A program made the translations under genes and the position numbers. DNA of 64,000 nt, from positions 1-64,000 of the forward strand of contig NZ_BAMX01000031.1 of assembly GCF_000963965.1 (NCBI RefSeq). Direction: 5' to 3'. Below are positions 1-64,000 of the stretch, piece by piece; position 1 is the stretch's first letter; each line of letters opens with the position of its first letter. The stretch comes from Acetobacter orientalis. GTDB lineage: Bacteria; Pseudomonadota; Alphaproteobacteria; Acetobacterales; Acetobacteraceae. The notes beneath the pieces are model-generated. The model saw only the letters and a list, made by a program, of their open reading frames with translations, searched no databases and was not told the DNA's origin.

Positions 1-95
1 TCCTCCGAGAGTTTTACTCTCCGGTAAACCCGGGGCAGTTCACCGTCGCAATTCTCATCCAGATCGAGATGTAGTCCGACGACGAAAGTCGGCAT
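1..95 (-). other. Open reading frame cut by the left edge
   Basis: On the minus strand an ATG at 93-95 opens a frame that stays open to the edge (about 31 codons, beginning MPTFVVGLHLDLDENC). I do not recognise it. It may be the start of a gene running off the window or a chance frame. The rest of 1-160 shows nothing else I can name. Confidence 0.2.
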
Positions 96-160
96 TATTT
101 GGTATAGTCTGGGCGACAATATGTCAGTCGTTTATGTCAGGTTTCTTGTCGCTGTTAGAT

Positions 161-922
161 TCAAATAGCTTGACCGCCAGAGACTTCGATCCGTTGCGCG
201 TTGATCCAGCGATTGTCCTCGGAGAGTAGAGAGGCAATCATCCGGCCGATATCTTCAGGTAATCCAGGGCGGCCAAGCGCGGTCGCCTCCGCGATATGCC
301 GGGCAATGTCCGGGTTGTCGCGCACAACCCCCCCTGAGAAATCAGTCTGGATGGCGCCCGGCGCGACCGTATTAACGGCGATACGGCGGGGACCGAGTTC
401 TTTGGCCATATAATGTGACATGACTTCCACAGCCCCCTTCATGGCAGCGTAGACAATTCGGCCTGGGAAGGTGAAACGGGTCAGGCCGGAAGAAATATTC
501 ACGATCCGACCTCCATCCGCGATCAACGGTAGCAACGCCTGTGTAAGGAAAAATGGGCCTTTGACATGAATGTTATATGCGGCGTCGAAGTCTGCTTCTG
601 TGACTTCGCCGAACAGGCCGCTATGTGATGTCCCTGCCATGTTGACGAGATAATCTAAACGCTCAGCCTCCCACTTCGGCAGGATGCGTCGAATCTCGTC
701 TGCAAAAGACGGAAAAGCTTGAGTCTTACTGGTGTCGAGTTGCAGAGCCACGGCGCGTGCTCCACTGCGTTCGACATTTCTAACAACTTCATCGGCTGCA
801 GGTTTGTTGGTGTGATAGGTGAAGATTGATGAAACACCGCGTTGGGCAAGAGCCTCAACAGTCGAACGACCGAGGCCTCGACTTCCACCGGTGACAAGGG
901 CAATCTTTTTTGCTTCAGGCAT
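161..922 (-). CDS. SDR-family NAD(P)-dependent oxidoreductase
   Basis: A 253-residue classical short-chain dehydrogenase/reductase. Visible motifs are the cofactor-binding TGGSRGLG (residues 11-18), NMAG (94-97), a catalytic serine near residue 145 and YAAMK (158-162, the Tyr-x3-Lys pair). Length is normal for the family. The closest general type is 3-oxoacyl-ACP reductase-like, but substrate cannot be read from sequence. It is transcribed divergently from the LysR gene at 1024 across about 100 bp, the usual layout for a LysR regulator and its target, so control by that regulator is likely. It should act in the cytoplasm. Confidence 0.85.
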   Translation of the reverse strand: MPEAKKIALVTGGSRGLGRSTVEALAQRGVSSIFTYHTNKPAADEVVRNVERSGARAVALQLDTSKTQAFPSFADEIRRILPKWEAERLDYLVNMAGTSHSGLFGEVTEADFDAAYNIHVKGPFFLTQALLPLIADGGRIVNISSGLTRFTFPGRIVYAAMKGAVEVMSHYMAKELGPRRIAVNTVAPGAIQTDFSGGVVRDNPDIARHIAEATALGRPGLPEDIGRMIASLLSEDNRWINAQRIEVSGGQAI

Positions 923-1023
923 AGGACACTCCGGTTGATGGTGCGCTTATGTTGGTCACATCATCGTTTGTTCGATAAGATCTTCTTTTTCGACTGCATT
1001 GTTTTGCATCATGGAATAATCCC

Positions 1024-1905
1024 ATGGACAGGCTCGCTACACTTGACCTTTTTGTCCGCATTGTTGATCGTGGCAGCTTCACTGCTGCGGCAGCCTCTTG
1101 CGGTGTCTCCCGGCCCGTTGCGACCGCTACGATCAAGGCTTTAGAGAGCCGGTTAGGCGTCCGACTACTACAACGCTCGACCCGCCACGTCCGGCCCACC
1201 GTGGAGGGAGCCGCCTATTATCGGCGATGCATTGCGATCCTAGCTGATCTGGAGGACGCGGACCGGAGTGTGGCCGGCGGTGTTTCCGGTGTGCTTCGTG
1301 TAGACGTTGTCGGCTATCTCGCGCGCACGATCTTGCTGCCAGCACTACCGGATTTCCTAGCGCGGCACCCTGCACTGACCGTTCATCTTGGAGAAGGTGA
1401 AAGGTTTGTCGATCTGGTGCGTGAGGGGGTGGATTGCGTCGTGCGTGCGGGTATGCTCACCGACAGCGATATGGTGGCAAGGCCTCTGGGTGTTATGGAG
1501 GAAGCCACCGTGGCCAGCCCGGAATATCTTGCCCAGCATGGAATACCATCGACACCGGAGGATCTTGAGGGGCATCAGATGATCGGCTTTGTGTCATCGC
1601 GTACCGGCCACCCCTTACCGCTGGAGTTCACGCACGGAGACAAGGTAATCGAGGTAGCACTTCCAGCGCGCTTGTTGGTTAGCGGTGCAGACACCAGTGT
1701 TACAGCAGCACGCATGGGCTTTGGTCTCATACAAGCGCCACGTTACCGCTTTGCGGACGATCTGCGGGAGGGCACTCTGATCGAGGTCCTTGCCGATTTT
1801 CCGCCAACCCCCACGCCTTTTTCTGTGCTGTATCCAAGCAACAAACAGCTTTCTCCGCGTGTACGCATTTTCATCGATTGGCTGGTAGAGATTATCAAAC
1901 TCTAA
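1024..1905 (+). CDS. LysR-family transcriptional regulator
   Basis: A 293-residue LysR protein. The N-terminal winged HTH (about residues 1-60, with GSFTAAAASCGVSRPVATAT and LGVRLLQRSTR) is followed by a substrate-binding domain starting near residue 90. Full length for the family. It diverges from the SDR gene at 161-922; the shared intergenic region 923-1023 should hold both promoters. The effector is unknown. The N-terminal sequence resembles the proteobacterial LysR subgroup that commonly controls an adjacent oxidoreductase. Confidence 0.88.
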   Translation: MDRLATLDLFVRIVDRGSFTAAAASCGVSRPVATATIKALESRLGVRLLQRSTRHVRPTVEGAAYYRRCIAILADLEDADRSVAGGVSGVLRVDVVGYLARTILLPALPDFLARHPALTVHLGEGERFVDLVREGVDCVVRAGMLTDSDMVARPLGVMEEATVASPEYLAQHGIPSTPEDLEGHQMIGFVSSRTGHPLPLEFTHGDKVIEVALPARLLVSGADTSVTAARMGFGLIQAPRYRFADDLREGTLIEVLADFPPTPTPFSVLYPSNKQLSPRVRIFIDWLVEIIKL

Positions 1906-1951
1906 GAATGTACGTGAACTTGTTAAATTTGGCAGAAATTTATTTGCATTT

Positions 1952-1990
1952 TTCCGTTATGTTTTGAAAACATATCCCGTATAAACGGAA
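1952..1990. terminator. Nested inverted repeat between convergent genes
   Basis: Outer arms TTCCGTT (1952-1958) and AACGGAA (1984-1990) enclose ATGTTTTGAAAACAT (1959-1973). It lies between the end of the LysR gene and the end of the acyl-CoA ligase gene, so a bidirectional terminator is plausible. There is no clear T-run. Confidence 0.35.
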
Positions 1991-2012
1991 CTGATGTAAT
2001 TTCATCTAATTT

Positions 2013-3782
2013 TTAGGAAATATGAAGATATTTTCTAGTTATTTTTCCGGATTTAGTTGTGGGTATCTGCGGAACAAAACGAACTTCTTTTATTCCCACC
2101 CACCGACCGAGGGCCTGATGTACTTGTCTGAGAATGTCTTCAGCGGAAGGTGGGGTGAGATCACGATCCGTCACGACATAAGCCAACGGCCTCTGTCCCC
2201 TTAATGCGTCGGGAATTGCCACCACAGCGCACGCATAAACGGCAGGGTGGGTAGCGATGATTTTTTCTATTTGCACCCCCGAAATCCGCCGACCTGCGAC
2301 TTTTATGACATCGTCGGATCGTCCGAGCATGTGAACGGCACCTGATTTCTCGATCATGCCCTCGTCGAATGTGCGGTAAAACCTACCTGTATCATTAAGA
2401 TAAATTTCAGGTACATGGGTTTCTTTATTCTTCCATACACCAGCCAGACAGCCAGGCGGCAATGGTAAGGAGAGGACAATTTCGCCGCACGATTCATCCG
2501 GCGTGGCGGGAACAATGGTCGGGCGGAACCCCGGTGCGGGTCGCCCTATGTCGTTCAGAAGCGTTATCGGTTCAGGCTCGGGCAGACCGAAGAAATGGGC
2601 CGTAATGCTCCACCCGGTTTCGGTCTGCCACCAGTGATTGACCACTGGTTTGCGAAAATATGCTCGCGCCCAGTCCAGCAATGTTGGGTCGGCATACTCT
2701 CCGGCCACGAAGATGCGGGCCAGAGCAGGCAACGTCGACCCTGATAGGTTACGACTTTCCTGCCGCATGAGCCGCATCTGTGTCGGGGTCGTGAACAGGC
2801 ATGTCACGGCATGTTCGCGGCAGAGTGTGCGAATGGCGGCAGAGGTGACCGAGCCTTCCACGATCACACTGGTGCAGCCACTGATTAGAGGTGCATAGAC
2901 ACCGTAGGAATGGCCAACCACCCAGCCCAGATCCGATGTTGTAAAAAACGTATCTCCGGCCTTGCAGGCATAAATCAACGCCATGGATAGGGCCTGGGCT
3001 ACGGCATGCCCGCCATTGTCCCGCACAATGCCTTTCGATGTTCCCGTCGTTCCCGATGTATGAAGGATATAAAGCGGATCCTGAGAACGGAGCATGAGGG
3101 GGGCCACAGGTGGGGAGCGTTCTAGGGCATGAAAGTCATGGTCGCGCACGGGCACAAGAGGTGCAGGGCAGGCGTCGCGCTGCACAATAATACATGCCTG
3201 CGGTCTGTGCGTGGCTTGCGCCAGCGCAGCATTGAGGGCCGGGGTGGACGGAATGGCAGTCTGCCCCTGAAAACTGCAACTGGCGATAATCATGACCTTG
3301 GGGGCCACGTCATCGATCCTGCGGGCCAGTTCTGGTCCGGCATAACCTGCAAAAACCACAACATGCACGGCACCGATCCGCGCGCAGGCCAGCATGGCAA
3401 TGGCCGTTTCGATCATGGTTGGCATGGCGATCAAGACACGGTCGCCTTTTTTCACACCCAGCGTGCACAGGCCGCCGGCGAACCCGGCCACCCTATCCTG
3501 CAGCTCCTGATAAGTGACGATCCGCCGTTCTTTTGTGGCGCAGGAGTGCCAGATCAACGCCGCCTGCGCACCCCGGCCGCGTTCCACATGCCGGTCCACC
3601 GCATTGTAACAGGTGTTGAGCGTGGCATCAGGAAACCAGTCATGCCAGCCATCGGCTCGTGTCTGGCACGCGATGCGGGGCGTGTCGTTCCATGTGAGGC
3701 GCTGGGCCGCATCTAGCCAGAATTGCTCAGGCTGGTGCAATGCTGCATTGTACATCGCCTCGTATGTCGTCCATGGAAGCAC
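2013..3782 (-). CDS. PrpE-like short-chain acyl-CoA synthetase (AMP-forming)
   Basis: A 589-residue ANL-family ligase that would convert a short carboxylate, ATP and CoA to acyl-CoA. Motifs: P-loop TSGTTGTSKG (242-251), WWQTETG (384-390) and the C-terminal catalytic lysine in TTKSGKITR (K580). The stretch around the P-loop and the YGVYAPLISG segment resemble propionyl-CoA synthetase more than acetyl-CoA synthetase. It is shorter than typical PrpE (about 630). Start is GTG, with GGAG about 10 bases upstream. It begins 15 bp after the FAD oxidoreductase gene and is the last gene of the nitrilase operon, which suggests that it activates an acid released by that pathway. Substrate is inferred. 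Confidence 0.82.
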   Translation of the reverse strand: MLPWTTYEAMYNAALHQPEQFWLDAAQRLTWNDTPRIACQTRADGWHDWFPDATLNTCYNAVDRHVERGRGAQAALIWHSCATKERRIVTYQELQDRVAGFAGGLCTLGVKKGDRVLIAMPTMIETAIAMLACARIGAVHVVVFAGYAGPELARRIDDVAPKVMIIASCSFQGQTAIPSTPALNAALAQATHRPQACIIVQRDACPAPLVPVRDHDFHALERSPPVAPLMLRSQDPLYILHTSGTTGTSKGIVRDNGGHAVAQALSMALIYACKAGDTFFTTSDLGWVVGHSYGVYAPLISGCTSVIVEGSVTSAAIRTLCREHAVTCLFTTPTQMRLMRQESRNLSGSTLPALARIFVAGEYADPTLLDWARAYFRKPVVNHWWQTETGWSITAHFFGLPEPEPITLLNDIGRPAPGFRPTIVPATPDESCGEIVLSLPLPPGCLAGVWKNKETHVPEIYLNDTGRFYRTFDEGMIEKSGAVHMLGRSDDVIKVAGRRISGVQIEKIIATHPAVYACAVVAIPDALRGQRPLAYVVTDRDLTPPSAEDILRQVHQALGRWVGIKEVRFVPQIPTTKSGKITRKYLHIS

Positions 3783-3797
3783 GGCGCTTTACTCCGT

Positions 3798-5045
3798 TCA
3801 GGCTACAGGAACATCTTTGCCGGTGATCTGGCTGGCCAGCCACGCGGCATCGCGCGAAACACCGGAGAACCGGCCCGACCCCCATGTGTGCAGCCAAGGT
3901 AGGCCAAGGAAGTAAAAGCCCGGCGCGTCGGTCACCCCCCTATGCCAGACCGGCTTGTTGGCTCCGTTAAAGACTGGCACGTCGATCCAGCGATAGTTCG
4001 GGCGGAAGCCGATGCACCAGACAATTGAGGTAATCCCGGCGGCTTTCAGGTCGAGCGGGGTGTTGCTGCCATCGGGTTCCCAGACCGGCACATAGGGTGC
4101 TGCGGTAGGCGCACTGATCCCTTCACGGGCGATATAGGCGTCAATGGACTTCTTGATGTCGGCGTTGGTTCTGTCCGCATCATCAAGGTTTTGTGCAAGG
4201 TCTGGCGCGAAGTGCGCCACTTCATCGCGAATTGTCTCCAGCGTGCCGTGCAGACCCACGCCCTCTCTGGCAAAGAGCCGTAAATCAAGATCATGCCCAC
4301 CATTGCGACCGGTGACATAATGGTTGGTTTTGTCACGCGCGCCATCGCGCAGAGGGTGATTATCCACCGTCAGGTCGTAGAACTGCATGTCCGCAAGCCA
4401 GTCCACAACGTCCCGCCCACGATAGAAGCGCGAGACACGGGGGGCAGAGCCGACGCACAGATGAACCTTGCGTTTTTCAAGGAACAGATCTTCGACAATT
4501 TGTGCGCCGGACTGGCCACTCCCCACCACCAGCACTGCCCCTTCCGGTAGCTGCGCAGCGTTGCGGTAATCCTGCGAATGAACCTGATAAATGGCGGGGT
4601 CGATTGCACCGGCATAGCCGGGAATGACCGCGTCCTGATACGCGCCCGAGGCTATGACCACATGCCGGGCATGCCAAGTCTCGCCCCCCGCCACAACTCG
4701 ATAGCCACCAGCTTCATGGCGCGTAATGGAGGTTACCGGTGTTTGCTCGCGTAGCGGCGGGCTGAATGAGTCTACAAAACCTTTGACGTAATCAATAATT
4801 TCCTGCTTCACCATAAAACCGTGCGGGTCATTCCCTTTATAGGGATGCCCTGGGAGTTCGCACTGCCAGTTAGGGGTGACCAGGCAGAAATTGTCCCAGC
4901 GTTCGTCATTCCATGAATGGCAGGCGGTTTTTGCTTCGAACACCACATGTTCGACCTGTTCGCGGCAGAGATACCAGCTCATGGACAGGCCAGCCTGGCC
5001 ACCGCCCACGATAACGACGGGAATGCTTTTCTCGTTCTGTGTCAT
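3798..5045 (-). CDS. nitH: FAD-dependent oxidoreductase, MSMEG_0569 family (NitH-like)
   Basis: A 415-residue flavoprotein monooxygenase-like enzyme. Two Rossmann motifs are visible: GGGQAGL (G14, G16, G19) for FAD and VGSGQSG (G175, G177, G180) for NAD(P)H. This is the single-component flavin monooxygenase layout. Its place after the small MSMEG_0570-like gene is that of the flavin oxidoreductase of Nit1C clusters, which support growth on cyanide or nitriles in Pseudomonas. The exact substrate in those clusters is unsettled. The gene symbol is given by synteny only. Confidence 0.8.
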   Translation of the reverse strand: MTQNEKSIPVVIVGGGQAGLSMSWYLCREQVEHVVFEAKTACHSWNDERWDNFCLVTPNWQCELPGHPYKGNDPHGFMVKQEIIDYVKGFVDSFSPPLREQTPVTSITRHEAGGYRVVAGGETWHARHVVIASGAYQDAVIPGYAGAIDPAIYQVHSQDYRNAAQLPEGAVLVVGSGQSGAQIVEDLFLEKRKVHLCVGSAPRVSRFYRGRDVVDWLADMQFYDLTVDNHPLRDGARDKTNHYVTGRNGGHDLDLRLFAREGVGLHGTLETIRDEVAHFAPDLAQNLDDADRTNADIKKSIDAYIAREGISAPTAAPYVPVWEPDGSNTPLDLKAAGITSIVWCIGFRPNYRWIDVPVFNGANKPVWHRGVTDAPGFYFLGLPWLHTWGSGRFSGVSRDAAWLASQITGKDVPVA

Positions 5046-5062
5046 GATCTTTTCTTTTCGTC

Positions 5063-5350
5063 TCAGAATTTGAAAGACAGGACGCGCACCAGCGCATCGG
5101 GTTGGGTTAGAAAAGGTTCCCCCATCTGCCGGATGGCCTGTAGCTGGCCAAGGGCGCGGCTGCAGGCAAAGCCGTAGCGCGCGCGAACTCGCTCGCTGGC
5201 GTCCGTCAGGGCCGTGTCAGCCTTTTCAAGAAACTCCCGAACTGGGTAATCCTGACCGGGTGTGAAGTGTTCGCGTATGACCAGCGATGGAGAGTAACAG
5301 TCGCTCTCCTGCCCATTGGGCCAGCGCACGCGAAAAATCATCTCAGGCAT
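5063..5350 (-). CDS. nitG: Small conserved protein, MSMEG_0570 family (NitG-like)
   Basis: A 95-residue protein starting MPEMIFRVRWPNG. A longer frame upstream lies inside the glycosyltransferase gene; the ATG at 5350 is preferred because it has GGAG about 11 bases upstream and gives the expected N-terminus. It overlaps the glycosyltransferase end by 13 bp. Proteins of this type occur only in nitrilase clusters and are described as nitrogen-starvation response proteins; no biochemical role is established. No membrane segment or metal motif is obvious. Confidence 0.72.
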   Translation of the reverse strand: MPEMIFRVRWPNGQESDCYSPSLVIREHFTPGQDYPVREFLEKADTALTDASERVRARYGFACSRALGQLQAIRQMGEPFLTQPDALVRVLSFKF

Positions 5351-6516
5351 GGTGACAGAGCTCCGGAAAAAGGGGTTTCGGCTTGTGATAGGGCTGCCAG
5401 GCGCCGGTATGCGGGCATGTGCCGTTCCGCCACCTGGCACCAGTCGAACCGGCGGGCGGTAGTGGGCCCGCTGACCCGAAAACGCGCGAGATTGCGGGGG
5501 CTGAGGGCATCACGCAAAGCCGAAAGCAGGGTATGGGGACTGTCCGGGTGGCACCACAGTGTATCCACTTCCGAAAAGTGCTCCGTGAACGGGGCAATTT
5601 CTGGCACAATGGCGGGTGTGCCGCAGGATAGGGCCTCCAGCGGGCAAAGGCCGAACCCCTCGGTGGCGGATGGATAAGCCAGCACGGCGGCCTGCCGGTA
5701 AAATGCCGGCATGTCGTCATCGGACACCGGGCCGGTTATGGTCACATGCTCGGCTTTCCCGCTGTCGCGTAGACGTGTCTCGAACTGGGTGCGATAGGCG
5801 GTATGATCCAGCAACGATGCTCCGCCCACCACAACCAGATGCACGTCAGGCTGTTCGCGGCGCAGGGCCAGAAATACGTCCAGCACGTGCAGCGTATTCT
5901 TGCGCCGCTCGACCCCACCGACAGCCAAGATCAGGCGATGATCGGCCGGCAGGCGATAGCGCGCCCGCAACGTTTCATCCTGCCGGCCCGGCTCTGGCGT
6001 AAAACGCACAGGATCGACCCCGTTACCGATAACGGGGGCTGCACGGCCATGATTATCACGCAAGATATTTTCCCACACGGCACTGACAGTGAACAGTTCG
6101 GCCGCCGTCCTGACCCCGCGTTCTTGCCGCGCTGCAAGGGCCGGGTGTGAAAAATCATCAAGGTGGTGAACCGTGCGAGCAAAGCCGGATATCCGGCGTT
6201 CTGCTACAAGGTCGGCCAGTGCGTTGGCGCTGATGGGGTCCTGGGCATGCAGTACATCGAAATGCTGCCCCCGTATTGCATTCCTGATCTCGCTAATGCG
6301 GCGTTCCACCAGTGTGGGCAGATCAGGCTCAGGCACGGCGGGGATACAACGGGTGGCGCAGCGGGGTGTGCGGAAAAATCCGTTGCCCGTTACATCTGGT
6401 GCAATCAGGGTGGCGTCATGCCCAGCCTGGCATAGGGCTTCGGCCAGCGCCATGCCGTGTACCACGCCGCCGCGCGGGTTGGTCGAGTGGGTTAAAATGC
6501 CAATGCACAGGCTCAT
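5338..6516 (-). CDS. GT4-type glycosyltransferase, MSMEG_0565 family
   Basis: A 392-residue GT-B glycosyltransferase. The N-terminal half has the acceptor-domain glycine loop GGVVHGMALAEAL. The C-terminal half has the nucleotide-sugar motif EGFGLCPLEALSCGTPAIVPE, typical of retaining GT4 enzymes. The start chosen is ATG 6516 (MSLCIGILTHSTNPRGG), which overlaps the preceding stop as ATGA; the longer frame is discounted. A glycosyltransferase is a regular member of this cluster, which implies that the pathway makes or modifies a glycosylated small molecule. Sugar and acceptor are unknown. Confidence 0.82.
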   Translation of the reverse strand: MSLCIGILTHSTNPRGGVVHGMALAEALCQAGHDATLIAPDVTGNGFFRTPRCATRCIPAVPEPDLPTLVERRISEIRNAIRGQHFDVLHAQDPISANALADLVAERRISGFARTVHHLDDFSHPALAARQERGVRTAAELFTVSAVWENILRDNHGRAAPVIGNGVDPVRFTPEPGRQDETLRARYRLPADHRLILAVGGVERRKNTLHVLDVFLALRREQPDVHLVVVGGASLLDHTAYRTQFETRLRDSGKAEHVTITGPVSDDDMPAFYRQAAVLAYPSATEGFGLCPLEALSCGTPAIVPEIAPFTEHFSEVDTLWCHPDSPHTLLSALRDALSPRNLARFRVSGPTTARRFDWCQVAERHMPAYRRLAALSQAETPFSGALSPCLR

Positions 6517-7484
6517 GGCGCAAACCCCATGAGCGGTGTCTGTGCGAGATCCCAGAAGGTTTCTCTCTCGTCTGCCCATGTCATATCCAGCCGTTGCGTG
6601 CCGTTACATTGACCGATGACCGAAGATGCAATGCCACGCTTATGAAAGCGGGCCATGATCGCGTCGGCATTTTCGGGACGGGCCGTCAGCAGGTAGCCAT
6701 AGCTTGGGAACGCCGAAAGCCAGCGTTCCATAGGCGCAGGGGCGGGGCGGGGAATGTCATCAAGCCTGATGGTCATACCCACACCAGAACATTCGGCCAG
6801 CATGAGTGCCGTACCTAGCAGCCCAGCCATGCTGATATCCTTGGCTGCACGGCTCAGCCCGTCCTCGGCTATTGCGGGCAGCAGTTCTATGTCACCTCGC
6901 AGGCGTGCCACATGGTCGGTGCCGCACAGGGCTGAACTGGCATCCCAGAACGGGTGGGGGTCGTGCCAGCGACCGCGCAGGTCGATTGCGGCAATCAGAA
7001 CCTCACCCGCCTGAGCGTCGAAGCTACTCAGCAGATGGCGGGCCCGGCCGAGGATCGCGACCGACAGCGAGTTATGGGTGCTGCGCATGTTGGTATGACC
7101 ACCCACGACAGGTACGCCATAGGTCCGTGCTCCGTCATGCAGGCCGGTCAAAATCTTTGCCGCAGCGTCTGACGTGTCACTCCATAATGCGTCCACCACA
7201 GCCATGGGGCGACCACCCATGGCCGCGATATCGCTGACATTGACCATCACGCCGCAATACCCGGCGAACCAAGGCATTGAGCGGACAAAGCTGTCCTGAA
7301 ACCCTTCGCTGGCCAGCAGAAGATATCCATCGCCATCTGGTATCGCCGCGCAGTCATCGCCCAGGCGGATAGCGTCGGGGCTGGTGGGCTGCAGGATTGC
7401 TGCCGCTTGAGCAATGTCCTTCTTGCCCGCGAGCGCGCGGCTATGGCGCAGCGTGGCAAGTAGTGTGGCAAGATCGTGCGCCAT
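6513..7484 (-). CDS. nitF: AIR-synthase-like protein, sll0787 family (NitF-like)
   Basis: A 323-residue PurM/ThiL/SelD-fold ATP-binding protein. Visible features are GDDCAAIP near the N-terminus, VNVSDIAAMGG (metal/ATP site) and VVGGHTN, all typical of AIR-synthase-related enzymes that activate a substrate with ATP. The start ATG at 7484 overlaps the GNAT stop as TAATG; a longer frame exists but lies in the preceding gene. In mycobacteria the equivalent protein is fused to the GNAT domain that is encoded here by the separate upstream gene. The substrate is unknown. Confidence 0.8.
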   Translation of the reverse strand: MAHDLATLLATLRHSRALAGKKDIAQAAAILQPTSPDAIRLGDDCAAIPDGDGYLLLASEGFQDSFVRSMPWFAGYCGVMVNVSDIAAMGGRPMAVVDALWSDTSDAAAKILTGLHDGARTYGVPVVGGHTNMRSTHNSLSVAILGRARHLLSSFDAQAGEVLIAAIDLRGRWHDPHPFWDASSALCGTDHVARLRGDIELLPAIAEDGLSRAAKDISMAGLLGTALMLAECSGVGMTIRLDDIPRPAPAPMERWLSAFPSYGYLLTARPENADAIMARFHKRGIASSVIGQCNGTQRLDMTWADERETFWDLAQTPLMGFAP

Positions 7485-8047
7485 TAGGCCACCTGCCGGG
7501 TGCGGGGCTGCGGGCGTAGCAGCCATGTCTGATCCTGCCCATGTGCCGGATAGCGTGCGAGGTCGGCCTGCATGTCATGATGCGGCAGCCCATGCAGGGT
7601 GATGGCACCAAGGCTTTTCCAGTGCAGGCGGCGAAAGAACAGCACATTCTGTTCCTGCACCTGTGCCAGAAATCGTGTGGCTCCAAGCCCGTGTGCAGTG
7701 CTGACCGCCATGCGGATCAGTTCAGCCCCGATCCGTCCTAATTTGCGGTGATCAGCATGAACGGCTAGGCGGGAACCACGCCAGACGCCGGGTTCGGTTT
7801 CATGAATGCGCACGGCACCCACGATCCGATCCGGCATGCCCGCTATGCAGCAAGCCGCGATAATGGGAATGGCAACATCATCGAGCGCATCTCGGTCATC
7901 ATGCGCAAAAACATGTTGTTCGGTACAGAACACATTGCGGCGTAGCGCGTGATAACCGGTGCGTTCCCAAGGTGTGCGGGCAAGGCGCACGACATACTCC
8001 GTGGGAATGAACGGTCGGCTTTCCATGCCATCGAGTAGCGTGTTCAT
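7484..8047 (-). CDS. nitE: GNAT-family N-acyltransferase (NitE-like)
   Basis: A 187-residue GNAT-fold protein. The acetyl-CoA-binding stretch is VHADHRKLGRIGAELIRMAV (the R/Q-x-x-G-x-G/A region), preceded by VGAVRIHETEPGVWRGSRLAV. It overlaps the radical SAM gene as ATGA and the AIR-synthase-like gene as TAATG, so the three are translationally coupled. It belongs to the Nit1C set, where it is sometimes fused to the next protein. Acceptor unknown. Confidence 0.8.
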   Translation of the reverse strand: MNTLLDGMESRPFIPTEYVVRLARTPWERTGYHALRRNVFCTEQHVFAHDDRDALDDVAIPIIAACCIAGMPDRIVGAVRIHETEPGVWRGSRLAVHADHRKLGRIGAELIRMAVSTAHGLGATRFLAQVQEQNVLFFRRLHWKSLGAITLHGLPHHDMQADLARYPAHGQDQTWLLRPQPRTRQVA

Positions 8048-9153
8048 TGTTCATAGGCCGACAGAGAGGAGCACGCACCGCACCGGCCACACCCGGCCCG
8101 GATATCGGTGGATTTCATGTTTGCTTCCCGTAGCATCCGCCCGAGTGGCGCTAGAACTGACTTCATGAAATCGGATGAGGGTGGCGCGTGATTTTCCAGT
8201 GGTGTTCCGGAAATAGGCACGAATGGTACCACAAAGGGATAGACCCCGAGAGCGATCAGCCGTTCGGCCAGAGCCAGAATGTCTGCGGCGGTGTCACCCA
8301 GACCTGCCAGAATGTAGGTGTTGACCTGCCCACGCCCGAAAACCGGCACTGCGCTGGCAAAGGCATCCATATAGCGATCGGCGCTGACCGTAGCCTTGCC
8401 CGGCATGATCTTTTCGCGCACGGCCTGCGTGGCGGCTTCGAGATGCATACCAAGACTATCGGCCCCTGCATCGCGCAGGCGTTGGAACCAGCCATGATCA
8501 CGCGGCGGTTCACACTGGACCTGAAGTGGCAGGTCTACCGCCGCCCTGATGGCGCGAGCGGACTCAGCCAGAACCGCCGCACCCCGGTCGATGACGTTGG
8601 GCGTGCCGGTTGTCAGCACCATGTCACGCACATTGTCCAGTTCCACGGCGGCTTTGGCCACCTCGGCCAGTTGCGCGGGCGTTTTGTGGGCAATGGTGCG
8701 CTCGGCTTCCAGTGACTGGCCAATGGCGCAGAACTGGCAGGACGTACGTCGGTCGGCATAGCGGATGCAGGTCTGGTGTACCGTCGTGGCCAGCGTGTCG
8801 CGCCCGTGCAGTAGGGCGATCTTCCAGTAGGGGATACCGTCCGCCGTCGTCAGCCCGTAAAAGCGCGGAGCCGCAGGAAAGTGGATTGTGCCCAGGGGCC
8901 GCCCATCGTGCAGCAGCGTGCTGGCACCACTTTGGTCGGGCGGGCTAGCCTGAAACGGAGAGCGCTGCGCCCCCGACGTATAGACCGGAACCATGACGGT
9001 TTGCCCCGCGATGGTGATGGTCTTGTGATCCGAAGGGCCAGCTCCGCCCTTGCGGGCAATGCCACCCTTATCGCCGCCGATCTGGAGCCCGAAGGATTGC
9101 AGGTCGGTGACAAGCTTGCGCCCCGAAAGCGTGCCAAGTGTTGGTACGGTCAT
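8044..9153 (-). CDS. nitD: Radical SAM protein, MSMEG_0568 family (NitD-like)
   Basis: A 369-residue radical SAM enzyme. The cluster-binding cysteines are C129, C139 and C142, a wider first spacing than the classical CxxxCxxC. A second group C355, C358 and C361 lies at the extreme C-terminus and could bind an auxiliary Fe-S cluster. It overlaps the nitrilase gene as ATGA (9150-9153). The family is found with the nitrilase in Nit1C clusters, and its reaction is not established. It probably carries out a radical step on the same small molecule as its neighbours. Confidence 0.83.
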
Positions 9154-10124
9154 GGCGCGACCTCATTCGCATGCAAGAAAGACGGGTCGGTTTCACCCAT
9201 GTAATGCACCGCGCGCGCGGGCCGTTGGTCATGCAGTAGGCTCAGCAGTTCGGGGCGGGCGTAATGCCCCACGGAATCCATCATTCGCTTGCGTTTGGTA
9301 ATCAGCCCGAAATCGAGATCGGCAATGACCATGCCTTCGCCTTCGGTCAACGGCGTACCCAGCAGTTTGCCTTCGGGCGAGACGATAGCGGTAAAGCATC
9401 CGCCCCGCAGTGGCCCTTCCAGTGTAGGTTCGCGCGCGATGTCCTTGATCTGGTCTTCAGAGAGCCATCCTGTGGCGTTCACGACAAAACAGCCGGATTC
9501 CAGCGCGTGATGGCGGATTGTAACTTCCATCTGATCGGCAAAGATCTGGCCCACCAGCGAACCGGGAAACTGCGCGCAGTGAATTTCCTCGTGCTGGGTC
9601 ATTAACGCATAGCGGGCAAGAGGGTTGTAATGTTCCCAGCAGGCAAGTACCCCGATACGCCCGATCGCACTCTCGACAACTCTCAGACCGGAACCATCGC
9701 CCTGTCCCCAGACCATACGCTCATGATAGGTGGGCGTGATCTTGCGTCGCTTGAGCAGAATTTCGCCCGTTGCATCGAAAACGATCTGTGTGTTGTACAG
9801 CGTGCCGAAATCGCGCTCGTTTACCCCCAGCACCACAACCATGCCGGTATCACGCGCGGCTTCAGCCACCATGTCGGTCACCGGCCCGGGAATGATGACG
9901 GCGCGTTCGTAAAGCTCCAAATGCTCTCCGCCGAAGCGAAAAGCAGGCTGGATAAACGAGAAATAGGGATAATAAGGAACAAAGGTTTCAGGAAAGACCG
10001 CCAGCTTCACACCTTTTTCGGCGGCATCGCGGATGGCCTGGCAGACTTTCCGGGCTGTACCCAGACCATCGTCACCAAGGACGGGGCTGATCTGGATGGC
10101 AGCGGCGCGAACGATACGGGACAT
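9150..10124 (-). CDS. nitC: Nitrilase, Nit6803/NitC type
   Basis: A 324-residue C-N hydrolase. The catalytic triad is visible as Glu in FPETF (E46 from the chosen start), Lys in [12 protein letters not shown] (K128) and Cys in ACWEHYNP (C162). The last matches true nitrilases, which hydrolyse R-CN to the acid plus ammonia. The start is ATG 10124, preceded by GGGAGG; the longer frame from 10160 overlaps the upstream gene and lacks a comparable site. It is the marker gene of Nit1C clusters. In Pseudomonas such a gene is needed for growth on cyanide. A nitrogen-scavenging role is likely. Confidence 0.9.
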
Positions 10125-10147
10125 GGCGGCGGTCCTCCCTTCAGCCT

Positions 10148-10630
10148 TCAGAGAGTCCAAGTGTTGAGGATGAAGGCGTTGTCACGACGGGCGAGCAGAA
10201 TGATGTCGAGCACGTCCTGCGGGTTGATCGGCGTAATGCCGGGGATCAGGTTATGCTCGCCGTATCCATAAAGAGCCTGAAGTGCGAAACGACAGGCGTA
10301 AACTTTACCGCCTTCTTCAAGGATTTTTGCGATCTGCTTGTTGCAGTTCATGTGCCCCGGAAAAGCTTCATCACCCAGACGGGGAAAACCGCGCTGCACG
10401 CCAAGAGTGACACCCGGGCCGTACAGCAGCACCGATGTCTCGAACCCTTTGCGGATCAGACGTGTGGCCTGCAACAGGTTTACAAACCCAACCGACCCTT
10501 CATTGGCCACGGTGTGAAAGGTGATAAGGGCTTTTTCGCCGGGCTGGGCTTTGACGTCCTCGAAAACCTTGTTTTCATAATTGACGAAGCAGTCACCATC
10601 TTTATGAGGAGCATGTTCGATTTGCGGCAT
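10148..10630 (-). CDS. nitB: MSMEG_0572/Sll0783-family protein (NitB-like)
   Basis: A 160-residue protein starting [13 protein letters not shown] with GGGAGAA upstream. The frame extends further 5', but that part lies in the leader. The sequence suggests a DsrE-like alpha/beta fold with a conserved Cys in [14 protein letters not shown]. It is the first gene of the nitrilase operon, 23 bp before nitC. The cyanobacterial homologue is induced by nitrogen starvation; its biochemical role is unknown. Confidence 0.75.
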
Positions 10631-10725
10631 AGTATTTCTCCCGTGTGCTGCGATCTCCGGCGGAGGGCCGATGCTGACCGCTGTTGCCGGGACAGACATG
10701 ACACGGGATAACTCAGGGGCAAAAT

Positions 10726-10827
10726 ATTGTATGCCTCAGTTTTTGGGTACAAAAAAAACAATATGGCTAATATATTTCTCTCGTGTAGAGGCATTGTCAT
10801 GCAAATTGAATTGAGGTGCCATACAAT
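10726..10827 (-). promoter_or_regulatory. Nitrilase operon promoter region with two CATACAAT boxes
   Basis: The octamer CATACAAT occurs on the minus strand at 10726-10733 and on the plus strand at 10820-10827, between the MocR gene and the first nit gene. The same octamer occurs twice in the MocR gene's own promoter. These are candidate MocR operators. The gene-free region 10631-10968 otherwise holds only the terminator at 10919. Confidence 0.5.
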
Positions 10828-10918
10828 CGGACGATTGCCCGCTAACACTTTGTTTTTCTGTTTTTTTCGAATCACGCATTTGTGAATTCGGCGTCTTTTT
10901 GTTTCCTTCCCACGCAGA

Positions 10919-10941
10919 CAAAAACCCCGAAACGGGGCGGT
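10919..10941 (-). terminator. Rho-independent terminator of the MocR gene
   Basis: Read on the minus strand, CCCCG-TTT-CGGGG is followed by TTTTTGT. It starts about 28 bases after the MocR stop codon and should insulate the nitrilase operon from it. Confidence 0.65.
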
Positions 10942-10968
10942 CCGCACGAATCCTGCCCCGTGATCGGA

Positions 10969-12372
10969 TCACACAATATCTGCAAAACCGGGTGAGCGCT
11001 TGTGTTGCAGGATCGAGAGAACACCATGCAGGGATTCCTCGAGGCTCGCCGCATCCGGTGCGCTACCTAATGCGATACGCGCGCGCTGAGGTGGCTCGCC
11101 ACTGATTGTGAAAACGGTGCTCGGCACCAGCGCCAGACCACGTCTGCGGGCATACGCCACAAAATCCGCACTGCCCCACCAGTCCGGCAGTTTTAACCAG
11201 ACATGCGGTCCATCAGGCTTCATGCAATGCCCGTCTCCCAAAACCTTGCGGGCGATTGATTGCCGCAGACGAAGTTCTGTGCGGATTGCATCCAGGATTG
11301 TCTGTGCCTGCCCAGTCTGCATCCACCGTGCTGTCAGCGCACTGAGAAGGCCCGCATTGGTCAGCGCGAGCGCACGGATAGCCGCAGTCACCCGTCTGGT
11401 CATGTCCGCGCTGGGGAGTGCGACATAGGCCGTACGCAGGCCCGGGCTCAGTGTTTTGGCAAGTGTTGCAATGTAGCTGACACGGCTATGGTCAAGGGCG
11501 GCTAGTGCTGGAGCCGGTGCATCCATCAGCAGGCTGTAGGGATCATCTTCAACAATATGCAGGTGGTGGCGTTGCGCAACGCTCAGAATATCCTTGCGAC
11601 GTTGGAGTGACATTGTGGCCGTTGTGGGGTTGTGAATAGTCGGAATGCAGTAGAGCAGGCGAGGGTGATGTTCGGCGCAGACCCGGTCCAGTTGATCCGG
11701 CATCATGCCTTCGACATCACTATCGACGCCCACCAAGATAAGGCCGAACTGTGCAGCGACTGTACGTATTCCCGGATAGGCAATGCGGTCGGTGACAATG
11801 ATGTCGCCTGGCTGGGTATATGTGCTGACAATGGCGGCCAGCGCGCTCTGGGCACCCGGTGCCACAAGGATTTCCTCTGTGCGACGCTGGCCTGTCAGCG
11901 GGGTAATCCATTTTGCGCCAAGCTGGCGTTCTTCAATCGTGCCACCCGTTACCCGATAGGACATCAGGCTGTTCAAGTCCTGCTGTTTGAGGATAGCGGT
12001 AAGATCACTCTGGATGATGCGCTGCAGTGGTGGATCCTGCGGAATAGGCGGCAGGTTCATGGTCAAGTCAACCACCGCCGGTCCTGTATGGCGCCAGTGG
12101 CTTTCCCCAGCACCCACGCGCACAAAGGTTCCGCGCCCGACTGTTGCGTCAATCAGCCCACGCCGTCGGGCCTCTGTCAATGCTCGGGTCACGGTCGTGA
12201 GATTGGTACCAAGATAGTCCGCAATCATCCGCTGAGGGGGCAGTCTGTCTCCTTCCCGCAGGTCGCCTTTGCGGATGGAAAGTGCCAGCGCGTCCGCCAG
12301 TGTCAGATAGATGGCATTCGGACTTCGGCCGATTTCCTCTTTCCATTGAGCCAGATAAGCGTAATCGGACAT
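10969..12372 (-). CDS. MocR-type regulator (GntR HTH fused to aminotransferase-like domain)
   Basis: A 467-residue MocR/PdxR-subfamily regulator. The N-terminal GntR winged helix spans about residues 35-95 (LPPQRMIADYLGTNLTTVTR, then GRGTFVRVG). The rest is a fold type I aminotransferase domain with the PLP-binding lysine in LAKTLSPGLR. Start chosen is ATG 12372 (MSDYAYLAQWKEE); the frame extends 18 codons further without a good ribosome site. It sits upstream of the nitrilase operon in the same direction, separated by a terminator. Known Nit1C clusters in Pseudomonas use a different type of activator, so this pairing is unusual. The effector is probably PLP or an amino compound. Confidence 0.85.
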   Translation of the reverse strand: MSDYAYLAQWKEEIGRSPNAIYLTLADALALSIRKGDLREGDRLPPQRMIADYLGTNLTTVTRALTEARRRGLIDATVGRGTFVRVGAGESHWRHTGPAVVDLTMNLPPIPQDPPLQRIIQSDLTAILKQQDLNSLMSYRVTGGTIEERQLGAKWITPLTGQRRTEEILVAPGAQSALAAIVSTYTQPGDIIVTDRIAYPGIRTVAAQFGLILVGVDSDVEGMMPDQLDRVCAEHHPRLLYCIPTIHNPTTATMSLQRRKDILSVAQRHHLHIVEDDPYSLLMDAPAPALAALDHSRVSYIATLAKTLSPGLRTAYVALPSADMTRRVTAAIRALALTNAGLLSALTARWMQTGQAQTILDAIRTELRLRQSIARKVLGDGHCMKPDGPHVWLKLPDWWGSADFVAYARRRGLALVPSTVFTISGEPPQRARIALGSAPDAASLEESLHGVLSILQHKRSPGFADIV

Positions 12373-12385
12373 GGAGTAATTTTTC

Positions 12386-12436
12386 CATACAATTAAGAAA
12401 TTTCTACTTGAACATGCCTCATACAATCAATACAAT
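12386..12436 (-). promoter_or_regulatory. MocR promoter with CATACAAT repeats
   Basis: CATACAAT at 12386-12393 and 12420-12427, plus AATACAAT at 12429-12436, all in the same orientation just upstream of the MocR start. Direct repeats of this kind are typical MocR targets, suggesting autoregulation. Confidence 0.5.
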
Positions 12437-12634
12437 CATCCGTCTCATAGATTTTAAATCCAGTTTCATAATGAACTGCCAGTTGCAATAAATAATTCGT
12501 TTATAAAGAGGCATAACCTCAAGATAAAATGTCGAATATGAATGACTAAAAACTAAAGGAAGTATTTGTCTGCTTGCGACTATAAAAATTTTAGATAGGA
12601 CTGAGACGCGAGAATACTCTAACGGAAATTTGTG

Positions 12635-12838
12635 TCACGAACAGCGTATTTTCTTAATGGAGTAGCGATCTCTTTGCCCGTCGCCCGAACGGAGCAAGGC
12701 GTGTTCGGCTTGTGCCTGCGCCATCAGGAGATGGTCAAATGGATTACGATGATGCAGAGATAAAGACATAAGGACTTGAAGATTCTGTATTTGTAACAGA
12801 AAGAAACCTTCCGCAGAAATAACTGCCCATAATATCGC
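12635..12838 (-). pseudogene. Relic of a VapC-like PIN-domain toxin
   Basis: On the minus strand a 67-codon frame without a start codon contains LSLHHRNPFDHLLMAQAQAE, matching the C-terminal core of VapC-type toxins (usually LPLHHRDPFDRLLIAQA). The N-terminal half with the first catalytic acids is missing, and a stop lies directly upstream. The remaining tail is scrambled. It appears to be the eroded end of a toxin-antitoxin operon. The rest of 12373-12973 holds no gene I can support. Confidence 0.6.
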
Positions 12839-12973
12839 TCATATCCGCATCTAGCTTTCGGTTACGACATCGACGTCATTCCTATCTAGGCGATATCAGC
12901 CCTCTCATTTTTGAAGTATGAGCAGCATAATCACGTCCTGACCGGCACAAAACGGTTACAAGCTCATAAATAT

Positions 12974-14236
12974 TTAAGACAATTTGGAACAGATTCTTGT
13001 AGCAACAAAAGCAGCGAAAATACCGGATATGCCAGCAAGAATAAGTGCGTCTTGGTAATTACCTTGTACCTGGCGCATTAAACCAGCCAGAGAAGTTGCG
13101 CAGGCAGCGCCAACCTGGTGCCCCAATAAAATCCAACCAAATATAATTGGGGTTGCTTTATCACCAAATGCAGCATTTGCTAATTTAAGAGTTGGTGGGA
13201 CGGTAGCAATCCAGTCTAGCCCATAAAAAATTCCAAATATCATCATGCTTGTCATAGAAAAATTACAAAATGGCAGAGCGACTAGAGAAAGACCGCGTAA
13301 GCTGTAATAACTGAAGAGTAGCCAGCGAGGGTTGTAGCGGTCGGTCAGCCAACCAGAAAGTGTAGTACCGAAAAGGTCGAAAAAACCCATTAGAGCCAAA
13401 TAACCTGCAGCAGGCACTTCTCCAATGCCATGATCTGCACAAATGGCGATAAAGTGAGTGCCGATTAAGCCGTTTGTTGTGAATCCGCAAATAAAAAAAG
13501 TGAAGGAGAGTAGCCAAAAGTCACGTTGTTTTATGGCTTGAACAAGTGTTGTGAGTGTAAGCCTTACAGGACTGCCCGGTGGTTGTATGGGCTGAACATA
13601 ATTATACGGCGCACCATGAGGGCGAAGGCCGTAATCTGCCGGGTGCTCAGGCATAAAGAAGGCAACCAAAGGTATAAGAGCTAAACAAGAGAGTGATACA
13701 GCCAATACCGGTGCGTGCCAGCCCCCAGTATGCGCAAGAGCCGCTAGCGCAGGTAAAAATAAAAGGGAGCCTGTTGCTGTGCTTGCCGCGAGCAAACCAA
13801 TCATTGTGCCACGGCGTAGGACAAACCAACGGTTAACAACTGTTGCGCCCAAAACCATAGCCACAGCACCTGTGCCAAGCCCTGATAAAACACCCCATGT
13901 GATAAAAAACTGCCATGGTTGGGTCATCCATAAAGACAAGAATGCAGCCCCACCAATCAGGCTTAAGGCACCAATAAGCGTGTACCTAATACCCAAACTC
14001 TGCATTACAGCGGCAGCAAAAGGCCCGACGAGACCATAAAGAAAAATGCCTACACCGGCAGTAAAAGAGATACTGGCACGGCTCCACCCAAGTTCGTTCT
14101 GCAAAGGTACCATCAATACGCCAGGAGTAGCGCGTACACCTGCAGAGACAAGCAGCGCCACAAACGTAACCAGCATTACAATAACAAAATAGCGTAAGGG
14201 CTGGGTAGGCTTGCCATGCTGAGGAAGCGGGTTCAT
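12974..14236 (-). CDS. MFS transporter
   Basis: A 420-residue major facilitator protein with about twelve hydrophobic segments across its length. The cytoplasmic loop motif appears in degenerate form as GWLTDRYNPRWLL. The start chosen is ATG 14236 (MNPLPQHGKPTQ); upstream extension would run through the TetR promoter and gene. It resembles the oxalate/formate-antiporter-like or NarK-like group of single-polypeptide MFS carriers; substrate unknown. It is divergent from the TetR gene 34 bp away with a palindromic operator between, so it is probably repressed by that regulator. Confidence 0.82.
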   Translation of the reverse strand: MNPLPQHGKPTQPLRYFVIVMLVTFVALLVSAGVRATPGVLMVPLQNELGWSRASISFTAGVGIFLYGLVGPFAAAVMQSLGIRYTLIGALSLIGGAAFLSLWMTQPWQFFITWGVLSGLGTGAVAMVLGATVVNRWFVLRRGTMIGLLAASTATGSLLFLPALAALAHTGGWHAPVLAVSLSCLALIPLVAFFMPEHPADYGLRPHGAPYNYVQPIQPPGSPVRLTLTTLVQAIKQRDFWLLSFTFFICGFTTNGLIGTHFIAICADHGIGEVPAAGYLALMGFFDLFGTTLSGWLTDRYNPRWLLFSYYSLRGLSLVALPFCNFSMTSMMIFGIFYGLDWIATVPPTLKLANAAFGDKATPIIFGWILLGHQVGAACATSLAGLMRQVQGNYQDALILAGISGIFAAFVATRICSKLS

Positions 14237-14237
14237 A

Positions 14238-14251
14238 TTACTGACCAGTAA
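14238..14251. promoter_or_regulatory. Candidate TetR operator
   Basis: TTACTG-AC-CAGTAA, with perfect 6-bp arms, lies between the start codons of the divergent MFS and TetR genes. The position and form fit a TetR-family dimer site controlling both. Confidence 0.6.
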
Positions 14252-14270
14252 GTTATTTATGAGGTCTCTT

Positions 14271-14915
14271 ATGAAGCCAAAGTCGATAAAGTCAAGAACT
14301 GATAGCTTAGAGGTCTTAGCAAAGCGCAAAGGGCCACACCCCCAAGTAGCTGGCAAACTTCGAGACGCTGCTCAGGAGCTATTCTATACGCAAGGTATTC
14401 GTAGTGTTGGCGTAGACGAGATTGTACAGAAGGCAGGCGTAACAAAGCCTTCACTTTATCGGCTTTTTGAGTCCAAAGACGGGTTAACCGAGACTTATTT
14501 GGCAGATTATCAACAGTGTTTTTGGGATCGTATTGATGATGTGTGTCGCGCTTATCCAGATGACAGTCGTGTCCAACTCTTAGCTTACTTTGATGGGTTA
14601 TCTGAGCGCGCGTCTCAACCGACTTATCGTGGTTGCGGTGTGTCAAATGCACTCGTTGAGTTTCCAGATCGGGCACATTCTGTACGCCAAAAGGCCGAGA
14701 CTTTAAAAACTGAAGTTCGCGCTTGGATGCAACAGAAAGCTACCGACATAGGTGCCATCAATCCAACACTTCTTGCAGATGGCCTCGTTTTATTGATGGA
14801 AGGTACTTATGCCTGTGGTCAATTTTTCTCCCCCCCGGGGCCAGCTGCTAACGTAGGGCAGGTGGCACGTTGTTTAATTGACGCTTTGTGCCCTGCTCAA
14901 GGCAATAATCGCTGA
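14271..14915 (+). CDS. TetR/AcrR-family transcriptional regulator
   Basis: A 214-residue TetR repressor. The HTH is LFYTQGIRSVGVDEIVQKAG followed by VTKPSLYRLFESKDGL, roughly residues 40-75. The C-terminal ligand domain has a conserved-looking YRGCGVSNALVEFPD region, typical of the YcdC/QacR-like group. ATG 14271 is chosen over ATG 14259 because GAGG at 14261-14264 gives a 6-base spacer. It is followed by the PhzF-like gene, possibly co-transcribed. It likely represses the MFS gene and itself. Confidence 0.85.
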   Translation: MKPKSIKSRTDSLEVLAKRKGPHPQVAGKLRDAAQELFYTQGIRSVGVDEIVQKAGVTKPSLYRLFESKDGLTETYLADYQQCFWDRIDDVCRAYPDDSRVQLLAYFDGLSERASQPTYRGCGVSNALVEFPDRAHSVRQKAETLKTEVRAWMQQKATDIGAINPTLLADGLVLLMEGTYACGQFFSPPGPAANVGQVARCLIDALCPAQGNNR

Positions 14916-14949
14916 TCTTTTCTTCATTATATGTAAGCGGAACATGATA

Positions 14950-15792
14950 ATGACTGAATATAACTTCAAACAGGTTGATGTTTTTTCATCAGTTCCCTGT
15001 AAAGGTAACCCTGTTGCTGTTGTGGTCGGTGCAGATGCATTAACCACCGAACAAATGGCAAGCTTCGCAAGCTGGACAAACCTGAGTGAGACAACGTTTT
15101 TGCTCAAACCAACTTTACCGCAAGCTGATTATCGAGTGCGTATCTTTACACCTAAAACAGAACTGCCTTTTGCTGGGCACCCAACACTAGGGAGTTGCCA
15201 TGCGTGGTTAACTTCTGGTGGGCAACCAAAAGGGAGCACAATTATTCAAGAATGTGGGATTGGGCTTGTTGCAATTCGTAGAGATACTGAAAAATTATCC
15301 TTTGCGGCGCCACCACTTTTACGCTTGGGTCATGTTGACCCTGTAGTGCTTGAGCGTGTTGCTAAAGGGTTAAAAATCCCATTATCTGCCATTCTGGCTT
15401 CTTCTTGGGCGGATAACGGGCCGGGGTGGCTCGCAATTATGCTTGGCTCTCGGAAAGAAGTCTTGGCTCTTGAGCCTGATTATGCAGCCCTGTCTGATAT
15501 GAAAATTGGTGTTATTGGGCCGTGGAACCCTGTTCAGGATGGCATTGACGCACAATTCGAGGTGCGGGCGTTTGCTATGGGTGCTGGAGTAGCAGAAGAC
15601 CCGGTGACAGGCAGCCTAAACGCTGCTCTGGCACAGTGGTTAATTGGCACTGGCCGAGTACCTGTAAAATATATTGCCAGCCAAGGTACAATATTAAAGC
15701 GTGAGGGGCGTGTATATATAGAGCAAATTGCAGAGAGTATTTGGGTGGGCGGCGTAACGCGTACCCAGATTAGCGGTATCGTTACTCTTTAA
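14950..15792 (+). CDS. PhzF-family isomerase-like protein
   Basis: A 280-residue PhzF/YddE-type protein, a diaminopimelate-epimerase fold enzyme. The catalytic glutamate is in LSETTF (E47), with FAGHPTLG (74-81) and DPVTGSLNAALAQWL in the second half. ATG 14950 is chosen because AGCGGA lies 8 bases upstream; an in-frame ATG is two codons earlier and a longer frame overlaps the TetR gene. PhzF itself isomerises a phenazine precursor, but most family members have unknown substrates and no phenazine genes are present here. It is probably co-transcribed with the TetR gene. Confidence 0.82.
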   Translation: MTEYNFKQVDVFSSVPCKGNPVAVVVGADALTTEQMASFASWTNLSETTFLLKPTLPQADYRVRIFTPKTELPFAGHPTLGSCHAWLTSGGQPKGSTIIQECGIGLVAIRRDTEKLSFAAPPLLRLGHVDPVVLERVAKGLKIPLSAILASSWADNGPGWLAIMLGSRKEVLALEPDYAALSDMKIGVIGPWNPVQDGIDAQFEVRAFAMGAGVAEDPVTGSLNAALAQWLIGTGRVPVKYIASQGTILKREGRVYIEQIAESIWVGGVTRTQISGIVTL

Positions 15793-15801
15793 CGCCTGTC
15801 A

Positions 15802-17214
15802 CTATTCTGGGTAGGCCCTATAGGGCACAACGCCGCGGGCATCGCTCCCTGTATCTAACAGCCGCCCAGAAAGAGGAAGAGAGCGGTGGCTGCAATTATC
15901 GCGACTACAGGCCCGGCACCCAGGGCCAATGGGAATGACAAGGCTATGATCCGCTAGATCCAAACCATCGGCATAAACAGTTTGGGGAGCGTCTTTAATG
16001 TGGCACCCTAATACGATAGCGCTTTGTCGCGGCCTATCTGTATAGGTGCGCCCTTCGTGGGAAACAGTGCGGGCCACATTAAGATAAACTGTACTGTCAG
16101 TCGTTTGTGACAGTTGAACCTGAACTTGGCCCGGTGTGGCAAATGCACGAAAAATATTCCACAAAGGGCAAGGGCCTCCAAAACGTGCTTGTGAAAAACG
16201 GTTAGCCGAAAAACTTTTTAAAATGTTTCCTGCAATATCAAGTTTCAGAAAATAAAAGGGAATACCTTCTAAACCCGGCCGTTGCAGAGTGCTTAAACGG
16301 TGGCTTACTTGTTCAAAACTAACACCAAAATGCCGTCTAATGCGTTCTATATCGTAACGCATCTGTTGTGCTGTTTGTAAAAAGTCTCCATAGGGTAACA
16401 ACAAGGCTCCCGCAAAGTAGTTTCCCAAATAAACACGCGCTAATTGGAAAGAATTTTTATCTTTAGGAGCTGAACGGTTTAAAATTTTGGTTATAAGCGT
16501 ATCGTAATTGAGTTGGCCTATAATTTGAGCCAAGTAAAACAAGCGGCTTTCTTGTGGCTGATTATGCGGCAGTATAATTGTATTGCGTTGCCTATTAATA
16601 CGCCAGACCAACCCTTGCTGTTCCATGTCTGTATCATGGGTTATTTTTAAACCGTGTTGTTCTAGTAGAAACATGGTTAAAACTGGCTCTAGGCCGTCTT
16701 TATGCTCTGGCAATGTTTGGTAGAATTTTTCTGCCGCGCAATCAAGTTCATGAAAATAGTTATGCTTTTCTTGTACCCAATTACCTACAACTTCATAAGG
16801 TTCTAACGGTGCTATATCAGGCAAGGTTGACGGTGCGCGTTGCTGCTCAAAAGTATAGGCACGGTATAATGTTAAAAATGCATCACACAGCGCGGGAGCG
16901 TGCCTTACGGCTTCAGCCATATGGGCCATTGTAAGCGGTGCTTCTTTAAAAACGACGTCTCCCATTGTTTCACGCAGGGCTTGCAGCCGGTGGGCTTCGC
17001 GCGTGTCGTTAAACCACGCAGGGGTAAGATCGTAATGTTCACAAATAAGGTGCAGTAGGCGGTCGGGCAGGGGCCTGTGGTTACGCTCTAACTGGTTAAG
17101 ATAGCTCAGTGATATTCCGAGCAGCGAAGCAAGTGTTTGTTGGGTCAATTTGTCGCGTTTTCGCAGTTCTCGCAAACGTTGCCCTGCAAACAGTTTTGAG
17201 CGGTTTATAGGCAT
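15802..17214 (-). CDS. ScfR/RamB-type regulator of short-chain fatty acid metabolism
   Basis: A 470-residue protein with an N-terminal XRE HTH (about residues 8-60, LRELRKRDKLTQQTLASLLG), a central ImmA/IrrE-like domain and a C-terminal cysteine-containing domain (GPGCRACSRDNCSHRSLP). This matches the regulators that control methylcitrate-cycle or glyoxylate genes in actinobacteria and acetic acid bacteria, called PrpR, RamB or ScfR. Start ATG 17214 is chosen; eight upstream codons lack a site. It diverges from the prpD-like gene at 17342, so it most likely controls the propionate operon in response to acyl-CoA. Confidence 0.85.
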   Translation of the reverse strand: MPINRSKLFAGQRLRELRKRDKLTQQTLASLLGISLSYLNQLERNHRPLPDRLLHLICEHYDLTPAWFNDTREAHRLQALRETMGDVVFKEAPLTMAHMAEAVRHAPALCDAFLTLYRAYTFEQQRAPSTLPDIAPLEPYEVVGNWVQEKHNYFHELDCAAEKFYQTLPEHKDGLEPVLTMFLLEQHGLKITHDTDMEQQGLVWRINRQRNTIILPHNQPQESRLFYLAQIIGQLNYDTLITKILNRSAPKDKNSFQLARVYLGNYFAGALLLPYGDFLQTAQQMRYDIERIRRHFGVSFEQVSHRLSTLQRPGLEGIPFYFLKLDIAGNILKSFSANRFSQARFGGPCPLWNIFRAFATPGQVQVQLSQTTDSTVYLNVARTVSHEGRTYTDRPRQSAIVLGCHIKDAPQTVYADGLDLADHSLVIPIGPGCRACSRDNCSHRSLPLSGRLLDTGSDARGVVPYRAYPE

Positions 17215-17221
17215 GACAAAC

Positions 17222-17239
17222 CTTCGCAAACTTCGCAAA
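17222..17239. promoter_or_regulatory. Direct repeats, candidate ScfR operator
   Basis: CTTCGCAAA is repeated back to back (17222-17230 and 17231-17239) just upstream of the regulator and about 100 bp before prpD. Binding sites of RamB/PrpR regulators contain similar TTTGCAAA-type half-sites. Confidence 0.5.
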
Positions 17240-17341
17240 TGCGCTCAATTTCTTCGCTTTTTTCCACTCTTATCTCTCTCCTGATTTTTGTTTTTATTTG
17301 TCAGACTGTGTGTATTCAGAGCAAGATCAGGAAATTAAAAC

Positions 17342-18904
17342 ATGCAGTACCATGATGTTTGTGTGCACCCAGAAACTGCGCGCCTGCCCCGTTCAGAGCA
17401 ACTCGCATGGAAAATAGCGCAGGTCGCAGCCGACCCCGTTCCTGTTGACATTGATGTCACGGAAATGGTTGTCAACAGGCTTATTGATAACGCTTCCGTG
17501 GCTGTTGCCTCTCTCAATCGCCACTCCGTCATGAGCGCTCGTGCGGAAGCGCTTGCGCATACGCGCAATAACGGCGCCACTGTGTTTGGAATGGGGCCAG
17601 ATATACGGGTACATGCCGAATGGGCTGCATGGGCCAACGGCACTGCCGTGCGCGAACTAGATTACCATGATACATTTCTAGCAGCCGAATATTCGCACCC
17701 CGGAGATAATCTGCCCGGTATTTTAGCTGTAGCGCAGCAATGTAACCGTAGTGGGGCAGATTTTATTAGGGGTGCGGCTACAGGTTATGAAATTCAGATA
17801 GATTTGGCCCGTGCAATTTGCTTGCATAAGCACAAAATAGACCATGTAGCACACCTTGGCCCATCAGTAGCTGCTGGCATTGGCACCCTGCTGCGGTTGC
17901 CACCTACGGTTATTTATCAAGCTATTGGGCAAGCGTTGCATGTTACCACAGCAACACGGCAAAGCCGCAAAGGCGAAATTTCATCATGGAAGGCATATGC
18001 CCCAGCGCATGCCAGTAAAATGGCGGTAGAAGCCGTTGACCGTGCCATGATGGGGGAAACCGCACCAACTCCCATATATGAAGGAGAAGACGGCGTTATT
18101 GCTTGGATGCTTGATGGTAAAAACGCGCACTATAAAGTGCCGCTACCAGCGCTGGGCGAAGCAAAACGCGCCATTCTGTCTTCTTTTACGAAAGAACATT
18201 CTGCTGAATATCAGAGCCAAGCCTTGATTGATCTGGCTTTTAAAATGGGTCAGAAAATTTCTGATTGGGATGCGGTTGAAGATATCCTGATCGAAACCAG
18301 CCACCACACGCATTACGTGATTGGGACAGGGGCTAACGACCCGCAGAAGTTTGATCCTCATGCCTCTCGTGAGACGCTGGATCACTCAATCATGTATATT
18401 GTCGCTGTAGCGCTGCAAGATGGCACATGGCACCACGAGCGGTCTTACGCACCAGAACGTGCACGCCGTGAAGATACAGTAAGGCTATGGCGTAAAATAC
18501 GCACATTAGAAAAGCCAGAATGGACAGAACGCTACCACGACACCAACCCAGACCGTAAGGCATTTGGTGGCCGTATTATTATTCGTATGAAAGATGGTAC
18601 CGTTCTGGAAGATGAACTGGCAGTTGCCAATGCCCACACTCTGGGCGCAACGCCATGGCAGCGGGCTGACTATATTCGCAAATTCAACACGCTTGCTGAC
18701 GGTATTGTACCAAAAGAAGAAATAAAGCGCTTTTTAGAAGTTGTGCAGCGGTTGCCCCATTTGCAAGCGGGTGAACTGCACAGCTTGGAACTGCAACTTC
18801 CAGCAACGGCTCTACAGCAAAGTAAAGCCGAAGGAATCTTCAATTTTGGACAAAGCAAAATTGAGGCCGAGCGTGCAAAGCCATCTGCCATTCTGACATC
18901 GTAA
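17342..18904 (+). CDS. prpD: 2-methylcitrate dehydratase (MmgE/PrpD family)
   Basis: A 520-residue MmgE/PrpD protein, somewhat longer than the E. coli enzyme (about 480). It dehydrates 2-methylcitrate to 2-methyl-cis-aconitate in the methylcitrate cycle. Family features include [19 protein letters not shown] near residues 104-122, the [16 protein letters not shown] helix and the late segment VSNAH-like [15 protein letters not shown] lies 8 bases before the ATG. It is the first gene of the prpDCBE-like operon, divergent from the ScfR-type regulator. No acnD/prpF pair is present, so PrpD is the dehydratase here. Confidence 0.88.
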
Positions 18905-18946
18905 AACGGCACATTATCCATATGCCTTGCAGACAGGATAAATACC

Positions 18947-20113
18947 ATGACAACACACCTGCACAGAAAACCAAAAAAATCTGTTGCTTTGTCTGGCACG
19001 GTGGCTGGCAACACAGCCCTTAGTACAGTCGGGCATAGCGGCAACGACCTGCACTACCGTGGGTACGATATAAAGGATTTGGCCAGAAACTGCACTTTTG
19101 AGGAAGTTGCGTATCTGCTCATTTATGGTTACCTGCCCAACTCGCATGAGCTTACAGCCTACAGACAGAACTTAATGCGACTTAGGGAAATACCTGTTTT
19201 AGTAAAAAATGGGTTGGAATGTTTACCCGCTGCATCACACCCGATGGATGTTATGCGTACTGCGGTCTCTCTGCTGGGCTGCGCGTTGCCAGAGCGTAGT
19301 GACTGCCCGATAGCTGGCACCCGAGATATAGCAGACAGACTTGTCGCGTCTTTGGGGTCTATGCTGCTTTATTGGTACCATTTTTCTACACATGGCCGAA
19401 GAATTGAGACCTTTACGCAAGATGAAACCGTGGGGGGACATTTTTTGCACCTTTTACATGGCGCAGAAGTGCCTGATGCTTGGGTACAAGCCATGCATAC
19501 GTCTCTTATACTTTATGCAGAGCACGAATTTAATGCCTCAACCTTTACTGCACGGGTTGTTGCAGGCACAGGGTCTGATGTGTACTCGGCAGTGGGGGGA
19601 GCTATAGGGGCACTGCGTGGGCCAAAACACGGTGGCGCAAACGAAGTCGCTCTTGATATTCAGCAGCGTTACCATACTCCAGATGAAGCTGAAGCCGATA
19701 TCTGCCACCGTCTAGAAAATCGTGAAGTTATTATTGGCTTTGGGCACCCAGTGTATACCATTGCAGACCCGCGCAATGAAATTATCAAAGACACGGCACA
19801 CAGTCTGGCGCGCCGTAACGGCACAATGCGGCTCTACAATGTTGCTGAACGCATAGAGCGCATTATGGCCGAAAAGAAGAATATGTTCCCTAATTTAGAT
19901 TGGTTTAGTGCCGTTTCTTACCAAGCTATGGGGGTGCCAACAGCTATGTTTACGCCTCTGTTTGTAATTGCACGCGTTACTGGGTGGTGTGCCCATATTA
20001 TTGAGCAGCGAGAAGACGGTAAAATTATTCGTCCTTCTGCCAACTATATAGGGCCAGATAACCGCCCTTTCATTTCTCTGCGTGAACGTGACGGACTGGA
20101 GAATGCAGCATGA
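18947..20113 (+). CDS. prpC: 2-methylcitrate synthase
   Basis: A 388-residue citrate-synthase-family enzyme. Active-site residues are visible as H228 (PKHGGAN), H267 (GFGHPVY) and D318 (NLDWFS), with the short N-terminus typical of PrpC rather than the long TCA-cycle GltA. It condenses propionyl-CoA with oxaloacetate. It lies 42 bp after prpD, and its stop overlaps the prpB start as ATGA. The [19 protein letters not shown] segment is characteristic of PrpC. Confidence 0.9.
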
Positions 20114-21048
20114 CATATCTTTCAGGGCACGATGTGCCAGCAGCCCCTGCAGGAACGCGCTTTCGTTCTCAGTTGGGTCAAAAAGGCATTATGCGCATTC
20201 CCGGTGCCCACAATGGGCAGGCCGCTTTGCAAGCAAAAGATGCTGGTTTTGATGCGTTGTATCTTTCCGGAGCAGCCATGTCTGCCAGCATGGGCCTGCC
20301 AGACCTTGGTATTATAACAATAGAAGATGTGTGCTTTTTTATCCGCCAGATTACACGCGCCTCTGGCTTACCTCTGCTGGTAGACGGAGATACCGGCTAT
20401 GGGGAAACTTTGAATGTTATGCACATGGTACGGGCGTTTGAAGATGCCGGGGCAGGGGCGGTACATATTGAAGACCAAATACTACCCAAAAAATGTGGGC
20501 ACCTTAACGACAAAAAACTGGTTGCACCGCACGATATGGCTCAAAAAATTGCAGCAGCAGTGAAAGCACGCCGTGATTTAGTTATTATTGCACGAACAGA
20601 TGCCGCAGGGTCTGAAGGGCTAGAGGGAGCAGTGGCCCGTGCAAAACTGTATAGAGAAGCCGGGGCAGATGCTATTTTTCCTGAAGCGTTAACATCTGAA
20701 GAGATGTTTCGGGAGTTTGCGCGCCGTTTGCCAGATGTACCCTTGCTTGCAAATATGACCGAGTTTGGCCGCTCTCCGTTTTTTACGGCAGAGCAGTTTC
20801 AAGCCATGGGGTATAGCATGGTCATATGGCCAGTAAGCTCTCTACGTGTTGCCAATAAAGCCCAAGCAGACCTTTACCACACGTTGGCACAACAAGGGAG
20901 CACACAAGCTATGCTGCCAAAAATGCAAACCCGCGAAGAGCTTTATAAAACAATTCGATATTATGATTACGAAGCTCTCGATGCCAGTATTGTTGCAACA
21001 GTGCTGCCGCAAGCAGGTGTACAACAACATAGCCGCAACGCCGCTTAA
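20110..21048 (+). CDS. prpB: 2-methylisocitrate lyase
   Basis: A 312-residue isocitrate-lyase superfamily enzyme. The signature KKCGH (127-131) carries the catalytic cysteine C129, and VDGDTGYG (91-98) contributes metal ligands. It cleaves 2-methylisocitrate to pyruvate and succinate, the last step of the cycle. Length fits PrpB and not the much longer AceA. Start overlaps the prpC stop (ATGA), so translation is coupled. Confidence 0.9.
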
Positions 21049-21090
21049 TTATACTTCTTCCCACTCAAAAATAACAATGGAGTAGAAGTT

Positions 21091-23088
21091 ATGTCGCATA
21101 CGCCCTCTTTGCCTGCAAGCCGCTACCAACGCTACGCCACAACCATGAGCGCTACGCATTTAAAGGCTATGCAAGACCATGCACGCCAGAACCCAGAAGA
21201 GTTCTGGCTGGAGCAGGCACGCCGTATTCATTGGCACTGTAAACCAAGCAAAGGGTTCCGTGGCTCATTTCATGGCGATGTTTCTATCAAATGGTACGAA
21301 GATGGCGTTCTTAATGCATCTGTCTGTTGTATTGACCGTCACCTAACAACGCGGGGCGACCAAGTTGCTCTTATAAGCCATAGAGAAGGACGGCCTGAGG
21401 CTGAACAAATTACATACAGCATGCTCCACGAGCGTGTATGCCGCCTTGCAAATGCACTCACAGACCTGGGCGTAGAGAAAGGCCAGAGAGTTGCTATTTG
21501 CCTCCCCATGATTTCTGAGGCCGTGGTTGCCATGCTGGCCTGTGCACGTATTGGGGCCGTTCATGTTGTTTTGTTTGGTGGTTTTTCAGCCGAGGGCATT
21601 GCCGAACGCTTGATGGATAGTGGGGCAGTGTTGGCTATTACCGCCAGCGAAGCCAAGCGGGGTAGCAAAACGGTACCCTTTAAACAAACGATGGACGAAG
21701 CTTTGCTAAAGTGTGAGCAGAAGAGTACCGTGCACTCAGTGCTGGTCGTTAGAACCTCCGAGGCAGCAGTCCCCATGTTGCCGGGCCGAGATTATGATTA
21801 CCATGACTTTGTCGATACGTTTGAGCCTGATTTTGTACCCGTTGTCGTATCGGCTGAGGCACCTTTGTTTATGCTTTACACGTCAGGCAGCACAGGCAAA
21901 CCAAAAGCCGTTGTGCATGCAACTGGTGGCTATATGGTGTGGGCGGCCTACACCATGGGCATGGTATATGCACAACAGCCAGGAGACGTTCTGTGGTGCA
22001 CGGCAGATGTTGCCTGGATTACCGGTCATACCTCAGTGGTGTACGGCCCTCTAGCCAATGGTGGCACAACCATGATCTCCGATAGTCTGCCCAATGCCCC
22101 CCATGCAGGGCGCTGGCTGGATCTTATCGATCAGTATAAGGTTACCATGCTGTTTACATCTCCCACTGCGGTAAGAGCCATGATGGCTGATGGAGATGAC
22201 GTGGTACAGGCACATAGCCTTGCAACCCTTCGCCTACTTGGCGTTGCAGGAGAACCCATTAGCTCTGATGTATGGCTATGGTACCATGACGTTATAGGCC
22301 GCGGGAAATGCCCTGTAGTAGATACGTGGTGGCAAACCGAGACTGCTGGCATTGTCTTAGGCCCAGTGCCCGGTGCTCAACCTTTAAAGCCCGGTTCAGC
22401 CAGTACGCCGTTGCCGGGGCTAGAGTTGGCCATAGCTAATACAAAGGGCCAGATACAACACAATGCTACGGAGGGCAGTCTCTGTATTGCAGGTTCTTGG
22501 CCGGGGCAAGCCCGTACCATCTGGCGCGACCACGATCGTTTCTGCAAAACGTATTTTTCTATGGTGCCTGGTTTCTATTTTACAGGTGATGGCGCCAAGC
22601 GCGATGAAGATGGATATTACTGGATTACCGGGAGAATGGACGATGTCATTAATGTTGCAGGACATAGGCTTGGCACGGCTGAAGTAGAAGATGCACTGGC
22701 AACAGACCATCGTTTGTTAGAAAGTGCGGCTGTTGGCATACCACACCCGGTAAAAGGGCAGGCCCTGATCGTATTTGCCATTATCCGTAAAGATGCAACA
22801 ACGCAGCCAACAGAAGCAGGCATTAAACTTTTAGTTGCAGACACATTGGGCCGCTATGCCACGCCAGAAACTGTTTACTTGGTACCCGACTTACCACGCA
22901 CGCGCTCTGGTAAAATAGTTCGGCGGCTCTTGCGTAAAATTGCAAGCGACGAAATTGACAGTTTGGGAGATCTGTCAACGTTAACTGATCAGGATATTGT
23001 GCAGATCCTCTGTACTGCGGTGCACGAAAAAAAAGTTGAGCACATCATGCTTCCATCATCGTTACCGGCACAGCAGGCTAGAGCTTAA
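21091..23088 (+). CDS. prpE: Acetate/propionate-CoA ligase (PrpE/AcsA type)
   Basis: A 665-residue AMP-forming ligase. The P-loop is TSGSTGKPK (264-272), followed by the Acs-like segment DVAWITGHTSVVYGPLANGG, WWQTET (413-418) and the C-terminal catalytic lysine in RTRSGKIVRR. The P-loop region resembles acetyl-CoA synthetase more than classical PrpE, so either acetate or propionate could be the main substrate. Its position 42 bp after prpB, with GGAG before the ATG, argues for propionate. It is distinct from the ligase at 2013-3782. Confidence 0.8.
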   Translation: MSHTPSLPASRYQRYATTMSATHLKAMQDHARQNPEEFWLEQARRIHWHCKPSKGFRGSFHGDVSIKWYEDGVLNASVCCIDRHLTTRGDQVALISHREGRPEAEQITYSMLHERVCRLANALTDLGVEKGQRVAICLPMISEAVVAMLACARIGAVHVVLFGGFSAEGIAERLMDSGAVLAITASEAKRGSKTVPFKQTMDEALLKCEQKSTVHSVLVVRTSEAAVPMLPGRDYDYHDFVDTFEPDFVPVVVSAEAPLFMLYTSGSTGKPKAVVHATGGYMVWAAYTMGMVYAQQPGDVLWCTADVAWITGHTSVVYGPLANGGTTMISDSLPNAPHAGRWLDLIDQYKVTMLFTSPTAVRAMMADGDDVVQAHSLATLRLLGVAGEPISSDVWLWYHDVIGRGKCPVVDTWWQTETAGIVLGPVPGAQPLKPGSASTPLPGLELAIANTKGQIQHNATEGSLCIAGSWPGQARTIWRDHDRFCKTYFSMVPGFYFTGDGAKRDEDGYYWITGRMDDVINVAGHRLGTAEVEDALATDHRLLESAAVGIPHPVKGQALIVFAIIRKDATTQPTEAGIKLLVADTLGRYATPETVYLVPDLPRTRSGKIVRRLLRKIASDEIDSLGDLSTLTDQDIVQILCTAVHEKKVEHIMLPSSLPAQQARA

Positions 23089-23105
23089 ATAGCGGAAAAT
23101 AAATG

Positions 23106-23142
23106 TGACAATAAGCAAGCAATTTCTGTTTGTTTATTGTCA
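23106..23142 (+). terminator. Stem-loop after the prp operon
   Basis: TGACAATAAGCAA pairs with TTGTTTATTGTCA (13-bp arms with one G-T type mismatch) 17 bases after the prpE stop. The following bases are AT-rich but not a clean T-run. Confidence 0.45.
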
Positions 23143-23313
23143 TATAGTATAGAATTATCAAAAAAATTCTGATTATTAGAGCGGTTTAATTGTTCTAAAT
23201 TATTCTCTTAAACCATGTCATATGGACAGAAATGTGAGTTTTATAATTCCAGTTTCTAAGCACATAAACAGACCTGAAATTGTAAAATAGGCTTACTAAA
23301 CGTCACCGTACAG

Positions 23314-23337
23314 CTCAATACCACATGTGGTATTGAG
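23314..23337. repeat. 24-bp perfect palindrome
   Basis: Twelve-base arms meet without a spacer: CTCAATACCACA and its reverse complement. It lies in the 386-bp gap between convergent prpE and pirin genes. No T-run follows. It may be a protein-binding site or a hairpin in the RNA; nothing else in the gap apart from the two stem-loops is recognisable. Confidence 0.5.
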
Positions 23338-23433
23338 GGGCTTATGCTAAAGCATATTACCAAAAAATGATGTGAGAAAAGGCAGATTTTTGCACCACTA
23401 CGCCAATAAATTGAAATGAAGAAGAACAAGAAG

Positions 23434-23469
23434 GCGCAAATATTCCCCTCACTAGGGGAATATTTGCGC
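23434..23469 (-). terminator. Strong hairpin downstream of the pirin gene
   Basis: A perfect 15-bp stem (GCGCAAATATTCCCC and its complement) with a 6-base loop begins 7 bases after the pirin stop. The minus-strand tail is pyrimidine-rich (CTTCTTGTTCTTC) rather than pure T. It probably terminates pirin transcription. Confidence 0.6.
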
Positions 23470-23475
23470 AGAATT

Positions 23476-24177
23476 TCAGGGACCTGTATCTACCATCACT
23501 ATCTCTGACTCTTCGAGTGCGCGAATTTTTAACTCCTCAGTTTCTGAAATAGCTACCCCATCGCGCTCATTAACAGTTTTACCGTTAATTTCAATTGCGC
23601 CTTTAGCCAGCACCAAATACGCAAGCCTTTGTGTGCCAAGCAGGTACTCCAGACTTTCACCTTTGCTAAGCGTGGCACCCAACACGCGAGCATCTGCATG
23701 AATGGGTAGCGCCTCACTCTCATCAGGGTAGCCGGAGGCTAGGGTCACAAATCTTCCGGCGCGACCATCTTTAGGGAATGAGCGCGTACCCCAAGAAGGA
23801 ACGTGCCCGGCTTTATTGGGTATAATCCAAATCTGAAATACGTGTGTTGGCACGTCTTCTAAGTTATGTTCGCTATGTCTAATACCCGTACCAGCCGACA
23901 TAACCTGTACATCTCCAGCCAAAGTCCGGCCTTTGTTGCCCAAGCTGTCTTCGTGTGCGATAGCGCCGTGTCTTACATAAGTAATAATTTCCATATTATC
24001 ATGCGGGTGTGTGCCAAAGCCCGTTCCGGGGGCGATAATATCATCGTTCCACACACGCAATGCGCCCCAGTTCATACGGTTGGGGTCATAGTAACGGGAA
24101 AAAGAAAAATGGTAATTTGCATCGAGCCAGCCGTGGTTAGCATGCCCAAGTTGTGCAAAGGGACGTACGTCTATCAT
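23476..24177 (-). CDS. Pirin-family bicupin (YhhW type)
   Basis: A 233-residue pirin. The N-terminal cupin carries the metal ligands H57, H59, H101 and E103 (THPHDNME and RHSEHN). Bacterial YhhW has quercetin 2,3-dioxygenase activity in vitro; the physiological role is unclear. The gene diverges from the LysR regulator at 24342 across about 165 bp, so it is probably that regulator's target. Pirins often respond to oxidative or electrophile stress. Confidence 0.86.
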   Translation of the reverse strand: MIDVRPFAQLGHANHGWLDANYHFSFSRYYDPNRMNWGALRVWNDDIIAPGTGFGTHPHDNMEIITYVRHGAIAHEDSLGNKGRTLAGDVQVMSAGTGIRHSEHNLEDVPTHVFQIWIIPNKAGHVPSWGTRSFPKDGRAGRFVTLASGYPDESEALPIHADARVLGATLSKGESLEYLLGTQRLAYLVLAKGAIEINGKTVNERDGVAISETEELKIRALEESEIVMVDTGP

Positions 24178-24341
24178 GTTGGTGCTCCACTAAAGCCTCA
24201 AGGTCTCGGTTTCTGATTTAAAGAGTAGCCAATTCACATTGGATCAGAATATAGAAATAATAGAAAAATATCGTTTCTAAATTTTGCATATTCTCATACA
24301 GTTTGGCCGCGTAGCGTCACACACAATGAGGCAAAACCAAC

Positions 24342-25256
24342 ATGCGATTACCAGATTTTGAAGCATGGGCTATTTTCGCAAAAGTAGCTGAATTTGGCTC
24401 GTTCTCGCGTGCAGCAGAGGACGTGCAGCTCTCTAAACCTACCGTATCTAAAGCGATCAACCGTCTTGAGCAGTCATTAGGCGTCAGCTTGTTCTCCCGT
24501 AACTCTCGCCACCTATCGCTCACTGAAACAGGGCGTGCATTATTAGGATATGCCAACAAAATTGTGTTAGAGGCACAGGCGGCAGAAGCGGAGGCAAGGG
24601 GAAACTTGCAACGCCCTTCCGGGCGCGTGCGTGTTGCTGCACCAATGACATTTGGCATTAGCCACCTAGCACCTTTGTTGCCAGATTTCATGCAACGTTA
24701 CCCAGAAATAGAGCTAAATATTAGCTTTAACGATGCGACTATTGATCTGGTCGCAGATGGGTTTGATATTGCCTTGCGTATCTCGTCTTTGGCAGATTCA
24801 TCATTGCGTGCCAAAAAAATCTGCGATGTCAGGTTGCTTCTTGTTGCCGCACCAATATGGTTTGCAACTGCGGGAAACCTTACGCACCCACGCGACCTAG
24901 CTGGTCATAAAGGCTTTGTTTACACCCATAATACGGGGCCGGGCATAATACGGTTGCGTCAAAGAGGGTCTGGTAAAGAGTTTACCTTAACACAAAAAGC
25001 AAGCCTTCTGGCAGATAATGCAGAGGCTTTTATGCCTGCACTTGCACAGGGCCTAGGTTACGGTCTTTTTCCCGACTTCATGGTGCGGACAGACCTCAAT
25101 AACGGTCACCTCCAACAAATACTCCCTGAATGGGAGGGGGCACTTATAGGTGTGTATCTTTTAACGCCACCAAGTTCTATACGACCATCCAGAGTAACTG
25201 CGTTACTTGAGTATTTGATGCAGGCATTTGAACGGCCTCCATGGGCAGAAAAATAA
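24342..25256 (+). CDS. LysR-family transcriptional regulator
   Basis: A 304-residue LysR protein with HTH in GSFSRAAEDVQLSKPTVSKA and LGVSLFSRNSRHLSLTETGR, and a substrate-binding domain from about residue 90 (RPSGRVRVAAPMTFG, typical of the CrgA/DsdC-like branch). Divergent from the pirin gene, which it most likely activates in response to an unknown effector. Confidence 0.88.
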   Translation: MRLPDFEAWAIFAKVAEFGSFSRAAEDVQLSKPTVSKAINRLEQSLGVSLFSRNSRHLSLTETGRALLGYANKIVLEAQAAEAEARGNLQRPSGRVRVAAPMTFGISHLAPLLPDFMQRYPEIELNISFNDATIDLVADGFDIALRISSLADSSLRAKKICDVRLLLVAAPIWFATAGNLTHPRDLAGHKGFVYTHNTGPGIIRLRQRGSGKEFTLTQKASLLADNAEAFMPALAQGLGYGLFPDFMVRTDLNNGHLQQILPEWEGALIGVYLLTPPSSIRPSRVTALLEYLMQAFERPPWAEK

Positions 25257-25905
25257 AATTTCAAAATAAATTTTATAAGTATACCGCTCATAAAATCTCT
25301 TGTTTTCTCTAGGTACACGCAGTTGTCTCAGAAACACTATAAACTTATGAGCAACCTATAAAACGCCGCATAAGTCAGCCACATAATTAATTATGTGAGG
25401 CAAGGTACCCTTTTTGCTCTCGAAAAGCACATACTTGCAAGCACACGGTCGTGCAGGTAGAGTTCTTACAGCTTAATGTAAATAAGCTATCTCCTGCATT
25501 TTCAAAATTATTTTTCTCATCACGCTAAAATCGTTCGCAACGTTGCGTATTGCTGTCGTTTGCGATGTAGGGTTAACGGTCTTTGCCAAGAGGGTTGGGC
25601 AAAAAGGCAAATACTGAAGCACAGACTTTTTATATATTTTACCATATAAGTAATTATCTTATCATTTCCAGAAACAGCAACATAAAGTGCAGAGATAATT
25701 TCGTATTTGCATATTAATTTGTATTTTTATTTCTTTAAATGTTGATATTTTTGCCATATTTTTGCAAAATAATTTAACATTCCATTCCTCAAGTGGGGAG
25801 TATATTTTGATATACGTATAAATAACAACATTTGATAAACAGAAAATAATATATATAATGTTTTGCAAAATTACATAACTATCATTATGGAACCAACTGC
25901 TTACT
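25257..25905. other. AT-rich intergenic region without a supported gene
   Basis: About 650 bp. The only clear structure is an 18-bp perfect palindrome at 25380-25397 (CACATAATT and its complement). A minus-strand frame at 25662-25979 runs into the next gene and looks spurious. The base composition drops sharply toward AT here and stays low to about 29.9 kb. Confidence 0.5.
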
Positions 25906-26793
25906 ATGGAAAAAATTATTGCCATTCTAGTCACATATAATCCTGATATTGAAAAGCTTAATGCAGCGATTGCCTCCATTACCCATCAAGTCGATCAAAT
26001 CGTTATTATAGATAATCATTCAAAATCATTATCTGGAGTAAGAATAAACGATCAAAAAAAAATAATAGAGAAACTCGATAGTAATATGGGCATTGCCTTT
26101 GCTCAAAATATTGGCATCAGTCGCGCTATCAAACACAATGCTGATTATGTGTTTTTTATGGATCAAGATAGTGTTTTTGATGGCTATACTGTAAAAACAC
26201 TCTTGCAAAATCATAAAAGACTAAGTGGAAAAGACAATATCAAAGTGGGCGTTGTGGGTGTTGCTTATAAAGATACGAATAACAAGTTCGTAAATCATAT
26301 CTGGCGAGATAATGGGCACAAAATAGAAAAAATACTTTTTACCCCCCAAGATTCTATAGTGGAAGTCGATTTTTCAATTTCTTCAGGCTCTCTGTTTGCT
26401 ACAAACGTATTTGACACTGTTGGCCTAATGGATGCAGGACTTTTTATTGACTTAGTTGATATTGAGTGGGGATTACGTGCCCAAAATTATGGGTATAAGA
26501 ATTTTCAAGTTAATCAGTGTATTATGCAGCATACAATAGGAGAAAAGAAAATAAATTTATTTGGAAGGCATATATCTGTACATAAACCTATTAGAAATTA
26601 TTATCTGATACGAAATTCTATTATCCTATTTAAACGAAAAAATCTAAACAGACGCTGGAGAATGCATTTTTTCAAACGTACGTTCTTATTTTTTCCGATT
26701 TATTCACTTTTTGTTGAAGAAAGGAAAAAACGCATTCATTACATGTTAAAAGGTTTTTGGGACGGATTTCATAATCGTACGGGACATTTCTAA
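25906..26793 (+). CDS. Family 2 glycosyltransferase (rhamnosyltransferase-like)
   Basis: A 295-residue GT-A enzyme. The nucleotide-sugar site is ILVTYNPD near the start, and the metal-binding DxD is FFMDQDS (D86, D88). NMGIAFAQN (60-68) and a late VDIEWGLRAQNYGY segment are typical of rhamnosyltransferase-type GT2 proteins. No membrane anchor is evident. It would act in the cytoplasm on a cell-surface polysaccharide or lipopolysaccharide. The gene is markedly AT-rich, which suggests acquisition by transfer. The convergent aminotransferase gene next to it may belong to the same polysaccharide gene set. Confidence 0.8.
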   Translation: MEKIIAILVTYNPDIEKLNAAIASITHQVDQIVIIDNHSKSLSGVRINDQKKIIEKLDSNMGIAFAQNIGISRAIKHNADYVFFMDQDSVFDGYTVKTLLQNHKRLSGKDNIKVGVVGVAYKDTNNKFVNHIWRDNGHKIEKILFTPQDSIVEVDFSISSGSLFATNVFDTVGLMDAGLFIDLVDIEWGLRAQNYGYKNFQVNQCIMQHTIGEKKINLFGRHISVHKPIRNYYLIRNSIILFKRKNLNRRWRMHFFKRTFLFFPIYSLFVEERKKRIHYMLKGFWDGFHNRTGHF

Positions 26794-26850
26794 ACACAAG
26801 AAATCATTTTTGATCAGGATATAGACCAAACACATTCTATTGTTATACTC

Positions 26851-28026
26851 TCATTCCAAGTAATTGAAAATTACATTGCAAATGTATTGAATACTTTCTT
26901 CTTCTATGCCCAACCAGAATGGTAAACCCACACTCCTTTGCGCATAATCATGTGTAACTGGGAGCGCTTCGCGAGTGTAGGCAGTATAAGCAGGCTGCTC
27001 GTGGCAACCATACCCCCACCACAAGACTGTTTCAACTTGACGCTTTAAAAGACAGCTTTGTAGTGTAGATGAATTTACAGAGCAGAGCACAGTTAAGGTA
27101 GAAGAAATCCAACTATTACCAAAATTTGGAGGCAGAGTGACAGTAGAAGGAAGATATTTTTTATAAAGTTCCGTGACCCTATTCCATTTAGCACGCGTTA
27201 TAGCCCAACAATCCAATGATGCCAGGCCAACCGCAGCTGTATATTCTGAAATTTTTGCATTAATACCAGAATAATGAGCTATTCTACCACCAGAAAATCC
27301 AAAACGCGTTAAAGCTCTTATTCGTTCTGCTGCAATCGGATCTCGTGCAATTACAGCTCCACCTTCACCTACGCCAAAAACTTTAGTAGCATGAAGACTA
27401 ACAACGACAGTGCTCTTCTGTGGCCGCATAGGGCCATCGCTCCTCAATGTATCAAATGCGGCCGCAGCATCAATAATTACCGGGCACCCGGTACGTTCTG
27501 CCACATTATCCCATTCCGCAAGGTCTAAAGGGGCACCAAATGGTACCACCACTAAAATAGCACCAATATCACGCCTTTCTGCTAGATATTCAACATAACT
27601 AGGGTCAAGACTCCATGTATTTGGAGATATGTCTAAAAAATGAGGCTTTAAGCCTGCATTCACAATAGCAGATGCAGTCGCCACAAAGGTCCATGATGGC
27701 ACTAGACAATACTTGCCGTGCGTAATATTATGCGCTCGTAAAGCCAAACTTAACCCAGTTGTAGCGCTGGTGACTAACACAATGCGGCCAGTTTCAACGC
27801 CCCACAACGCCCCCAATCTTTCCTGAAAAATATTATGCAACGGACCTTGGTTTGAATACCAATGATTCTGATCAATTTGTTGTAGATACGGCAGAATATA
27901 TTCTGCCGTGGGTAAAGAGGGGCGTGCTACAGCTATAAATTTTTTCTGTAAAATATCGTTTGATACTTCCGAAAAAATATGATTCTTCATAGGATTAATC
28001 AAATTTCTTTTCATAAATTCATACAA
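26851..28026 (-). CDS. DegT/DnrJ/EryC1/StrS-family aminotransferase
   Basis: A 391-residue PLP-dependent sugar-aminotransferase-like protein. The PLP lysine is in SLHATKVFGVGEGG (K215), the ring-binding aspartate in IIDAAAAFD (D186), and the GINAKISEYTAAVGLASL stretch is diagnostic. Such enzymes make amino sugars for surface glycans. Three in-frame ATGs lie within the first 13 codons (28026, 28014, 27990) and none has a clear ribosome site, so the start is uncertain. It is convergent with the GT2 gene. Substrate unknown. Confidence 0.8.
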   Translation of the reverse strand: MYEFMKRNLINPMKNHIFSEVSNDILQKKFIAVARPSLPTAEYILPYLQQIDQNHWYSNQGPLHNIFQERLGALWGVETGRIVLVTSATTGLSLALRAHNITHGKYCLVPSWTFVATASAIVNAGLKPHFLDISPNTWSLDPSYVEYLAERRDIGAILVVVPFGAPLDLAEWDNVAERTGCPVIIDAAAAFDTLRSDGPMRPQKSTVVVSLHATKVFGVGEGGAVIARDPIAAERIRALTRFGFSGGRIAHYSGINAKISEYTAAVGLASLDCWAITRAKWNRVTELYKKYLPSTVTLPPNFGNSWISSTLTVLCSVNSSTLQSCLLKRQVETVLWWGYGCHEQPAYTAYTREALPVTHDYAQRSVGLPFWLGIEEESIQYICNVIFNYLE

Positions 28027-28307
28027 TTCTGACTATTGAATATACTCAAACTATATAGTGGCATTTTTAAATATAAATATATTAATTTTTTATTAACGTT
28101 GTGCCGGTGATATTAATGCTTCTCGTAGATGATGAGATATATAAACTTAAATGCGCATACGTTTAGAAAAACGCTGCATTATTAAAAAACGGTAATTTTT
28201 TATAAAAACATTACGGATAAGGGGTGTAGAATATAATTTCTATTTATTTATATACAAAAAAATGTTAAAATAAGGAATATTTCCACAATTAGAAAATTTG
28301 AATTTCT

Positions 28308-29618
28308 ATGAGCTCTTCTTTAAATCACTACTCTCCAACAATCTACAAAGCCCTTAGACCAGACACTCAAGCACAACTTCATGCGATTGTTAGTCGAGAG
28401 GCCTCATGCTTGGCTTCCACATTTTATAGTTATTTTCTTAGGTCTGAAGATGCCGCTCCTTTTCTTTCCCATGATACGGTGCATCAGCGCTTAAAGAGTT
28501 CTATGGAACTTTGGATAAAAAATATTTTTGATCCTCAATTTAGTGATATTGATGAAATAGCACAGAAAAAAATAGGAAAAGTGCATGCCCATCTGGGCAT
28601 TCCTATTAATTTAGTTTTAAAAGGAGCTATCCTTCTTAAAACTGAGCTAGGCACATGCCTCATGCAGGAAATGCATGATCCACTTCAGTTGTCTGATGCC
28701 ATTCTTTTCTCGTGCAATAGAATAGATAAAGCAATGGCTCTTATGAGTGCATCGTATATCTCAGATACAAAGAAAAATGTTCAAGAGGCCGAAGCCTACA
28801 GAGCTATGTCTTTTGGACAAAATTTAGCTACGGAGAGGGAAGGGCAACTTGTAGCATTAATGGAATGGAGCCAATCGTTTCTTTTTGCTCTTATTACGCA
28901 TGAAAATATATTGCCTTCTTTATCTGGCTCAGCTTTGGGGTTATGGCTACGCCATCGCGCTGCCATATTATTTGGCGGCACCCCACAGTTAGTAGAACTA
29001 ACAAATAAAACCACACAATTCGATCAAGATTTTCTCTCTAAAGCACAAATTATTAATTCAGAAACCCAGCAAGCATTTACCATTAGGTTTCAGCAAGCTG
29101 TTGATGAAATAAAAAGCCTTTTAAGTGATCTTTTCAAAAATAATGACAAAACGACTGAGGGCGTTGACCCTCTTACAACTTTATTAAACCGGCGTTTTTT
29201 GTCTGCAATTTTATCTCGGGAAATTTCTATCGCTGTGCATGCCCGCATGCCACTCTCGGTAATTGTCCTGAATATTGATAATTTTTCTGAAATCAATAAA
29301 AATTTAGGCTCTCCGGCTGGTGATTCTGCTATAAAACAAGTTGCTGAATATTTGCAAAAAACCACGCGCCCTTCAGATTTTTTATTCAGATATAACCACG
29401 AAGAATTTCTTCTTGTTCTCGTCGAGATGAATACAGAAGGCGCTATACAACTAGGCAAGCGTATCAAATCCGACATTCAAAATAAAACGTTTTATACAGC
29501 AGACCTAACGAGCATTAATATTCACCTTTCTATTGGAGTTTCTAGCTACGATGGTCACCCAGACCATAATTTTTTAATAAAATGTGCAATAGAAAATTTA
29601 AAAAATGATATTATATGA
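28308..29618 (+). CDS. Globin-coupled GGDEF-domain protein with degenerate signature
   Basis: A 436-residue protein. Residues about 15-155 form a globin-coupled-sensor domain with the proximal haem histidine likely H93 (KIGKVHAHLGIPI). A middle linker (about 160-280) is followed by a GGDEF domain (about 285-436). The domain keeps DPLTTLLNRR, D324 and the RxxD product-binding I-site (R354-D357), but the GGDEF signature reads NHEEF (363-367). Related DosC-like proteins make cyclic di-GMP under oxygen control. Here loss of both glycines may have removed catalysis and left an oxygen-linked c-di-GMP receptor. That is an inference. Confidence 0.85.
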   Translation: MSSSLNHYSPTIYKALRPDTQAQLHAIVSREASCLASTFYSYFLRSEDAAPFLSHDTVHQRLKSSMELWIKNIFDPQFSDIDEIAQKKIGKVHAHLGIPINLVLKGAILLKTELGTCLMQEMHDPLQLSDAILFSCNRIDKAMALMSASYISDTKKNVQEAEAYRAMSFGQNLATEREGQLVALMEWSQSFLFALITHENILPSLSGSALGLWLRHRAAILFGGTPQLVELTNKTTQFDQDFLSKAQIINSETQQAFTIRFQQAVDEIKSLLSDLFKNNDKTTEGVDPLTTLLNRRFLSAILSREISIAVHARMPLSVIVLNIDNFSEINKNLGSPAGDSAIKQVAEYLQKTTRPSDFLFRYNHEEFLLVLVEMNTEGAIQLGKRIKSDIQNKTFYTADLTSINIHLSIGVSSYDGHPDHNFLIKCAIENLKNDII

Positions 29619-29825
29619 ATAATGTTTTCTTTATTCGTCAAGTGACTCATACAAGCACCTTATGTTTATGGAAATTTTAGAATAGAGAGTATTTAGTTTA
29701 ACATCGTTACAGGCTTTTATTGTCGGGGCGTATGAATGTTAATTATTAAAATTACTATATGATGGTAGCAGAGTAATATTTTAATCCGTTTAGATTGATA
29801 GATGTAAAAATAATATTACCTTTAT

Positions 29826-29845
29826 ACCTTTCAGGGAAGGTTTTT
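29826..29845 (+). terminator. Weak terminator candidate
   Basis: ACCTT-TCAGGG-AAGGT followed by five T, about 210 bases after the globin-GGDEF gene. The stem is only 5 bp. Nothing else is recognisable in 29619-29934. Confidence 0.3.
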
Positions 29846-29934
29846 ATGGAATTATAAGGTGAAGAATTTTAAATTATATTTTTATAATATCTAATAAAGC
29901 AACCGAGAACCATAACTCCCTGAAAAAGGGAATA

Positions 29935-29985
29935 TGGTGGGCGCGACAGGGATTGAACCTGTGACCCCCGCCGTGTGAAGGCGAT
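29935..29985 (-). other. attL: 3' half of a tRNA-Val(CAC) gene
   Basis: On the minus strand the sequence runs from the anticodon arm (UCGCC-UUCACAC-GGCGG, anticodon CAC) through the T-arm (GGTTCAATCC) to CGCCCACCA. The 5' half (acceptor strand, D-arm) is absent. The 3' end faces the host flank on the left, and the integrase begins 31 bp to the right. This is the duplicated core left when a phage inserts into the 3' end of a tRNA. The intact tRNA should lie on the minus strand at the right end of the prophage. Confidence 0.85.
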
Positions 29986-30015
29986 ATACACACATATTAA
30001 CTCATTGAAAAACAA

Positions 30016-31182
30016 TCACTTTCCTTGTGTTTCTACTTCTTGGCCCGGATATGGCACGCAATACTCAATTTCTGGCCAGTCTGTATAGCCCCACCATTGC
30101 AAAATCTGCTCACGATAGTGGTCTGGCATTTTCTTTGCATACCTCGTTACCATTGTTATGGTCTGCCAGCCTCCATCCTCCTTGAGCTTAAGAAGGTCTT
30201 TGTACGCACAATAGTGCCATGTAGCAAATGTATGCCTCAGGCAGTGCGGAGACATATCGGGAACGAACTGCCGCTTGGGCCACTTTTCGTTTTTTGGCGT
30301 CCAGACCCTTTCTGATCCCGGGAGTCCAGCGCGGCGATTCGCAAAAGCCCAAGCGGACTTAATCTGGCCGCCACCAGTCCGATTCGTATCAGAATACGAT
30401 TCTCCGACGGCCCACCTCATGATTCCATTTCGATCACGCCTCTTGACTGCTGGACGGAACACCCGACCATCGCGCCACGGTATCCCGCGTAACGCAATGA
30501 GCACCACTTTGGGTAAGTCAATATGCCGTTCATTTCCCTGCTTCTGCCAAACGACTGCCCTTGCTCCATCTAAATCAACATCCTGCCAATCTAGTTCCAG
30601 AGCCTCTGACATGCGGCAGCCTGTCGCTATAAGAAAGACGAGCAGGGGGCGAATATGCGGCGCAGCCTCATTAACTAAAGAGGTAGCCTCCTCTGGCCGC
30701 AAGAACTGCATTCTGACTTGTTCTACTTTGGGGCGCTCAAAAGCTGGTTTGTCGCACCAGCCACGAATGGCTGAAAATTCCAAAATTGCTCTGAGCGGCG
30801 TCAATACGGCTCTTATCTTGGTAGCAGCCTTTGCCTCGTTTCCTGCCGTGAGAATGGCGGAATAAGCGCCATCAAGGTCTTGCTGCTTTATAGTGTTGAT
30901 TTTCTTGCCCTTAAAGTGGGCTAGTAACCGTTCAATGTGAGTGATTGTTGTCGCGCTCCTTTGAGTCGCAGCGAGGTAGGCCGCCGCGGCTCGGTCAAAG
31001 GTTATTACTGCGCGCTTACCATAGACACTCTCTTGCCAGAGTTCCGTTTCTCTCTTTGCTCTGTAAGCCTCTGCCTGCTTTTGGTTATTAGTTCCTGTGC
31101 TTTCATATATGCTCTGTCCGCCGATGGTTCCGCGCACATAGAGCGTTTCACGGCCTGGGCGTTTGACGACTTTGAGCGACAT
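30016..31182 (-). CDS. int: Tyrosine-recombinase integrase
   Basis: A 388-residue phage integrase. An N-terminal arm-binding domain (about 1-60) and SAM-like core-binding domain (60-150) precede the catalytic domain with R190 (TGCRMSEAL), H313 and R316 (HCLRH), W339 and nucleophile Y348 (VTRYAK). The stop codon lies 31 bp from the tRNA fragment, the usual placement. Its start codon is embedded in the preceding gene, with a 178-bp overlap. Confidence 0.93.
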   Translation of the reverse strand: MSLKVVKRPGRETLYVRGTIGGQSIYESTGTNNQKQAEAYRAKRETELWQESVYGKRAVITFDRAAAAYLAATQRSATTITHIERLLAHFKGKKINTIKQQDLDGAYSAILTAGNEAKAATKIRAVLTPLRAILEFSAIRGWCDKPAFERPKVEQVRMQFLRPEEATSLVNEAAPHIRPLLVFLIATGCRMSEALELDWQDVDLDGARAVVWQKQGNERHIDLPKVVLIALRGIPWRDGRVFRPAVKRRDRNGIMRWAVGESYSDTNRTGGGQIKSAWAFANRRAGLPGSERVWTPKNEKWPKRQFVPDMSPHCLRHTFATWHYCAYKDLLKLKEDGGWQTITMVTRYAKKMPDHYREQILQWWGYTDWPEIEYCVPYPGQEVETQGK

Positions 31183-31376
31183 TCTAAGCTTTCAAGCAGA
31201 CGTGGGAAATCTTCCGCATAGACAATAATTCTCCTGCCAATGCGGCGGTGCGTGGGTTTGCCTTTGTGTTCTGGATGCTCTTTTAAGTGCTGAAGAATAA
31301 AAGTCCTCCCGACAATTCCTTTCAGCCTTTCCAAAACATCCGACAGCGTCATTAGGGCTGGCAATGCCTCACTCAT
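31005..31376 (-). CDS. Excisionase-like DNA-binding protein
   Basis: About 123 residues. ATG 31376 is chosen because GGGAGG lies 5 bases upstream. The N-terminal half (LPALMTLSDVLERLKG then GKPTHRRIGRRIIVYAEDF) has the form of a small winged-helix excisionase/AlpA-like domain that places a helix against a YAEDF-type wing. The C-terminal third overlaps the integrase gene by 178 bp in another frame and is lysine/arginine-rich. Position next to int supports a directionality-factor role, not proven. Confidence 0.6.
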   Translation of the reverse strand: MSEALPALMTLSDVLERLKGIVGRTFILQHLKEHPEHKGKPTHRRIGRRIIVYAEDFPRLLESLECRSKSSNAQAVKRSMCAEPSADRAYMKAQELITKSRQRLTEQREKRNSGKRVSMVSAQ

Positions 31377-31599
31377 CATCACCTCCCACGTCCACGGCTG
31401 GCGGGAGAACCGCCGTTGCTCTCCAAGCCGCCGCGTCTGCTGCTGCGAGGGCAATTTTGGCATCATCGCGCCAATATTCCTTGTCGCTATCAGACAGATC
31501 AGAATAATCGCAGATAGAAACAGATTTTTTTGATTCGACCTTGGTGCGTGTCTTATCAAAAAGTGCCCGCGCAGCAGCCTCAATTCTTGGGTCAGTCAT
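31369..31599 (-). CDS. Small phage protein, unknown function
   Basis: A 76-residue acidic, alanine-rich protein (MTDPRIEAAARALFDKT). The start at 31599 follows GGAGA; an ATG four codons earlier is less well placed. It overlaps the next gene by 8 bp and the preceding stop as ATGA. The pattern of helical IEAAARAL resembles small helper proteins in many alphaproteobacterial prophages. No function assigned. Confidence 0.6.
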   Translation of the reverse strand: MTDPRIEAAARALFDKTRTKVESKKSVSICDYSDLSDSDKEYWRDDAKIALAAADAAAWRATAVLPPAVDVGGDDE

Positions 31600-31859
31600 G
31601 GGTTTCTCCATTCTTCTAGTCTGGCCTGACTTTCATCTTTCCCGGACTTCCAGCCAGTTGAGTTGCATGCATGGCATTCAATATTCCCATCAAAAGCCTC
31701 CCCATCACATGATGGACACGATTGACATGGGCTTGGAGGGTAACAAACGTCCTTCTGGTGACCCTCATGAGCCTCGTCTATGTCAATAAGAACGCCATTG
31801 ATGCATTCAACATCACCGCGATCTAGCCAGCCATTTTTGCAATGTGCGCAATCATCCAT
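31596..31859 (-). CDS. Small cysteine-rich (zinc-ribbon-like) protein
   Basis: 87 residues with paired cysteines: CAHC near the N-terminus, CQSCPSC in the middle, and CHAC after it, arranged like a zinc-ribbon or DnaJ-type cysteine repeat. Start ATG 31859 follows GGGAGG with 7 bases between and overlaps the preceding stop as TGATG. Probably a metal-binding protein; role unknown. Confidence 0.62.
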   Translation of the reverse strand: MDDCAHCKNGWLDRGDVECINGVLIDIDEAHEGHQKDVCYPPSPCQSCPSCDGEAFDGNIECHACNSTGWKSGKDESQARLEEWRNP

Positions 31860-32149
31860 CACTCCACCTCCCGCGCTGCGTCGATGGCGTTACGTGCGGT
31901 TTCTTCCCGTAGCGAAAATTCAATGCCGCCAATCGTGACGCACCACCCATTATCGGCATCTTCCAGCACAACAGATCGGGTTTTCTCCAACCAATCCAAC
32001 CGCTCACTATCCCGCCCAATCTCCGCCCGCACTCGCTGTTCTGCTCTGCTCTCGGCTTCGAGGATGTGGGCGCGAAAATCACTGCGTGATAATGCTGTGT
32101 AAATATAATCATGATACAGGCTATCAATCTGCTCATCTCTCGTCCTCAT
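31859..32149 (-). CDS. Phage early protein, unknown function
   Basis: 96 residues starting MRTRDEQIDSLYHDYIY. The start is fixed by AGGAGG 6 bases upstream. Contains a charged helix and RLDWLEKTRSVVLEDADNGW, a segment common in small phage early proteins. It overlaps the reading frame upstream (32146-32346) as ATGA. No function assigned. Confidence 0.6.
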   Translation of the reverse strand: MRTRDEQIDSLYHDYIYTALSRSDFRAHILEAESRAEQRVRAEIGRDSERLDWLEKTRSVVLEDADNGWCVTIGGIEFSLREETARNAIDAAREVE

Positions 32150-32346
32150 GGCGCGCCTCCTAGGTTGCGGATAGCTTCTGCACACTCCTGTGCAGCGCAC
32201 ATACGCTCGTCGGCATAAACCCTCTCATCATCGCCATCCGCCTCTTAGCGCTGGTCATAATAGGCATTACTGACTTCTGTTGCGGCCTTCGCGCACCGTT
32301 CCCGCTCCCCCGCCAGCATCTCGGCTATTTGGGCGGGGGTGGTCAT
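32146..32346 (-). pseudogene. Small phage gene interrupted by an in-frame TAA
   Basis: ATG 32346 opens MTTPAQIAEMLAGERERCAK and continues to a TAA at 32245-32247 after 33 codons. The same frame then continues as clearly coding sequence (EADGDDERVYADERMCAAQE) to a TGA at 32146-32148 that overlaps the next start as ATGA. The total would be 66 codons. Coupling at both ends shows that this was one gene; the stop is a recent nonsense mutation, an assembly error, or a case of readthrough. Confidence 0.7.
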
Positions 32347-32807
32347 ATTGTTTGTTCCCATACAAATTTAGGATGTGCAGTAACGTCCTGATGGTCTCGC
32401 CCGATACGAGACTGCCAGTTTGCGGGATTGGCCCCCGTAGTCTGTGCTATTATACGCCAGCCAGATCCCCGCAATGATGCGCCGCTTTCTGATTGTAGCG
32501 TATATGTAATGAGTTTTTGCCACCCCAATGCTCTACAGGCCCGCCAAGCCGCCCCGTATAAAAATGAACAAGTGTTTTTAGGGGCGCTATCAATCACGCA
32601 GCATCTAGTCACTTCTGCCGTGAGGCCATCTTGCCTATGTCTGCTTACAGGGCGCCCTACAATTGCTACACCGACCATATTCTCACCATATCCAGCACCT
32701 AAAGCAAACAAGGCCCCTTGCGGCGGCTTATTGTGTCTGTGGTGTTCTCCCACAAAAGCAGATGCAGATTTTATCGTTACGGGGGCGAGGTATAATTTCC
32801 CCTTCAC
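32343..32807 (-). CDS. XF1762-family protein (GNAT-like)
   Basis: 154 residues. The pattern SASAFVGEHHRHNKPPQG, VGVAIVGRPVSR, EVTRCCV and FLYGAAWRACRALGWQKLITYTL matches the XF1762 family, a GNAT-related group common in prophages; function unknown. GTG 32807 is preferred to ATG 32834: it overlaps the upstream stop as GTGA and has GGAGA upstream, while the ATG start would overlap that gene by 31 bp. It ends in an ATGA overlap with the interrupted gene. Confidence 0.75.
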   Translation of the reverse strand: MKGKLYLAPVTIKSASAFVGEHHRHNKPPQGALFALGAGYGENMVGVAIVGRPVSRHRQDGLTAEVTRCCVIDSAPKNTCSFLYGAAWRACRALGWQKLITYTLQSESGASLRGSGWRIIAQTTGANPANWQSRIGRDHQDVTAHPKFVWEQTI

Positions 32808-32980
32808 GCCTTCTCTCCTGCGCGGGTGTTCCATGCGGCACCATCGTCAAAGCAAGACCTTGCGTATCGTGCCAACGCAGGGAGGTCATGAGATGATAGT
32901 TTCAGGGCTTTTTGTATTTCGAGCGCAGCAGCCTCTCCATACTCCCGCCCGTTTCGGGTGGGGCGAAGTTCCTCGCTCAT
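32804..32980 (-). CDS. Small phage protein (58 aa)
   Basis: MSEELRPTRNGREYGEAAAL opens a 58-codon frame that overlaps the previous stop as ATGA and the next start as GTGA. Tight coupling on both sides and a coherent helical sequence support it. No function can be given. Confidence 0.6.
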   Translation of the reverse strand: MSEELRPTRNGREYGEAAALEIQKALKLSSHDLPALARYARSCFDDGAAWNTRAGEKA

Positions 32981-33435
32981 GCCGCACCGCCTTTCAGGGC
33001 TTCGTCAATAAGCTCTATCTGTTCCTGATGCTGGTTGCGTCTCCATGCTCCTTGGGATGACGGTGGCTGCTTTGAGAGTGATTTATCTTCGCTTTCATGA
33101 AAGGTTTTTTGCTGAACAAGCGCCTCACGCAGCCGCGTAATCTCAGCATCACGGGCGGCTATCTGGGCGAGGGCGTCTGATTGGAGTACAACCCCATACT
33201 CCCGGTCATGTTGCCGATGTTTGTATAAAATCCAATGTGTGAGCGTATTGGTGTCAAATGGCCGATTATCGGTTATATAACCCACAACCTCCAACTCCCC
33301 GCCCGTGACAGGGGTGCCGAGGCAGGAAACTGCTTTTTCAAGTCCTCCCCCTAATCCATAAAATGTGTCAAACTGCTCTTCCTGCTCATCACTCAGCGGC
33401 AACCGCACGAACACGCCGGTGGGTTTATCGGTCAT
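32977..33435 (-). CDS. Phage protein with C-terminal coiled coil
   Basis: 152 residues. An N-terminal globular part (MTDKPTGVFVRLPLSDEQEE) is followed by a helical stretch ALAQIAARDAEITRLREALV, a typical short coiled coil found in many phage early proteins. ATGA overlaps on both sides. Function unknown. Confidence 0.6.
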   Translation of the reverse strand: MTDKPTGVFVRLPLSDEQEEQFDTFYGLGGGLEKAVSCLGTPVTGGELEVVGYITDNRPFDTNTLTHWILYKHRQHDREYGVVLQSDALAQIAARDAEITRLREALVQQKTFHESEDKSLSKQPPSSQGAWRRNQHQEQIELIDEALKGGAA

Positions 33436-34019
33436 GCGGCGGCTCCTTCGGCACGAAGGTGGAAATAAAGACGAGCGCAGGCGCGAACATCGACTAAGGC
33501 GTCATGCGCACCCTCAAGTTTCTCGCCGAAGAAGTGCTGTATGCATTCTTCCAGCTTTGGCGCTTTGGGCTTGTCGATACCAGCCGCGATCATGCGCGGC
33601 GTTGGCGGGAGGTTTACGATTGGCGCAGCAGCCTCCATCGTGTCGAAGGCTGGAGCATCAAGTTTCCAGCCCCGACCAAAGCGCTCAAACATGATATTGA
33701 TGATCTGGCTGTCAAATTTTTCATTGTGCGCCACAAGAAGGTCGGCTTTTTGGCTAAGGTCATAGAAAGCGGCCGCGACAACAGCCTCCCTAATGCCAAT
33801 CGCTTTAGCTTTATCTGTGGTAATGCCGTGGATAGCTGCCGCCCCAGCGGGAATTAACCAACCATCTGGGCGCACAATCAGATTGATGCAGGACAACTCA
33901 TTGCCAGCATTATCAGTAAGTAACGCAGCAAGCTGCACACAGCGGGGCTGGCGCTCAGAATTGAGTGGCGCGGAACGATCTGGCAGGCCAGTTGTTTCTG
34001 TGTCGTAAAAGAGGATCAT
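33432..34019 (-). CDS. DEDDh 3'-5' exonuclease (DnaQ-like)
   Basis: 195 residues with the full catalytic set: D6 and E8 (FYDTETTG), D103 (HNEKFD), H172 and D177 (AHDALVD). This is the DNA polymerase III epsilon/RNase T fold. It sits next to RecT in one operon, so it may act in phage recombination or DNA repair, possibly trimming ends for annealing. ATGA overlaps on both sides. Confidence 0.87.
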   Translation of the reverse strand: MILFYDTETTGLPDRSAPLNSERQPRCVQLAALLTDNAGNELSCINLIVRPDGWLIPAGAAAIHGITTDKAKAIGIREAVVAAAFYDLSQKADLLVAHNEKFDSQIINIMFERFGRGWKLDAPAFDTMEAAAPIVNLPPTPRMIAAGIDKPKAPKLEECIQHFFGEKLEGAHDALVDVRACARLYFHLRAEGAAA

Positions 34020-34822
34020 GCTACTGGCTCCTCGATTGGTGCCTCTGTGGCCTGCCGGTCGAACTCGGCGCGTTTGGCGGCGATCATGTCACGCACAGCG
34101 TCCTGTACGGCTTCTGGAATGGGGCGGCCAGCGTCGAAGGCTTTTTGAATTGTGCTTTCCCAGACTGTCCATTGATTATCGACTGAGAGTGCATCGGGGC
34201 AGCCCTCAAGCCGGTCGCTGAAAATCTGCTTATGGTCTATGGTTTTGGGCGGCTCTACGTGGCGGTGACGAGGGGTCACATCAATAGGGTCCGCAGGGAT
34301 GTCCTGCGCCTCTTCAGCCCCAATCAGGCCGCGCAGAACATCTGGGAATGCATCACGCAACGCAAAGCCGCGGGCTCGCATTTGTAGCATGCGGCGCGGG
34401 TACTGCTGCCATGGCCCTTGCTTGCTCCACAGGTTGGCCCGTTTTGCATCGGCGACACTAAATTCTCCGCGGACCTCGTCACCATCAACGCGGCGAACGA
34501 CGCAAACTGCCGCGAGGTTGTCGCCATCACCTTCAAAAATTTCTTTTACAGAAGAGCACTTGCCTGACCCTCGAACGAGGGCCAGCATTGCATCACCCCA
34601 TACACTCGGGCGCCCATTTATTACCGCGATATTTTGGATTGCCTGCATCGGCGCTAGACCCAATTCAGATCCCATTTGAACGGCAATCATGATGTTTTCT
34701 GGCTTACCTTTATAATCCTTGGGCATCAGATCAGATGCAGCCGCCATTTTTGCGAACCCAATCAATTCTTGGAAATTGTTTGGCTGCAAAACAGGGTTAT
34801 GTGTCGCTACTGCGTTGCTCAT
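34016..34822 (-). CDS. recT: RecT-family single-strand annealing protein
   Basis: 268 residues. The core includes IMIAVQMGSELGLAPMQAIQ, INGRPSVWGDAMLALVRG and QYPRRMLQMRARGFALRDAF, which are RecT/Redbeta-superfamily landmarks. The C-terminal third is variable. ATG 34822 is preferred, with AAGG 9 bases upstream; a GTG two codons earlier overlaps the previous stop as GTGA and is possible. It anneals homologous single strands during phage recombination. The partner nuclease may be the DEDDh exonuclease just downstream. Confidence 0.86.
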   Translation of the reverse strand: MSNAVATHNPVLQPNNFQELIGFAKMAAASDLMPKDYKGKPENIMIAVQMGSELGLAPMQAIQNIAVINGRPSVWGDAMLALVRGSGKCSSVKEIFEGDGDNLAAVCVVRRVDGDEVRGEFSVADAKRANLWSKQGPWQQYPRRMLQMRARGFALRDAFPDVLRGLIGAEEAQDIPADPIDVTPRHRHVEPPKTIDHKQIFSDRLEGCPDALSVDNQWTVWESTIQKAFDAGRPIPEAVQDAVRDMIAAKRAEFDRQATEAPIEEPVA

Positions 34823-34824
34823 TT

Positions 34825-35286
34825 TCACTCACCTTTCCTTGCGCTCACACGGAGAACTGGAGCGCCGCCATTCGATAGGGTCACGCCGGGCACATCGCCC
34901 TTGCGTGCCAATTTGTTCAGTTCAGTCTTATTCAGCTTGTCTGGCTGAGGCTCCCACAGGCCGGGCATTGCCGCCTTAAGCGCCGTTTCGTCAGTGATAA
35001 TGGCTGTCCGCGCTGCATCAGTCAGTGAGGCTTTCCAGTTCTGCGACTGCATGCCTGTCACGCCGTCCGCTTGCATTTGTTGCGCCAGTTCAGTGCGCAG
35101 TAATTCCCGTGCATACTTTGCGTGCCGCTCTAGATTTTCTAGAATACCAATCAGTTCTAGCGCCTCGTTGTCAGTTTTTGCCCCTTCTGCACGAATGGCC
35201 TTCATGCAATCCGACAGCGCCCGAAGGTCATCAACCAGATGCGTTGCATAAATTTGGTTAACTGCCTTAAAGATTGGATCAATCAT
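34825..35286 (-). CDS. Gp157-like phage protein
   Basis: 153 residues, largely helical with a central coiled coil (IGILENLERHAKYARELLRT) and a C-terminal part NKLARKGDVPGVTLSNG, resembling the siphovirus Gp157 family, which occurs beside recombination genes and has been linked to phage resistance in Streptococcus. Start ATG 35286 overlaps the previous stop as ATGA. Family assignment is by pattern only. Confidence 0.6.
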   Translation of the reverse strand: MIDPIFKAVNQIYATHLVDDLRALSDCMKAIRAEGAKTDNEALELIGILENLERHAKYARELLRTELAQQMQADGVTGMQSQNWKASLTDAARTAIITDETALKAAMPGLWEPQPDKLNKTELNKLARKGDVPGVTLSNGGAPVLRVSARKGE

Positions 35287-35471
35287 ACCACACACCCCAC
35301 CAAGCAAGGCGCATAAGCCGGAAAGCGCCTGACGCGCTCTAGCTCCACCATGTTCTCGCCATGTACACGCAAAGAATGTGCCTGCGCTGGCGTTATCGCG
35401 TTATTTGCAAGGCACTCTTTTGCTGCGGCAATAAGGGCAACCAGTTCGCTTCGTTCGCGGTCGCTGAGCAT
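35283..35471 (-). CDS. Small phage protein (62 aa)
   Basis: MLSDRERSELVALIAAAKEC; a helical protein of unknown function. ATG 35471 is set by GGAG 8 bases upstream and overlaps the preceding stop as TGATG; the in-frame GTG three codons earlier is less likely. Confidence 0.55.
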   Translation of the reverse strand: MLSDRERSELVALIAAAKECLANNAITPAQAHSLRVHGENMVELERVRRFPAYAPCLVGCVV

Positions 35472-35785
35472 CACACGCACTCCGCCAACTCACGCCGATA
35501 CTCAGTATGGCTTTGAGCGCGGCAAGAAGCACTTTCACTGTTCTGCTCTTGTAGTTTTGTTACTTCATGAACAATGCCACAAATTAGTTCATCAATATTT
35601 GCCAGCATGTCACTTGCGCCGTCTTCATTAGTGAAGTGTGCATCAAGTGCATTGTATGCTGATGAAAGCCCGATCACAGCGCGTTCGTAGTTTGTAATTT
35701 CCTGAGCCAAACTTGTGGGCAACTCATCTGTATCAAAAACTCCATCTCGCAGAGCTTTTGCATATGCGTAATGGTTTTCTGCCAT
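35471..35785 (-). CDS. Phage early protein, unknown function
   Basis: 104 residues (MAENHYAYAKALRDGVFDTD), helical and acidic with no recognised domain. AGGGAGAGA precedes the ATG. It is the first gene after an 85-bp gap that carries a hairpin and the GTGGCCGTGTT leader motif, so transcription or translation may be controlled there. Confidence 0.55.
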   Translation of the reverse strand: MAENHYAYAKALRDGVFDTDELPTSLAQEITNYERAVIGLSSAYNALDAHFTNEDGASDMLANIDELICGIVHEVTKLQEQNSESASCRAQSHTEYRRELAECV

Positions 35786-35819
35786 TTTTCATCTCTCCCT
35801 AGGGAAATCGTTCGCCGGT

Positions 35820-35854
35820 AACACGGCCACTTCACCGGGCCTCTGGGAGACCCG
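35820..35854 (-). promoter_or_regulatory. Leader element 1: hairpin plus GTGGCCGTGTT
   Basis: On the minus strand a hairpin (35836-35854, 8-bp stem with one mismatch) is followed 5 bases later by GTGGCCGTGTT (35820-35830), 34 bases before the ATG at 35785. The same arrangement occurs before the gene at 36928. Confidence 0.4.
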
Positions 35855-35869
35855 ATGCGTGCGGCGGTG

Positions 35870-36928
35870 TCAGTAATTGATCGAAACGTGAGGGATTTTT
35901 CCGAGCGCGATGGCTGTCACGATCGCCTTGCCGATGCCCTCAGATGCGCCAGCCTCCACGAGAGCAAGCAGGGCTGCATTATTGACCGCGCTTTTATGGG
36001 CCCTATCAGCGGCCCGGCGCTTTGCCTCGGCTTCCTCTTGCCTTTTCGTCGCCGCAACACGCTCACGTTCTGCCAGTACGGCGCGCTCTTTCTCTTCCTC
36101 CGCACGTCTTGCGGCCTCGACCTTTTCGCGCTCAGCGCGGGCCTGAGCCTCTTTCATCGCCTGTGCGGCTGCCTGCTCTCTTGCAACTGCCGCCTGAGCC
36201 TCACGCTCAAGGCGCTCACGTTCTGCCTGCGCAGCTTTCTCCGCCTGCATGCGGCTGCGCTCCGCAGCCTCCTGAGCAATGCGCTCTTCACGGGCAATAC
36301 GCTCCGCCTCAAGGCGCTTGCGCTCTTCTTCTGCGGCCAACGCCGCTTTGCGCTCATCTTCTTCTTGTTGGATGCGACGAGCCTTTGCTGCCTCAGCATG
36401 AGCAGAAAGGCTCACACCTGACTGCTCGAAACCCACCTTCGCTCGCTCTTTAAACTCTTCAAAGTCACGCCCATAAAGGCGGGTAAGCTCAGATTGACGA
36501 GCGGAAACAGTTTCTTCATCAGGCGCAAAGTCGAACCGTGCCAACGCCTCCATGTCACGTATTGCGTTCTGGTGCTCCTCGACGCGCGCAGCTTCGCGGG
36601 CATCAAACTCAACAACCGGCGCTTTTACTTCGTCGCGCAAAGCATCAAGGCGCGTTTTTATAATCCGCCGATCTGCATTGACGCGGTCAACAGTGGCTTT
36701 TGCCGCTTCCTGAACAACCTTACCCATATTATCGAGGGCGGTTTTGGAACGGGCCACATCGTAGGCAACTGACTTGATGTGTTTGCGCCCTTTTTCTGTT
36801 GTCGCGTCTAACGATAGACCGCGCACATGCGCTTCTAGGCGTGAAACCACGTCTTCGACGCCACCAGCAGCAAACACGACCGACGGAACAAGTGTTTCCA
36901 CAACGTCTAAAGTAATTTCTTTTTGCAT
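35870..36928 (-). CDS. Long coiled-coil phage protein
   Basis: 352 residues. An N-terminal domain (1-160, with conserved-looking DNMGKVVQEAAKATVDRVNA and LRDEVKAPV) leads into about 130 residues of Glu/Ala/Arg-rich coiled coil (EERKRLEAERIAREERIAQE and similar) and a short C-terminal domain. The N-terminal part resembles DUF1351-type proteins found beside RecT-like genes in phages. A helper role in recombination is possible but unproven. The coiled coil produces long spurious frames on the opposite strand. Confidence 0.65.
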   Translation of the reverse strand: MQKEITLDVVETLVPSVVFAAGGVEDVVSRLEAHVRGLSLDATTEKGRKHIKSVAYDVARSKTALDNMGKVVQEAAKATVDRVNADRRIIKTRLDALRDEVKAPVVEFDAREAARVEEHQNAIRDMEALARFDFAPDEETVSARQSELTRLYGRDFEEFKERAKVGFEQSGVSLSAHAEAAKARRIQQEEDERKAALAAEEERKRLEAERIAREERIAQEAAERSRMQAEKAAQAERERLEREAQAAVAREQAAAQAMKEAQARAEREKVEAARRAEEEKERAVLAERERVAATKRQEEAEAKRRAADRAHKSAVNNAALLALVEAGASEGIGKAIVTAIALGKIPHVSINY

Positions 36929-36955
36929 TGTTGCCTCAACAAGTAATTCTCAGCC

Positions 36956-36988
36956 AACACGGCCACGAAGCCCAGCCCACAAGCTGGG
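36956..36988 (-). promoter_or_regulatory. Leader element 2: hairpin plus GTGGCCGTGTT
   Basis: CCCAGC-TTGTGG-GCTGGG (36971-36988 on the minus strand) followed by GTGGCCGTGTT (36956-36966), 27 bases before the ATG at 36928. Second copy of the element at 35820-35854. Confidence 0.4.
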
Positions 36989-37001
36989 TGACGCGGGGGC
37001 G

Positions 37002-37277
37002 TTAGAGGAATGCGGAGCCTAGATCAGCAAACAGCGCGCCGAACGCCATAAGCATTGCGAGAAGGTCTCCCGTTACGGCGAGGCCAGTCTCTGTAAACAT
37101 GAGGAGGTAAGCGATTGAGCCGTACACAAGCAGGCCAAAAGCTGCCTGTGTGTAAGGGTTGTCGATCACTGAGTAATAGACCCGGCCAGCAGCCCATGCA
37201 GCTAAAACCAGAGTGTTTTCGATTTTCTCTTTAAGTGCGGGAGCAGTCTGCTGCTCGACCGTGCTTGTCTGTGTCAT
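37002..37277 (-). CDS. Small phage membrane protein
   Basis: 91 residues with two hydrophobic segments (about 45-63 and 66-88: AFGLLVYGSIAYLLMF and LAVTGDLLAMLMAFGALFA). First gene leftward from the CI-type repressor, under an operator at 37313. The ribosome site sits in a hairpin (37280-37303). Lambda-like phages often place small membrane or exclusion proteins here; function is unknown. Confidence 0.6.
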   Translation of the reverse strand: MTQTSTVEQQTAPALKEKIENTLVLAAWAAGRVYYSVIDNPYTQAAFGLLVYGSIAYLLMFTETGLAVTGDLLAMLMAFGALFADLGSAFL

Positions 37278-37312
37278 TGCCCATCACCTGTTTGGTTGAT
37301 GGGTTTAATATG

Positions 37313-37350
37313 ATAGGAATATTCCTATAATGCAATAGGAAAATAGGAAA
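37313..37350 (-). promoter_or_regulatory. Left operators of the prophage repressor
   Basis: A perfect palindrome ATAGGAATATTCCTAT (37313-37328) and a tandem ATAGGAAAATAGGAAA (37335-37350) lie between the leftward early gene and the end of the repressor gene. The same core occurs on the other side of the repressor. Confidence 0.65.
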
Positions 37351-37384
37351 TAAGAGGAAAAATCTTATTTATCTGGGAAAAATC

Positions 37385-38119
37385 TTATTTCCACATCCAC
37401 TTAGCAACAACGCGACCGCTGATGACGAGATCATCTAGTGGCCGTTCATAGCTGTCATAGGCTGGATTTATGGAGGAAATCTTGACTTGGATTGGGTCAG
37501 ATGAGCCAAAAACAACCTCAAGCCGCTTCATAACTAACCCCAGCCCGTCCCAAACAACGTATACACCGGGCGGGGTAGGGGTTCTGTGAGCTAAGTCCAC
37601 TAAGACCCGCTCGCCAGAATGGTAATCTGGCTCCATGCTATCGCCTCGTACTTGAATAATGGCGAGGGACTGTATGTTGTCGGTGAACGCCTCGAGAAAA
37701 CGGGCAGGGATTTGCCACTGATCAACAGGGATATTCCCGTTTTCTGATGCAACATGATCTATAAGTGTACCGGGGCCAGCGCCAGCTTGGACATCATACT
37801 CCGGTATTACTAACCGACCGCTTATTTCGCTAATCTGCCGAGCTGGCCTTTCTTGAGTGTAAGCCTCTGTATGCACCTTATCTAGATCAACGCGCTTATT
37901 ATCGCCGTCACTGCGGAATATATCGGCTGATACACCCAATATGCTAGATAGCCTCTCGCGCACATCTTCACGCAAATTCTGCGGAGAGCCTTTCTTTACA
38001 TATTGCTGAAGATACGCATCGTTCTTCCCAAGAGCCAAAGACAAACTCTTGAGAGTATGTTCGGAGTTGCGTCCGATTAGCTCGAGAAGTGCGAGCCTAG
38101 CTTTATCGAGAACAGTCAT
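37385..38119 (-). CDS. CI-like prophage repressor with S24 peptidase domain
   Basis: 244 residues. An N-terminal HTH (about 15-65, LKSLSLALGKNDAYLQQYVK) is joined to a LexA/CI-type S24 domain with the catalytic serine S161 (RGDSMEPDY) and lysine K198 (VMKRLEV). A112-G113 is a likely self-cleavage bond. It should hold the prophage silent by binding the sites at 37313-37350 and 38141-38191 and be inactivated by RecA-stimulated cleavage. It diverges from the Cro-like gene at 38206. Confidence 0.9.
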   Translation of the reverse strand: MTVLDKARLALLELIGRNSEHTLKSLSLALGKNDAYLQQYVKKGSPQNLREDVRERLSSILGVSADIFRSDGDNKRVDLDKVHTEAYTQERPARQISEISGRLVIPEYDVQAGAGPGTLIDHVASENGNIPVDQWQIPARFLEAFTDNIQSLAIIQVRGDSMEPDYHSGERVLVDLAHRTPTPPGVYVVWDGLGLVMKRLEVVFGSSDPIQVKISSINPAYDSYERPLDDLVISGRVVAKWMWK

Positions 38120-38140
38120 GCGCTCATTATCTTATATAAA

Positions 38141-38191
38141 ATAGGAAATATCCAATATGAATTATCCTATTGCATACTAGGATATTTCCTA
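38141..38191. promoter_or_regulatory. Right operators of the prophage repressor
   Basis: ATAGGAAATATCCAAT (38141-38156) and TAGGATATTTCCTA (38178-38191) match the left-side palindrome with one or two changes, with further half-sites TTTCCTAT up to 38203. They lie between the divergent repressor and Cro-like genes. Confidence 0.65.
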
Positions 38192-38205
38192 CTAGTTTCC
38201 TATTT

Positions 38206-38430
38206 ATGGTTACTGAACCCGACCCCATCTTGCCTGCAGTGGAGGCGTTTTTAGCCCGCGAAGGCATCTCACCCACGTCATTCGGGAAGAATGCCGTGAA
38301 CGATCCAGCATTTGTGCGTGACCTGCGCGAAGGGCGGGAGTTGCGCAAAAAAACACGCGACCGGGTGTTTGCCTTTTTGGCGCACCCCAAGATGCCAAAA
38401 CGCACCCCAACCTCGGAGCGCGTGGCATGA
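38206..38430 (+). CDS. Cro-like small regulator
   Basis: 74 residues. The sequence MVTEPDPILPAVEAFLAREG followed by ISPTSFGKNAVNDPAFVRDL and REGRELRKKTRDRVFAFL fits a compact HTH protein common at this position in alphaproteobacterial prophages. The ATG at 38206 directly follows the operators and has no Shine-Dalgarno sequence, so translation may be leaderless or weak. A frame extension upstream passes through the operators and is unlikely. It starts the rightward early operon. Confidence 0.65.
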   Translation: MVTEPDPILPAVEAFLAREGISPTSFGKNAVNDPAFVRDLREGRELRKKTRDRVFAFLAHPKMPKRTPTSERVA

Positions 38431-38951
38431 GCGAGGAACTGCTTATAAAAATGCGCTCCATGCGTGGTTGCCCGGTCAAAGCCGCGGCGCACTTGGGAAT
38501 AACACCGAGCGCAATAACAAACTGGAAAGCTGTTCCTAAGCGGTTCGAGAAGAAACTGCGTGCATTTTTGGACACGTACAAAGCGCCGAAGCCGAAGAGT
38601 AAAGTGTACATCAAGTGGCGCGATGATGAGCGTGTAATTTTGTGCGACATGAAGGCCGCCGGGGCATCTAACGCAGATATCGCTCTCGTTCTAAAGCGCG
38701 AAGAAATCAGCATTGCGCAGCAAATTTCTTTTCTGTTTCGCAGGCATGGCCCGGATTGGGCACGCATGCTCTCGGCAACCACTGAGTGCGACCTAGACGA
38801 GCCTTCATGCCCAAATGAGGCGTGGTCAGAGGCTAAAATTGACAAAGAGGAGCACCGCCTACGCTCTCTGCCGCTCGCATCTTTCCGCGACATTATCGCA
38901 CTAGATGCCCAAATCTCGCTGACGCGCCATAGCGCGGGACGGCACGCATGA
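38427..38951 (+). CDS. HTH-containing phage regulatory protein
   Basis: 174 residues. The first 50 residues (KMRSMRGCPVKAAAHLGITP then SAITNWKAVPKRF) form a YdaS/Cro-like HTH. A second HTH-like segment follows at about 80-115 (GASNADIALVLKREEISIAQ). Start overlaps the Cro-like stop as ATGA. Probably an early regulator. Confidence 0.6.
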   Translation: MSEELLIKMRSMRGCPVKAAAHLGITPSAITNWKAVPKRFEKKLRAFLDTYKAPKPKSKVYIKWRDDERVILCDMKAAGASNADIALVLKREEISIAQQISFLFRRHGPDWARMLSATTECDLDEPSCPNEAWSEAKIDKEEHRLRSLPLASFRDIIALDAQISLTRHSAGRHA

Positions 38952-39139
38952 GCGCTATCAAACCTCCCCACGGCTTCAAGTTGGCCTATGCCCGCGACCT
39001 GAAATCGTCCGAGTGGGCGAAGTTTGGCACGCAGGCCCGTGCCCCGGAATTTCTGAAACAATGCGCCTACGCAGACCCGAACAATATCCGCGTAATTGAG
39101 CGGGACGGGCGCGAGTGCATTTTTGTGAGGGCTAAGTAA
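38948..39139 (+). CDS. Small phage protein (63 aa)
   Basis: MSAIKPPHGFKLAYARDLKS; basic, unknown function. ATGA overlap with the previous gene; its stop codon is directly adjacent to the SSB start. Confidence 0.55.
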   Translation: MSAIKPPHGFKLAYARDLKSSEWAKFGTQARAPEFLKQCAYADPNNIRVIERDGRECIFVRAK

Positions 39140-39622
39140 ATGGCCGGGTCTGTAAACAAGGTAATTCTCGTCGGCAATCTGGGGAAAGACCCGGAAGTCC
39201 GCACCACGCAGGGCGGGCAGAAGATCGTATCGTTCTCTCTGGCGACCAGTGACACGTGGAACGACAGGCAATCTGGCGAGCGCCGCGAGCGGACGGAATG
39301 GCACAGGGTAGTTGTTTTCAACGAGCGCCTTGCCGATGTGGCCGAACGCTTCTTGCGCAAGGGGCGCAAGGTTTACCTTGAAGGGGCGTTGCAAACCCGC
39401 AAATGGACGGATCAGTCTGGGCAGGAACGCTTTACGACCGAAGTGATTGTTGAGCGCTTCCGTGGCGAGCTCGTGTTGCTTGATAGCCGCGCTGACAACG
39501 AAGGCGGGCAGAGTAACCAGCAACCCCAGCCGCGCGAACAGCCTCGCCAGCAGGGAGGATACGGCCAGCAGTCCAATGGCTGGGGCGGTTCGTCCGATCT
39601 GGACGATTCCATACCATTCTAG
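39140..39622 (+). CDS. ssb: Single-stranded DNA-binding protein
   Basis: 160 residues. OB fold in the first 110 residues ([43 protein letters not shown]), then a glutamine- and glycine-rich linker and the acidic tail DDSIPF that recruits partner proteins. Phage-encoded SSB for replication and recombination; complements RecT, encoded in the leftward operon. Confidence 0.93.
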
Positions 39623-39627
39623 CGCCA

Positions 39628-39825
39628 TCACTCGGTCATGTATTCCGCGCTAACCCCCAGCATCTTGGCGACTTCCAGAGCCAGCGCAACCCGCTGCCCC
39701 TGTGTCGCGCCCGGATGCAAGAAGCTCCAAAGCTTAGCCGTCCTCAGTAGTGAGATACTGAGGAACGGTGAGGCTATGGGTGTGGTGGGGTCTGCGCAAT
39801 CATATGTGTGGGGCATCACCTCCAT
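39628..39825 (-). CDS. Small divergent phage protein, possibly regulatory
   Basis: 65 residues on the strand opposite to the surrounding operon. ATG 39825 has GGAG 8 bases upstream, and the C-terminal part WSFLHPGATQGQRVALALEV looks like genuine protein, similar in feel to the end of small HTH regulators. It diverges from the gene at 39876 across a palindrome, which suggests a local switch. Function unknown. Confidence 0.5.
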   Translation of the reverse strand: MEVMPHTYDCADPTTPIASPFLSISLLRTAKLWSFLHPGATQGQRVALALEVAKMLGVSAEYMTE

Positions 39826-39844
39826 GTTTGTTTCTCCAGTCTCA

Positions 39845-39859
39845 TGTTCTCGCAGAACA
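39845..39859. promoter_or_regulatory. Palindromic operator candidate
   Basis: TGTTCT-CGC-AGAACA, a perfect inverted repeat between the divergent genes at 39825 and 39876. The GTTC/GAAC halves are LexA-like, but the spacing differs from the alphaproteobacterial direct-repeat SOS box. Confidence 0.5.
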
Positions 39860-39875
39860 AAGAATGGAGCAGGCA

Positions 39876-40316
39876 ATGAAAGATATTTTGGAAAATCGTT
39901 CCAAAAGTTTGGAAAAACGTCCAATGCAGATGACTGAATCAGTCACGCGTGACGCCCAGACTATGGCCCGAACTATCGTAAAGACGTTCGGGGTAGGTCT
40001 CGGCGTCAAGGAAATAATTCATCGCTTAGCCTCTGCTCTGAAAATTTCAGACCGGCAAGCGAAGAGTATCTATTACGGCGAGCCGATCACAATAACTGCT
40101 CAGTTATTCATGAGAATGCTTGCCGTTTACCAAGCCAATCTTGGGCGCTTGCAGAAAAAGGCAGAGCATGAAGCTGCCGTTTATCGCGCCCTCAATGATG
40201 AATGGGAAAGCAAATGGGGAAACTCGTTTTGCGGTGGCGAATTGTTGTCGCTCGAAAGCGCGCGGGCAGAGCATTGCGCCGCGCACTCTACTTCCGAGAG
40301 CTTGCTCAATGGCTGA
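39876..40316 (+). CDS. Phage regulatory-type protein with HTH
   Basis: 146 residues. ATG 39876 is preferred because GGAG lies 6 bases upstream; longer frames run into the operator. The middle segment KEIIHRLASALKISDRQAKS has HTH character. The last third (WGNSFCGGELLSLESARAEH) shares DNA with the next small gene in a different frame. Probably an early regulator. Confidence 0.5.
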   Translation: MKDILENRSKSLEKRPMQMTESVTRDAQTMARTIVKTFGVGLGVKEIIHRLASALKISDRQAKSIYYGEPITITAQLFMRMLAVYQANLGRLQKKAEHEAAVYRALNDEWESKWGNSFCGGELLSLESARAEHCAAHSTSESLLNG

Positions 40317-40378
40317 ACTCCAAAGCGGACGCGCTGCAAGCTAAAGCTGACCGGCTGGAACGGGAGTGTGGAGGATGA
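40214..40378 (+). CDS. Small basic phage protein nested in the preceding gene
   Basis: 54 residues, MGKLVLRWRIVVARKRAGRA then a helix ELAQWLNSKADALQAKADRL. It begins inside the previous gene in another frame and ends in an ATGA overlap with the next start. The coherent helix and coupling support it; the N-terminal Arg/Lys-rich part suggests nucleic-acid or membrane contact. Confidence 0.5.
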   Translation: MGKLVLRWRIVVARKRAGRALRRALYFRELAQWLNSKADALQAKADRLERECGG

Positions 40379-40608
40379 GAAATTCTCTGACTACACCAGA
40401 TATTTACGCGCTTATTAACCGCAAGGTTAATGATGAAGGAACAGCAAAAGCATTTGCCGCCAAGCATGGACTCACGGAGGCATTCCTCTCTGCCGTACGA
40501 AATGGCGCGAAGCCGATACCGCGGAAGGATAGTCCTCTTACTCGCGCTCTGGGCGTCGAGTGGGTTCCTCCGACTGGTGGATATTGGCGCTTCAGGGAGG
40601 GTATTTGA
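40375..40608 (+). CDS. Small HTH-like phage protein
   Basis: 77 residues (MRNSLTTPDIYALINRKV). The segment GTAKAFAAKHGLTEAFLSAV followed by RNGAKPIPRK is typical of small XRE-like phage regulators. ATG 40375 follows GGGAG and overlaps the nested gene stop as ATGA. Its own stop overlaps the HNH gene start as TGATG. Confidence 0.6.
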   Translation: MRNSLTTPDIYALINRKVNDEGTAKAFAAKHGLTEAFLSAVRNGAKPIPRKDSPLTRALGVEWVPPTGGYWRFREGI

Positions 40609-41159
40609 TGAGCATTCCAAGAATATCCTCTCCCGTTGAGACACTTTCGGGATTTCTTGTGTGCATGTGCAAAGAAGAGGTCTGGCGTCCAATTGATGAA
40701 TTCCAAAATTATGAAGTGTCATCACATGGAAGAGTTCGTCGCTTTGGCCATAGCGCAGCACTCATACCAGCTTGGACTCATGGTTATGCGCATGTGAGCC
40801 TTTGCCATCAAGGAAGCATCAAAACGCGGCGCGTTCATCGACTGGTTGCTGATGCTTTCCTGGGGTTTCCTCCGTTTGTGGGGGCCATACTTGCCCATAA
40901 TGACGGAGATAAAACGAACAACCGCGCCGACAATCTGCGCTGGGCAAGCTTAGCGGAAAATCAAGAAGACCGTCGCAGGCATGGGACAAAAACATGCGGT
41001 AGCGCTGTGAAGGGGGCAAAGCTCCATGAGGAAGACATACCAAAAATCAGAGTGCGACTGATGAGGGGAGAAACATGTGCTGATATCGCTGACTCTTATG
41101 ACGTCTCTATCAGTACAATAAGTCTTATTCAGCGCGGGAAAATATGGAGGCACGTATGA
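40608..41159 (+). CDS. HNH homing-type endonuclease (NUMOD4-HNH-HTH)
   Basis: 183 residues. A NUMOD4 domain (WRPIDEFQNYEVSSHGRVRR) is followed by an HNH domain (RRVHRLVADAFLG, LAHNDGDKTNNRADNLRWAS) and a C-terminal HTH (ADIADSYDVSISTISLIQRG). This is the layout of free-standing phage homing endonucleases. The start at 40608 has GGGAGG upstream; an internal ATG at MCKEEVW is possible. It fits without a gap between two neighbours, so its insertion left the operon intact. Confidence 0.85.
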   Translation: MSIPRISSPVETLSGFLVCMCKEEVWRPIDEFQNYEVSSHGRVRRFGHSAALIPAWTHGYAHVSLCHQGSIKTRRVHRLVADAFLGFPPFVGAILAHNDGDKTNNRADNLRWASLAENQEDRRRHGTKTCGSAVKGAKLHEEDIPKIRVRLMRGETCADIADSYDVSISTISLIQRGKIWRHV

Positions 41160-41422
41160 GCGAATTGGGCCATAACAGCACCGCAAATGTGGGCGGGATT
41201 GCCGTCGATCGCCTACGGTCAATTATCGAGCGCGTGGAGCGTCTTGAAAGCGAGCGCAAAGCTCTGTCTGGCGATATCAAGGACATTTTCACAGAGGCCA
41301 AATCTGCTGGCTTTGACGTGAAAGTCCTCAAGCAGATCATACGCCTACGCAAGCAGGAACCGGCAGATGTGGAAGAGCAGGAAACTCTTCTTGATATCTA
41401 CCGCAAAGCTTTGGGGATGTAA
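41156..41422 (+). CDS. DUF2312 protein
   Basis: 88 residues. LRSIIERVERLESERKALSG followed by DIKDIFTEAKSAGFDVKVLK and IIRLRKQEPADVEEQETLLD matches DUF2312, a helical family nearly confined to Alphaproteobacteria and their phages; function unknown, DNA-associated role suspected. GGAGG precedes the ATG, which overlaps the HNH stop as ATGA. Confidence 0.85.
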   Translation: MSELGHNSTANVGGIAVDRLRSIIERVERLESERKALSGDIKDIFTEAKSAGFDVKVLKQIIRLRKQEPADVEEQETLLDIYRKALGM

Positions 41423-41425
41423 GTC

Positions 41426-41623
41426 ATGCTGAAAATATTCCAATCCCCTGACACAAAATTGCGGCGCGAAAACGAGAGATTGAGGCTGGAGAACGCGCGT
41501 TTTCTTGATTCCGTTCTGCGTGTTCGCAACGAGAACATGCGCCTGCGTGACCAGTTGCGGGATACGCGCAACCAACTGGCAGCGGTAGAGCGTGAGCGCA
41601 ACCGGCAGGGGCAGTTCGCATGA
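41426..41623 (+). CDS. Small coiled-coil phage protein
   Basis: 65 residues, almost entirely a basic-acidic coiled coil (LRRENERLRLENARFLDSVL). Overlaps RusA as ATGA. No function assigned. Confidence 0.6.
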   Translation: MLKIFQSPDTKLRRENERLRLENARFLDSVLRVRNENMRLRDQLRDTRNQLAAVERERNRQGQFA

Positions 41624-42042
41624 GGGTGATACGCTTCGAGCTTCCCCAGCCATATCCTCTACTCAATCACAGCATTGGCCAGAGCCGTTGGGCGCTCACT
41701 GGCATGCGGCAGAAGATGGCCCGCGCAGTTGCCGCCGCCACTTCGGGGCTGCGCATTCCAGAGCCATTCCAGAAAGCGCACGTGACGATTGAGCGGCATT
41801 CGTGCGGTACGCCAGACCATGACGGGGTACAGGGCGGGGCTAAATTTCTGATCGACGCCCTGACAACGCCAAAGCTGCTCAATGTGCGCAAGTTGGGAAC
41901 GCGCCAGCGTGTGCGGAATAAACGCGGGTTGGGGTTCATTGTCGATGACGGGCCGGACTATGCCACGTTCGATATTCGAGCCGTCAAAAGCCGCATGTGC
42001 GCACAGAAAACAGTCGTGACGATTACGGAGATTTTGCCGTGA
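41620..42042 (+). CDS. rusA: RusA-type Holliday junction resolvase
   Basis: 140 residues. The catalytic acids D66, D68 and D79 with K75 lie in TPDHDGVQGGAKFLIDAL, the RusA signature, and the length fits. It cleaves four-way junctions, freeing recombined phage DNA for packaging. Follows the coiled-coil gene with an ATGA overlap. Confidence 0.87.
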   Translation: MRVIRFELPQPYPLLNHSIGQSRWALTGMRQKMARAVAAATSGLRIPEPFQKAHVTIERHSCGTPDHDGVQGGAKFLIDALTTPKLLNVRKLGTRQRVRNKRGLGFIVDDGPDYATFDIRAVKSRMCAQKTVVTITEILP

Positions 42043-42158
42043 TTATCAGCAGTTTTTCTCAATGCGCCCGGTACACACCGGCCCGCAACCCTGCTAATAT
42101 GGCGAAGGCCGCTGGTGTTGGAGCACCGGGCGGCCTTCTGACCACAATCTTGGAGTAA
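42039..42158 (+). CDS. Small ORF of ash-like form
   Basis: A GTG overlapping the RusA stop as GTGA opens 39 codons (ARNPANMAKAAGVGAPGGLL in the middle). The sequence around AAGVGAPGG recalls the P4 ash type of tiny phage proteins, and the same DNA forms a hairpin (AAGGCCGC/GCGGCCTT). It could be a real peptide, an RNA control element, or both. Confidence 0.35.
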   Translation: MIISSFSQCARYTPARNPANMAKAAGVGAPGGLLTTILE

Positions 42159-42162
42159 CAAG

Positions 42163-42219
42163 ATGATGGGTACTCCCTTTTATAGCACTCAAAAAATCAG
42201 AACGAAAGGCGGGTTTTAA
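42163..42219 (+). CDS. 18-codon leader peptide
   Basis: ATG 42163 has GGAG 7 bases upstream and reads MMGTPFYSTQKIRTKGGF. Its TAA overlaps the next ATG as TAATG. The strong site and coupling suggest a leader that sets translation of the replication gene. Confidence 0.45.
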   Translation: MMGTPFYSTQKIRTKGGF

Positions 42220-43079
42220 TGGCCCGTATCCGTAGCGTTCACCCCGGCATTTGGACAGATGAGGCATTTATGGACCTCTCTCCATTTGCGCGGCTCCTCA
42301 TTATCGGCCTCTGGACGGAAGCTGATGATGGTGGCGCATTTGCGTGGAAGCCAAAGCAGCTAAAAGTTCGAATTTTAGGCTCCGATGATGTCAATATCGA
42401 AGCTCTTTTGCACGAACTCTCGAAGCAAGGGTTCATTCTTCATTATTCGTGCGATGGTAGCGAGTTTGGAGCAATTCGAAACTTTGGAAAGTTTCAGTCT
42501 CCAAAGAAACCTTCCCGCAAATGGCCTATGTCAGAAGAAATTCGGCAGTTTTCCGCCACCTCTAAGATCGAGGAAGAAACCGTTTCCCAAAATTGCGAGA
42601 TAATAAAAGAAACGGTTCCCCACAAGTTCCCCACCAGTAACGAACCAATTCCAACAGGAGAGGAGGGGAGAGGAGGGGAAAGGAGAGGAGAATTACCCTC
42701 ACTACGTTCGGGACCGCCGGAGCCGGTCGAAGCTGAAATCATGCCGATGGAAGTTCAAGCGCCAGATGCCCGGAGCCAGCTTTGGGCAGACGGATTGCAG
42801 CGGTTGAAGTACATGACCGGGAAGCCAGACCGCCAGTTGAGGCCATTGCTCGGCAAGTGGCTCAAAACGGCGCGGGATGATTGCGGGCTGCTCCTGAGCA
42901 TCATTCGGGAAGCGTCCGAGTTGCGTCCAGCCGATGCGGTGAGTTGGGTGACGCAGGCCGTGGCATCCCGAACTGGGCACGCCGCTGACCGCATTCGCAG
43001 TGAGTTCCAGATGCCAACCATGAGCTTAGCCGAGATGGACGCGCAGGCCGCCGCCCTTGGTGAGGAGATTTGCCGATGA
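42219..43079 (+). CDS. Phage replication initiation protein (DnaD/O-like)
   Basis: 286 residues. The N-terminal 110 residues (MARIRSVHPGIWTDEAFMDL, ARLLIIGLWTEADDGGAFAW) form the winged-helix domain of phage replisome organisers. A low-complexity linker with EEGRGGERRGELP is followed by a C-terminal helical domain. It likely binds the phage origin and recruits the host helicase through the next gene. Possible origin iterons within the linker-coding DNA (GGAGAGGAGGGG-type repeats at 42657-42690) are noted but unproven. Confidence 0.72.
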   Translation: MARIRSVHPGIWTDEAFMDLSPFARLLIIGLWTEADDGGAFAWKPKQLKVRILGSDDVNIEALLHELSKQGFILHYSCDGSEFGAIRNFGKFQSPKKPSRKWPMSEEIRQFSATSKIEEETVSQNCEIIKETVPHKFPTSNEPIPTGEEGRGGERRGELPSLRSGPPEPVEAEIMPMEVQAPDARSQLWADGLQRLKYMTGKPDRQLRPLLGKWLKTARDDCGLLLSIIREASELRPADAVSWVTQAVASRTGHAADRIRSEFQMPTMSLAEMDAQAAALGEEICR

Positions 43080-43768
43080 ACGCCGTTGCTGAATTTGTCA
43101 CAGCCCGCAACCCAGCAGCCGGGGAGGCTATCGTGGAATGGATTCTGCGGCTGTCAGTCGTTGTCCGCAGCAATCCGCCCGTGACGAAGACGCAGGCCGT
43201 GCTGTATGCTGAAATGCTCATCCGTGACGTTCCGCCTGCTGCGTTCACAACCGATGCGCTGCACTACGTGGCGAGCCAGTGCGAGTGGTTCCCGGCGGTG
43301 AAGGTGTTGACCGAACTGCTGACCGAGCAGTGGAAATCCGAGAAAATCCGACGGCAAAACGAGCGAGCCTCTGGCGCCACCCGCATTGCCGGGCCTATGC
43401 GCTCTGGTGGCGCTCCGCTGGCTGGGATGGATTTGGAGTGGCGGCGCTATTGGGACCGCAGGGAGTTCACGGGCTGGAAGGACGAGGCCGAGCACAGCGT
43501 GGAGCCATGGCAGGTTAGCCAGCGCAAGAAGGCGGCACTCTCGCTCATTCGCAGCAAGTCGCCGCTGGCATACGAGGCAATTACCGGACGGCAGGCCCGG
43601 CCAGTCACGGACAACGCGGCATGGAGTGACCCAGTCGTGGTTCGTAAGCAGGCCAATGCCGCCAAGGGAAGCCTACTGGCGCTCCAGTCGATGCTCCGCA
43701 CTGCCGTGCAGCGATATGCGCCGGAGAACATGGGCATCGTGGAGGAGGTGCTTGGAAAATCCGCATGA
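43076..43768 (+). CDS. Phage replication protein, possible helicase loader
   Basis: 230 residues, helical. The first part (EAIVEWILRLSVVVRSNPPV to HYVASQCEWFPAVKVLTELL) resembles small phage replication proteins that follow the initiator, but no Walker motif is visible, so an AAA+ loader is excluded. ATGA overlap with the initiator gene. Role is inferred from position. Confidence 0.5.
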   Translation: MNAVAEFVTARNPAAGEAIVEWILRLSVVVRSNPPVTKTQAVLYAEMLIRDVPPAAFTTDALHYVASQCEWFPAVKVLTELLTEQWKSEKIRRQNERASGATRIAGPMRSGGAPLAGMDLEWRRYWDRREFTGWKDEAEHSVEPWQVSQRKKAALSLIRSKSPLAYEAITGRQARPVTDNAAWSDPVVVRKQANAAKGSLLALQSMLRTAVQRYAPENMGIVEEVLGKSA

Positions 43769-43855
43769 GAGCCGCGAGGTTTAGCGGAGAGTGTCGCGAA
43801 AGCGTTTCAAGCGTAAATGTTATGTACTGAAACCGCACCGCACTCAGCGGGCAAC

Positions 43856-43876
43856 GTGGGGGATTTTAGGGGTATG
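43856..43876 (+). promoter_or_regulatory. Repeated start-site motif, copy 1
   Basis: GTGGGGGATTT then TAGGGGTATG, with the ATG being the start of the gene at 43874. A near copy lies at 45082-45100. It may combine a -10-like or ribosome-binding element. Confidence 0.35.
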
Positions 43877-44065
43877 TCTAAGTTGGAAATAAATACAAAG
43901 TTAGCGGTGGTGGCGAGTGAAGATGGAAGCGTGAATGTGACGATGGCGGATGGCAAAAGCACAGCAACGCTAGAGTTAGAAAGCCCCAAATTCGCACGAC
44001 TTTTCGCCATGGCGCTACTCACTGCCGCCGAGGAAGCTGAGGCATTTTTGAGGGCTGCGGAATGA
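43874..44065 (+). CDS. Small phage protein (63 aa)
   Basis: MSKLEINTKLAVVASEDGSV; a small beta-rich protein with an alanine-rich helix at the end. ATG 43874 follows AGGGG closely; an upstream frame extension lies in the leader. Ends in an ATGA overlap with the next gene. Unknown function. Confidence 0.55.
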   Translation: MSKLEINTKLAVVASEDGSVNVTMADGKSTATLELESPKFARLFAMALLTAAEEAEAFLRAAE

Positions 44066-44430
44066 AGAAATTTACGGTAGGCCAGCGCGTATCAGTCCCA
44101 GCCCGGCAGGAGCCGGAAGTGGCCGGGACTATCGCAGAGATAAAAAACACCCAGGCGGGTCATGTGGTTGTGATTGATACCGACGATGGGTGGCCGATAT
44201 TGACTGAGGCGCGGCGGCTAAAAAGCCTTGAACCTGTCGACCCGGTTTTGCCACCGGAAGGGACGGGCGGGGTAACCCATTGGCTACGTGATAGGGACGG
44301 AAGTTTGTGGCCGTTTACTTGGTCTATCTGGGAGGATGTTTGGCTAACGTATAATTCCAAACTGACACCCCAAAAAGCTGGCGCATTGGGTTTCGTTTAT
44401 GCAGGGCCTTGTGTGGAGATTGAGGAATGA
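44062..44430 (+). CDS. Phage protein, unknown function
   Basis: 122 residues. The first 50 (KKFTVGQRVSVPARQEPEVA then GTIAEIKNTQAGHVVVIDTD) read like a small SH3-type or KOW-like barrel. The remainder is Trp-rich. ATGA overlaps at both ends. Confidence 0.55.
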   Translation: MKKFTVGQRVSVPARQEPEVAGTIAEIKNTQAGHVVVIDTDDGWPILTEARRLKSLEPVDPVLPPEGTGGVTHWLRDRDGSLWPFTWSIWEDVWLTYNSKLTPQKAGALGFVYAGPCVEIEE

Positions 44431-44753
44431 CCGCGCAAGTCATAGACCTCCTTTCGGCCCGTGACCTATTCGGAGCGAGACCCATTCAGGAGCGCTCTAC
44501 CAAACCGAAGCCGCGTTGCAGACCGGCACCCAAGCCCAAGCCAGAGGGCGTGCCCGTCCTGTTCGTGGGCGGCCCTTTGGACGGAGAAAGGCGGTCAATT
44601 CGCCCCATGGCAACGAGGTTTGAAGTGCATTTCAGGCCACCAAATGCGCCCCACCAAACAGCGGTTTATGAGGTTGCTGTTGAGATGCAGGACGGCGGGG
44701 AATTTCATTTTGTTGGGTTTGAGTATCCAGAGGGTGGGGAAGGGCAGAAATGA
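44427..44753 (+). CDS. Phage protein, unknown function
   Basis: 108 residues. A proline/lysine-rich N-terminal linker is followed by a domain starting VPVLFVGGPLDGERRSIRP, a pattern (GGPLDGE) seen in small conserved phage proteins. ATGA overlaps at both ends. Function not known. Confidence 0.55.
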   Translation: MTAQVIDLLSARDLFGARPIQERSTKPKPRCRPAPKPKPEGVPVLFVGGPLDGERRSIRPMATRFEVHFRPPNAPHQTAVYEVAVEMQDGGEFHFVGFEYPEGGEGQK

Positions 44754-44866
44754 CCATCAAACAACACGAACGCTTGGCTGATTTGGCTATGGGGTGCGTG
44801 ATTTTTCTGAGTGGGTTTTTGGCTGCTCTGGTTGCGGTTTCTGTTGTGTTGACGGGGCACGCATGA
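44750..44866 (+). CDS. 38-residue single-span membrane peptide
   Basis: MTIKQHERLADLAMGCVIFL and a following hydrophobic run (SGFLAALVAVSVVL) form one membrane segment. ATGA overlaps both neighbours, which strongly supports translation. Function unknown. Confidence 0.55.
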   Translation: MTIKQHERLADLAMGCVIFLSGFLAALVAVSVVLTGHA

Positions 44867-45033
44867 CCCCAGACCAAGACTTAATCACAGAAGAAGAATG
44901 GCCCGTTGCCCAGCCTGTGGAACTGCTCCCGCCATGCGACGGGCGCGTGTTTCACGAGCACGAAGACGGGCTTAACGATGAGGAAATACTGCCGCTCTGG
45001 TGGGATTGGGTGAAAGGGCCAGTACCCGACTAG
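44863..45033 (+). CDS. Small acidic phage protein (56 aa)
   Basis: MTPDQDLITEEEWPVAQPVE, ending in LPLWWDWVKGPVPD. The start overlaps the membrane-peptide stop as ATGA; the longer frame runs into that gene. Very acidic and Trp-rich. Unknown function. Confidence 0.5.
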   Translation: MTPDQDLITEEEWPVAQPVELLPPCDGRVFHEHEDGLNDEEILPLWWDWVKGPVPD

Positions 45034-45047
45034 CAGTACGCGAAAAT

Positions 45048-45100
45048 GCTGTACGTTTTTGCTGTACAACGGGGCGGGATTGTGGGAGTCTAGGGGTATG
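45048..45100 (+). promoter_or_regulatory. GCTGTAC direct repeats and start-site motif, copy 2
   Basis: GCTGTAC at 45048-45054 and 45061-45067, followed by GTGGGAGTC-TAGGGGTATG (45082-45100), with the ATG at 45098. Copy 1 of the second motif lies at 43856 and also has a GTAC about 30 bases before it. Confidence 0.4.
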
Positions 45101-45202
45101 AAAAACCATCGTAAAAAACGTGCATTTTTTCGCAATCGTGGCGCTGGCCCATTCCGTCCAATATTGCGCCTCCCAACGTTTCTAAACGGCTGGTGGTTGT
45201 AA
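45098..45202 (+). CDS. 34-residue basic peptide
   Basis: MKNHRKKRAFFRNRGAGPFR; strongly Arg/Lys-rich. It starts in the repeated TAGGGGTATG motif and its stop lies one base before the GTG of the next gene. Could bind RNA or DNA. Support is from context only. Confidence 0.4.
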   Translation: MKNHRKKRAFFRNRGAGPFRPILRLPTFLNGWWL

Positions 45203-45203
45203 A

Positions 45204-45359
45204 GTGACCCCCACAGACTGCCGCCACGCCAGCAACGTCGAGATTTACGCAAAGCCTCGTAATTGGGAGGTCGCGTGCGCCATTACGCAGATGAAAGCGT
45301 GGGTCGTTTTGACTGAGGGGCAGGAAGCAATGCTGGAGCAGGTGAGGAAAGAGGCATGA
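45204..45359 (+). CDS. Small phage protein (51 aa)
   Basis: GTG start (MTPTDCRHASNVEIYAKPRN), ending with a helix TEGQEAMLEQVRKEA. Its stop overlaps the next ATG as ATGA. No good ribosome site, so translation probably depends on coupling. Confidence 0.45.
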   Translation: MTPTDCRHASNVEIYAKPRNWEVACAITQMKAWVVLTEGQEAMLEQVRKEA

Positions 45360-45901
45360 CTAAAACACGCACGCGGCCACGCTACCAAATCGCTCATGCG
45401 GTGGATAACGGGCCTACGGTGGAGCGGTTGGCTAAGTCCGTTTTCACCAAGGGTTCGCCGCCGCGTGTGTTGACCACAGTTCAGGCGCTACTCAATGCCC
45501 AGAGTATTTCTCAAGATGCGGCCAATGCCGCCGAGCGGTGGTATCGTGATTACGTGTTCGGGAAATGCGGCTACGTTGAATACAAACCAGATTACGTGCC
45601 GGACACCACGACAAAACACGACGATATTTCGTGGCAGGTTGTGCGGGCCAATGCCTGGGGGCATGTGCTGGACGTGAAATTTACACTCGGTAAATGTGCT
45701 CACACGCTTTTGGAAATGATGCTGGCCGACGAAATGACGCTGGCTAAAATTGGCGAACGGTTGTTCCCGTCAATTTCCCGCAGTCTAGCGTCCAACAAAG
45801 CCAACGCTCAGTGCTGCATTGTTCTGGAAACGCTGGCCGCATACTACCAGAGCGAACGCAGCAAACGGGCGCGGGATAAAACTTGTACCGCTGTACATTA
45901 A
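45356..45901 (+). CDS. Possible late-gene regulator
   Basis: 181 residues. The C-terminal region DEMTLAKIGERLFPSISRSL resembles an HTH. It is the last gene before a strong terminator and shortly precedes the terminase genes, the position of Q/RinA-like late activators. No clear family match is visible, so the role is inferred from place. Confidence 0.45.
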   Translation: MTKTRTRPRYQIAHAVDNGPTVERLAKSVFTKGSPPRVLTTVQALLNAQSISQDAANAAERWYRDYVFGKCGYVEYKPDYVPDTTTKHDDISWQVVRANAWGHVLDVKFTLGKCAHTLLEMMLADEMTLAKIGERLFPSISRSLASNKANAQCCIVLETLAAYYQSERSKRARDKTCTAVH

Positions 45902-45942
45902 ATGGTATGTGTTTAACCACAATCGAATACCTACGCCAACAG

Positions 45943-45966
45943 GCCACCCATCGCGGTGGCTTTTTT
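45943..45966 (+). terminator. Rho-independent terminator of the early operon
   Basis: GCCACC-CATCGC-GGTGGC followed by six T. Clean form, 42 bases after the preceding stop. A late antiterminator would have to read through it. Confidence 0.8.
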
Positions 45967-45980
45967 CGTTTCTGGACGCA

Positions 45981-46310
45981 ATGCGCACTCTCAAACCCGG
46001 CCATGTTGTGCGCTTCAAGCGTCACGACGCGGTTTGTGTTGGGAGTATGAGCGGCGTCCCGTATCTATGTCGCGTGATTGCGACAACAGAGGCAACGTGG
46101 CATCGCGCTGATGCGCCGCTGTCGCTGATCGAGTGTGCAAATGCGGGAACGAGACCTGATGTGCGTGTGCGCTGCTGGCCACAAGCCGGGGCAGGCGGCA
46201 TCATCATCGGGAAATTGTCAACCGTAAGCATGACAAGAATAAACGCAGCCGTGCGGCGTGAAGCCGTCCTGCGAGCGTTTGAAGATGGGTGGCAGTTGCC
46301 ATCCTTATAA
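45981..46310 (+). CDS. Phage protein, weakly PemK/MazF-like
   Basis: 109 residues starting MRTLKPGHVVRFKRHDAVCV. The N-terminal KPGHVVRF and the later IIIGKLSTVSMTRINAAVRR recall the start and the KLxTxxxxRI segment of MazF/PemK barrels, but the match is loose and no antitoxin partner is seen. The preceding bases form the terminator, so it is the first gene of the next unit. The following 180 bp up to the terminase gene show no supported gene. Confidence 0.4.
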   Translation: MRTLKPGHVVRFKRHDAVCVGSMSGVPYLCRVIATTEATWHRADAPLSLIECANAGTRPDVRVRCWPQAGAGGIIIGKLSTVSMTRINAAVRREAVLRAFEDGWQLPSL

Positions 46311-46492
46311 CAGTTTGGGCGAGCGCGACCTTATTACCTCTGGCACGGACGTGACGAACCCCAACCTCCCTAAATGCACCGTGCCCACCTGTCAAAGTGG
46401 CGCGAATGTGGGCAAACCGTGCGCTCTTAAATCGAATAGCGGTAAGGCGGGGAGTGCTTTTAATCTTTGGAGATATATCGCGGTAAAGTGGC

Positions 46493-47056
46493 ATGGCTAA
46501 TCTCACGCCAAAGCAGAGGCGGTTCGTTGAAGAGTATCTGTCTAATGGTGAAAACGCGGCGGCAGCGTACCGAGTGGCGTATAAGCCAAATGCATCAGAC
46601 AGCACCGTAGAGCGTAACGCCTTCCGGCTTTTGAAAAATGCCAAGGTTGTACCAGTAATTCAGGAGGCCCATGGTCGGGCCAAAAAACGCACTGACAAGA
46701 TCATGGAACGCTACGCAATCACCAAAGAAAATGTGCTGCGTGAATTTGCGCGCATAGGCTTTGCGGATGTGACGGACGTTGTTTCTATCGCCGATGGGCG
46801 TGTGAAAATAAGTAACACTGACGGCCTGACTGAGGACGCAAGACGCTCAATCTCCGAAATTAGCGAGACGGTAAACGAGAGCGGCGACCGCACAATCAAG
46901 GTGAAGTCGCATAGTAAGATCGCGGCATTAACGGCCCTAGCCAAACACTTGGGCCTGGATAAGCCTGAGCCTGAAGACGATGATGCTCTTGACGACATGG
47001 CAAATGACCAAGACCCGGAGCGAATAGACCGTGGCGAAACTACTGAGGAAGGGTGA
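46493..47056 (+). CDS. terS: Terminase small subunit
   Basis: 187 residues. LTPKQRRFVEEYLSNGENAA then AAYRVAYKPNAS and KNAKVVPVIQEA form the HTH domain of the Terminase_2 family. A middle oligomerisation part and an acidic C-terminal tail (EPEDDDALDD) follow. It recognises the packaging site and partners the large subunit, whose start it overlaps by 26 bp. Confidence 0.9.
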   Translation: MANLTPKQRRFVEEYLSNGENAAAAYRVAYKPNASDSTVERNAFRLLKNAKVVPVIQEAHGRAKKRTDKIMERYAITKENVLREFARIGFADVTDVVSIADGRVKISNTDGLTEDARRSISEISETVNESGDRTIKVKSHSKIAALTALAKHLGLDKPEPEDDDALDDMANDQDPERIDRGETTEEG

Positions 47057-48341
47057 GCGCGCTAAGCTAACCAACCCGCAGTGGAATATTTACGAGCACG
47101 GTTGGCGGCCAGAAAGCAGGTTTCGTACCGCTGTATGTGGGCGGCGGTTTGGTAAAACCTTTCTGGCGCAAGAAGAAATACGCCGCGCAGTGAGAATGGC
47201 CGTCAAAAATGACGTGCACCCTGAGAATGAAATTTGGTTTGGTAGCCCTACCTTCAAGCAGGCCAAAAAGAACTTTTGGAACCGGCTAAAGCGCGCCATT
47301 CCTGAGAAATGGTTGCTTAAGCGCCCAAACGAAACCGAATGCAGCATGACCCTGAAATCAGGGCATATCATTCGTATTGTGGGACTTGATAACTATGACG
47401 CGTTGCGTGGGTCGGGCCTATATTTCTTTGTGGGCGACGAATGGGCAGACGTTAAGCTGGAGGCGTGGACTGAGACAATCAGGCCAATGCTTTCAACTGC
47501 AGGTGGCCACGCGCTCTTTATTGGCACCCCCAAGGGGTTTAACCATTTTCGAGACAGCTACCTAAAGGGCCAGTCGGGGTCGCAGCACGAAAGTGGCTGG
47601 TGGTCATGCCTTTACACATCGCGGGCTGGGGGCAACATCCCAGACGCTGAAGTGAAGGCGGCCATGAGAGACATGGATATCCGCCAGTTTAGGCAGGAAT
47701 ATGAGGCCTCGTTTGAGACCTATGCCGGGCGTGTTCTGTACGCATTCAGCAGGGCAAACAACGTAAAAGCGTGGCCATTTAGTAATGCCAAGCCTGTTCT
47801 TGTGGGTATGGATTTCAACATCAACCCCATGTCGGCCACCATCTGGCAGCAGGGTGAAAATGGCACGATAGGGCAGGTTGATGAGATTATCATGCCAACG
47901 TCTAACACTGATGAAATGGCGGATGAAATCGTTCGGCGTTACCAGCGTGGCGGCTCTGTTGCCCACATTACCATCTACCCAGACCCAGCCGGAGCGCAGC
48001 GCAAAACATCTGCTCAAGGGCGCACTGATATAAGCATTTTGCGCGCCAAGGGGTTTGCTGTTGTAGCTGCGGCCTCGCACCCCCTTGTGCGTGACCGCCT
48101 GAACGTTACGAACGCGCAGTTTTGCGCGGCTGATGGCTCTATTACGGCGTTTGTTGACCCTAAGTGCACAAAATCCATTGAGGCCTACGAGCGCCAAACC
48201 TACCGGGACGGCACGAACGAGCCAGACAAGCGCAGCGGCTACGATCACATTGTGGATGCCACAGGATACCTCCTGTACGGCCTAAAGTGCCCGCCACAGC
48301 CTGCACGCCAAACACCAACACGTTTCAATCTGGGCCGCTAA
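47031..48341 (+). CDS. terL: Terminase large subunit
   Basis: 436 residues with GTG start. Walker A is CGRRFGKT (36-43), Walker B YFFVGDEW (131-138) with D136 and E137. The RNase H-like nuclease has D261 (GMDFNINP) and D318 (YPDPAG), with a further acid in GYDHIVDA near the C-terminus. It cuts the concatemer and drives packaging. Overlap with terS implies coupled translation. Confidence 0.93.
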   Translation: MAKLLRKGERAKLTNPQWNIYEHGWRPESRFRTAVCGRRFGKTFLAQEEIRRAVRMAVKNDVHPENEIWFGSPTFKQAKKNFWNRLKRAIPEKWLLKRPNETECSMTLKSGHIIRIVGLDNYDALRGSGLYFFVGDEWADVKLEAWTETIRPMLSTAGGHALFIGTPKGFNHFRDSYLKGQSGSQHESGWWSCLYTSRAGGNIPDAEVKAAMRDMDIRQFRQEYEASFETYAGRVLYAFSRANNVKAWPFSNAKPVLVGMDFNINPMSATIWQQGENGTIGQVDEIIMPTSNTDEMADEIVRRYQRGGSVAHITIYPDPAGAQRKTSAQGRTDISILRAKGFAVVAAASHPLVRDRLNVTNAQFCAADGSITAFVDPKCTKSIEAYERQTYRDGTNEPDKRSGYDHIVDATGYLLYGLKCPPQPARQTPTRFNLGR

Positions 48342-48356
48342 CGGCCACGGGGTGGC

Positions 48357-49871
48357 ATGGACTGGAAACAACTTCGGGAAACTTACCTACGCGACGAGCA
48401 GTTGCCGCCGCGCGCGGCCCGTTTATCTGCGCTTATGCGGGTGCGAGACTGCGTGCAGTACGACAGCATCCCCAACCCGTTCAGTAGCGAATACAACGGA
48501 GCGGGCGGGTACATTCCGCTGGCGCAGCGCAGGCCGTCTGTTCGCACGAATATGTGCGCGACCGTGGTTGATGAGAGCGCGTCTCTGGTGTTTGGTGAGA
48601 GCCATTGGCCAGCGGTAAAGGCTGCAGATGAGCGTACTGCGCAGGCGCTTGCTGCACTTGACGCAGAATGTGCGCTACCAGCGGTGATGCTTGAAGCCAC
48701 CATTGCTGGTTCCGTTGGTTCGTCCGCCCTGCTGGTGGAGGTGGCCGAACATGTGCCGTGCGTGACAATGTTTGACACGCGCTACCTCACTCCAGAATGG
48801 AACGCTGCACGCCAACTTGTGCGGGTAACGGAGCAATACAAGGTCAAAGGCAAAGACCTTGCCGCGCAGGGTTGGGTTATTCCGCAGGATAACGCGGCCA
48901 CGGAATATTGGTGGCGGCGCGAATGGAACACCACGGAGTGCCGCGTTTACGTGCCCCGGCCCGTTGGCAAAGGGGAGCCGGACAAGGTCGATAAAGTCCG
49001 CACGGTGCAGCACGGACTAAAATTCGTGCCGTGGGTTTGGATGGCCAACATGGCTCAGCCGGGCGTTGTGGACGGCCCCTGCACGTTTGAACGGGCGATT
49101 GATACCGTTATTGAGTGCGACTACCTGCTGTCTCAATCTGGGCGCGGTCTGAAATACAGCTCTGACCCCAAGTTGGTGATTAAAGCCGGGTCTGACCCCA
49201 TGGGCGGTGGCGATAGTAGCGGGGCCGGTGGTGGCTCGGCAACTGCACTCACGTTACCAATGGACGGCGATGCAAAATTGTTGGAAATCAACGGTGATGC
49301 CTCAAGCGCCATGCTGGAGCAGTACCGTGAACTGCGTGCTATTGTGCTGGAGCAGATACACGGCAACCGCGCACACGCTGACAAAATAAGCGCCGCACAA
49401 TCTGGCCGCGCCATGGAGATGATGTGCCAAAGCCTCGTATGGCTGGCCGACCGCCTGCGCCTATCCTACGGCGAGTACGGATTGCTCGCGCTGTATCGCA
49501 TGATCTGCCGGCTCTCATCAGCCGTGACGGGCGGGATTATCATTGGCGGTGAAACTTACCAAAACCTGCCTGATGCCGGGTTGGCGCTGCAATGGCCGCC
49601 TTATTTCCCCAGCACAGACCCAGAGCTTTTGCAGTTGGCTCAAGGGTTAGCGACCGCCGTTGCCAGCGGCTTTATGAGCAATCAGACGGCGTGCAGCATT
49701 TACGCGGCAAAAGTGGGTACAGCGACACCGCAGGCTGAGTGGGAGCGGGTGCTTGATGAGCTGACCGACCCTGTTCTGGTGGCCAAGCGAGAAGCCGCAA
49801 AGAATACCGCCAAAACTGACCGGCAGGCCGCCGGAACAGGGCGCACAGAAACGCGACAGGTTACGGCCTGA
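48357..49871 (+). CDS. Portal protein
   Basis: 504 residues. Located directly after terL. The N-terminal DWKQLRETYLRDEQLPPRAA, the wing region and the late helix LEQIHGNRAHADKISAAQSG with SLVWLADRLRLSYGEYG fit a phage portal of the SPP1/phage_prot_Gp6-like type. It forms the dodecameric DNA channel. Ends in a hydrophilic Thr/Ala-rich tail. Confidence 0.82.
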   Translation: MDWKQLRETYLRDEQLPPRAARLSALMRVRDCVQYDSIPNPFSSEYNGAGGYIPLAQRRPSVRTNMCATVVDESASLVFGESHWPAVKAADERTAQALAALDAECALPAVMLEATIAGSVGSSALLVEVAEHVPCVTMFDTRYLTPEWNAARQLVRVTEQYKVKGKDLAAQGWVIPQDNAATEYWWRREWNTTECRVYVPRPVGKGEPDKVDKVRTVQHGLKFVPWVWMANMAQPGVVDGPCTFERAIDTVIECDYLLSQSGRGLKYSSDPKLVIKAGSDPMGGGDSSGAGGGSATALTLPMDGDAKLLEINGDASSAMLEQYRELRAIVLEQIHGNRAHADKISAAQSGRAMEMMCQSLVWLADRLRLSYGEYGLLALYRMICRLSSAVTGGIIIGGETYQNLPDAGLALQWPPYFPSTDPELLQLAQGLATAVASGFMSNQTACSIYAAKVGTATPQAEWERVLDELTDPVLVAKREAAKNTAKTDRQAAGTGRTETRQVTA

Positions 49872-49915
49872 TCGTTCCCCAGCAGATGCTGGAAACTCCA
49901 AAAACAGAGTGTCAG

Positions 49916-50521
49916 ATGACCACAGAGCCCAATCCTCCGATTGACCCGAATACACCGCGCGAACTTGAAAAGGCCCGCAGCGACCTCAAAACCCTGCGCG
50001 CAGAATTGCAGGCGGCGCGCGCGGAGCGGGACACCATCCGTGCTGAGCGTGATGATGCGATTAAGTCCCGCGATGGCCTAAAAGCGCAATTTGACAAGCA
50101 GAAAACTGAGTTTGAGGGCAAGCTGACCGATGCCACCGCAGCCGTAACCAAGGCGCAGGCCGATGCGGTAGAGGCTGGGAAAGCAGCGAAAGCCCAAGCC
50201 GATGCCGCCGTTATTCGTGCAGAAGCGAAGGCCGCAGCCACCCGCCTTGGTGCCGTAGCACCTGAGGATGTGGTGAAGCTGATCGACCTTGATGCGGTCA
50301 AGATCGGTGAGAATGGCGAGGTCGAAGGACTGGATGCGGTGATGGCCGCAGCTAAAGAGGCTCGTGGTTATCTGTTCTCTGAGCCGCCAAAGCCGGGGGC
50401 TGAGACGGGCACGACAAAGACGCCTCCTGCTCCCAAAGCAGGAGAGCCGGGGCCACTGAACGCCCGCACGCTCTCCGACGAGGATTACGCTAAACAAAAG
50501 CAGCAATTCCTCAACGGCTAA
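49916..50521 (+). CDS. Capsid scaffolding protein
   Basis: 201 residues from ATG 49916 (MTTEPNPPIDPNTPRELEKA); an earlier in-frame ATG at 49886 has no ribosome site. A long coiled coil (KARSDLKTLRAELQAARAER to about residue 100) is followed by a Pro-rich linker and a small C-terminal domain, the classical scaffold layout. It sits between portal and capsid genes. No protease motif is visible. Confidence 0.75.
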   Translation: MTTEPNPPIDPNTPRELEKARSDLKTLRAELQAARAERDTIRAERDDAIKSRDGLKAQFDKQKTEFEGKLTDATAAVTKAQADAVEAGKAAKAQADAAVIRAEAKAAATRLGAVAPEDVVKLIDLDAVKIGENGEVEGLDAVMAAAKEARGYLFSEPPKPGAETGTTKTPPAPKAGEPGPLNARTLSDEDYAKQKQQFLNG

Positions 50522-50531
50522 CACCTGTTCC

Positions 50532-50556
50532 CGCCCGGCTGATGCTGGGCGTTTTT
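50532..50556 (+). terminator. Terminator between scaffold and capsid genes
   Basis: CGCCCGGC-TGAT-GCTGGGCG with one G-U pair, then five T. It may lower read-through or set mRNA ends around the abundant capsid transcript. Confidence 0.65.
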
Positions 50557-50600
50557 GCGTCTGATGACGCGCCAATTTTTCCCAGCATCAAGAGAAAACC

Positions 50601-51959
50601 ATGAGTATTGCAAACTTTCCCGCAGCCCTACAGGGCGCTATTCAGCAGGGCTTTCTGGCCCGTGAGTTCCAGAACGGCCTACAGTCCAAGCTGGGCTTTC
50701 GCGCTATTGCTGACCGCGAACTGTTCCCGGTGCAGATTGGTGAAACCCTCACCAAAACCCGCAAGGGGCTGAAAACACCGGTTACAACGCCGCTGAACCC
50801 CAGCAACAACACCAATTTTGATAACGGGCTGACTGAGAGCGGCTGGGGGGCTGAACAATACACCCTAACCATCAATCAGTATGGTGACACCATTGACCTG
50901 AATATGGTGACGAGTGGTGTTGGTATTGCCAGCCAGTTCCTCGCCAACGCTCACACAAACGGCGTGCAGGCCATGCAGTCTCTCGACCGCATTGCTCGCA
51001 ACACTCTGTTTGGCGGCGGCCAGAACGGCGTGGGCGGCTATCTTGGTGGCAATACCCGCGTGACAGAAACGCTCGGCTCCGCAGGCACCACCGTTAAGGT
51101 TGACGACATTCGTGGCTTCCAGAATGTTCTGGTGAATGGGTTGGTGGTACCAGTAGGCACAGCCAGCGCCATGACCGTTACTATCGGCGCCGGTGTTTAC
51201 CAACTGGTTGGCGTTCAGCCTGATGCTGTAACCACCTCAACTGCCCCAGGTGGTATTTCTGGTACCCTGACGTTTGATGGTAACGTGGCTGTAGCTGACG
51301 GCACAGAGGGTATTGCGGTGCGCTCTGCTACTGCGCCGTTGGTCTTGCGCACAAACAACCGCGCAACCTCTGCCGCGTTTCAGGCCGGTGACACGTTGGG
51401 CATTCAGGACGTTAACTCAGCGGTTGCCACCCTGCGCTCCAACAACGTGCCGACAATTGGTGGGCTGTATAACTGCTACCTCGACCCAATCCAGCGGCAG
51501 TCTTTGTTCCGCGACCCTGACTTTAAGCTGCTCTATCGCGGCGCTTACGGCTCAGACGCGTACCGTGACGGCCAGATTATAGAACTTCTGGGCGTGCGCT
51601 TCATTGACACGACAGAAGCCCCGCAGCAGGCGTCTTTGGGCGCTGGGCCAATTCATCGCGCCATTGTGGTGGGGCAGGGCGCCTTGGTTGAGGGTGACTA
51701 TCAGGCCACCGGTCACACAGACATTCCCGGCTTTAATGACGGGCTTGTTGAAATGATCGACAGCGTGGCCATGGTTACGCGTGAGCCGCTTGACCGTCTC
51801 AAGCAGATCATTGCGCAGTCTTGGTACTGGATTGGCGGGTTCGCTCTGCCTACGGATAAAACAGCAGCGCCAGACATTATCCCGACTGCTACCAACAGCT
51901 ACCTAAAGCGCGGCGTTGTGATTGAAAGCCTGGGCACTGACCAGATCGGTGCAGGCTAA
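50601..51959 (+). CDS. Major capsid protein
   Basis: 452 residues. An HK97-fold capsid is expected from position and size. The N-terminal SIANFPAALQGAIQQGFLAR and GLTESGWGAEQYTLTINQYG segments are like P22/N4-type capsids. A domain rich in Gly, Thr and Val (about 175-250) may be an inserted surface domain. Stop overlaps the next start as TAATG. Confidence 0.85.
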   Translation: MSIANFPAALQGAIQQGFLAREFQNGLQSKLGFRAIADRELFPVQIGETLTKTRKGLKTPVTTPLNPSNNTNFDNGLTESGWGAEQYTLTINQYGDTIDLNMVTSGVGIASQFLANAHTNGVQAMQSLDRIARNTLFGGGQNGVGGYLGGNTRVTETLGSAGTTVKVDDIRGFQNVLVNGLVVPVGTASAMTVTIGAGVYQLVGVQPDAVTTSTAPGGISGTLTFDGNVAVADGTEGIAVRSATAPLVLRTNNRATSAAFQAGDTLGIQDVNSAVATLRSNNVPTIGGLYNCYLDPIQRQSLFRDPDFKLLYRGAYGSDAYRDGQIIELLGVRFIDTTEAPQQASLGAGPIHRAIVVGQGALVEGDYQATGHTDIPGFNDGLVEMIDSVAMVTREPLDRLKQIIAQSWYWIGGFALPTDKTAAPDIIPTATNSYLKRGVVIESLGTDQIGAG

Positions 51960-52207
51960 TGGCGCGCCGTCCTCGTAGTGGGGCGGTTGCGCAGGGTGGG
52001 GGCGATAATGCCCCCATTCACCCCTTAGCTATCCGGCTTACAGCCCCGCACGGCTTCATAGAAAGCACGCACAACAAGGGTGTTTTCCATTGGGAAGCGG
52101 GGGAAGTGGTTACAAACCCTGAGACCATCGCTTTGCTGATAGAGCGTGGGGCCAGTTGGGAGAATGTTGAATGTCCGGCTCAGCCAGCCTCTCAACAGAC
52201 CCGTTAA
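51959..52207 (+). CDS. Small head protein, unknown role
   Basis: 82 residues. A basic N-terminal tail (MARRPRSGAVAQGGGD) precedes a small domain HGFIESTHNKGVFHWEAGEV. Position between capsid and connector suggests a capsid decoration or head-completion role. Translation is coupled by TAATG; it overlaps the next gene by 37 bp. Confidence 0.6.
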   Translation: MARRPRSGAVAQGGGDNAPIHPLAIRLTAPHGFIESTHNKGVFHWEAGEVVTNPETIALLIERGASWENVECPAQPASQQTR

Positions 52208-52575
52208 CGGACGCTGAGAAAACCGATATTCGGCGGTTTATGGGCTATCCGGCCATAGGCTCACAAATATCTGGCCGCTCATCATGGCGCTTCTTTACGG
52301 AGTACGGTCAGAACGAGTGGCGCATGGACAACCTGGCACCGCCCGAGTTGCAGCAGGTTAGGCTGTATTTGCAGCAGATTTACCCGCTCGAAACTGCCAT
52401 TTTGTCAGCGACAGATAACCTGGACACAGATCAAGCGGCAGTTTGGCACCACAACAGGCAGGAAGTGCAAGATCGCATGGGTCTGTTCAACCGCTGGCGG
52501 TTGCAGTTGTGCCAGTTTATGGGAACGCCGCCCGGCCCCGGCCTGCAAGTGCCGAATAACCGGATCATCATCTGA
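52171..52575 (+). CDS. Probable head-tail connector protein
   Basis: 134 residues, helical: LTDAEKTDIRRFMGYPAIGS and ELQQVRLYLQQIYPLETAIL. Position after the capsid gene and small helical form fit the gp6/gp15-like adaptor that docks to the portal. No stronger evidence. Confidence 0.6.
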   Translation: MSGSASLSTDPLTDAEKTDIRRFMGYPAIGSQISGRSSWRFFTEYGQNEWRMDNLAPPELQQVRLYLQQIYPLETAILSATDNLDTDQAAVWHHNRQEVQDRMGLFNRWRLQLCQFMGTPPGPGLQVPNNRIII

Positions 52576-52582
52576 GGTATTT

Positions 52583-52999
52583 ATGACATATCAAGATAGC
52601 CCGGTGCTGGTGACGGCAGCGGGGTACGCAATCCCGCGCACCGCATGGGCACTGGTACGAGACGGCTTTATTGCCGCCGTTGTCCATACCTACGACGAAC
52701 AGAAGCCGCCCTTTAAAAATGCTCCTGTTGCTGGGGGCGGCGTGTCTGTCCCGATGGTGGGTGAGGCTGCAATCCGTGTGACGGGAACCGGCGCTCTGGT
52801 GGGGCACCTTGTTGATAGCTTTGGCAACGTAACGCCAGCAGAGGGCCGCACAACCGCGCTACAGCCCGGCCAAGCTGCCTACCATGACGGCGCAGGCGTG
52901 GACACTGGCGCGACAACCATCCCAGAACCAGAAGACGCGGAACCCGTAGCCCATGGTGAAACTAACGACGAGCAAGCGGAACAGTCTGCCAAAGAGTAA
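52583..52999 (+). CDS. Structural-region protein, unknown role
   Basis: 138 residues; beta-rich first 90 residues, then an acidic tail (EPEDAEPVAHGETNDEQAEQ). Could be a head decoration or connector protein. Its last 47 bp are shared with the next gene in another frame. Confidence 0.55.
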   Translation: MTYQDSPVLVTAAGYAIPRTAWALVRDGFIAAVVHTYDEQKPPFKNAPVAGGGVSVPMVGEAAIRVTGTGALVGHLVDSFGNVTPAEGRTTALQPGQAAYHDGAGVDTGATTIPEPEDAEPVAHGETNDEQAEQSAKE

Positions 53000-53162
53000 T
53001 TTTGGCCTGCCCGGTTCGCGCCGCTACCCGATGCCCGACAAAGCCCACGCGGTAAACGCAAAGGCGCGGGCGGCACAGCAGGTGAAAGCGGGCGGCCTTT
53101 CCAAATCCTCGCAGGCGAAAATTAACGCCAAAGCGAACAGCATCATAAGGCGGAAGAAGTGA
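52953..53162 (+). CDS. DUF6582-like phage protein
   Basis: 69 residues, very basic. KLTTSKRNSLPKSNFGLPGS followed by RRYPMPDKAHAVNAKARAAQ is a pattern conserved in many phage structural clusters (DUF6582-type). Function unknown. It overlaps the previous gene by 47 bp, and its stop overlaps the next ATG. Confidence 0.7.
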   Translation: MVKLTTSKRNSLPKSNFGLPGSRRYPMPDKAHAVNAKARAAQQVKAGGLSKSSQAKINAKANSIIRRKK

Positions 53163-53356
53163 TGGTCAAGCCAACAAAGCGCGTGACGCTAGAGCAGTAT
53201 GTGCGCTCCAAAGCTGACCGCAAGGAAGATGGGCAGAACGCGGCATTGGTCGGCATGACTGCCGCAGCGTTCAAAAAGACCCCGCAGGCCAAGCGTATTG
53301 ACCGCGAAATGGTGTCTTTGCTTAACCGCACATCAACCAAAGGGCGGCGGCATTAA
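53162..53356 (+). CDS. Small basic phage protein (64 aa)
   Basis: MVKPTKRVTLEQYVRSKADR, ending TSTKGRRH. ATG 53162 is coupled to the previous stop as TGATG; a GTG one codon earlier is also possible. Its stop overlaps the next start as TAATG. Unknown function. Confidence 0.55.
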   Translation: MVKPTKRVTLEQYVRSKADRKEDGQNAALVGMTAAAFKKTPQAKRIDREMVSLLNRTSTKGRRH

Positions 53357-54027
53357 TGCACCAAGCTCTCCTTCAGCAAAAAGTAGCGCGGGGTTATGCT
53401 AAGGCCGCGCTCCGGCTGGGGGCGACAACCGCGCAATACCGCCCCGCTGCGCTCGATGCCCCAATGGGCGCGCCCTACGCCACGCTTCTGGCTGCGTTTA
53501 ACAACGACAAGAAGTTTGGCTTTGATGGGCCAGCGCTATGGGATAAGCCCGCGGTGTTTGGCTTGCTGGACACTACAGACGTGCTGGCAGGCGACTTACT
53601 GACCTGTGCTGGCGAGAACTATTTTGTGGCCCGGCTAGAGCCGTTCAGGCCGCCCCTTTGCATATTGTGCAACCGCGTTGTGTCGCTCTCTGGCTTACCG
53701 GGGCAGGGCAGCACTAACGGGGATGGCGGGGTGTGTACGGACGTGGGCGCTTCGGACGATTACGGCACGGGTGGAAACGGCAAAACAGTACTGGCCTCTG
53801 GTTGGCCCGCCTTCATTCAGATCAGGAATAAAGGCAACGTCACTGGGGATAGTATTCCCGGCTCAATCAAGGCGGCGGATTACGAAATGTTGCTGCCAGT
53901 GATGCCCAACTTCGTGCCCACCACCTACATGACCGTGACAACCGATCTGGGCACGACTTATACAATCAGCGCGGTTGAACCCAGCCAGTACGGCAACCGG
54001 TGCTTAATGGGCATCAATCAGGTATGA
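53356..54027 (+). CDS. Head/neck structural protein
   Basis: 223 residues. The segment LLDTTDVLAGDLLTCAGENY followed by FVARLEPFRPPLCILCNRVV is typical of phage proteins in the neck region that recur beside tail sheath clusters. Contains six cysteines, of which a CILC pair is notable. Role inferred from position. Confidence 0.55.
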   Translation: MHQALLQQKVARGYAKAALRLGATTAQYRPAALDAPMGAPYATLLAAFNNDKKFGFDGPALWDKPAVFGLLDTTDVLAGDLLTCAGENYFVARLEPFRPPLCILCNRVVSLSGLPGQGSTNGDGGVCTDVGASDDYGTGGNGKTVLASGWPAFIQIRNKGNVTGDSIPGSIKAADYEMLLPVMPNFVPTTYMTVTTDLGTTYTISAVEPSQYGNRCLMGINQV

Positions 54028-54028
54028 T

Positions 54029-54925
54029 ATGGCCGATATTGTTTCCGTATCTCATGCGCTTGTGGCGCAGATGGCCGCCATTATTTACCCAGACGGGAAG
54101 GGTAAGTCGTCCATTACGGGGAGGCCAACCAAAATATTCCGAGGCTGGATAACGCAGGCAGATTACGAAGGTGCAGATTGCACGCTACGGCGCGGCGTGG
54201 ACTTTGTGACGGTTATTGACCTGCAAGGCGGCTGGCGGCGCATTGATGAGCCGTTGGGTAGGCCATGGAAGCAGGGCGAGACGATACCCCCAACGGTTAA
54301 CCTTGCGGTTAAGGGCGCCACCGCAACTGTCACCGTGCAGGTTGACGCTACGCCAGCAGGCATTGTTGGGCTGCGCATACGCTCCAACAGCGTAGCGATA
54401 GAAGATAGGGCCGTGGCGGCCTATGCCGTACAGGCCACAGACACGGCCAGCACCATAGCTGCAGCGCTTGCTACACAGATACCCAACGCCACAGCCAACG
54501 GCGCGACAGTAAGTGTGCCAGACGCCACAACAATAGAAGCCGCGGTGGCAGGCTATTCTAACGCTGCCCGCATTGCCCGCAGGCAGCAGCAGTTGTTTCA
54601 GGTCACGATCTGGTCAGCTTCACCCGATGCCAGAGACGCGCTTGGCACGGCGCTTAATGACGGCATGGCCTTCATTGACTTCCTGACAGACGCCAGCGGC
54701 TCCACATTCCAGATTGAGAGCCGGGGCGACTGGAACAGCGACGCCGCGCAGAACAATGGCATTTACATGCGGCCCTGTCGCTACATTGCGACATACGACA
54801 CAGACGCCCGCAGCACGATGGCGCAAATGCTGTTCCATGGTGCGGGCCTAACCCCACATGGCGGCGGTACAGTTACGGTTGGAGACAGCCGCGTTCTGGC
54901 CGTTACCCCCACAATAACCGAGTAA
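54029..54925 (+). CDS. Virion structural protein (neck/tail)
   Basis: 298 residues. The middle section is Ala/Thr/Val-rich and repeats short beta strands (ATATVTVQVDATPAG). The C-terminal part QVTIWSASPDARDALGTALN and GDSRVLAVTPTITE is characteristic of proteins encoded just before the sheath in myoviruses. Probably a tail terminator or neck protein. Confidence 0.6.
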   Translation: MADIVSVSHALVAQMAAIIYPDGKGKSSITGRPTKIFRGWITQADYEGADCTLRRGVDFVTVIDLQGGWRRIDEPLGRPWKQGETIPPTVNLAVKGATATVTVQVDATPAGIVGLRIRSNSVAIEDRAVAAYAVQATDTASTIAAALATQIPNATANGATVSVPDATTIEAAVAGYSNAARIARRQQQLFQVTIWSASPDARDALGTALNDGMAFIDFLTDASGSTFQIESRGDWNSDAAQNNGIYMRPCRYIATYDTDARSTMAQMLFHGAGLTPHGGGTVTVGDSRVLAVTPTITE

Positions 54926-54929
54926 CATA

Positions 54930-55136
54930 ATGCCAGATCAAAGCACGGCTGTAGCTGCCCCTGTGGCGGCAACCCCACCGGCTGCCCAAACGCCAGATGC
55001 CTACGTGGTGACAACGCAAGGCTTTGGCTACGCGTTGGGCACCAAGATTACTGATGCCGCCAAAATTAACGCGCTCAAACAAACAGGCGAACTGCACCGT
55101 TTTGCCGTGCGCGTTGCCCCCACGCAGGAGAAATAA
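54930..55136 (+). CDS. Small structural-region protein (68 aa)
   Basis: Ala/Pro-rich N-terminus, then AYVVTTQGFGYALGTKITDA. Three bases before the sheath gene. It resembles small proteins found immediately before sheath genes in other contractile phages; unknown role. Confidence 0.55.
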   Translation: MPDQSTAVAAPVAATPPAAQTPDAYVVTTQGFGYALGTKITDAAKINALKQTGELHRFAVRVAPTQEK

Positions 55137-55139
55137 CCC

Positions 55140-56630
55140 ATGCCAACCATTTATCAGGCCGGTGATCTGAACACGAACAGTCTGGTTGTGCCCAACCTGT
55201 ATACGCAGGTGCAGAAACCCGCCACGCTAGCGCTGAATGGCGTATCAAGCGGGCGCATTGGTCTTGTAGGTACCGCTGGCTGGGGGCCGCTCAATACAGC
55301 CGTTATTGTGGGCAGCATGGGCGATTGCTTGGCTGCATTTGGCACCAAACAGCCCTTGGCTACCGACATTGGGACAGCCGTTAATATTGCCATTCTGAAC
55401 GGTGCCTCTGATTTCCGCTGCGTGCGCGTAAGTGACGGGACAGACACAGCCGCAACCGGCACTCTGGCGGGCGTTACACTGACAGCGCGCTATACCGGCA
55501 GCGCAGGCAATGCGATTACGGCCACCCTAACGCAGGGGGCCATTATCACCACTAAATATACGCTCACAACCAGCCATGCCGTGTTAGGAAGCCGCTCATA
55601 TACCGGCACAGCGTGGGCTGATATTGCCAAAGCTGTTGCGGCAGATACCTCTGCGCTGGTGGTGGCAACTGTGCCTGATACTGCGCCTGCGTTGGCGGCT
55701 GCTACTGTTACGCTCTCAAGCGGTACAGACGGTACAGCGCCAAAAGCTGAGCAGTTCATTGGCACAGACGGCACGACCCGCACAGGCATGTACGCCCTAC
55801 GCAACCAGAAGTGCGCTCTTGGCGTGCTGCATGGCCTGACCGATAATACAACGTGGACAGTGCAGAAGGCATTCGGGCTGCAAGAGGGCCTTTACATGAT
55901 CTGCGCTGGCCCGTCTGGTGACACGATCACCAATGCCGTGAGCATGAAAGCCGCAGCCGGGCTTGATAGCTACGGTGTGAAACTGATGTTTGGCGATTGG
56001 CTGTGGTGGGACGACGACACAAACGGCGTGATGCTAGTTTCCCCCCAAGCGTTTGTGGCAGGGCGTTTTGGTGGCCTGTCACCAGAGCAATCCAGCTTGA
56101 ACAAGCAGCTTGTGGGTGTAATTGGCAGCCAGAAAGCGGGGCTGGTTTCATCTGGCACAGCACAAACCTATTCTGACGCGGAACTTGGTGCGCTGTTTGA
56201 AAACGGCATTGACGTGATCTGCAACCCTGCGCCGGGTGGCAGTTATTGGGCTGTGCGCGGGGGTATCAACACCTCCTCCAGCGATACAACCAATGACGAC
56301 ACCTACCCACGCCTGACCAACTACATTGCCAACACAATCAACTCTGGCATGGGCGCGTTTGTGGGTTATGTGATCAACGCCACGCTGTTTGGCGATATTC
56401 GGGCCACGTTGTTGGGCACGCTCTCGAACATGGTAACGGCGGGCATTCTGGAAAATACCGCCTCTTATACCGTGGTGTGTGATGCCTCCAACAACCCACA
56501 AGCCCGCACCGATCTGGGCTACGTGCAGGCCGATGTGAAGGTTAGGTATCAGGGCATTAACCGCTTCTTTATCGTCAATCTTCAAGGCGGCTCTAGCGTG
56601 GTTATCGTGCAGGCTGCCAGCGCCGCTTAA
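55140..56630 (+). CDS. Tail sheath protein
   Basis: 496 residues. The N-terminal ATLALNGVSSGRIGLVGTAG, WGPLNTAVIVGS and the C-terminal RTDLGYVQADVKVRYQGINR with FIVNLQGGSSVVI match the phage tail sheath family; a central variable domain is Thr-rich. This protein contracts to drive the tube into the cell and identifies the prophage as a myovirus. A terminator follows it. Confidence 0.88.
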   Translation: MPTIYQAGDLNTNSLVVPNLYTQVQKPATLALNGVSSGRIGLVGTAGWGPLNTAVIVGSMGDCLAAFGTKQPLATDIGTAVNIAILNGASDFRCVRVSDGTDTAATGTLAGVTLTARYTGSAGNAITATLTQGAIITTKYTLTTSHAVLGSRSYTGTAWADIAKAVAADTSALVVATVPDTAPALAAATVTLSSGTDGTAPKAEQFIGTDGTTRTGMYALRNQKCALGVLHGLTDNTTWTVQKAFGLQEGLYMICAGPSGDTITNAVSMKAAAGLDSYGVKLMFGDWLWWDDDTNGVMLVSPQAFVAGRFGGLSPEQSSLNKQLVGVIGSQKAGLVSSGTAQTYSDAELGALFENGIDVICNPAPGGSYWAVRGGINTSSSDTTNDDTYPRLTNYIANTINSGMGAFVGYVINATLFGDIRATLLGTLSNMVTAGILENTASYTVVCDASNNPQARTDLGYVQADVKVRYQGINRFFIVNLQGGSSVVIVQAASAA

Positions 56631-56647
56631 GGCTTTCCCATTCACAC

Positions 56648-56672
56648 AGCCGCCGTAACGGGCGGCTTTTTT
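56648..56672 (+). terminator. Terminator between sheath and tube genes
   Basis: AGCCGCC-GTAACG-GGCGGCT followed by a run of T (56667-56672). Partial termination here could adjust sheath to downstream expression. Confidence 0.75.
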
Positions 56673-56685
56673 ATTGGAGGGCCGC

Positions 56686-57114
56686 ATGGCCACAAAACTG
56701 TTTAACGTAGGCCGAGATTGCCGCGTTGTGCTGATCTACAACGGCAGCCGCGTTGATCTGCCTACCGTCACAGGGTTTCAGTCTCAGCAGCAGACACATC
56801 AGCTAACGTCTGCCCCGCTGAACGATATGCCGATGTTTTTTGACGTGCCCAATGGGTGGCGGGGACAGTTCGACTTTCAGCGCGATAACGACAATGCGGA
56901 CGACCTGTTTGCTGAAATTGAGAGCGGTTTCTGGTCTGCTGGCTCAATGATTACTGGCAACATTTACCAGTACGTTGTCGAGACTGACGGCACCACAAGC
57001 ACATATGAGTATGTGGGGGCCACCTTGCGCTTATCCGACGCGGGCAACTGGCGCTCCGAAAACATCACTACGCAGCGCATTGAATTTACTGCGCGTATTA
57101 GGAACAAAATCTAA
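56686..57114 (+). CDS. Tail tube protein
   Basis: 142 residues from ATG 56686, with GGAGG directly upstream. Follows the sheath gene as tube genes do. The sequence (KLFNVGRDCRVVLIYNGSRV, LTSAPLNDMPMFFDVPNGWR) resembles Mu/P2-type and lambda-V-like beta-barrel tubes. Its stop overlaps the chaperone start as TAATG. Confidence 0.82.
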   Translation: MATKLFNVGRDCRVVLIYNGSRVDLPTVTGFQSQQQTHQLTSAPLNDMPMFFDVPNGWRGQFDFQRDNDNADDLFAEIESGFWSAGSMITGNIYQYVVETDGTTSTYEYVGATLRLSDAGNWRSENITTQRIEFTARIRNKI

Positions 57115-57455
57115 TGAGCGCAGAGACCATAACTGACGCCAAGGGGCGCAAAATTGAGGTACAGGAAGTGGTGGGCAGCGCTCTTGCGCGCCTTACCCGC
57201 TTAGCTGGCGCATCTTTTGGCGAAAATGCATGGACAACCGGCACTCTGGCCCGCGCCACTGTGCGCTCAGTTGCTGGCGTACCAACTCCCGCAGAAGCCA
57301 GAAGCGTCAAGGAGCTGGATGGCTTGTGGGATATTGTTGACCCGGATGCTGCGGAGGCTGCATTAAAATGGCTGATTGCCAAGCAGGAGGCCGTGGCAAC
57401 AGACGCAAAAAACTCTATCGCACCCCAGGATTCCAGCAGCGCTGCTGGCTCGTAA
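57114..57455 (+). CDS. Tail assembly chaperone, short form
   Basis: 113 residues, helical and Ala-rich. It takes the place of gpG (lambda) or gpE (P2) between tube and tape measure genes. The frame ends at TAA 57453-57455; ribosomes that slip at 57407-57413 make the long form. It probably coats the tape measure protein during tail assembly. Confidence 0.82.
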   Translation: MSAETITDAKGRKIEVQEVVGSALARLTRLAGASFGENAWTTGTLARATVRSVAGVPTPAEARSVKELDGLWDIVDPDAAEAALKWLIAKQEAVATDAKNSIAPQDSSSAAGS

Positions 57456-57592
57456 GGAACGGGGTGCCATACACCACCGCGATGGAAGAAATGAGTGACG
57501 CCGAGGTTATGGCGCACTCCATCGCTTTTTCTGAAATGGAGGGCTACCGGTTTAACTGGAAGTCCATGACCATGGAGCAACTCAATGCCTAG
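57114..57592 (+). CDS. Tail assembly chaperone, -1 frameshift long form
   Basis: Slippage at A AAA AAC (57407-57413) joins the first 99 residues to a second domain read in the -1 frame (KLYRTPGFQQRCWLVRNGVP to EGYRFNWKSMTMEQLNA), giving about 159 residues. The second frame has no convincing start of its own and is exactly in the -1 register, matching the G/GT and E/E+E' organisation found across tailed phages. Only a minority of ribosomes would be expected to shift. It ends in an 8-bp overlap with the next gene. Confidence 0.85.
57407..57467 (+). promoter_or_regulatory. Programmed -1 ribosomal frameshift signal
   Basis: Slippery heptamer A AAA AAC at 57407-57413 in register with the zero frame, a 6-base spacer (TCTATC), then a stem GCACCCC (57420-57426) pairing with GGGGTGC (57461-57467). 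The loop contains a further hairpin, CCAGCAGC/GCTGCTGG (57433-57448). The zero-frame stop lies inside the structure. Confidence 0.85.
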
Positions 57593-58070
57593 TTTGACAC
57601 CCGTTGAATTTGCCGGGCTGTTGGCTGGCATGGTTGCTGAGGTGGAAAACGCTGTACATGAGGGGCTCGAAAAGGCGACCAAGATTGTGCAGCGTGAAGC
57701 CAAAGCCGAACTTGGCCGCTACCAAGATGCTGCCGGGCCATTCCCCGCGTGGGCGGAGTTGGCTGATAGCACCAAGGATGACCGCGTACGGCATGGCTAC
57801 CCTGAAAATGAGCCGGGTCTGCGCTCTGGCGGTATGCGCGATAGCATTGAGCGCAACGTACAGGGGCGCACCGGGCGTGTTGGCTCCAATGACGACAAGA
57901 TGGTTTATTTTGAACTTGGCACCACTAAACAGCCGCCGCGCTCAGTGTTGGCGGGGGCGCTAATTCGTAAAGAAGACGAAGTGGCGAAAGTAATAGGCCA
58001 TCATTTTGTTGGGCATTTATTCGGTGAGCAGGTGGTGGGTGGTGCGCTACCCGTTATTAACGATGAATAA
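57585..58070 (+). CDS. Gp10/virion-morphogenesis-like tail completion protein
   Basis: 161 residues. VENAVHEGLEKATKIVQREA, then AWAELADSTKDDRVRHGYPE, LRSGGMRDSIERNV and MVYFELGTTKQPPRSVLAGA form the HK97-gp10/Mu-gpG-like completion pattern. Such genes usually lie before the tail tube, so its place after the chaperone is unusual. It overlaps the opposite-strand gene at 58057 by 14 bp and is the last rightward structural gene in the window. Confidence 0.75.
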   Translation: MPSLTPVEFAGLLAGMVAEVENAVHEGLEKATKIVQREAKAELGRYQDAAGPFPAWAELADSTKDDRVRHGYPENEPGLRSGGMRDSIERNVQGRTGRVGSNDDKMVYFELGTTKQPPRSVLAGALIRKEDEVAKVIGHHFVGHLFGEQVVGGALPVINDE

Positions 58071-58350
58071 TGCCGTGGCGCTCTAACCAGTCGTAAACCA
58101 GAATAAAAATTGCACCACCAACAATAAGAGAGCCCATCAGGAACATTGGGACAAAATACCCGATCAGGGCGCATTGGGCGACCGTTAGCCTATCCCACAA
58201 CTCGCGCAAATCGCGAGGCGGGGCCGGGGTGGCATTTATGGTAATGGGACGGGGAGATTGGCGCCGCTTTATTGCGGCCTGCCGAGCGCGCCACATTGGT
58301 GTGCCGCCATCGTCAAACTCGTCATCGCTTTCCCATAGAGGGTTTGGCAT
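58057..58350 (-). CDS. Small membrane protein, unknown function
   Basis: 97 residues. A hydrophilic basic N-terminal half (MWRARQAAIKRRQSPRPITI) is followed by a membrane span (about 58-86: CALIGYFVPMFLMGSLIVGG). Start ATG 58350; the longer frame is unlikely to be coding. It is the last of three minus-strand genes inserted into the tail region. Confidence 0.55.
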   Translation of the reverse strand: MPNPLWESDDEFDDGGTPMWRARQAAIKRRQSPRPITINATPAPPRDLRELWDRLTVAQCALIGYFVPMFLMGSLIVGGAIFILVYDWLERHGIIHR

Positions 58351-58387
58351 TGGCCACCGTATTTTGTGAGTTTTTGATATGGGAACC

Positions 58388-58711
58388 TCACAACCACTCC
58401 GCAACCCCACCATGGCGCGAGCAGGTGCCGCGATGGTGGAGGCTAAAGCTGTAGCTACCATCACCGCATTTTGCTGATGCCCCCGGTGGTGCTTGCCCAG
58501 ACTTGGTGTGCGCGGGGGAGTGAACGGTTTTGCCGTCCATATTGCGGTAGTGTTTGTGCTCTTGAAGCTCAGCCTCGTTGGGCGCGCTCTGCGGGGCTTC
58601 CTGATAGGCTGGGGCCTTGAAGGCGAGGGCCGGGGGTGTGAGAAAAGCCCCAAGACACAAAGCTATAGAGTAGCAGAGTGCCGCTTTTGGAATGTTATTT
58701 ATGTTCACCAT
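58388..58711 (-). CDS. Secreted DUF3761 protein
   Basis: 107 residues. A signal peptide (hydrophobic ALCYSIALCLGAFLTPPALA, cleavage likely after ALA) leads to a low-complexity middle and the C-terminal motif CGDGSYSFSLHHRGTCSRHG, the DUF3761 pattern of conserved Cys and His, likely metal-binding or disulfide-linked. ATG 58711 is preferred over a GTG at 58732 that overlaps the upstream stop. Periplasmic or extracellular; role unknown. Confidence 0.75.
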   Translation of the reverse strand: MVNINNIPKAALCYSIALCLGAFLTPPALAFKAPAYQEAPQSAPNEAELQEHKHYRNMDGKTVHSPAHTKSGQAPPGASAKCGDGSYSFSLHHRGTCSRHGGVAEWL

Positions 58712-58728
58712 ATCTGGCCTGCCGGATT

Positions 58729-59139
58729 TCACCCTCTAGCGATAATTGCCCGCTCTATGGCTAACTTTAAAGGGCCAATCATTGCGTAATCCCGGCATTC
58801 AATGGTTCGACTATCGCCACCAGTTGAGCGGAACCGCAAATAGTGTTTGGGATTTAAGGCCAAGTAAGTGAAAGCAATGCCGACGATGGTTGTAAGCCCA
58901 ATTACGATAAATTCACCGCTTTGGTCAGTCTTAGGGTGATTATTTCCCAACAAAATCGCTGCGCCTGCAAGTGCGGAAAATGCGAGCAATACGGTTGCTA
59001 GTACCCCATAGATTTGGGTATTCTGCCGCCTAATCCACACGCTATCGATGTGCGCCATCGCAAAAGAAGCATCCCAATATGTGAGTAAGTATTTTGTTAC
59101 TGAAATTGGGCCTTCTTTGTAGAAATATTCTTCGCTCAA
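58729..59139 (-). CDS. DUF6232-type two-span membrane protein
   Basis: 136 residues. ISVTKYLLTYWDASFAMAHI and a following IDSVW segment precede two membrane spans (about 45-63 and 76-94), then a basic cytoplasmic tail. This is the PH-like domain plus two-helix layout of DUF6232. Unknown function. First gene of the minus-strand trio. Confidence 0.62.
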   Translation of the reverse strand: MSEEYFYKEGPISVTKYLLTYWDASFAMAHIDSVWIRRQNTQIYGVLATVLLAFSALAGAAILLGNNHPKTDQSGEFIVIGLTTIVGIAFTYLALNPKHYLRFRSTGGDSRTIECRDYAMIGPLKLAIERAIIARG

Positions 59140-59297
59140 ACTAACCTCCCGTTAAATTTTCCTCACCTTAGCAGATCGGGGAGGGCTGGGGAGTCAGAAG
59201 ATTATTTCAGCATCGATTTACTATTTTTCTATACAGCAAATGGTTAATATGCACAGATCTGCAAAAGCTTGCTCATCAATAGAATAGGATATACCTC

Positions 59298-59513
59298 ATG
59301 AATTCCCGACTACAGATTAATGAGCACAATTACTCTAGAGAGATTAGTGGCAAAACGGTGAACGTTGTTTACCTTGAAATAAATCGCAAATTTACATTCG
59401 GCTCAATTACAGTGAACGGCTTACCACCCCTTCGTCCTATGGATGGAACTTTCCATAGCCGAGATGAAATAGAGGCTGAAGTTATTAAAATAGTAAACAA
59501 TATGAAATCTTAA
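59298..59513 (+). CDS. Small orphan protein (71 aa)
   Basis: MNSRLQINEHNYSREISGKT; a small alpha/beta protein with AT-rich codons unlike the structural genes. It stands alone between minus-strand genes. No family recognised. Confidence 0.45.
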   Translation: MNSRLQINEHNYSREISGKTVNVVYLEINRKFTFGSITVNGLPPLRPMDGTFHSRDEIEAEVIKIVNNMKS

Positions 59514-59625
59514 CTCCTTATCTTAGAACAAACTAAGCTTTCTAGTTGAACTGAAATTATGGGCAGGCTAGAGTTGATATAGGCGAGCGGCGCCGAGTAC
59601 ACTCTGGGCTACCTTCGGGGCGCAG

Positions 59626-59673
59626 CTACAAAGATGGTTTCCCTTAGGATGGCAACCTATCCTTACTTTGTAG
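59626..59673 (-). other. Stem-loop spanning the end of the DUF3800 gene
   Basis: CTACAAAG (59626-59633) pairs with CTTTGTAG (59666-59673), and AGGAT with ATCCT inside. The stop codon of the DUF3800 gene lies within the stem. No T-run, so a processing or protective hairpin is as likely as a terminator. Confidence 0.4.
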
Positions 59674-60553
59674 TGGGATCGCAGAGACGGGGGCTCGCCG
59701 CCAATTTTTCCAAAGATTGAAAAGCTTGTAAATTTTTCCCGCTTAACACGCGGTTCCAAAAAAAGGGCAATGCAAGAATGCCTGCTCCAAAAATTTTACC
59801 ATCTAAAGAGGCGCAGCGTAGAATTAGTTTTTCAAGATATTCTTGACTTGGATTTGGTTGCCGCGCTTGAGGGAGAGCTTTATATAAGGCGCTTACTATA
59901 AAATCAGCAGTTTGCAGACCATAAAGCTCAGAGTTTGGGGCAATTGCGATGTTGGTTGGATTAAATACTGAGAAGTCTATCAGGCCTTTACTTAAGAAGG
60001 TGTTTCCACTTTGGAACTGCAACCATAGTCTTGAAAAATAATTTCCAAATTCTGGGCACCTTAGACCTCCTCTATCAGACAAAACTACGCTTATATCGGT
60101 GGGGCGGCTTGCAAGGGAGCAGGCTTCATTGTGGTTTTTGCAATATTTTGTAACACGCTCCAGAAGCAATCTTAGCATCCAGTTATATAGTGTGTTCCTT
60201 TTTTCAGAAATAACCTCGGCCCGGTCGTTCTTATAGCCTCGCATGTTATCTTTATGTGAAACAGCAGTGAACCACCGGAAGGTTCCCAGCGCCAATTCCT
60301 GACAAATTAAGCTTCTTTTGTTATTATTTAATCTGGCGAAATGTAAATCTCTACCGAAGGGGAGGCCCGCTTTATCTTTGGCGCCATTTATTAGGTGGAC
60401 TAACTTACCCTCGTCTGTGACCTTGATGACTATCCCGCCCAAAACAAACCATTCTGAGTTTGAGTCGCTCTTGCCTTGGGAGTGAGGCTTCAATCCATCA
60501 TCCCCAGCTTCATCAACATAGAAAATATATCGTGATTTTTTGCCCTGATACAA
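59663..60553 (-). CDS. DUF3800 protein (RNase H-like fold)
   Basis: 296 residues. The N-terminal FYVDEAGD (D14, E15, D18) and the later GLQTADFIVSALYK (D217) are the two acidic motifs of DUF3800, a family with an RNase H-like fold found often in prophages and defence islands. Nuclease activity is predicted, not shown. No ATG is available: the frame opens at TTG 60553 with GAG upstream, and a stop lies five codons before. AT-rich, distinct from its neighbours. Lone gene on its strand. Confidence 0.75.
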   Translation of the reverse strand: MYQGKKSRYIFYVDEAGDDGLKPHSQGKSDSNSEWFVLGGIVIKVTDEGKLVHLINGAKDKAGLPFGRDLHFARLNNNKRSLICQELALGTFRWFTAVSHKDNMRGYKNDRAEVISEKRNTLYNWMLRLLLERVTKYCKNHNEACSLASRPTDISVVLSDRGGLRCPEFGNYFSRLWLQFQSGNTFLSKGLIDFSVFNPTNIAIAPNSELYGLQTADFIVSALYKALPQARQPNPSQEYLEKLILRCASLDGKIFGAGILALPFFWNRVLSGKNLQAFQSLEKLAASPRLCDPTTK

Positions 60554-60796
60554 AATGCACTGCTCTTAATAAAATAGGCGCCCTGGCGCCGGATTCTCTA
60601 GATGCTCTTATCCTATGTATTTTTTTTTGCTCAAGTAAAGATGAGCAAACAGTGAATCCGCAGTCATGTGGACGGAGTTAAGTAGTCCCGCCACTGTCAG
60701 CCCTATCAGCCAGCCTCTCGGCAACAACCCGGAGAGCAAAGGACTTTACCGCCACCACGGACGCATGGGTGGCGTCCGCCGTCATGTGGGTGGGAG

Positions 60797-61147
60797 TCAG
60801 GAGGCGTTAAAGTCCATAGCTCCCTTGAGCATCGCCAGCGCCATTCGCCGTTGCGTTTCGTTCATGTCGCGCCAAAGATTGAGCCATGCCGCCTCTTCGG
60901 CCGTTGCCGCCTCTTGCCCCCGTCTACCTTGCGCCTCGTGGGCAAGAATGGCTTTTGCCAATAGCTCAGCTAGACCTCGTTCGGCATCATCTAGCCTTCC
61001 AACCATCGAGGCCGGATCGAAGCTGTCCGCGACACGCTGCACGATTTCCGCGTTAAGGGAGCGGTGGTTTTGTCCAGCTGCTTCCTCGGCCCGCCTTTTC
61101 AGGTCGGCGGGCATACGAATCCTGAATTGAGGGTCATCTTTTGCCAT
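60797..61147 (-). CDS. Arc-family repressor A
   Basis: 116 residues from ATG 61147. PQFRIRMPADLKRRAEEAAG then QNHRSLNAEIVQRVADSF is an Arc/MetJ ribbon-helix-helix domain. The C-terminal half is a longer helical extension. It diverges from a second Arc-type gene at 61234, like mnt and arc in the P22 ImmI region. It may bind the palindrome at 61208-61222. Confidence 0.82.
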   Translation of the reverse strand: MAKDDPQFRIRMPADLKRRAEEAAGQNHRSLNAEIVQRVADSFDPASMVGRLDDAERGLAELLAKAILAHEAQGRRGQEAATAEEAAWLNLWRDMNETQRRMALAMLKGAMDFNAS

Positions 61148-61207
61148 GTCACACGAATGGCTCATTTTTCCGTTGACATAAAGGCCCCAAAGTGAGACAA
61201 ATTTTCC

Positions 61208-61222
61208 GTCACATAATGTGAC
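61208..61222. promoter_or_regulatory. Palindromic operator between Arc-type genes
   Basis: GTCACAT-A-ATGTGAC, perfect, directly before the ribosome site (AGGAGA) of the rightward Arc gene. A half-site GTCACA occurs near 61148. Confidence 0.6.
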
Positions 61223-61233
61223 AGGAGAAAGCA

Positions 61234-61428
61234 ATGCAAGTTCGAGACTGGCCACAATTCCGGGTGCGAATGCCTTCACACCTTTTGGAGCAATTAAAAT
61301 CTGACGCTCAAGACGGCTACAGAAGCCTTAATTCTGAAGTTGTCATGATTTTAGAAAAACATTTTTCGGCAAAAGAAAAGGCACCGGGCCTGTCGCCAAA
61401 CCGCCCCGATGCCTCTCACGCAGAATAA
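61234..61428 (+). CDS. Arc-family repressor B
   Basis: 64 residues, close to Arc in size. RDWPQFRVRMPSHLLEQLKS then YRSLNSEVVMILEKHF is a ribbon-helix-helix domain. AGGAGA precedes the ATG. First gene of the unit that includes the antirepressor; in P22 the arc gene represses ant in the same way. Confidence 0.82.
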   Translation: MQVRDWPQFRVRMPSHLLEQLKSDAQDGYRSLNSEVVMILEKHFSAKEKAPGLSPNRPDASHAE

Positions 61429-61440
61429 GGAATATTCGCT

Positions 61441-61905
61441 ATGAAGAATGATAGCATATCAAGAAAGCCTTTTTCAATACCAGCGCACACTCACCAAGTT
61501 TGCGAGAAACCTGTGCGTTATTTCGCGCCGGTAAACGGTAGCCTTGATTTCCCGTTTGTATCTCTTGACGATGTACTTAACGCGATGCCGATTCCCAATG
61601 ATCAGAAGAGGATTGTCGCGGAAAAGTTGTCTATTGGTGAATACGCTGACGCCGTAAGGGTCATAAATACCAACGGCGGTCAGACCGCGATTGTTCCTCA
61701 TTATATATGCAATGGCCTTATTCACGCCTTTACCGAAAATGGGCTTATCTCTCCTAGGTTCGGCGCTCAGATAACGATGGGATCATACTCAGCCTTTAAA
61801 AGCATCAATAAAGGAATGTCCGCACAGGATCGCGTGTCCGCAATGTTTTCGATTGTTAAGCAAGATCGCGATGACGACATGGCAATTGAAGGAGATGCAG
61901 CATGA
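61441..61905 (+). CDS. Unknown protein upstream of the antirepressor
   Basis: 154 residues. No recognised domain; VSLDDVLNAMPIPNDQKRIV followed by AEKLSIGEYADAVRVINTNG suggests a KilA/BRO-like small DNA-binding domain but this is weak. It lies between the Arc gene and antirepressor; its stop overlaps the latter as ATGA. Confidence 0.5.
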   Translation: MKNDSISRKPFSIPAHTHQVCEKPVRYFAPVNGSLDFPFVSLDDVLNAMPIPNDQKRIVAEKLSIGEYADAVRVINTNGGQTAIVPHYICNGLIHAFTENGLISPRFGAQITMGSYSAFKSINKGMSAQDRVSAMFSIVKQDRDDDMAIEGDAA

Positions 61906-62741
61906 GCAAGCAACTCACAACCATCGACTTCCATGGCTCGAAGCTTGTTGCAATAGCTGGTGATCGTCCTGAAACAACAATGGTAGCGATGAAGCCAGTT
62001 GTGGAAGGAATGGGATTGGATTGGAAAACGCAGCACCGCAAACTTTCATCCCACCCGGTACTTTCAAAGGGTATGGTCATCATGACCATACCCGCAGAAG
62101 TTAAAGGTACACCCATAACGAAGGCACCCTCAGAAGGGGGAGATCAGGAGATGGCTTGCCTTTCCCTTGACCTCCTAAACTTCTGGCTTGCCACGATCCA
62201 CCCTGACCGGATCAAAGATCAGACCGTCCGCGCTCGGGTAATAGAATATCAGACTGAATGTGCCCGCGTACTGTTCAACCACTTCTTCGGTAAGGCCATT
62301 GCTGCGGGCGGGCACCTGAACGCCCAACAAACAGGAGGGATATTCAAAGCTGGCCTCGGCAAGCTTAAGCGGGAACTACTAGCGGAGATTGCGCCGCAGT
62401 TAGCGGCCTTAGCAGAAGAACTGCGCACTATACACCGCCCCGTTGGCGTGGCCGTTGTCACGAACCGGACAGCGAAGCGTTGGCTTGATCATTACGGCAT
62501 CACCAAACGACCAAAGGGTTTAGCGTTGCGCGTTTCCAATGCGCTTGCGCGTCAGTCAATCCGCATGGGTTACGCGGTTAGCTACACAGCAGAAGAGGAA
62601 AAGCGGACGTTCCATGAAGTTGTAGCTAACGCTTACTTCACCGTTGGCGCAGGTCGCCATCTTCTGCCTAAGGCTGTAAAAGGCCAGAAGGAAATGGGAT
62701 TGGAGACCACCCCAACCCCTTTTCTCAAAACGCCAGCGTAG
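61902..62741 (+). CDS. ant: Phage antirepressor, P22 AntA/P22_AR_N type
   Basis: 279 residues. The N-terminal domain (TIDFHGSKLVAIAGDRPETT, VAMKPVVEGMGLDWKTQHRK, then SLDLLNFWLATIHPDRIKDQ) is the P22_AR_N domain; the C-terminal half carries another helical domain with an HTH-like TAKRWLDHYGITKRPKGLAL. Such proteins bind and inactivate CI-type repressors, giving a second induction route. Downstream of an Arc-type repressor as in P22. Confidence 0.85.
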   Translation: MSKQLTTIDFHGSKLVAIAGDRPETTMVAMKPVVEGMGLDWKTQHRKLSSHPVLSKGMVIMTIPAEVKGTPITKAPSEGGDQEMACLSLDLLNFWLATIHPDRIKDQTVRARVIEYQTECARVLFNHFFGKAIAAGGHLNAQQTGGIFKAGLGKLKRELLAEIAPQLAALAEELRTIHRPVGVAVVTNRTAKRWLDHYGITKRPKGLALRVSNALARQSIRMGYAVSYTAEEEKRTFHEVVANAYFTVGAGRHLLPKAVKGQKEMGLETTPTPFLKTPA

Positions 62742-62778
62742 CAACGAGCCACCCTTTCGGGGGCGGCAACGCTGGCGT
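62730..62778 (+). other. Stem-loop at the end of the antirepressor gene
   Basis: ACGCCAGCGT (62730-62739) and ACGCTGGCGT (62769-62778) pair perfectly over 10 bp, enclosing a GCCACC/GGGGCGGC-type inner hairpin. It overlaps the ant stop codon. No T-run; possibly mRNA stabilising or an RNA-binding site. Confidence 0.45.
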
Positions 62779-62824
62779 GTTTGACCAAGTGGCGGCGTCA
62801 TTTGAGGGCAGGAACGGCGTGAGA

Positions 62825-62992
62825 ATGAGCAACCACGCCCTATGCGAAAACCTTGGTTACGCTGCGCGCGTGGCAATGGACTTTGCGGGTAAGCGCGTTC
62901 TTTCAAGAGAAGCGGCCCGCGAGTATCTGCAAATGGGAGCTAGAGCCATCATGCAGATGTCGGCTGAATTAGAAGAAGATGCAATCGCTTGA
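62825..62992 (+). CDS. Small phage protein (55 aa)
   Basis: MSNHALCENLGYAARVAMDF; helical, ending in a repeat of MQMSAELEEDA. ATG 62825 is preferred to a GTG at 62777 inside the stem-loop. Followed by a strong terminator, so it closes the ant transcript. Function unknown. Confidence 0.5.
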   Translation: MSNHALCENLGYAARVAMDFAGKRVLSREAAREYLQMGARAIMQMSAELEEDAIA

Positions 62993-62997
62993 AGGGG

Positions 62998-63024
62998 AGG
63001 CGGCTGGGTGGCCGCCTTTTTTTT
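62998..63024 (+). terminator. Rho-independent terminator of the ant unit
   Basis: AGGCGGC-TGGGTG-GCCGCCT followed by eight or more T. It also faces the end of the opposite-strand gene at 63023. Confidence 0.85.
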
Positions 63025-64000
63025 ATTCATTAAGCGGTATGATCGATAGGCTTTCACTGGCTTCTCTGGCGGCCTCAACGATGGTTATGCTGGGGGCAGT
63101 TAAGCAGCGGGAGGCTGAGCTGACGACTAAATCTTTGTAGATCTCTTCGTCTTGCTGAGGAATTTTCGCTGATTTAAATACGGAAACCCAAAACAATGCA
63201 TTGCCAAATTTCTCGGCTTCTGTCGGGTGGTGCCGTATCTTCAAATATTTATTTAGGTAAAGGCATTTATCGTCTGGTGTTATGTTTGAACGCAAGATAT
63301 TCGGGGCAGTGTAGTCAACTGGTGGCTTGCGTTTGGAGGGCGGCAATATGAAGGGAAAATCTTCATTAGCCATATAGCATCCTCTAAAGATTGAATTATT
63401 TTCATTCGAAGATAGGCAGGCATCAATCTTGCTTACTTCATCTGCTGTATCGTTGGTTGCCGTTACTCCTATATCGCTTTCAGTGTATGGGTCGCCTCCT
63501 GCTAAATATTCAAATGCGGGGTCCGGCTCCCAATTTTTGGGTAAATTATATTTTTTAACCACAATAGATTCCGCCAGTTTATCGTTTTTTTCTACTTGCT
63601 TCTCAGGGTCTCGCTCTGGGTTTTGGCCGGATGCTATTTCGTTGGTTAATTCGTCAAATTCTATATCTTGTATGGGGGCAATTTTGTTAGAAACAAAAAC
63701 TGCCCATGCCTCTTTGCCTTCTTTAGTTTGCGCTGGGTCGTAATAAGATTTCGCAAGCAATTTATATTCTTGAGGGGGTCTGTCTCCCCATGGGTTGTCT
63801 TGAAAAATCTCAACAGTAGAGGACGGCGCGCCGTTTTTGATAGCCACATTAGTAAGGTAAACTGCGGTTGCTGCCCAATCTGACGGCCTACCACCTGTTA
63901 CGGCAACGCTAATGTTGATTGGATGCGGGCCATTTACGCCTATGTTTCTAAATGCGTTCCATACTTTGAATGGCAACACAGTTCCCTGCAACTTTGCGTT
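63023..64000 (-). CDS. Unidentified protein, 5' end outside the window
   Basis: At least 325 residues; the frame is open to the right edge with no ATG inside, so the start lies beyond 64000. Near the visible N-terminus VWNAFRNIGVNGPHPINISV and AVYLTNVAIKNGAPSSTVEI, then hydrophilic, Asn/Glu/Lys-rich sequence. Codon use is AT-leaning, unlike the virion genes. No family recognised. Confidence 0.6.
   Translation of the reverse strand, partial: NAKLQGTVLPFKVWNAFRNIGVNGPHPINISVAVTGGRPSDWAATAVYLTNVAIKNGAPSSTVEIFQDNPWGDRPPQEYKLLAKSYYDPAQTKEGKEAWAVFVSNKIAPIQDIEFDELTNEIASGQNPERDPEKQVEKNDKLAESIVVKKYNLPKNWEPDPAFEYLAGGDPYTESDIGVTATNDTADEVSKIDACLSSNENNSIFRGCYMANEDFPFILPPSKRKPPVDYTAPNILRSNITPDDKCLYLNKYLKIRHHPTEAEKFGNALFWVSVFKSAKIPQQDEEIYKDLVVSSASRCLTAPSITIVEAAREASESLSIIPLNE

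Follow-up and report, generated by a model that had tools for sequence, protein, structure and literature searches.

What is a block of non-structural genes doing in a prophage at the point where the tape measure gene should begin, and does the tail continue behind it? The window analyzed here comprises the first 64,000 nt of an Acetobacter orientalis contig (C36), and it closes inside such a block. From the letters alone the block had been proposed to be lysogeny-expressed cargo, possibly including defence or superinfection control, or else the mark of a prophage that had lost its distal tail genes. Patterns detected by comparison of sequences indicate that it is very probably an immI-type secondary immunity region (an "ant moron") with lysogenic cargo, which separates two tail genes of an Acetobacter prophage of the contractile-tailed type.

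Extent of the island and the tail genes on both sides

The island measures 6.1 kb and occupies positions 58071–64175 of the contig, between a gp10-like gene and the tape measure gene. The strand switch placed after the gp10-like gene is present, with this gene (57585–58070) on the plus strand and the first genes of the island on the minus strand, and so are the genes that were named, i.e. two Arc-family repressors (PF03869), a P22_AR_N antirepressor, a DUF3800 protein, a DUF6232 membrane protein, and a small DUF3761 protein. The list lacked two RNA-level features, the DUF3800-VII RNA at 59582–59704 and an antisense terminator hairpin at 61379–61414. GC content is 48.3% in the island compared with 57.0% in the preceding late genes and 56.3% in the tape measure gene. 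The features are as follows.

57585–58070, plus strand: gp10-like tail completion or neck protein, left border of the island (PHROG 26, E 3e-6; PHROG 5, E 1e-5; aligned with 5 relatives)
58057–58350, minus strand: membrane protein of 97 aa, start probably the ATG at 58350 (relatives)
58388–58732, minus strand: small DUF3761 protein with an N-terminal hydrophobic stretch, secretion judged by eye (PF12587, 6.5e-33; recurrent cargo, 7 loci)
58729–59139, minus strand: DUF6232 membrane protein with 2 hydrophobic segments (PF19744, 5e-17)
59582–59704, plus strand: DUF3800-VII structured RNA (RF02967, 40.1 bits, gathering cut-off 36.2)
59663–60553, minus strand: DUF3800 protein with a predicted RNase HII-like fold (PF12686, 2.6e-12; AlphaFold2 pLDDT 82.2; best PDB matches RNase HII/H2/HIII)
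60577–60590, minus strand: terminator-like hairpin after the Mnt-like gene (consensus scan only)
60797–61147, minus strand: Mnt-like repressor of the RHH type, 116 aa with the ATG at 61147 as start (PF03869, 6e-13)
61148–61233, no strand: divergent control region of 86 bp (palindrome GTCACATAATGTGAC at 61208–61222; TTGACA at 61173–61178)
61234–61428, plus strand: Arc-like RHH repressor, 64 aa (PF03869, 4e-11; matches solved Mnt and Arc)
61372–61441, minus strand: predicted sar-like antisense RNA of about 70 nt (start, end, and expression all predicted)
61379–61414, minus strand: conserved hairpin overlapping the final codons of the Arc-like gene, with a U-rich tail on the minus strand as in an antisense terminator (model and covariation)
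61441–61905, plus strand: 154-aa protein between the Arc-like repressor and the antirepressor (homologue at the same place in locus L023)
61477–61448, minus strand: promoter-like site TTGAAA-18-TATCAT with TG (sigma-70-type scan)
61902–62741, plus strand: antirepressor with a P22_AR_N head (PF10547, 4e-29; PHROG 524, 2e-46)
62725–62785, plus strand: possible terminator hairpin where the antirepressor gene ends (-33.7 kcal/mol, z -2.2; matched by 5 of 200 shuffles)
62777–62992, plus strand: small ORF of 71 aa following the antirepressor gene (L039 has a relative in the corresponding position)
63023–64000 and on to 64132, minus strand: 369-aa protein with an N-terminal hydrophobic stretch (relatives in the islands of L038 and L051, weaker in L025)

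Directly after the island and just outside the window lies the tape measure gene (623 aa, 64176–66047), and behind it come genes of circularisation-like, baseplate, gp47/J, and fibre type, so that the proposed look past position 64000 for tape measure and baseplate found both; the contig ends at 76813, with the lysis genes and the right end of the prophage beyond it. A decayed prophage without its distal tail, an idea that had nothing in its favour beyond the window edge itself, is rejected as practically untenable because the island is immediately succeeded by ORFs for tape measure, baseplate, and fibre, all of them open. The expectation that tail genes normally run uninterrupted here was right for part of the group: gp10-like gene and tape measure are separated by at most 200 bp in 20 of 41 compared prophages (16 bp in the empty-site relatives phiKX1 and phiKX2), but by more than 1 kb in 12 of them.

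Likeness of the core to the P22 immI region

The core of the island reads, in order, Mnt-like gene (minus strand), 86-bp control region, Arc-like gene, 154-aa gene, and P22-type antirepressor gene (all plus strand). The cassette lies inside the late structural genes with the antirepressor codirectional with them, and Arc-like gene and antirepressor are probably co-transcribed. The P22 record shows sieA and mnt on the minus strand, a control region that holds the operators of arc and mnt, arc (plus), sar (minus), and ant (plus), all between genes 16 and 9, sar being a 70-nt RNA with its terminator at the end of arc. In PMC8022706, PMC2629481, and PMC11016777 this immI region is described as a secondary immunity region or "ant moron". 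Gene order and strands are the same in the Acetobacter core, with a start-to-start distance between the repressors of 86 bp versus 90 bp in P22, and shared features are two divergent RHH repressors, a P22_AR_N antirepressor behind the Arc-like gene, an antisense terminator where the arc gene ends, and opposite-strand cargo that includes a membrane protein. Both regions sit within late structural genes and are very variable among relatives, that of P22 as described in PMC2629481 and PMC8022706. For P22, read-through has been proposed to tune expression of the tailspike (PMC2629481), and transcription through the island might act on the tape measure in a similar way. There are also differences. 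The P22 region occupies the gap between genes 16 and 9 whereas the present one separates a gp10-like gene from the tape measure in a contractile-tailed Acetobacter phage, an additional 154-aa gene lies between arc and ant, the hairpin is still within the coding sequence of the Arc-like gene, at its last codons, instead of following the stop, the antirepressor has a different C-terminus, and the cargo includes DUF3800 and its RNA. No SieA homologue was identified.

The likeness extends to the proteins. With its start placed at the ATG at 61147, the 160-aa ORF beginning too early, the Mnt-like repressor matches P22 Mnt from residue 1 (38% identity over 72 aa, E 2e-14), the Arc-like repressor matches P22 Arc (40% over 30 aa, E 7e-8), and the antirepressor matches P22 Ant in its N-terminal half only (29% over 130 aa, E 3e-15, BLASTP). 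A PDB sequence search with the antirepressor gave chance-level matches only, and the 154-aa protein had no match in Pfam, PHROG, or PADLOC. The control region holds a perfect 15-bp palindrome that is a candidate operator, its arm length being reached by 27 of 500 shuffles; the compared prophages contain 12 RHH pairs in divergent orientation, and in only 4 of these were such palindromes better than 90% of shuffles. Core-to-core distances in these pairs range from 107 to 164 bp, with 113 bp in the present prophage and 114 bp in P22.

A separate primary immunity region is present in the prophage, with an S24 repressor (37385–38119) and a weak P22_Cro-like gene. If the analogy with P22 holds, the Mnt-like protein would keep the arc-ant promoter shut in the lysogen while leaving the leftward cargo open to expression, and infection or loss of Mnt would allow the antirepressor to be made briefly. 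Its production may be limited by the Arc-like protein together with a short sar-like antisense RNA that would cover the beginning of the following gene; the target of the antirepressor could be a CI-type repressor, either the prophage's own S24 protein or that of another prophage. Bipartite immunity of the P22 type, known from enterobacterial phages with short tails, would thereby extend to temperate phages of acetic acid bacteria with contractile tails, a morphology reported for such phages (PMC8566455).

Antirepressor cassettes and an antisense hairpin in related prophages

An antirepressor was found beside the tape measure in 18 of the 41 prophages, before it in 7 and after it in 11, and all 18 carriers are prophages of acetic acid bacteria. 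None was seen on both sides; with a probability of 0.09 for such a lack of overlap by chance, this exclusion does not reach significance, and the stretch after the tape measure (site 2) was incomplete or its circ gene not found in L026, L028, L036, L037, L039, L040, L043, L055, L057, L058, and L019. The set is in part defined by itself, an antirepressor being any protein with a phmmer match of E<=1e-5 against one of 11 antirepressors taken from these loci. The compared prophages are matches down to E about 1e-20, excluding the better G161 and G278 near contig ends, and the count of 41 was made after removal of L044, L045, L047, L048, L049, and L052 as duplicates of named loci, of L035 (no tape measure behind gp10), and of L016 (no gp10 match); L013, L015, L017, and L018 duplicate L028, L027, L023, and L024, respectively, and phiKX1 and phiKX2 count as two despite near-identical tails. 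The antirepressor heads have been exchanged among P22_AR_N, KilA-N, ORF6N, KilAC (with a sub-threshold Rha match), AntA, and Bro-N. A search of 200 genomes of the family for a DNA linker common to the antirepressor 3′ ends found it in 1. Komagataeibacter phages phiKX1 and phiKX2 have the same set of tail genes (sheath 80% identical) and likewise carry divergent RHH genes, hairpin, and antirepressor beside the tape measure, but their cassette follows the tape measure, has a KilA-N head, and is accompanied by no gp10-side insert. Acetobacter phage phiAX1, an unrelated phage of a different type, has in its structural region an Arc|Arc-x-KilA-N cassette of the same layout with the antisense hairpin. 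The island of L023, located at the other site, holds an antirepressor cassette, DUF3800, and an RNA together, and a Gluconobacter island holds an Mrr-like endonuclease.

The hairpin at the end of the Arc-like gene occurred in all 14 cassettes read, with a tail of 6–9 T in 10 on the antisense side versus 0–2 on the sense side. In its stem 108 of 112 cells are paired and 4 of 8 pairs are changed on both sides, the unpaired cells coming from L043, which is two columns out of register. A model built from these 14 cassettes, 13 of them belonging to the 41 prophages, matched 16 of the 18 antirepressor carriers (all but L024 and L051) and none of the 23 prophages without an antirepressor; 13 of the matches are expected by construction because those cassettes built the model, and among carriers outside the building set the hairpin was found in 3 of 5. 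The model has no match to P22 sar, so the likeness to sar is one of place and not of sequence, and Rfam gave at this place a sub-threshold antisense-RNA match only (ctRNA, 21 of 50 bits, E 0.7). Seen across these prophages, the switch is a module in which the antirepressor head changes while repressor pair and antisense hairpin stay.

The promoter-like site at 61477–61448 has a score reached by 1.3% of control windows and predicts a 70-nt RNA, the length of P22 sar. The case for it rests on its place, since a sigma-70 scan of the whole island was no richer than shuffles (7 sites versus 7.1); in a control on P22 the annotated sar promoter was picked, but 17.5% of control windows scored equal. 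An alternative explanation, less probable but to be taken seriously, is that the hairpin is a simple terminator keeping stray minus-strand transcription out of the Mnt-like gene. This would fit the 8 of 14 cassettes in which the promoter-like site is absent (it is weak in 2 more), but would not account as readily for a hairpin that is retained, where P22 has its sar terminator, among cassettes whose neighbours differ, or for the 4 cassettes in which such a site, at <=3% of control windows, predicts RNAs of 70–79 nt.

The DUF3800 gene, its RNA, and other cargo

The suggestion of cargo with defence or superinfection control stands for the core, which has immI anatomy of an immunity or superinfection-control type, and for the presence of cargo; that some of the cargo is defence-like, i.e. 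the RNase HII-like DUF3800 beside a structured RNA, is plausible. The DUF3800-VII RNA runs tail-to-tail with the DUF3800 gene and overlaps its 3′ end by 42 nt, and this convergent geometry was shared by all 10 loci in which both were found. Among 29 other viral DUF3800 loci, 23 had no RF02967 or RF02968 match. In 7 sequences, of which three are closely related, the outer stem of the RNA is paired in 49 of 49 cells, and 6 of its 7 pairs have changed on both sides. Minimum-free-energy folding of the RNA alone was no better than shuffles (z -0.5), so support comes from model score and covariation. Among known systems it is closest to the DUF3800 motif RNAs (RF02967, RF02968) that accompany DUF3800 proteins: it scores over the family cut-off and adjoins a DUF3800 gene, here within an Acetobacter prophage immunity island; the accessible portions of PMC10910872, PMC11701678, and PMC7657543 give no function for these RNAs and proteins.

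The AlphaFold2 model of the protein was obtained from a 22-row alignment, the single-sequence model being unusable (pLDDT 34). Against the PDB it gave Z 11.5 to 1uax_A (3.2 A over 165 residues), and rows 1–18 were RNase HII/H2/HIII by title. A PDB sequence search with the DUF3800 profile gave chance-level matches only. Identity to RNase HII/H2 is only 12% over the 165 residues, and TM-scores normalized by query length are only 0.33–0.40 in the Foldseek RNase H2/H3 rows. Predicted fold and an N-terminal D-E-x-G are shared, but the full motif is DE-x-G-D-x-G, unlike the DE-x-G-R-G of RNase HII. D14, E15, and D18, kept in 22 of 22 alignment rows, and D217, kept in 21, are candidate catalytic acidic residues. 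We infer from the predicted model that DUF3800 may act as an RNase HII-like nuclease, with its convergent RNA binding, guiding, or restraining it. The island offers a small setting in which DUF3800 and its RNAs can be studied, since the predicted RNase HII-like enzyme and, on the facing strand, a structured RNA lie together in the type of locus that holds superinfection-control genes in P22.

A broader reading, which we consider rather unlikely, would see two RNA-based controls here: a new family of sar-like antisense RNAs as constant core of cassettes that move across the sides of the tape measure and swap heads, and DUF3800 with its RNA as a lysogen-expressed, RNA-dependent (guided or RNA-inhibited) anti-phage unit. 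Unlikely, too, is a locus that is first of all for defence, in which nuclease and RNA block incoming phages and the immI cassette is an incidental neighbour. The predicted fold, the constant convergent RNA, the similar association in the L023 island, and the Mrr-like endonuclease in Gluconobacter would be consistent with it, but PADLOC gave no match at E<=1 among 10 proteins (8 encoded in the island, not counting its two RHH proteins, and 2 from the second insert), and DUF3800 was found by profile in only 2 of 49 loci searched, this prophage and L023, and thus is not the constant part of the island. Very unlikely is ordinary lysogenic-conversion cargo whose regulators serve the island genes alone, with no action left on prophage immunity. 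Cargo content does vary widely between the compared prophages and likeness to P22 does not prove the target, yet the antirepressor has been kept in its 18 carriers despite head exchange and the antisense hairpin in 16 of these.

Among the remaining cargo, the 369-aa protein had no match in Pfam, PHROG, or 50,697 phage records. It aligns weakly (18–36% identity) with three proposed relatives, so those in L025 and L026 may be distant or due to chance. The 198-aa ORF at 58057 is probably too long, and a membrane protein of 97 aa is likelier because relatives match only the C-terminal part of the longer ORF; in all 10 loci found, the present one included, this gene is oriented against the tail genes.

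A probable immunity region ahead of the tape measure

The island at 58071-64175 of the Acetobacter orientalis contig C36 (76,813 bp; parent genome 2.9 Mb) is real, intact and interpretable, and is best read as a P22-type immunity region in variant form that carries a conserved hairpin on the antisense strand and, as a passenger, a predicted nuclease with its RNA. The sequence shows the layout of the genes, their homology and synteny, the conservation of the hairpin and of the RNA, and a predicted protein fold. The strand switch that the original prediction placed at 58057 is confirmed, as is the non-structural character of what follows, tail genes not being found between 58071 and 64175. The accompanying suggestion that the distal tail genes had been lost is contradicted by the sequence past 64000, where both tape measure and baseplate are present in C36, the 623-aa tape measure beginning right after the island and baseplate and fibre genes following. 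The prophage also carries terminase and contractile-tail genes, and its main features are these.

30016-31182: integrase, a prophage gene
37385-38119: S24-type repressor, facing a weakly matching P22_Cro-like gene
59582-59704, plus strand: DUF3800-VII RNA (Rfam score 40.1 bits, cut-off 36.2)
From 60797, minus strand: Mnt-like RHH repressor, best start giving MAKDDPQ...
Next, plus strand: Arc-like RHH gene, then a 154-aa protein without assigned function, then an antirepressor with a P22_AR_N domain
64176-66047: tape measure, 623 aa (PHROG 28, E 4.5e-12; PHROG 794, E 3e-7)
66339-69400 (6340-9401 of compared locus L002): second insert behind the tape measure, with umuD-umuC, a membrane protein and a secreted DNA/RNA endonuclease

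After the second insert come circularisation-like, gp44-like, spike-like, gp46, baseplate J, gp48 and fibre genes, some named by synteny; the tail was read as far as the fibre, the right end and lysis genes falling past the end of C36. C36 54176-76044 has an identical counterpart in an IMG/VR contig, which therefore probably comes from the same genome. The gene immediately ahead of the tape measure is on the opposite strand, so late transcripts would have to run on across the island or be started anew. Terminator-like hairpins in 58000-64000 number 14, against 7.2 in shuffles (sd 2.6), about twofold. At the tail chaperone position (57114-57592) two ORFs, 57114-57455 and 57368-57592, overlap in different frames, possibly reflecting a programmed frameshift, and a Mom-like protein at 32343-32834 on the minus strand (PF25680, E 1e-7) could indicate DNA modification as in phage Mu.

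The Mnt-like protein has 38% identity with P22 Mnt over 72 aa, aligning from residue 1, and 86 bp separate its gene from the Arc-like gene, compared with the 90-bp control region of P22, which holds the arc and mnt operators. Gene order is the same in the P22 record, with sieA and mnt leftward and arc and ant rightward; there, the antisense RNA sar lies between arc and ant and the whole region between structural genes 16 and 9. PMC2629481 calls such an immI-type region an "ant moron", gives ten types among sixteen genomes and mentions a possible effect on tailspike expression. The cassette arrangement is thus already known in principle, and what differs here is the phage type and the place; among the open-licence papers listed, none dealt by title or abstract with a secondary immunity region of the P22 kind, or with an antirepressor, in acetic acid bacteria. 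In the proposed mechanism the leftward genes would be expressed in the lysogen, the Mnt-like protein would repress the arc-ant promoter, the Arc-like protein and an antisense RNA would bring about shut-off, and the antirepressor would act on an S24 repressor.

A conserved antisense hairpin

The final codons of the C36 Arc-like gene contain a hairpin (61379-61414) followed on the minus strand by a U-rich run, at the same junction where the 70-nt sar RNA of P22 ends. The same hairpin occurred in all 14 cassettes read (13 prophages and the Acetobacter phage phiAX1), with 6-9 T in the following 10 nt on the antisense strand as opposed to 0-2 on the sense strand. The stem was paired in 108 of 112 cells, four of eight pairs had changes on both sides, and none of 500 shuffles reached the covariation score. 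A covariance model searched over 48 sources (971 kb) scored strongly (E<1e-5) at 18 separate positions, namely the 14 used to build it, three more antirepressor carriers (L036, L038, L026) and L067, and did not match P22. Among the prophages compared, 16 of 18 antirepressor carriers had the hairpin (L024 and L051 did not), versus 0 of 23 others. In L067 (2799-2851; G073, a genome of the same family) it has, some 0.9 kb away, a copy of the linker that occurs at antirepressor 3' ends.

A promoter-like site in C36 (TTGAAA-18-TATCAT with TG, 61477-61448) predicts an RNA of about 70 nt starting at the first codon of the gene after the Arc-like gene. Sites reached by at most 3% of control windows predict RNAs of 71 nt in L014, 72 nt in phiAX1 and 79 nt in L046; those in L021 (8%) and L027 (24%) are weaker, and 8 of the 14 cassettes have none. 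C36 thus likely makes an antisense RNA here; as a general feature of the cassettes it is only a possibility.

Distribution and cargo

A gp10-anchored search (21 named loci) matched 41 of 397 Acetobacteraceae genomes, and 41 distinct prophages having gp10 and tape measure formed the comparison set. The two genes were at most 200 bp apart in 20, 200 bp-1 kb in 9 and more than 1 kb in 12. An antirepressor lay between them in seven (C36, L014, L024, L025, L026, L043, L046), after the tape measure in 11 (L021, L022, L023, L027, L028, L036, L038, L039, L041, L042, L051) and at neither site in 23; none of the 41 was seen to have one at both, an exclusion that could be chance (P 0.09) with several stretches at the second site open-ended. 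All 18 carriers were Acetobacter, Asaia, Komagataeibacter, Gluconobacter or Tanticharoenia, the genus of L014, L046 and L051 being taken from the genus codes they share with named contigs. A divergent RHH pair was detected in 12 of the 18, core to core 107-164 bp (P22 114, placed by hand), and antirepressor heads varied among P22_AR_N, KilA-N, ORF6N, KilAC with a sub-threshold Rha match, AntA and Bro-N.

The phages phiKX1, phiKX2 and phiAX1 are those of Omata et al. 2021 (PMC8566455), in whose main text the words "antirepressor" and "tape measure" do not occur; the GenBank records of phages from that study name Arc-type repressors and KilA-N proteins. In phiAX1 a leftward RHH gene, a rightward RHH gene, an unknown gene and KilA-N lie behind a lysozyme-like gene, and head and tail genes differ from those of the C36 prophage.

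Antirepressors with unrelated heads had a common PFxKxPE-like C-terminal tail (window 62690-62745; L021-L043), and many of their genes (L021-L043) a conserved DNA stretch across the stop codon, as if a joint for head exchange. In two Acetobacter prophages (L027 10001-12893; L014 reverse 2376-6579) gp10 was broken and only the C-terminal part of the tape measure was left, the regulatory cassette lying alongside it. In phage phiKM1 (L105 27649-30709) the stretch from the head-tail genes to the tail sheath held a transposase and KilA-N gene, making it another site for such cargo; the hairpin model had no match there.

Cargo types, C36 included, were a 97-aa membrane protein (10 loci), DUF3761 (7), secreted nuclease (3) and UmuC (2), with DUF6232 in C36 only. 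The example of P22 sieA suggests that the membrane proteins may serve in superinfection exclusion. A Gluconobacter island ahead of the tape measure contained an Mrr-like restriction endonuclease (L043 16912-17523), an Asaia island there a Hint-domain protein (L025 15928-17421), and Acetobacter malorum (L039) also had umuDC behind the tape measure.

The DUF3800 gene and its RNA

Adjacency of DUF3800 genes and RNAs is already known, Rfam families being named for this neighbourhood, and in PMC10910872 DUF3800 is reported to have an RNase H fold by AlphaFold2 and to be linked with ncRNAs. A profile search of 49 loci found DUF3800 in C36 and L023 only. In C36 the RNA overlaps the end of the opposite-strand gene by 42 nt; in L023, with its antirepressor cassette at the other site, a DUF3800-IX RNA lies 1 nt behind the gene, convergent. 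The Rfam scan covered seven of the related sources, and in class-wide searches RF02967 turned up in 2 of 385 genomes, the window's being one of them, and RF02968 in 2 of 289; at the three new loci the gene was convergent in L069 and L072 and absent within 1.5 kb of the RNA in L071. Setting aside the one on the window's contig, 29 of 30 viral DUF3800 loci remained for comparison; 6 of these had RF02967 or RF02968, convergent each time. Gene and RNA thus occurred together at 10 loci, convergent in all 10, the independent loci being fewer because L095, L098 and L101 are near relatives. Eight of nine computed gaps fell at -45 to +40 nt, the other being 752 nt in L084, where the gene looks interrupted. 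In L101 the gene is frameshifted and the RNA (2283-2365) keeps the same place as in L095 and L098. All 49 cells of the outer stem of the RNA were paired, and six of its seven pairs had changed on both sides. The RNA may control or guide DUF3800.

The predicted DUF3800 model (pLDDT 82.2, 22-row alignment) had RNase HII/H2/HIII as its first 18 structure matches (the best with Z 11.5 and 165 residues aligned at 3.2 A), and Foldseek gave E 3e-4 with TM 0.37 by query length. D14, E15, G17 and D18 were invariant in the 22 alignment rows, and the RNase HII active-site motif likewise begins DE-x-G.
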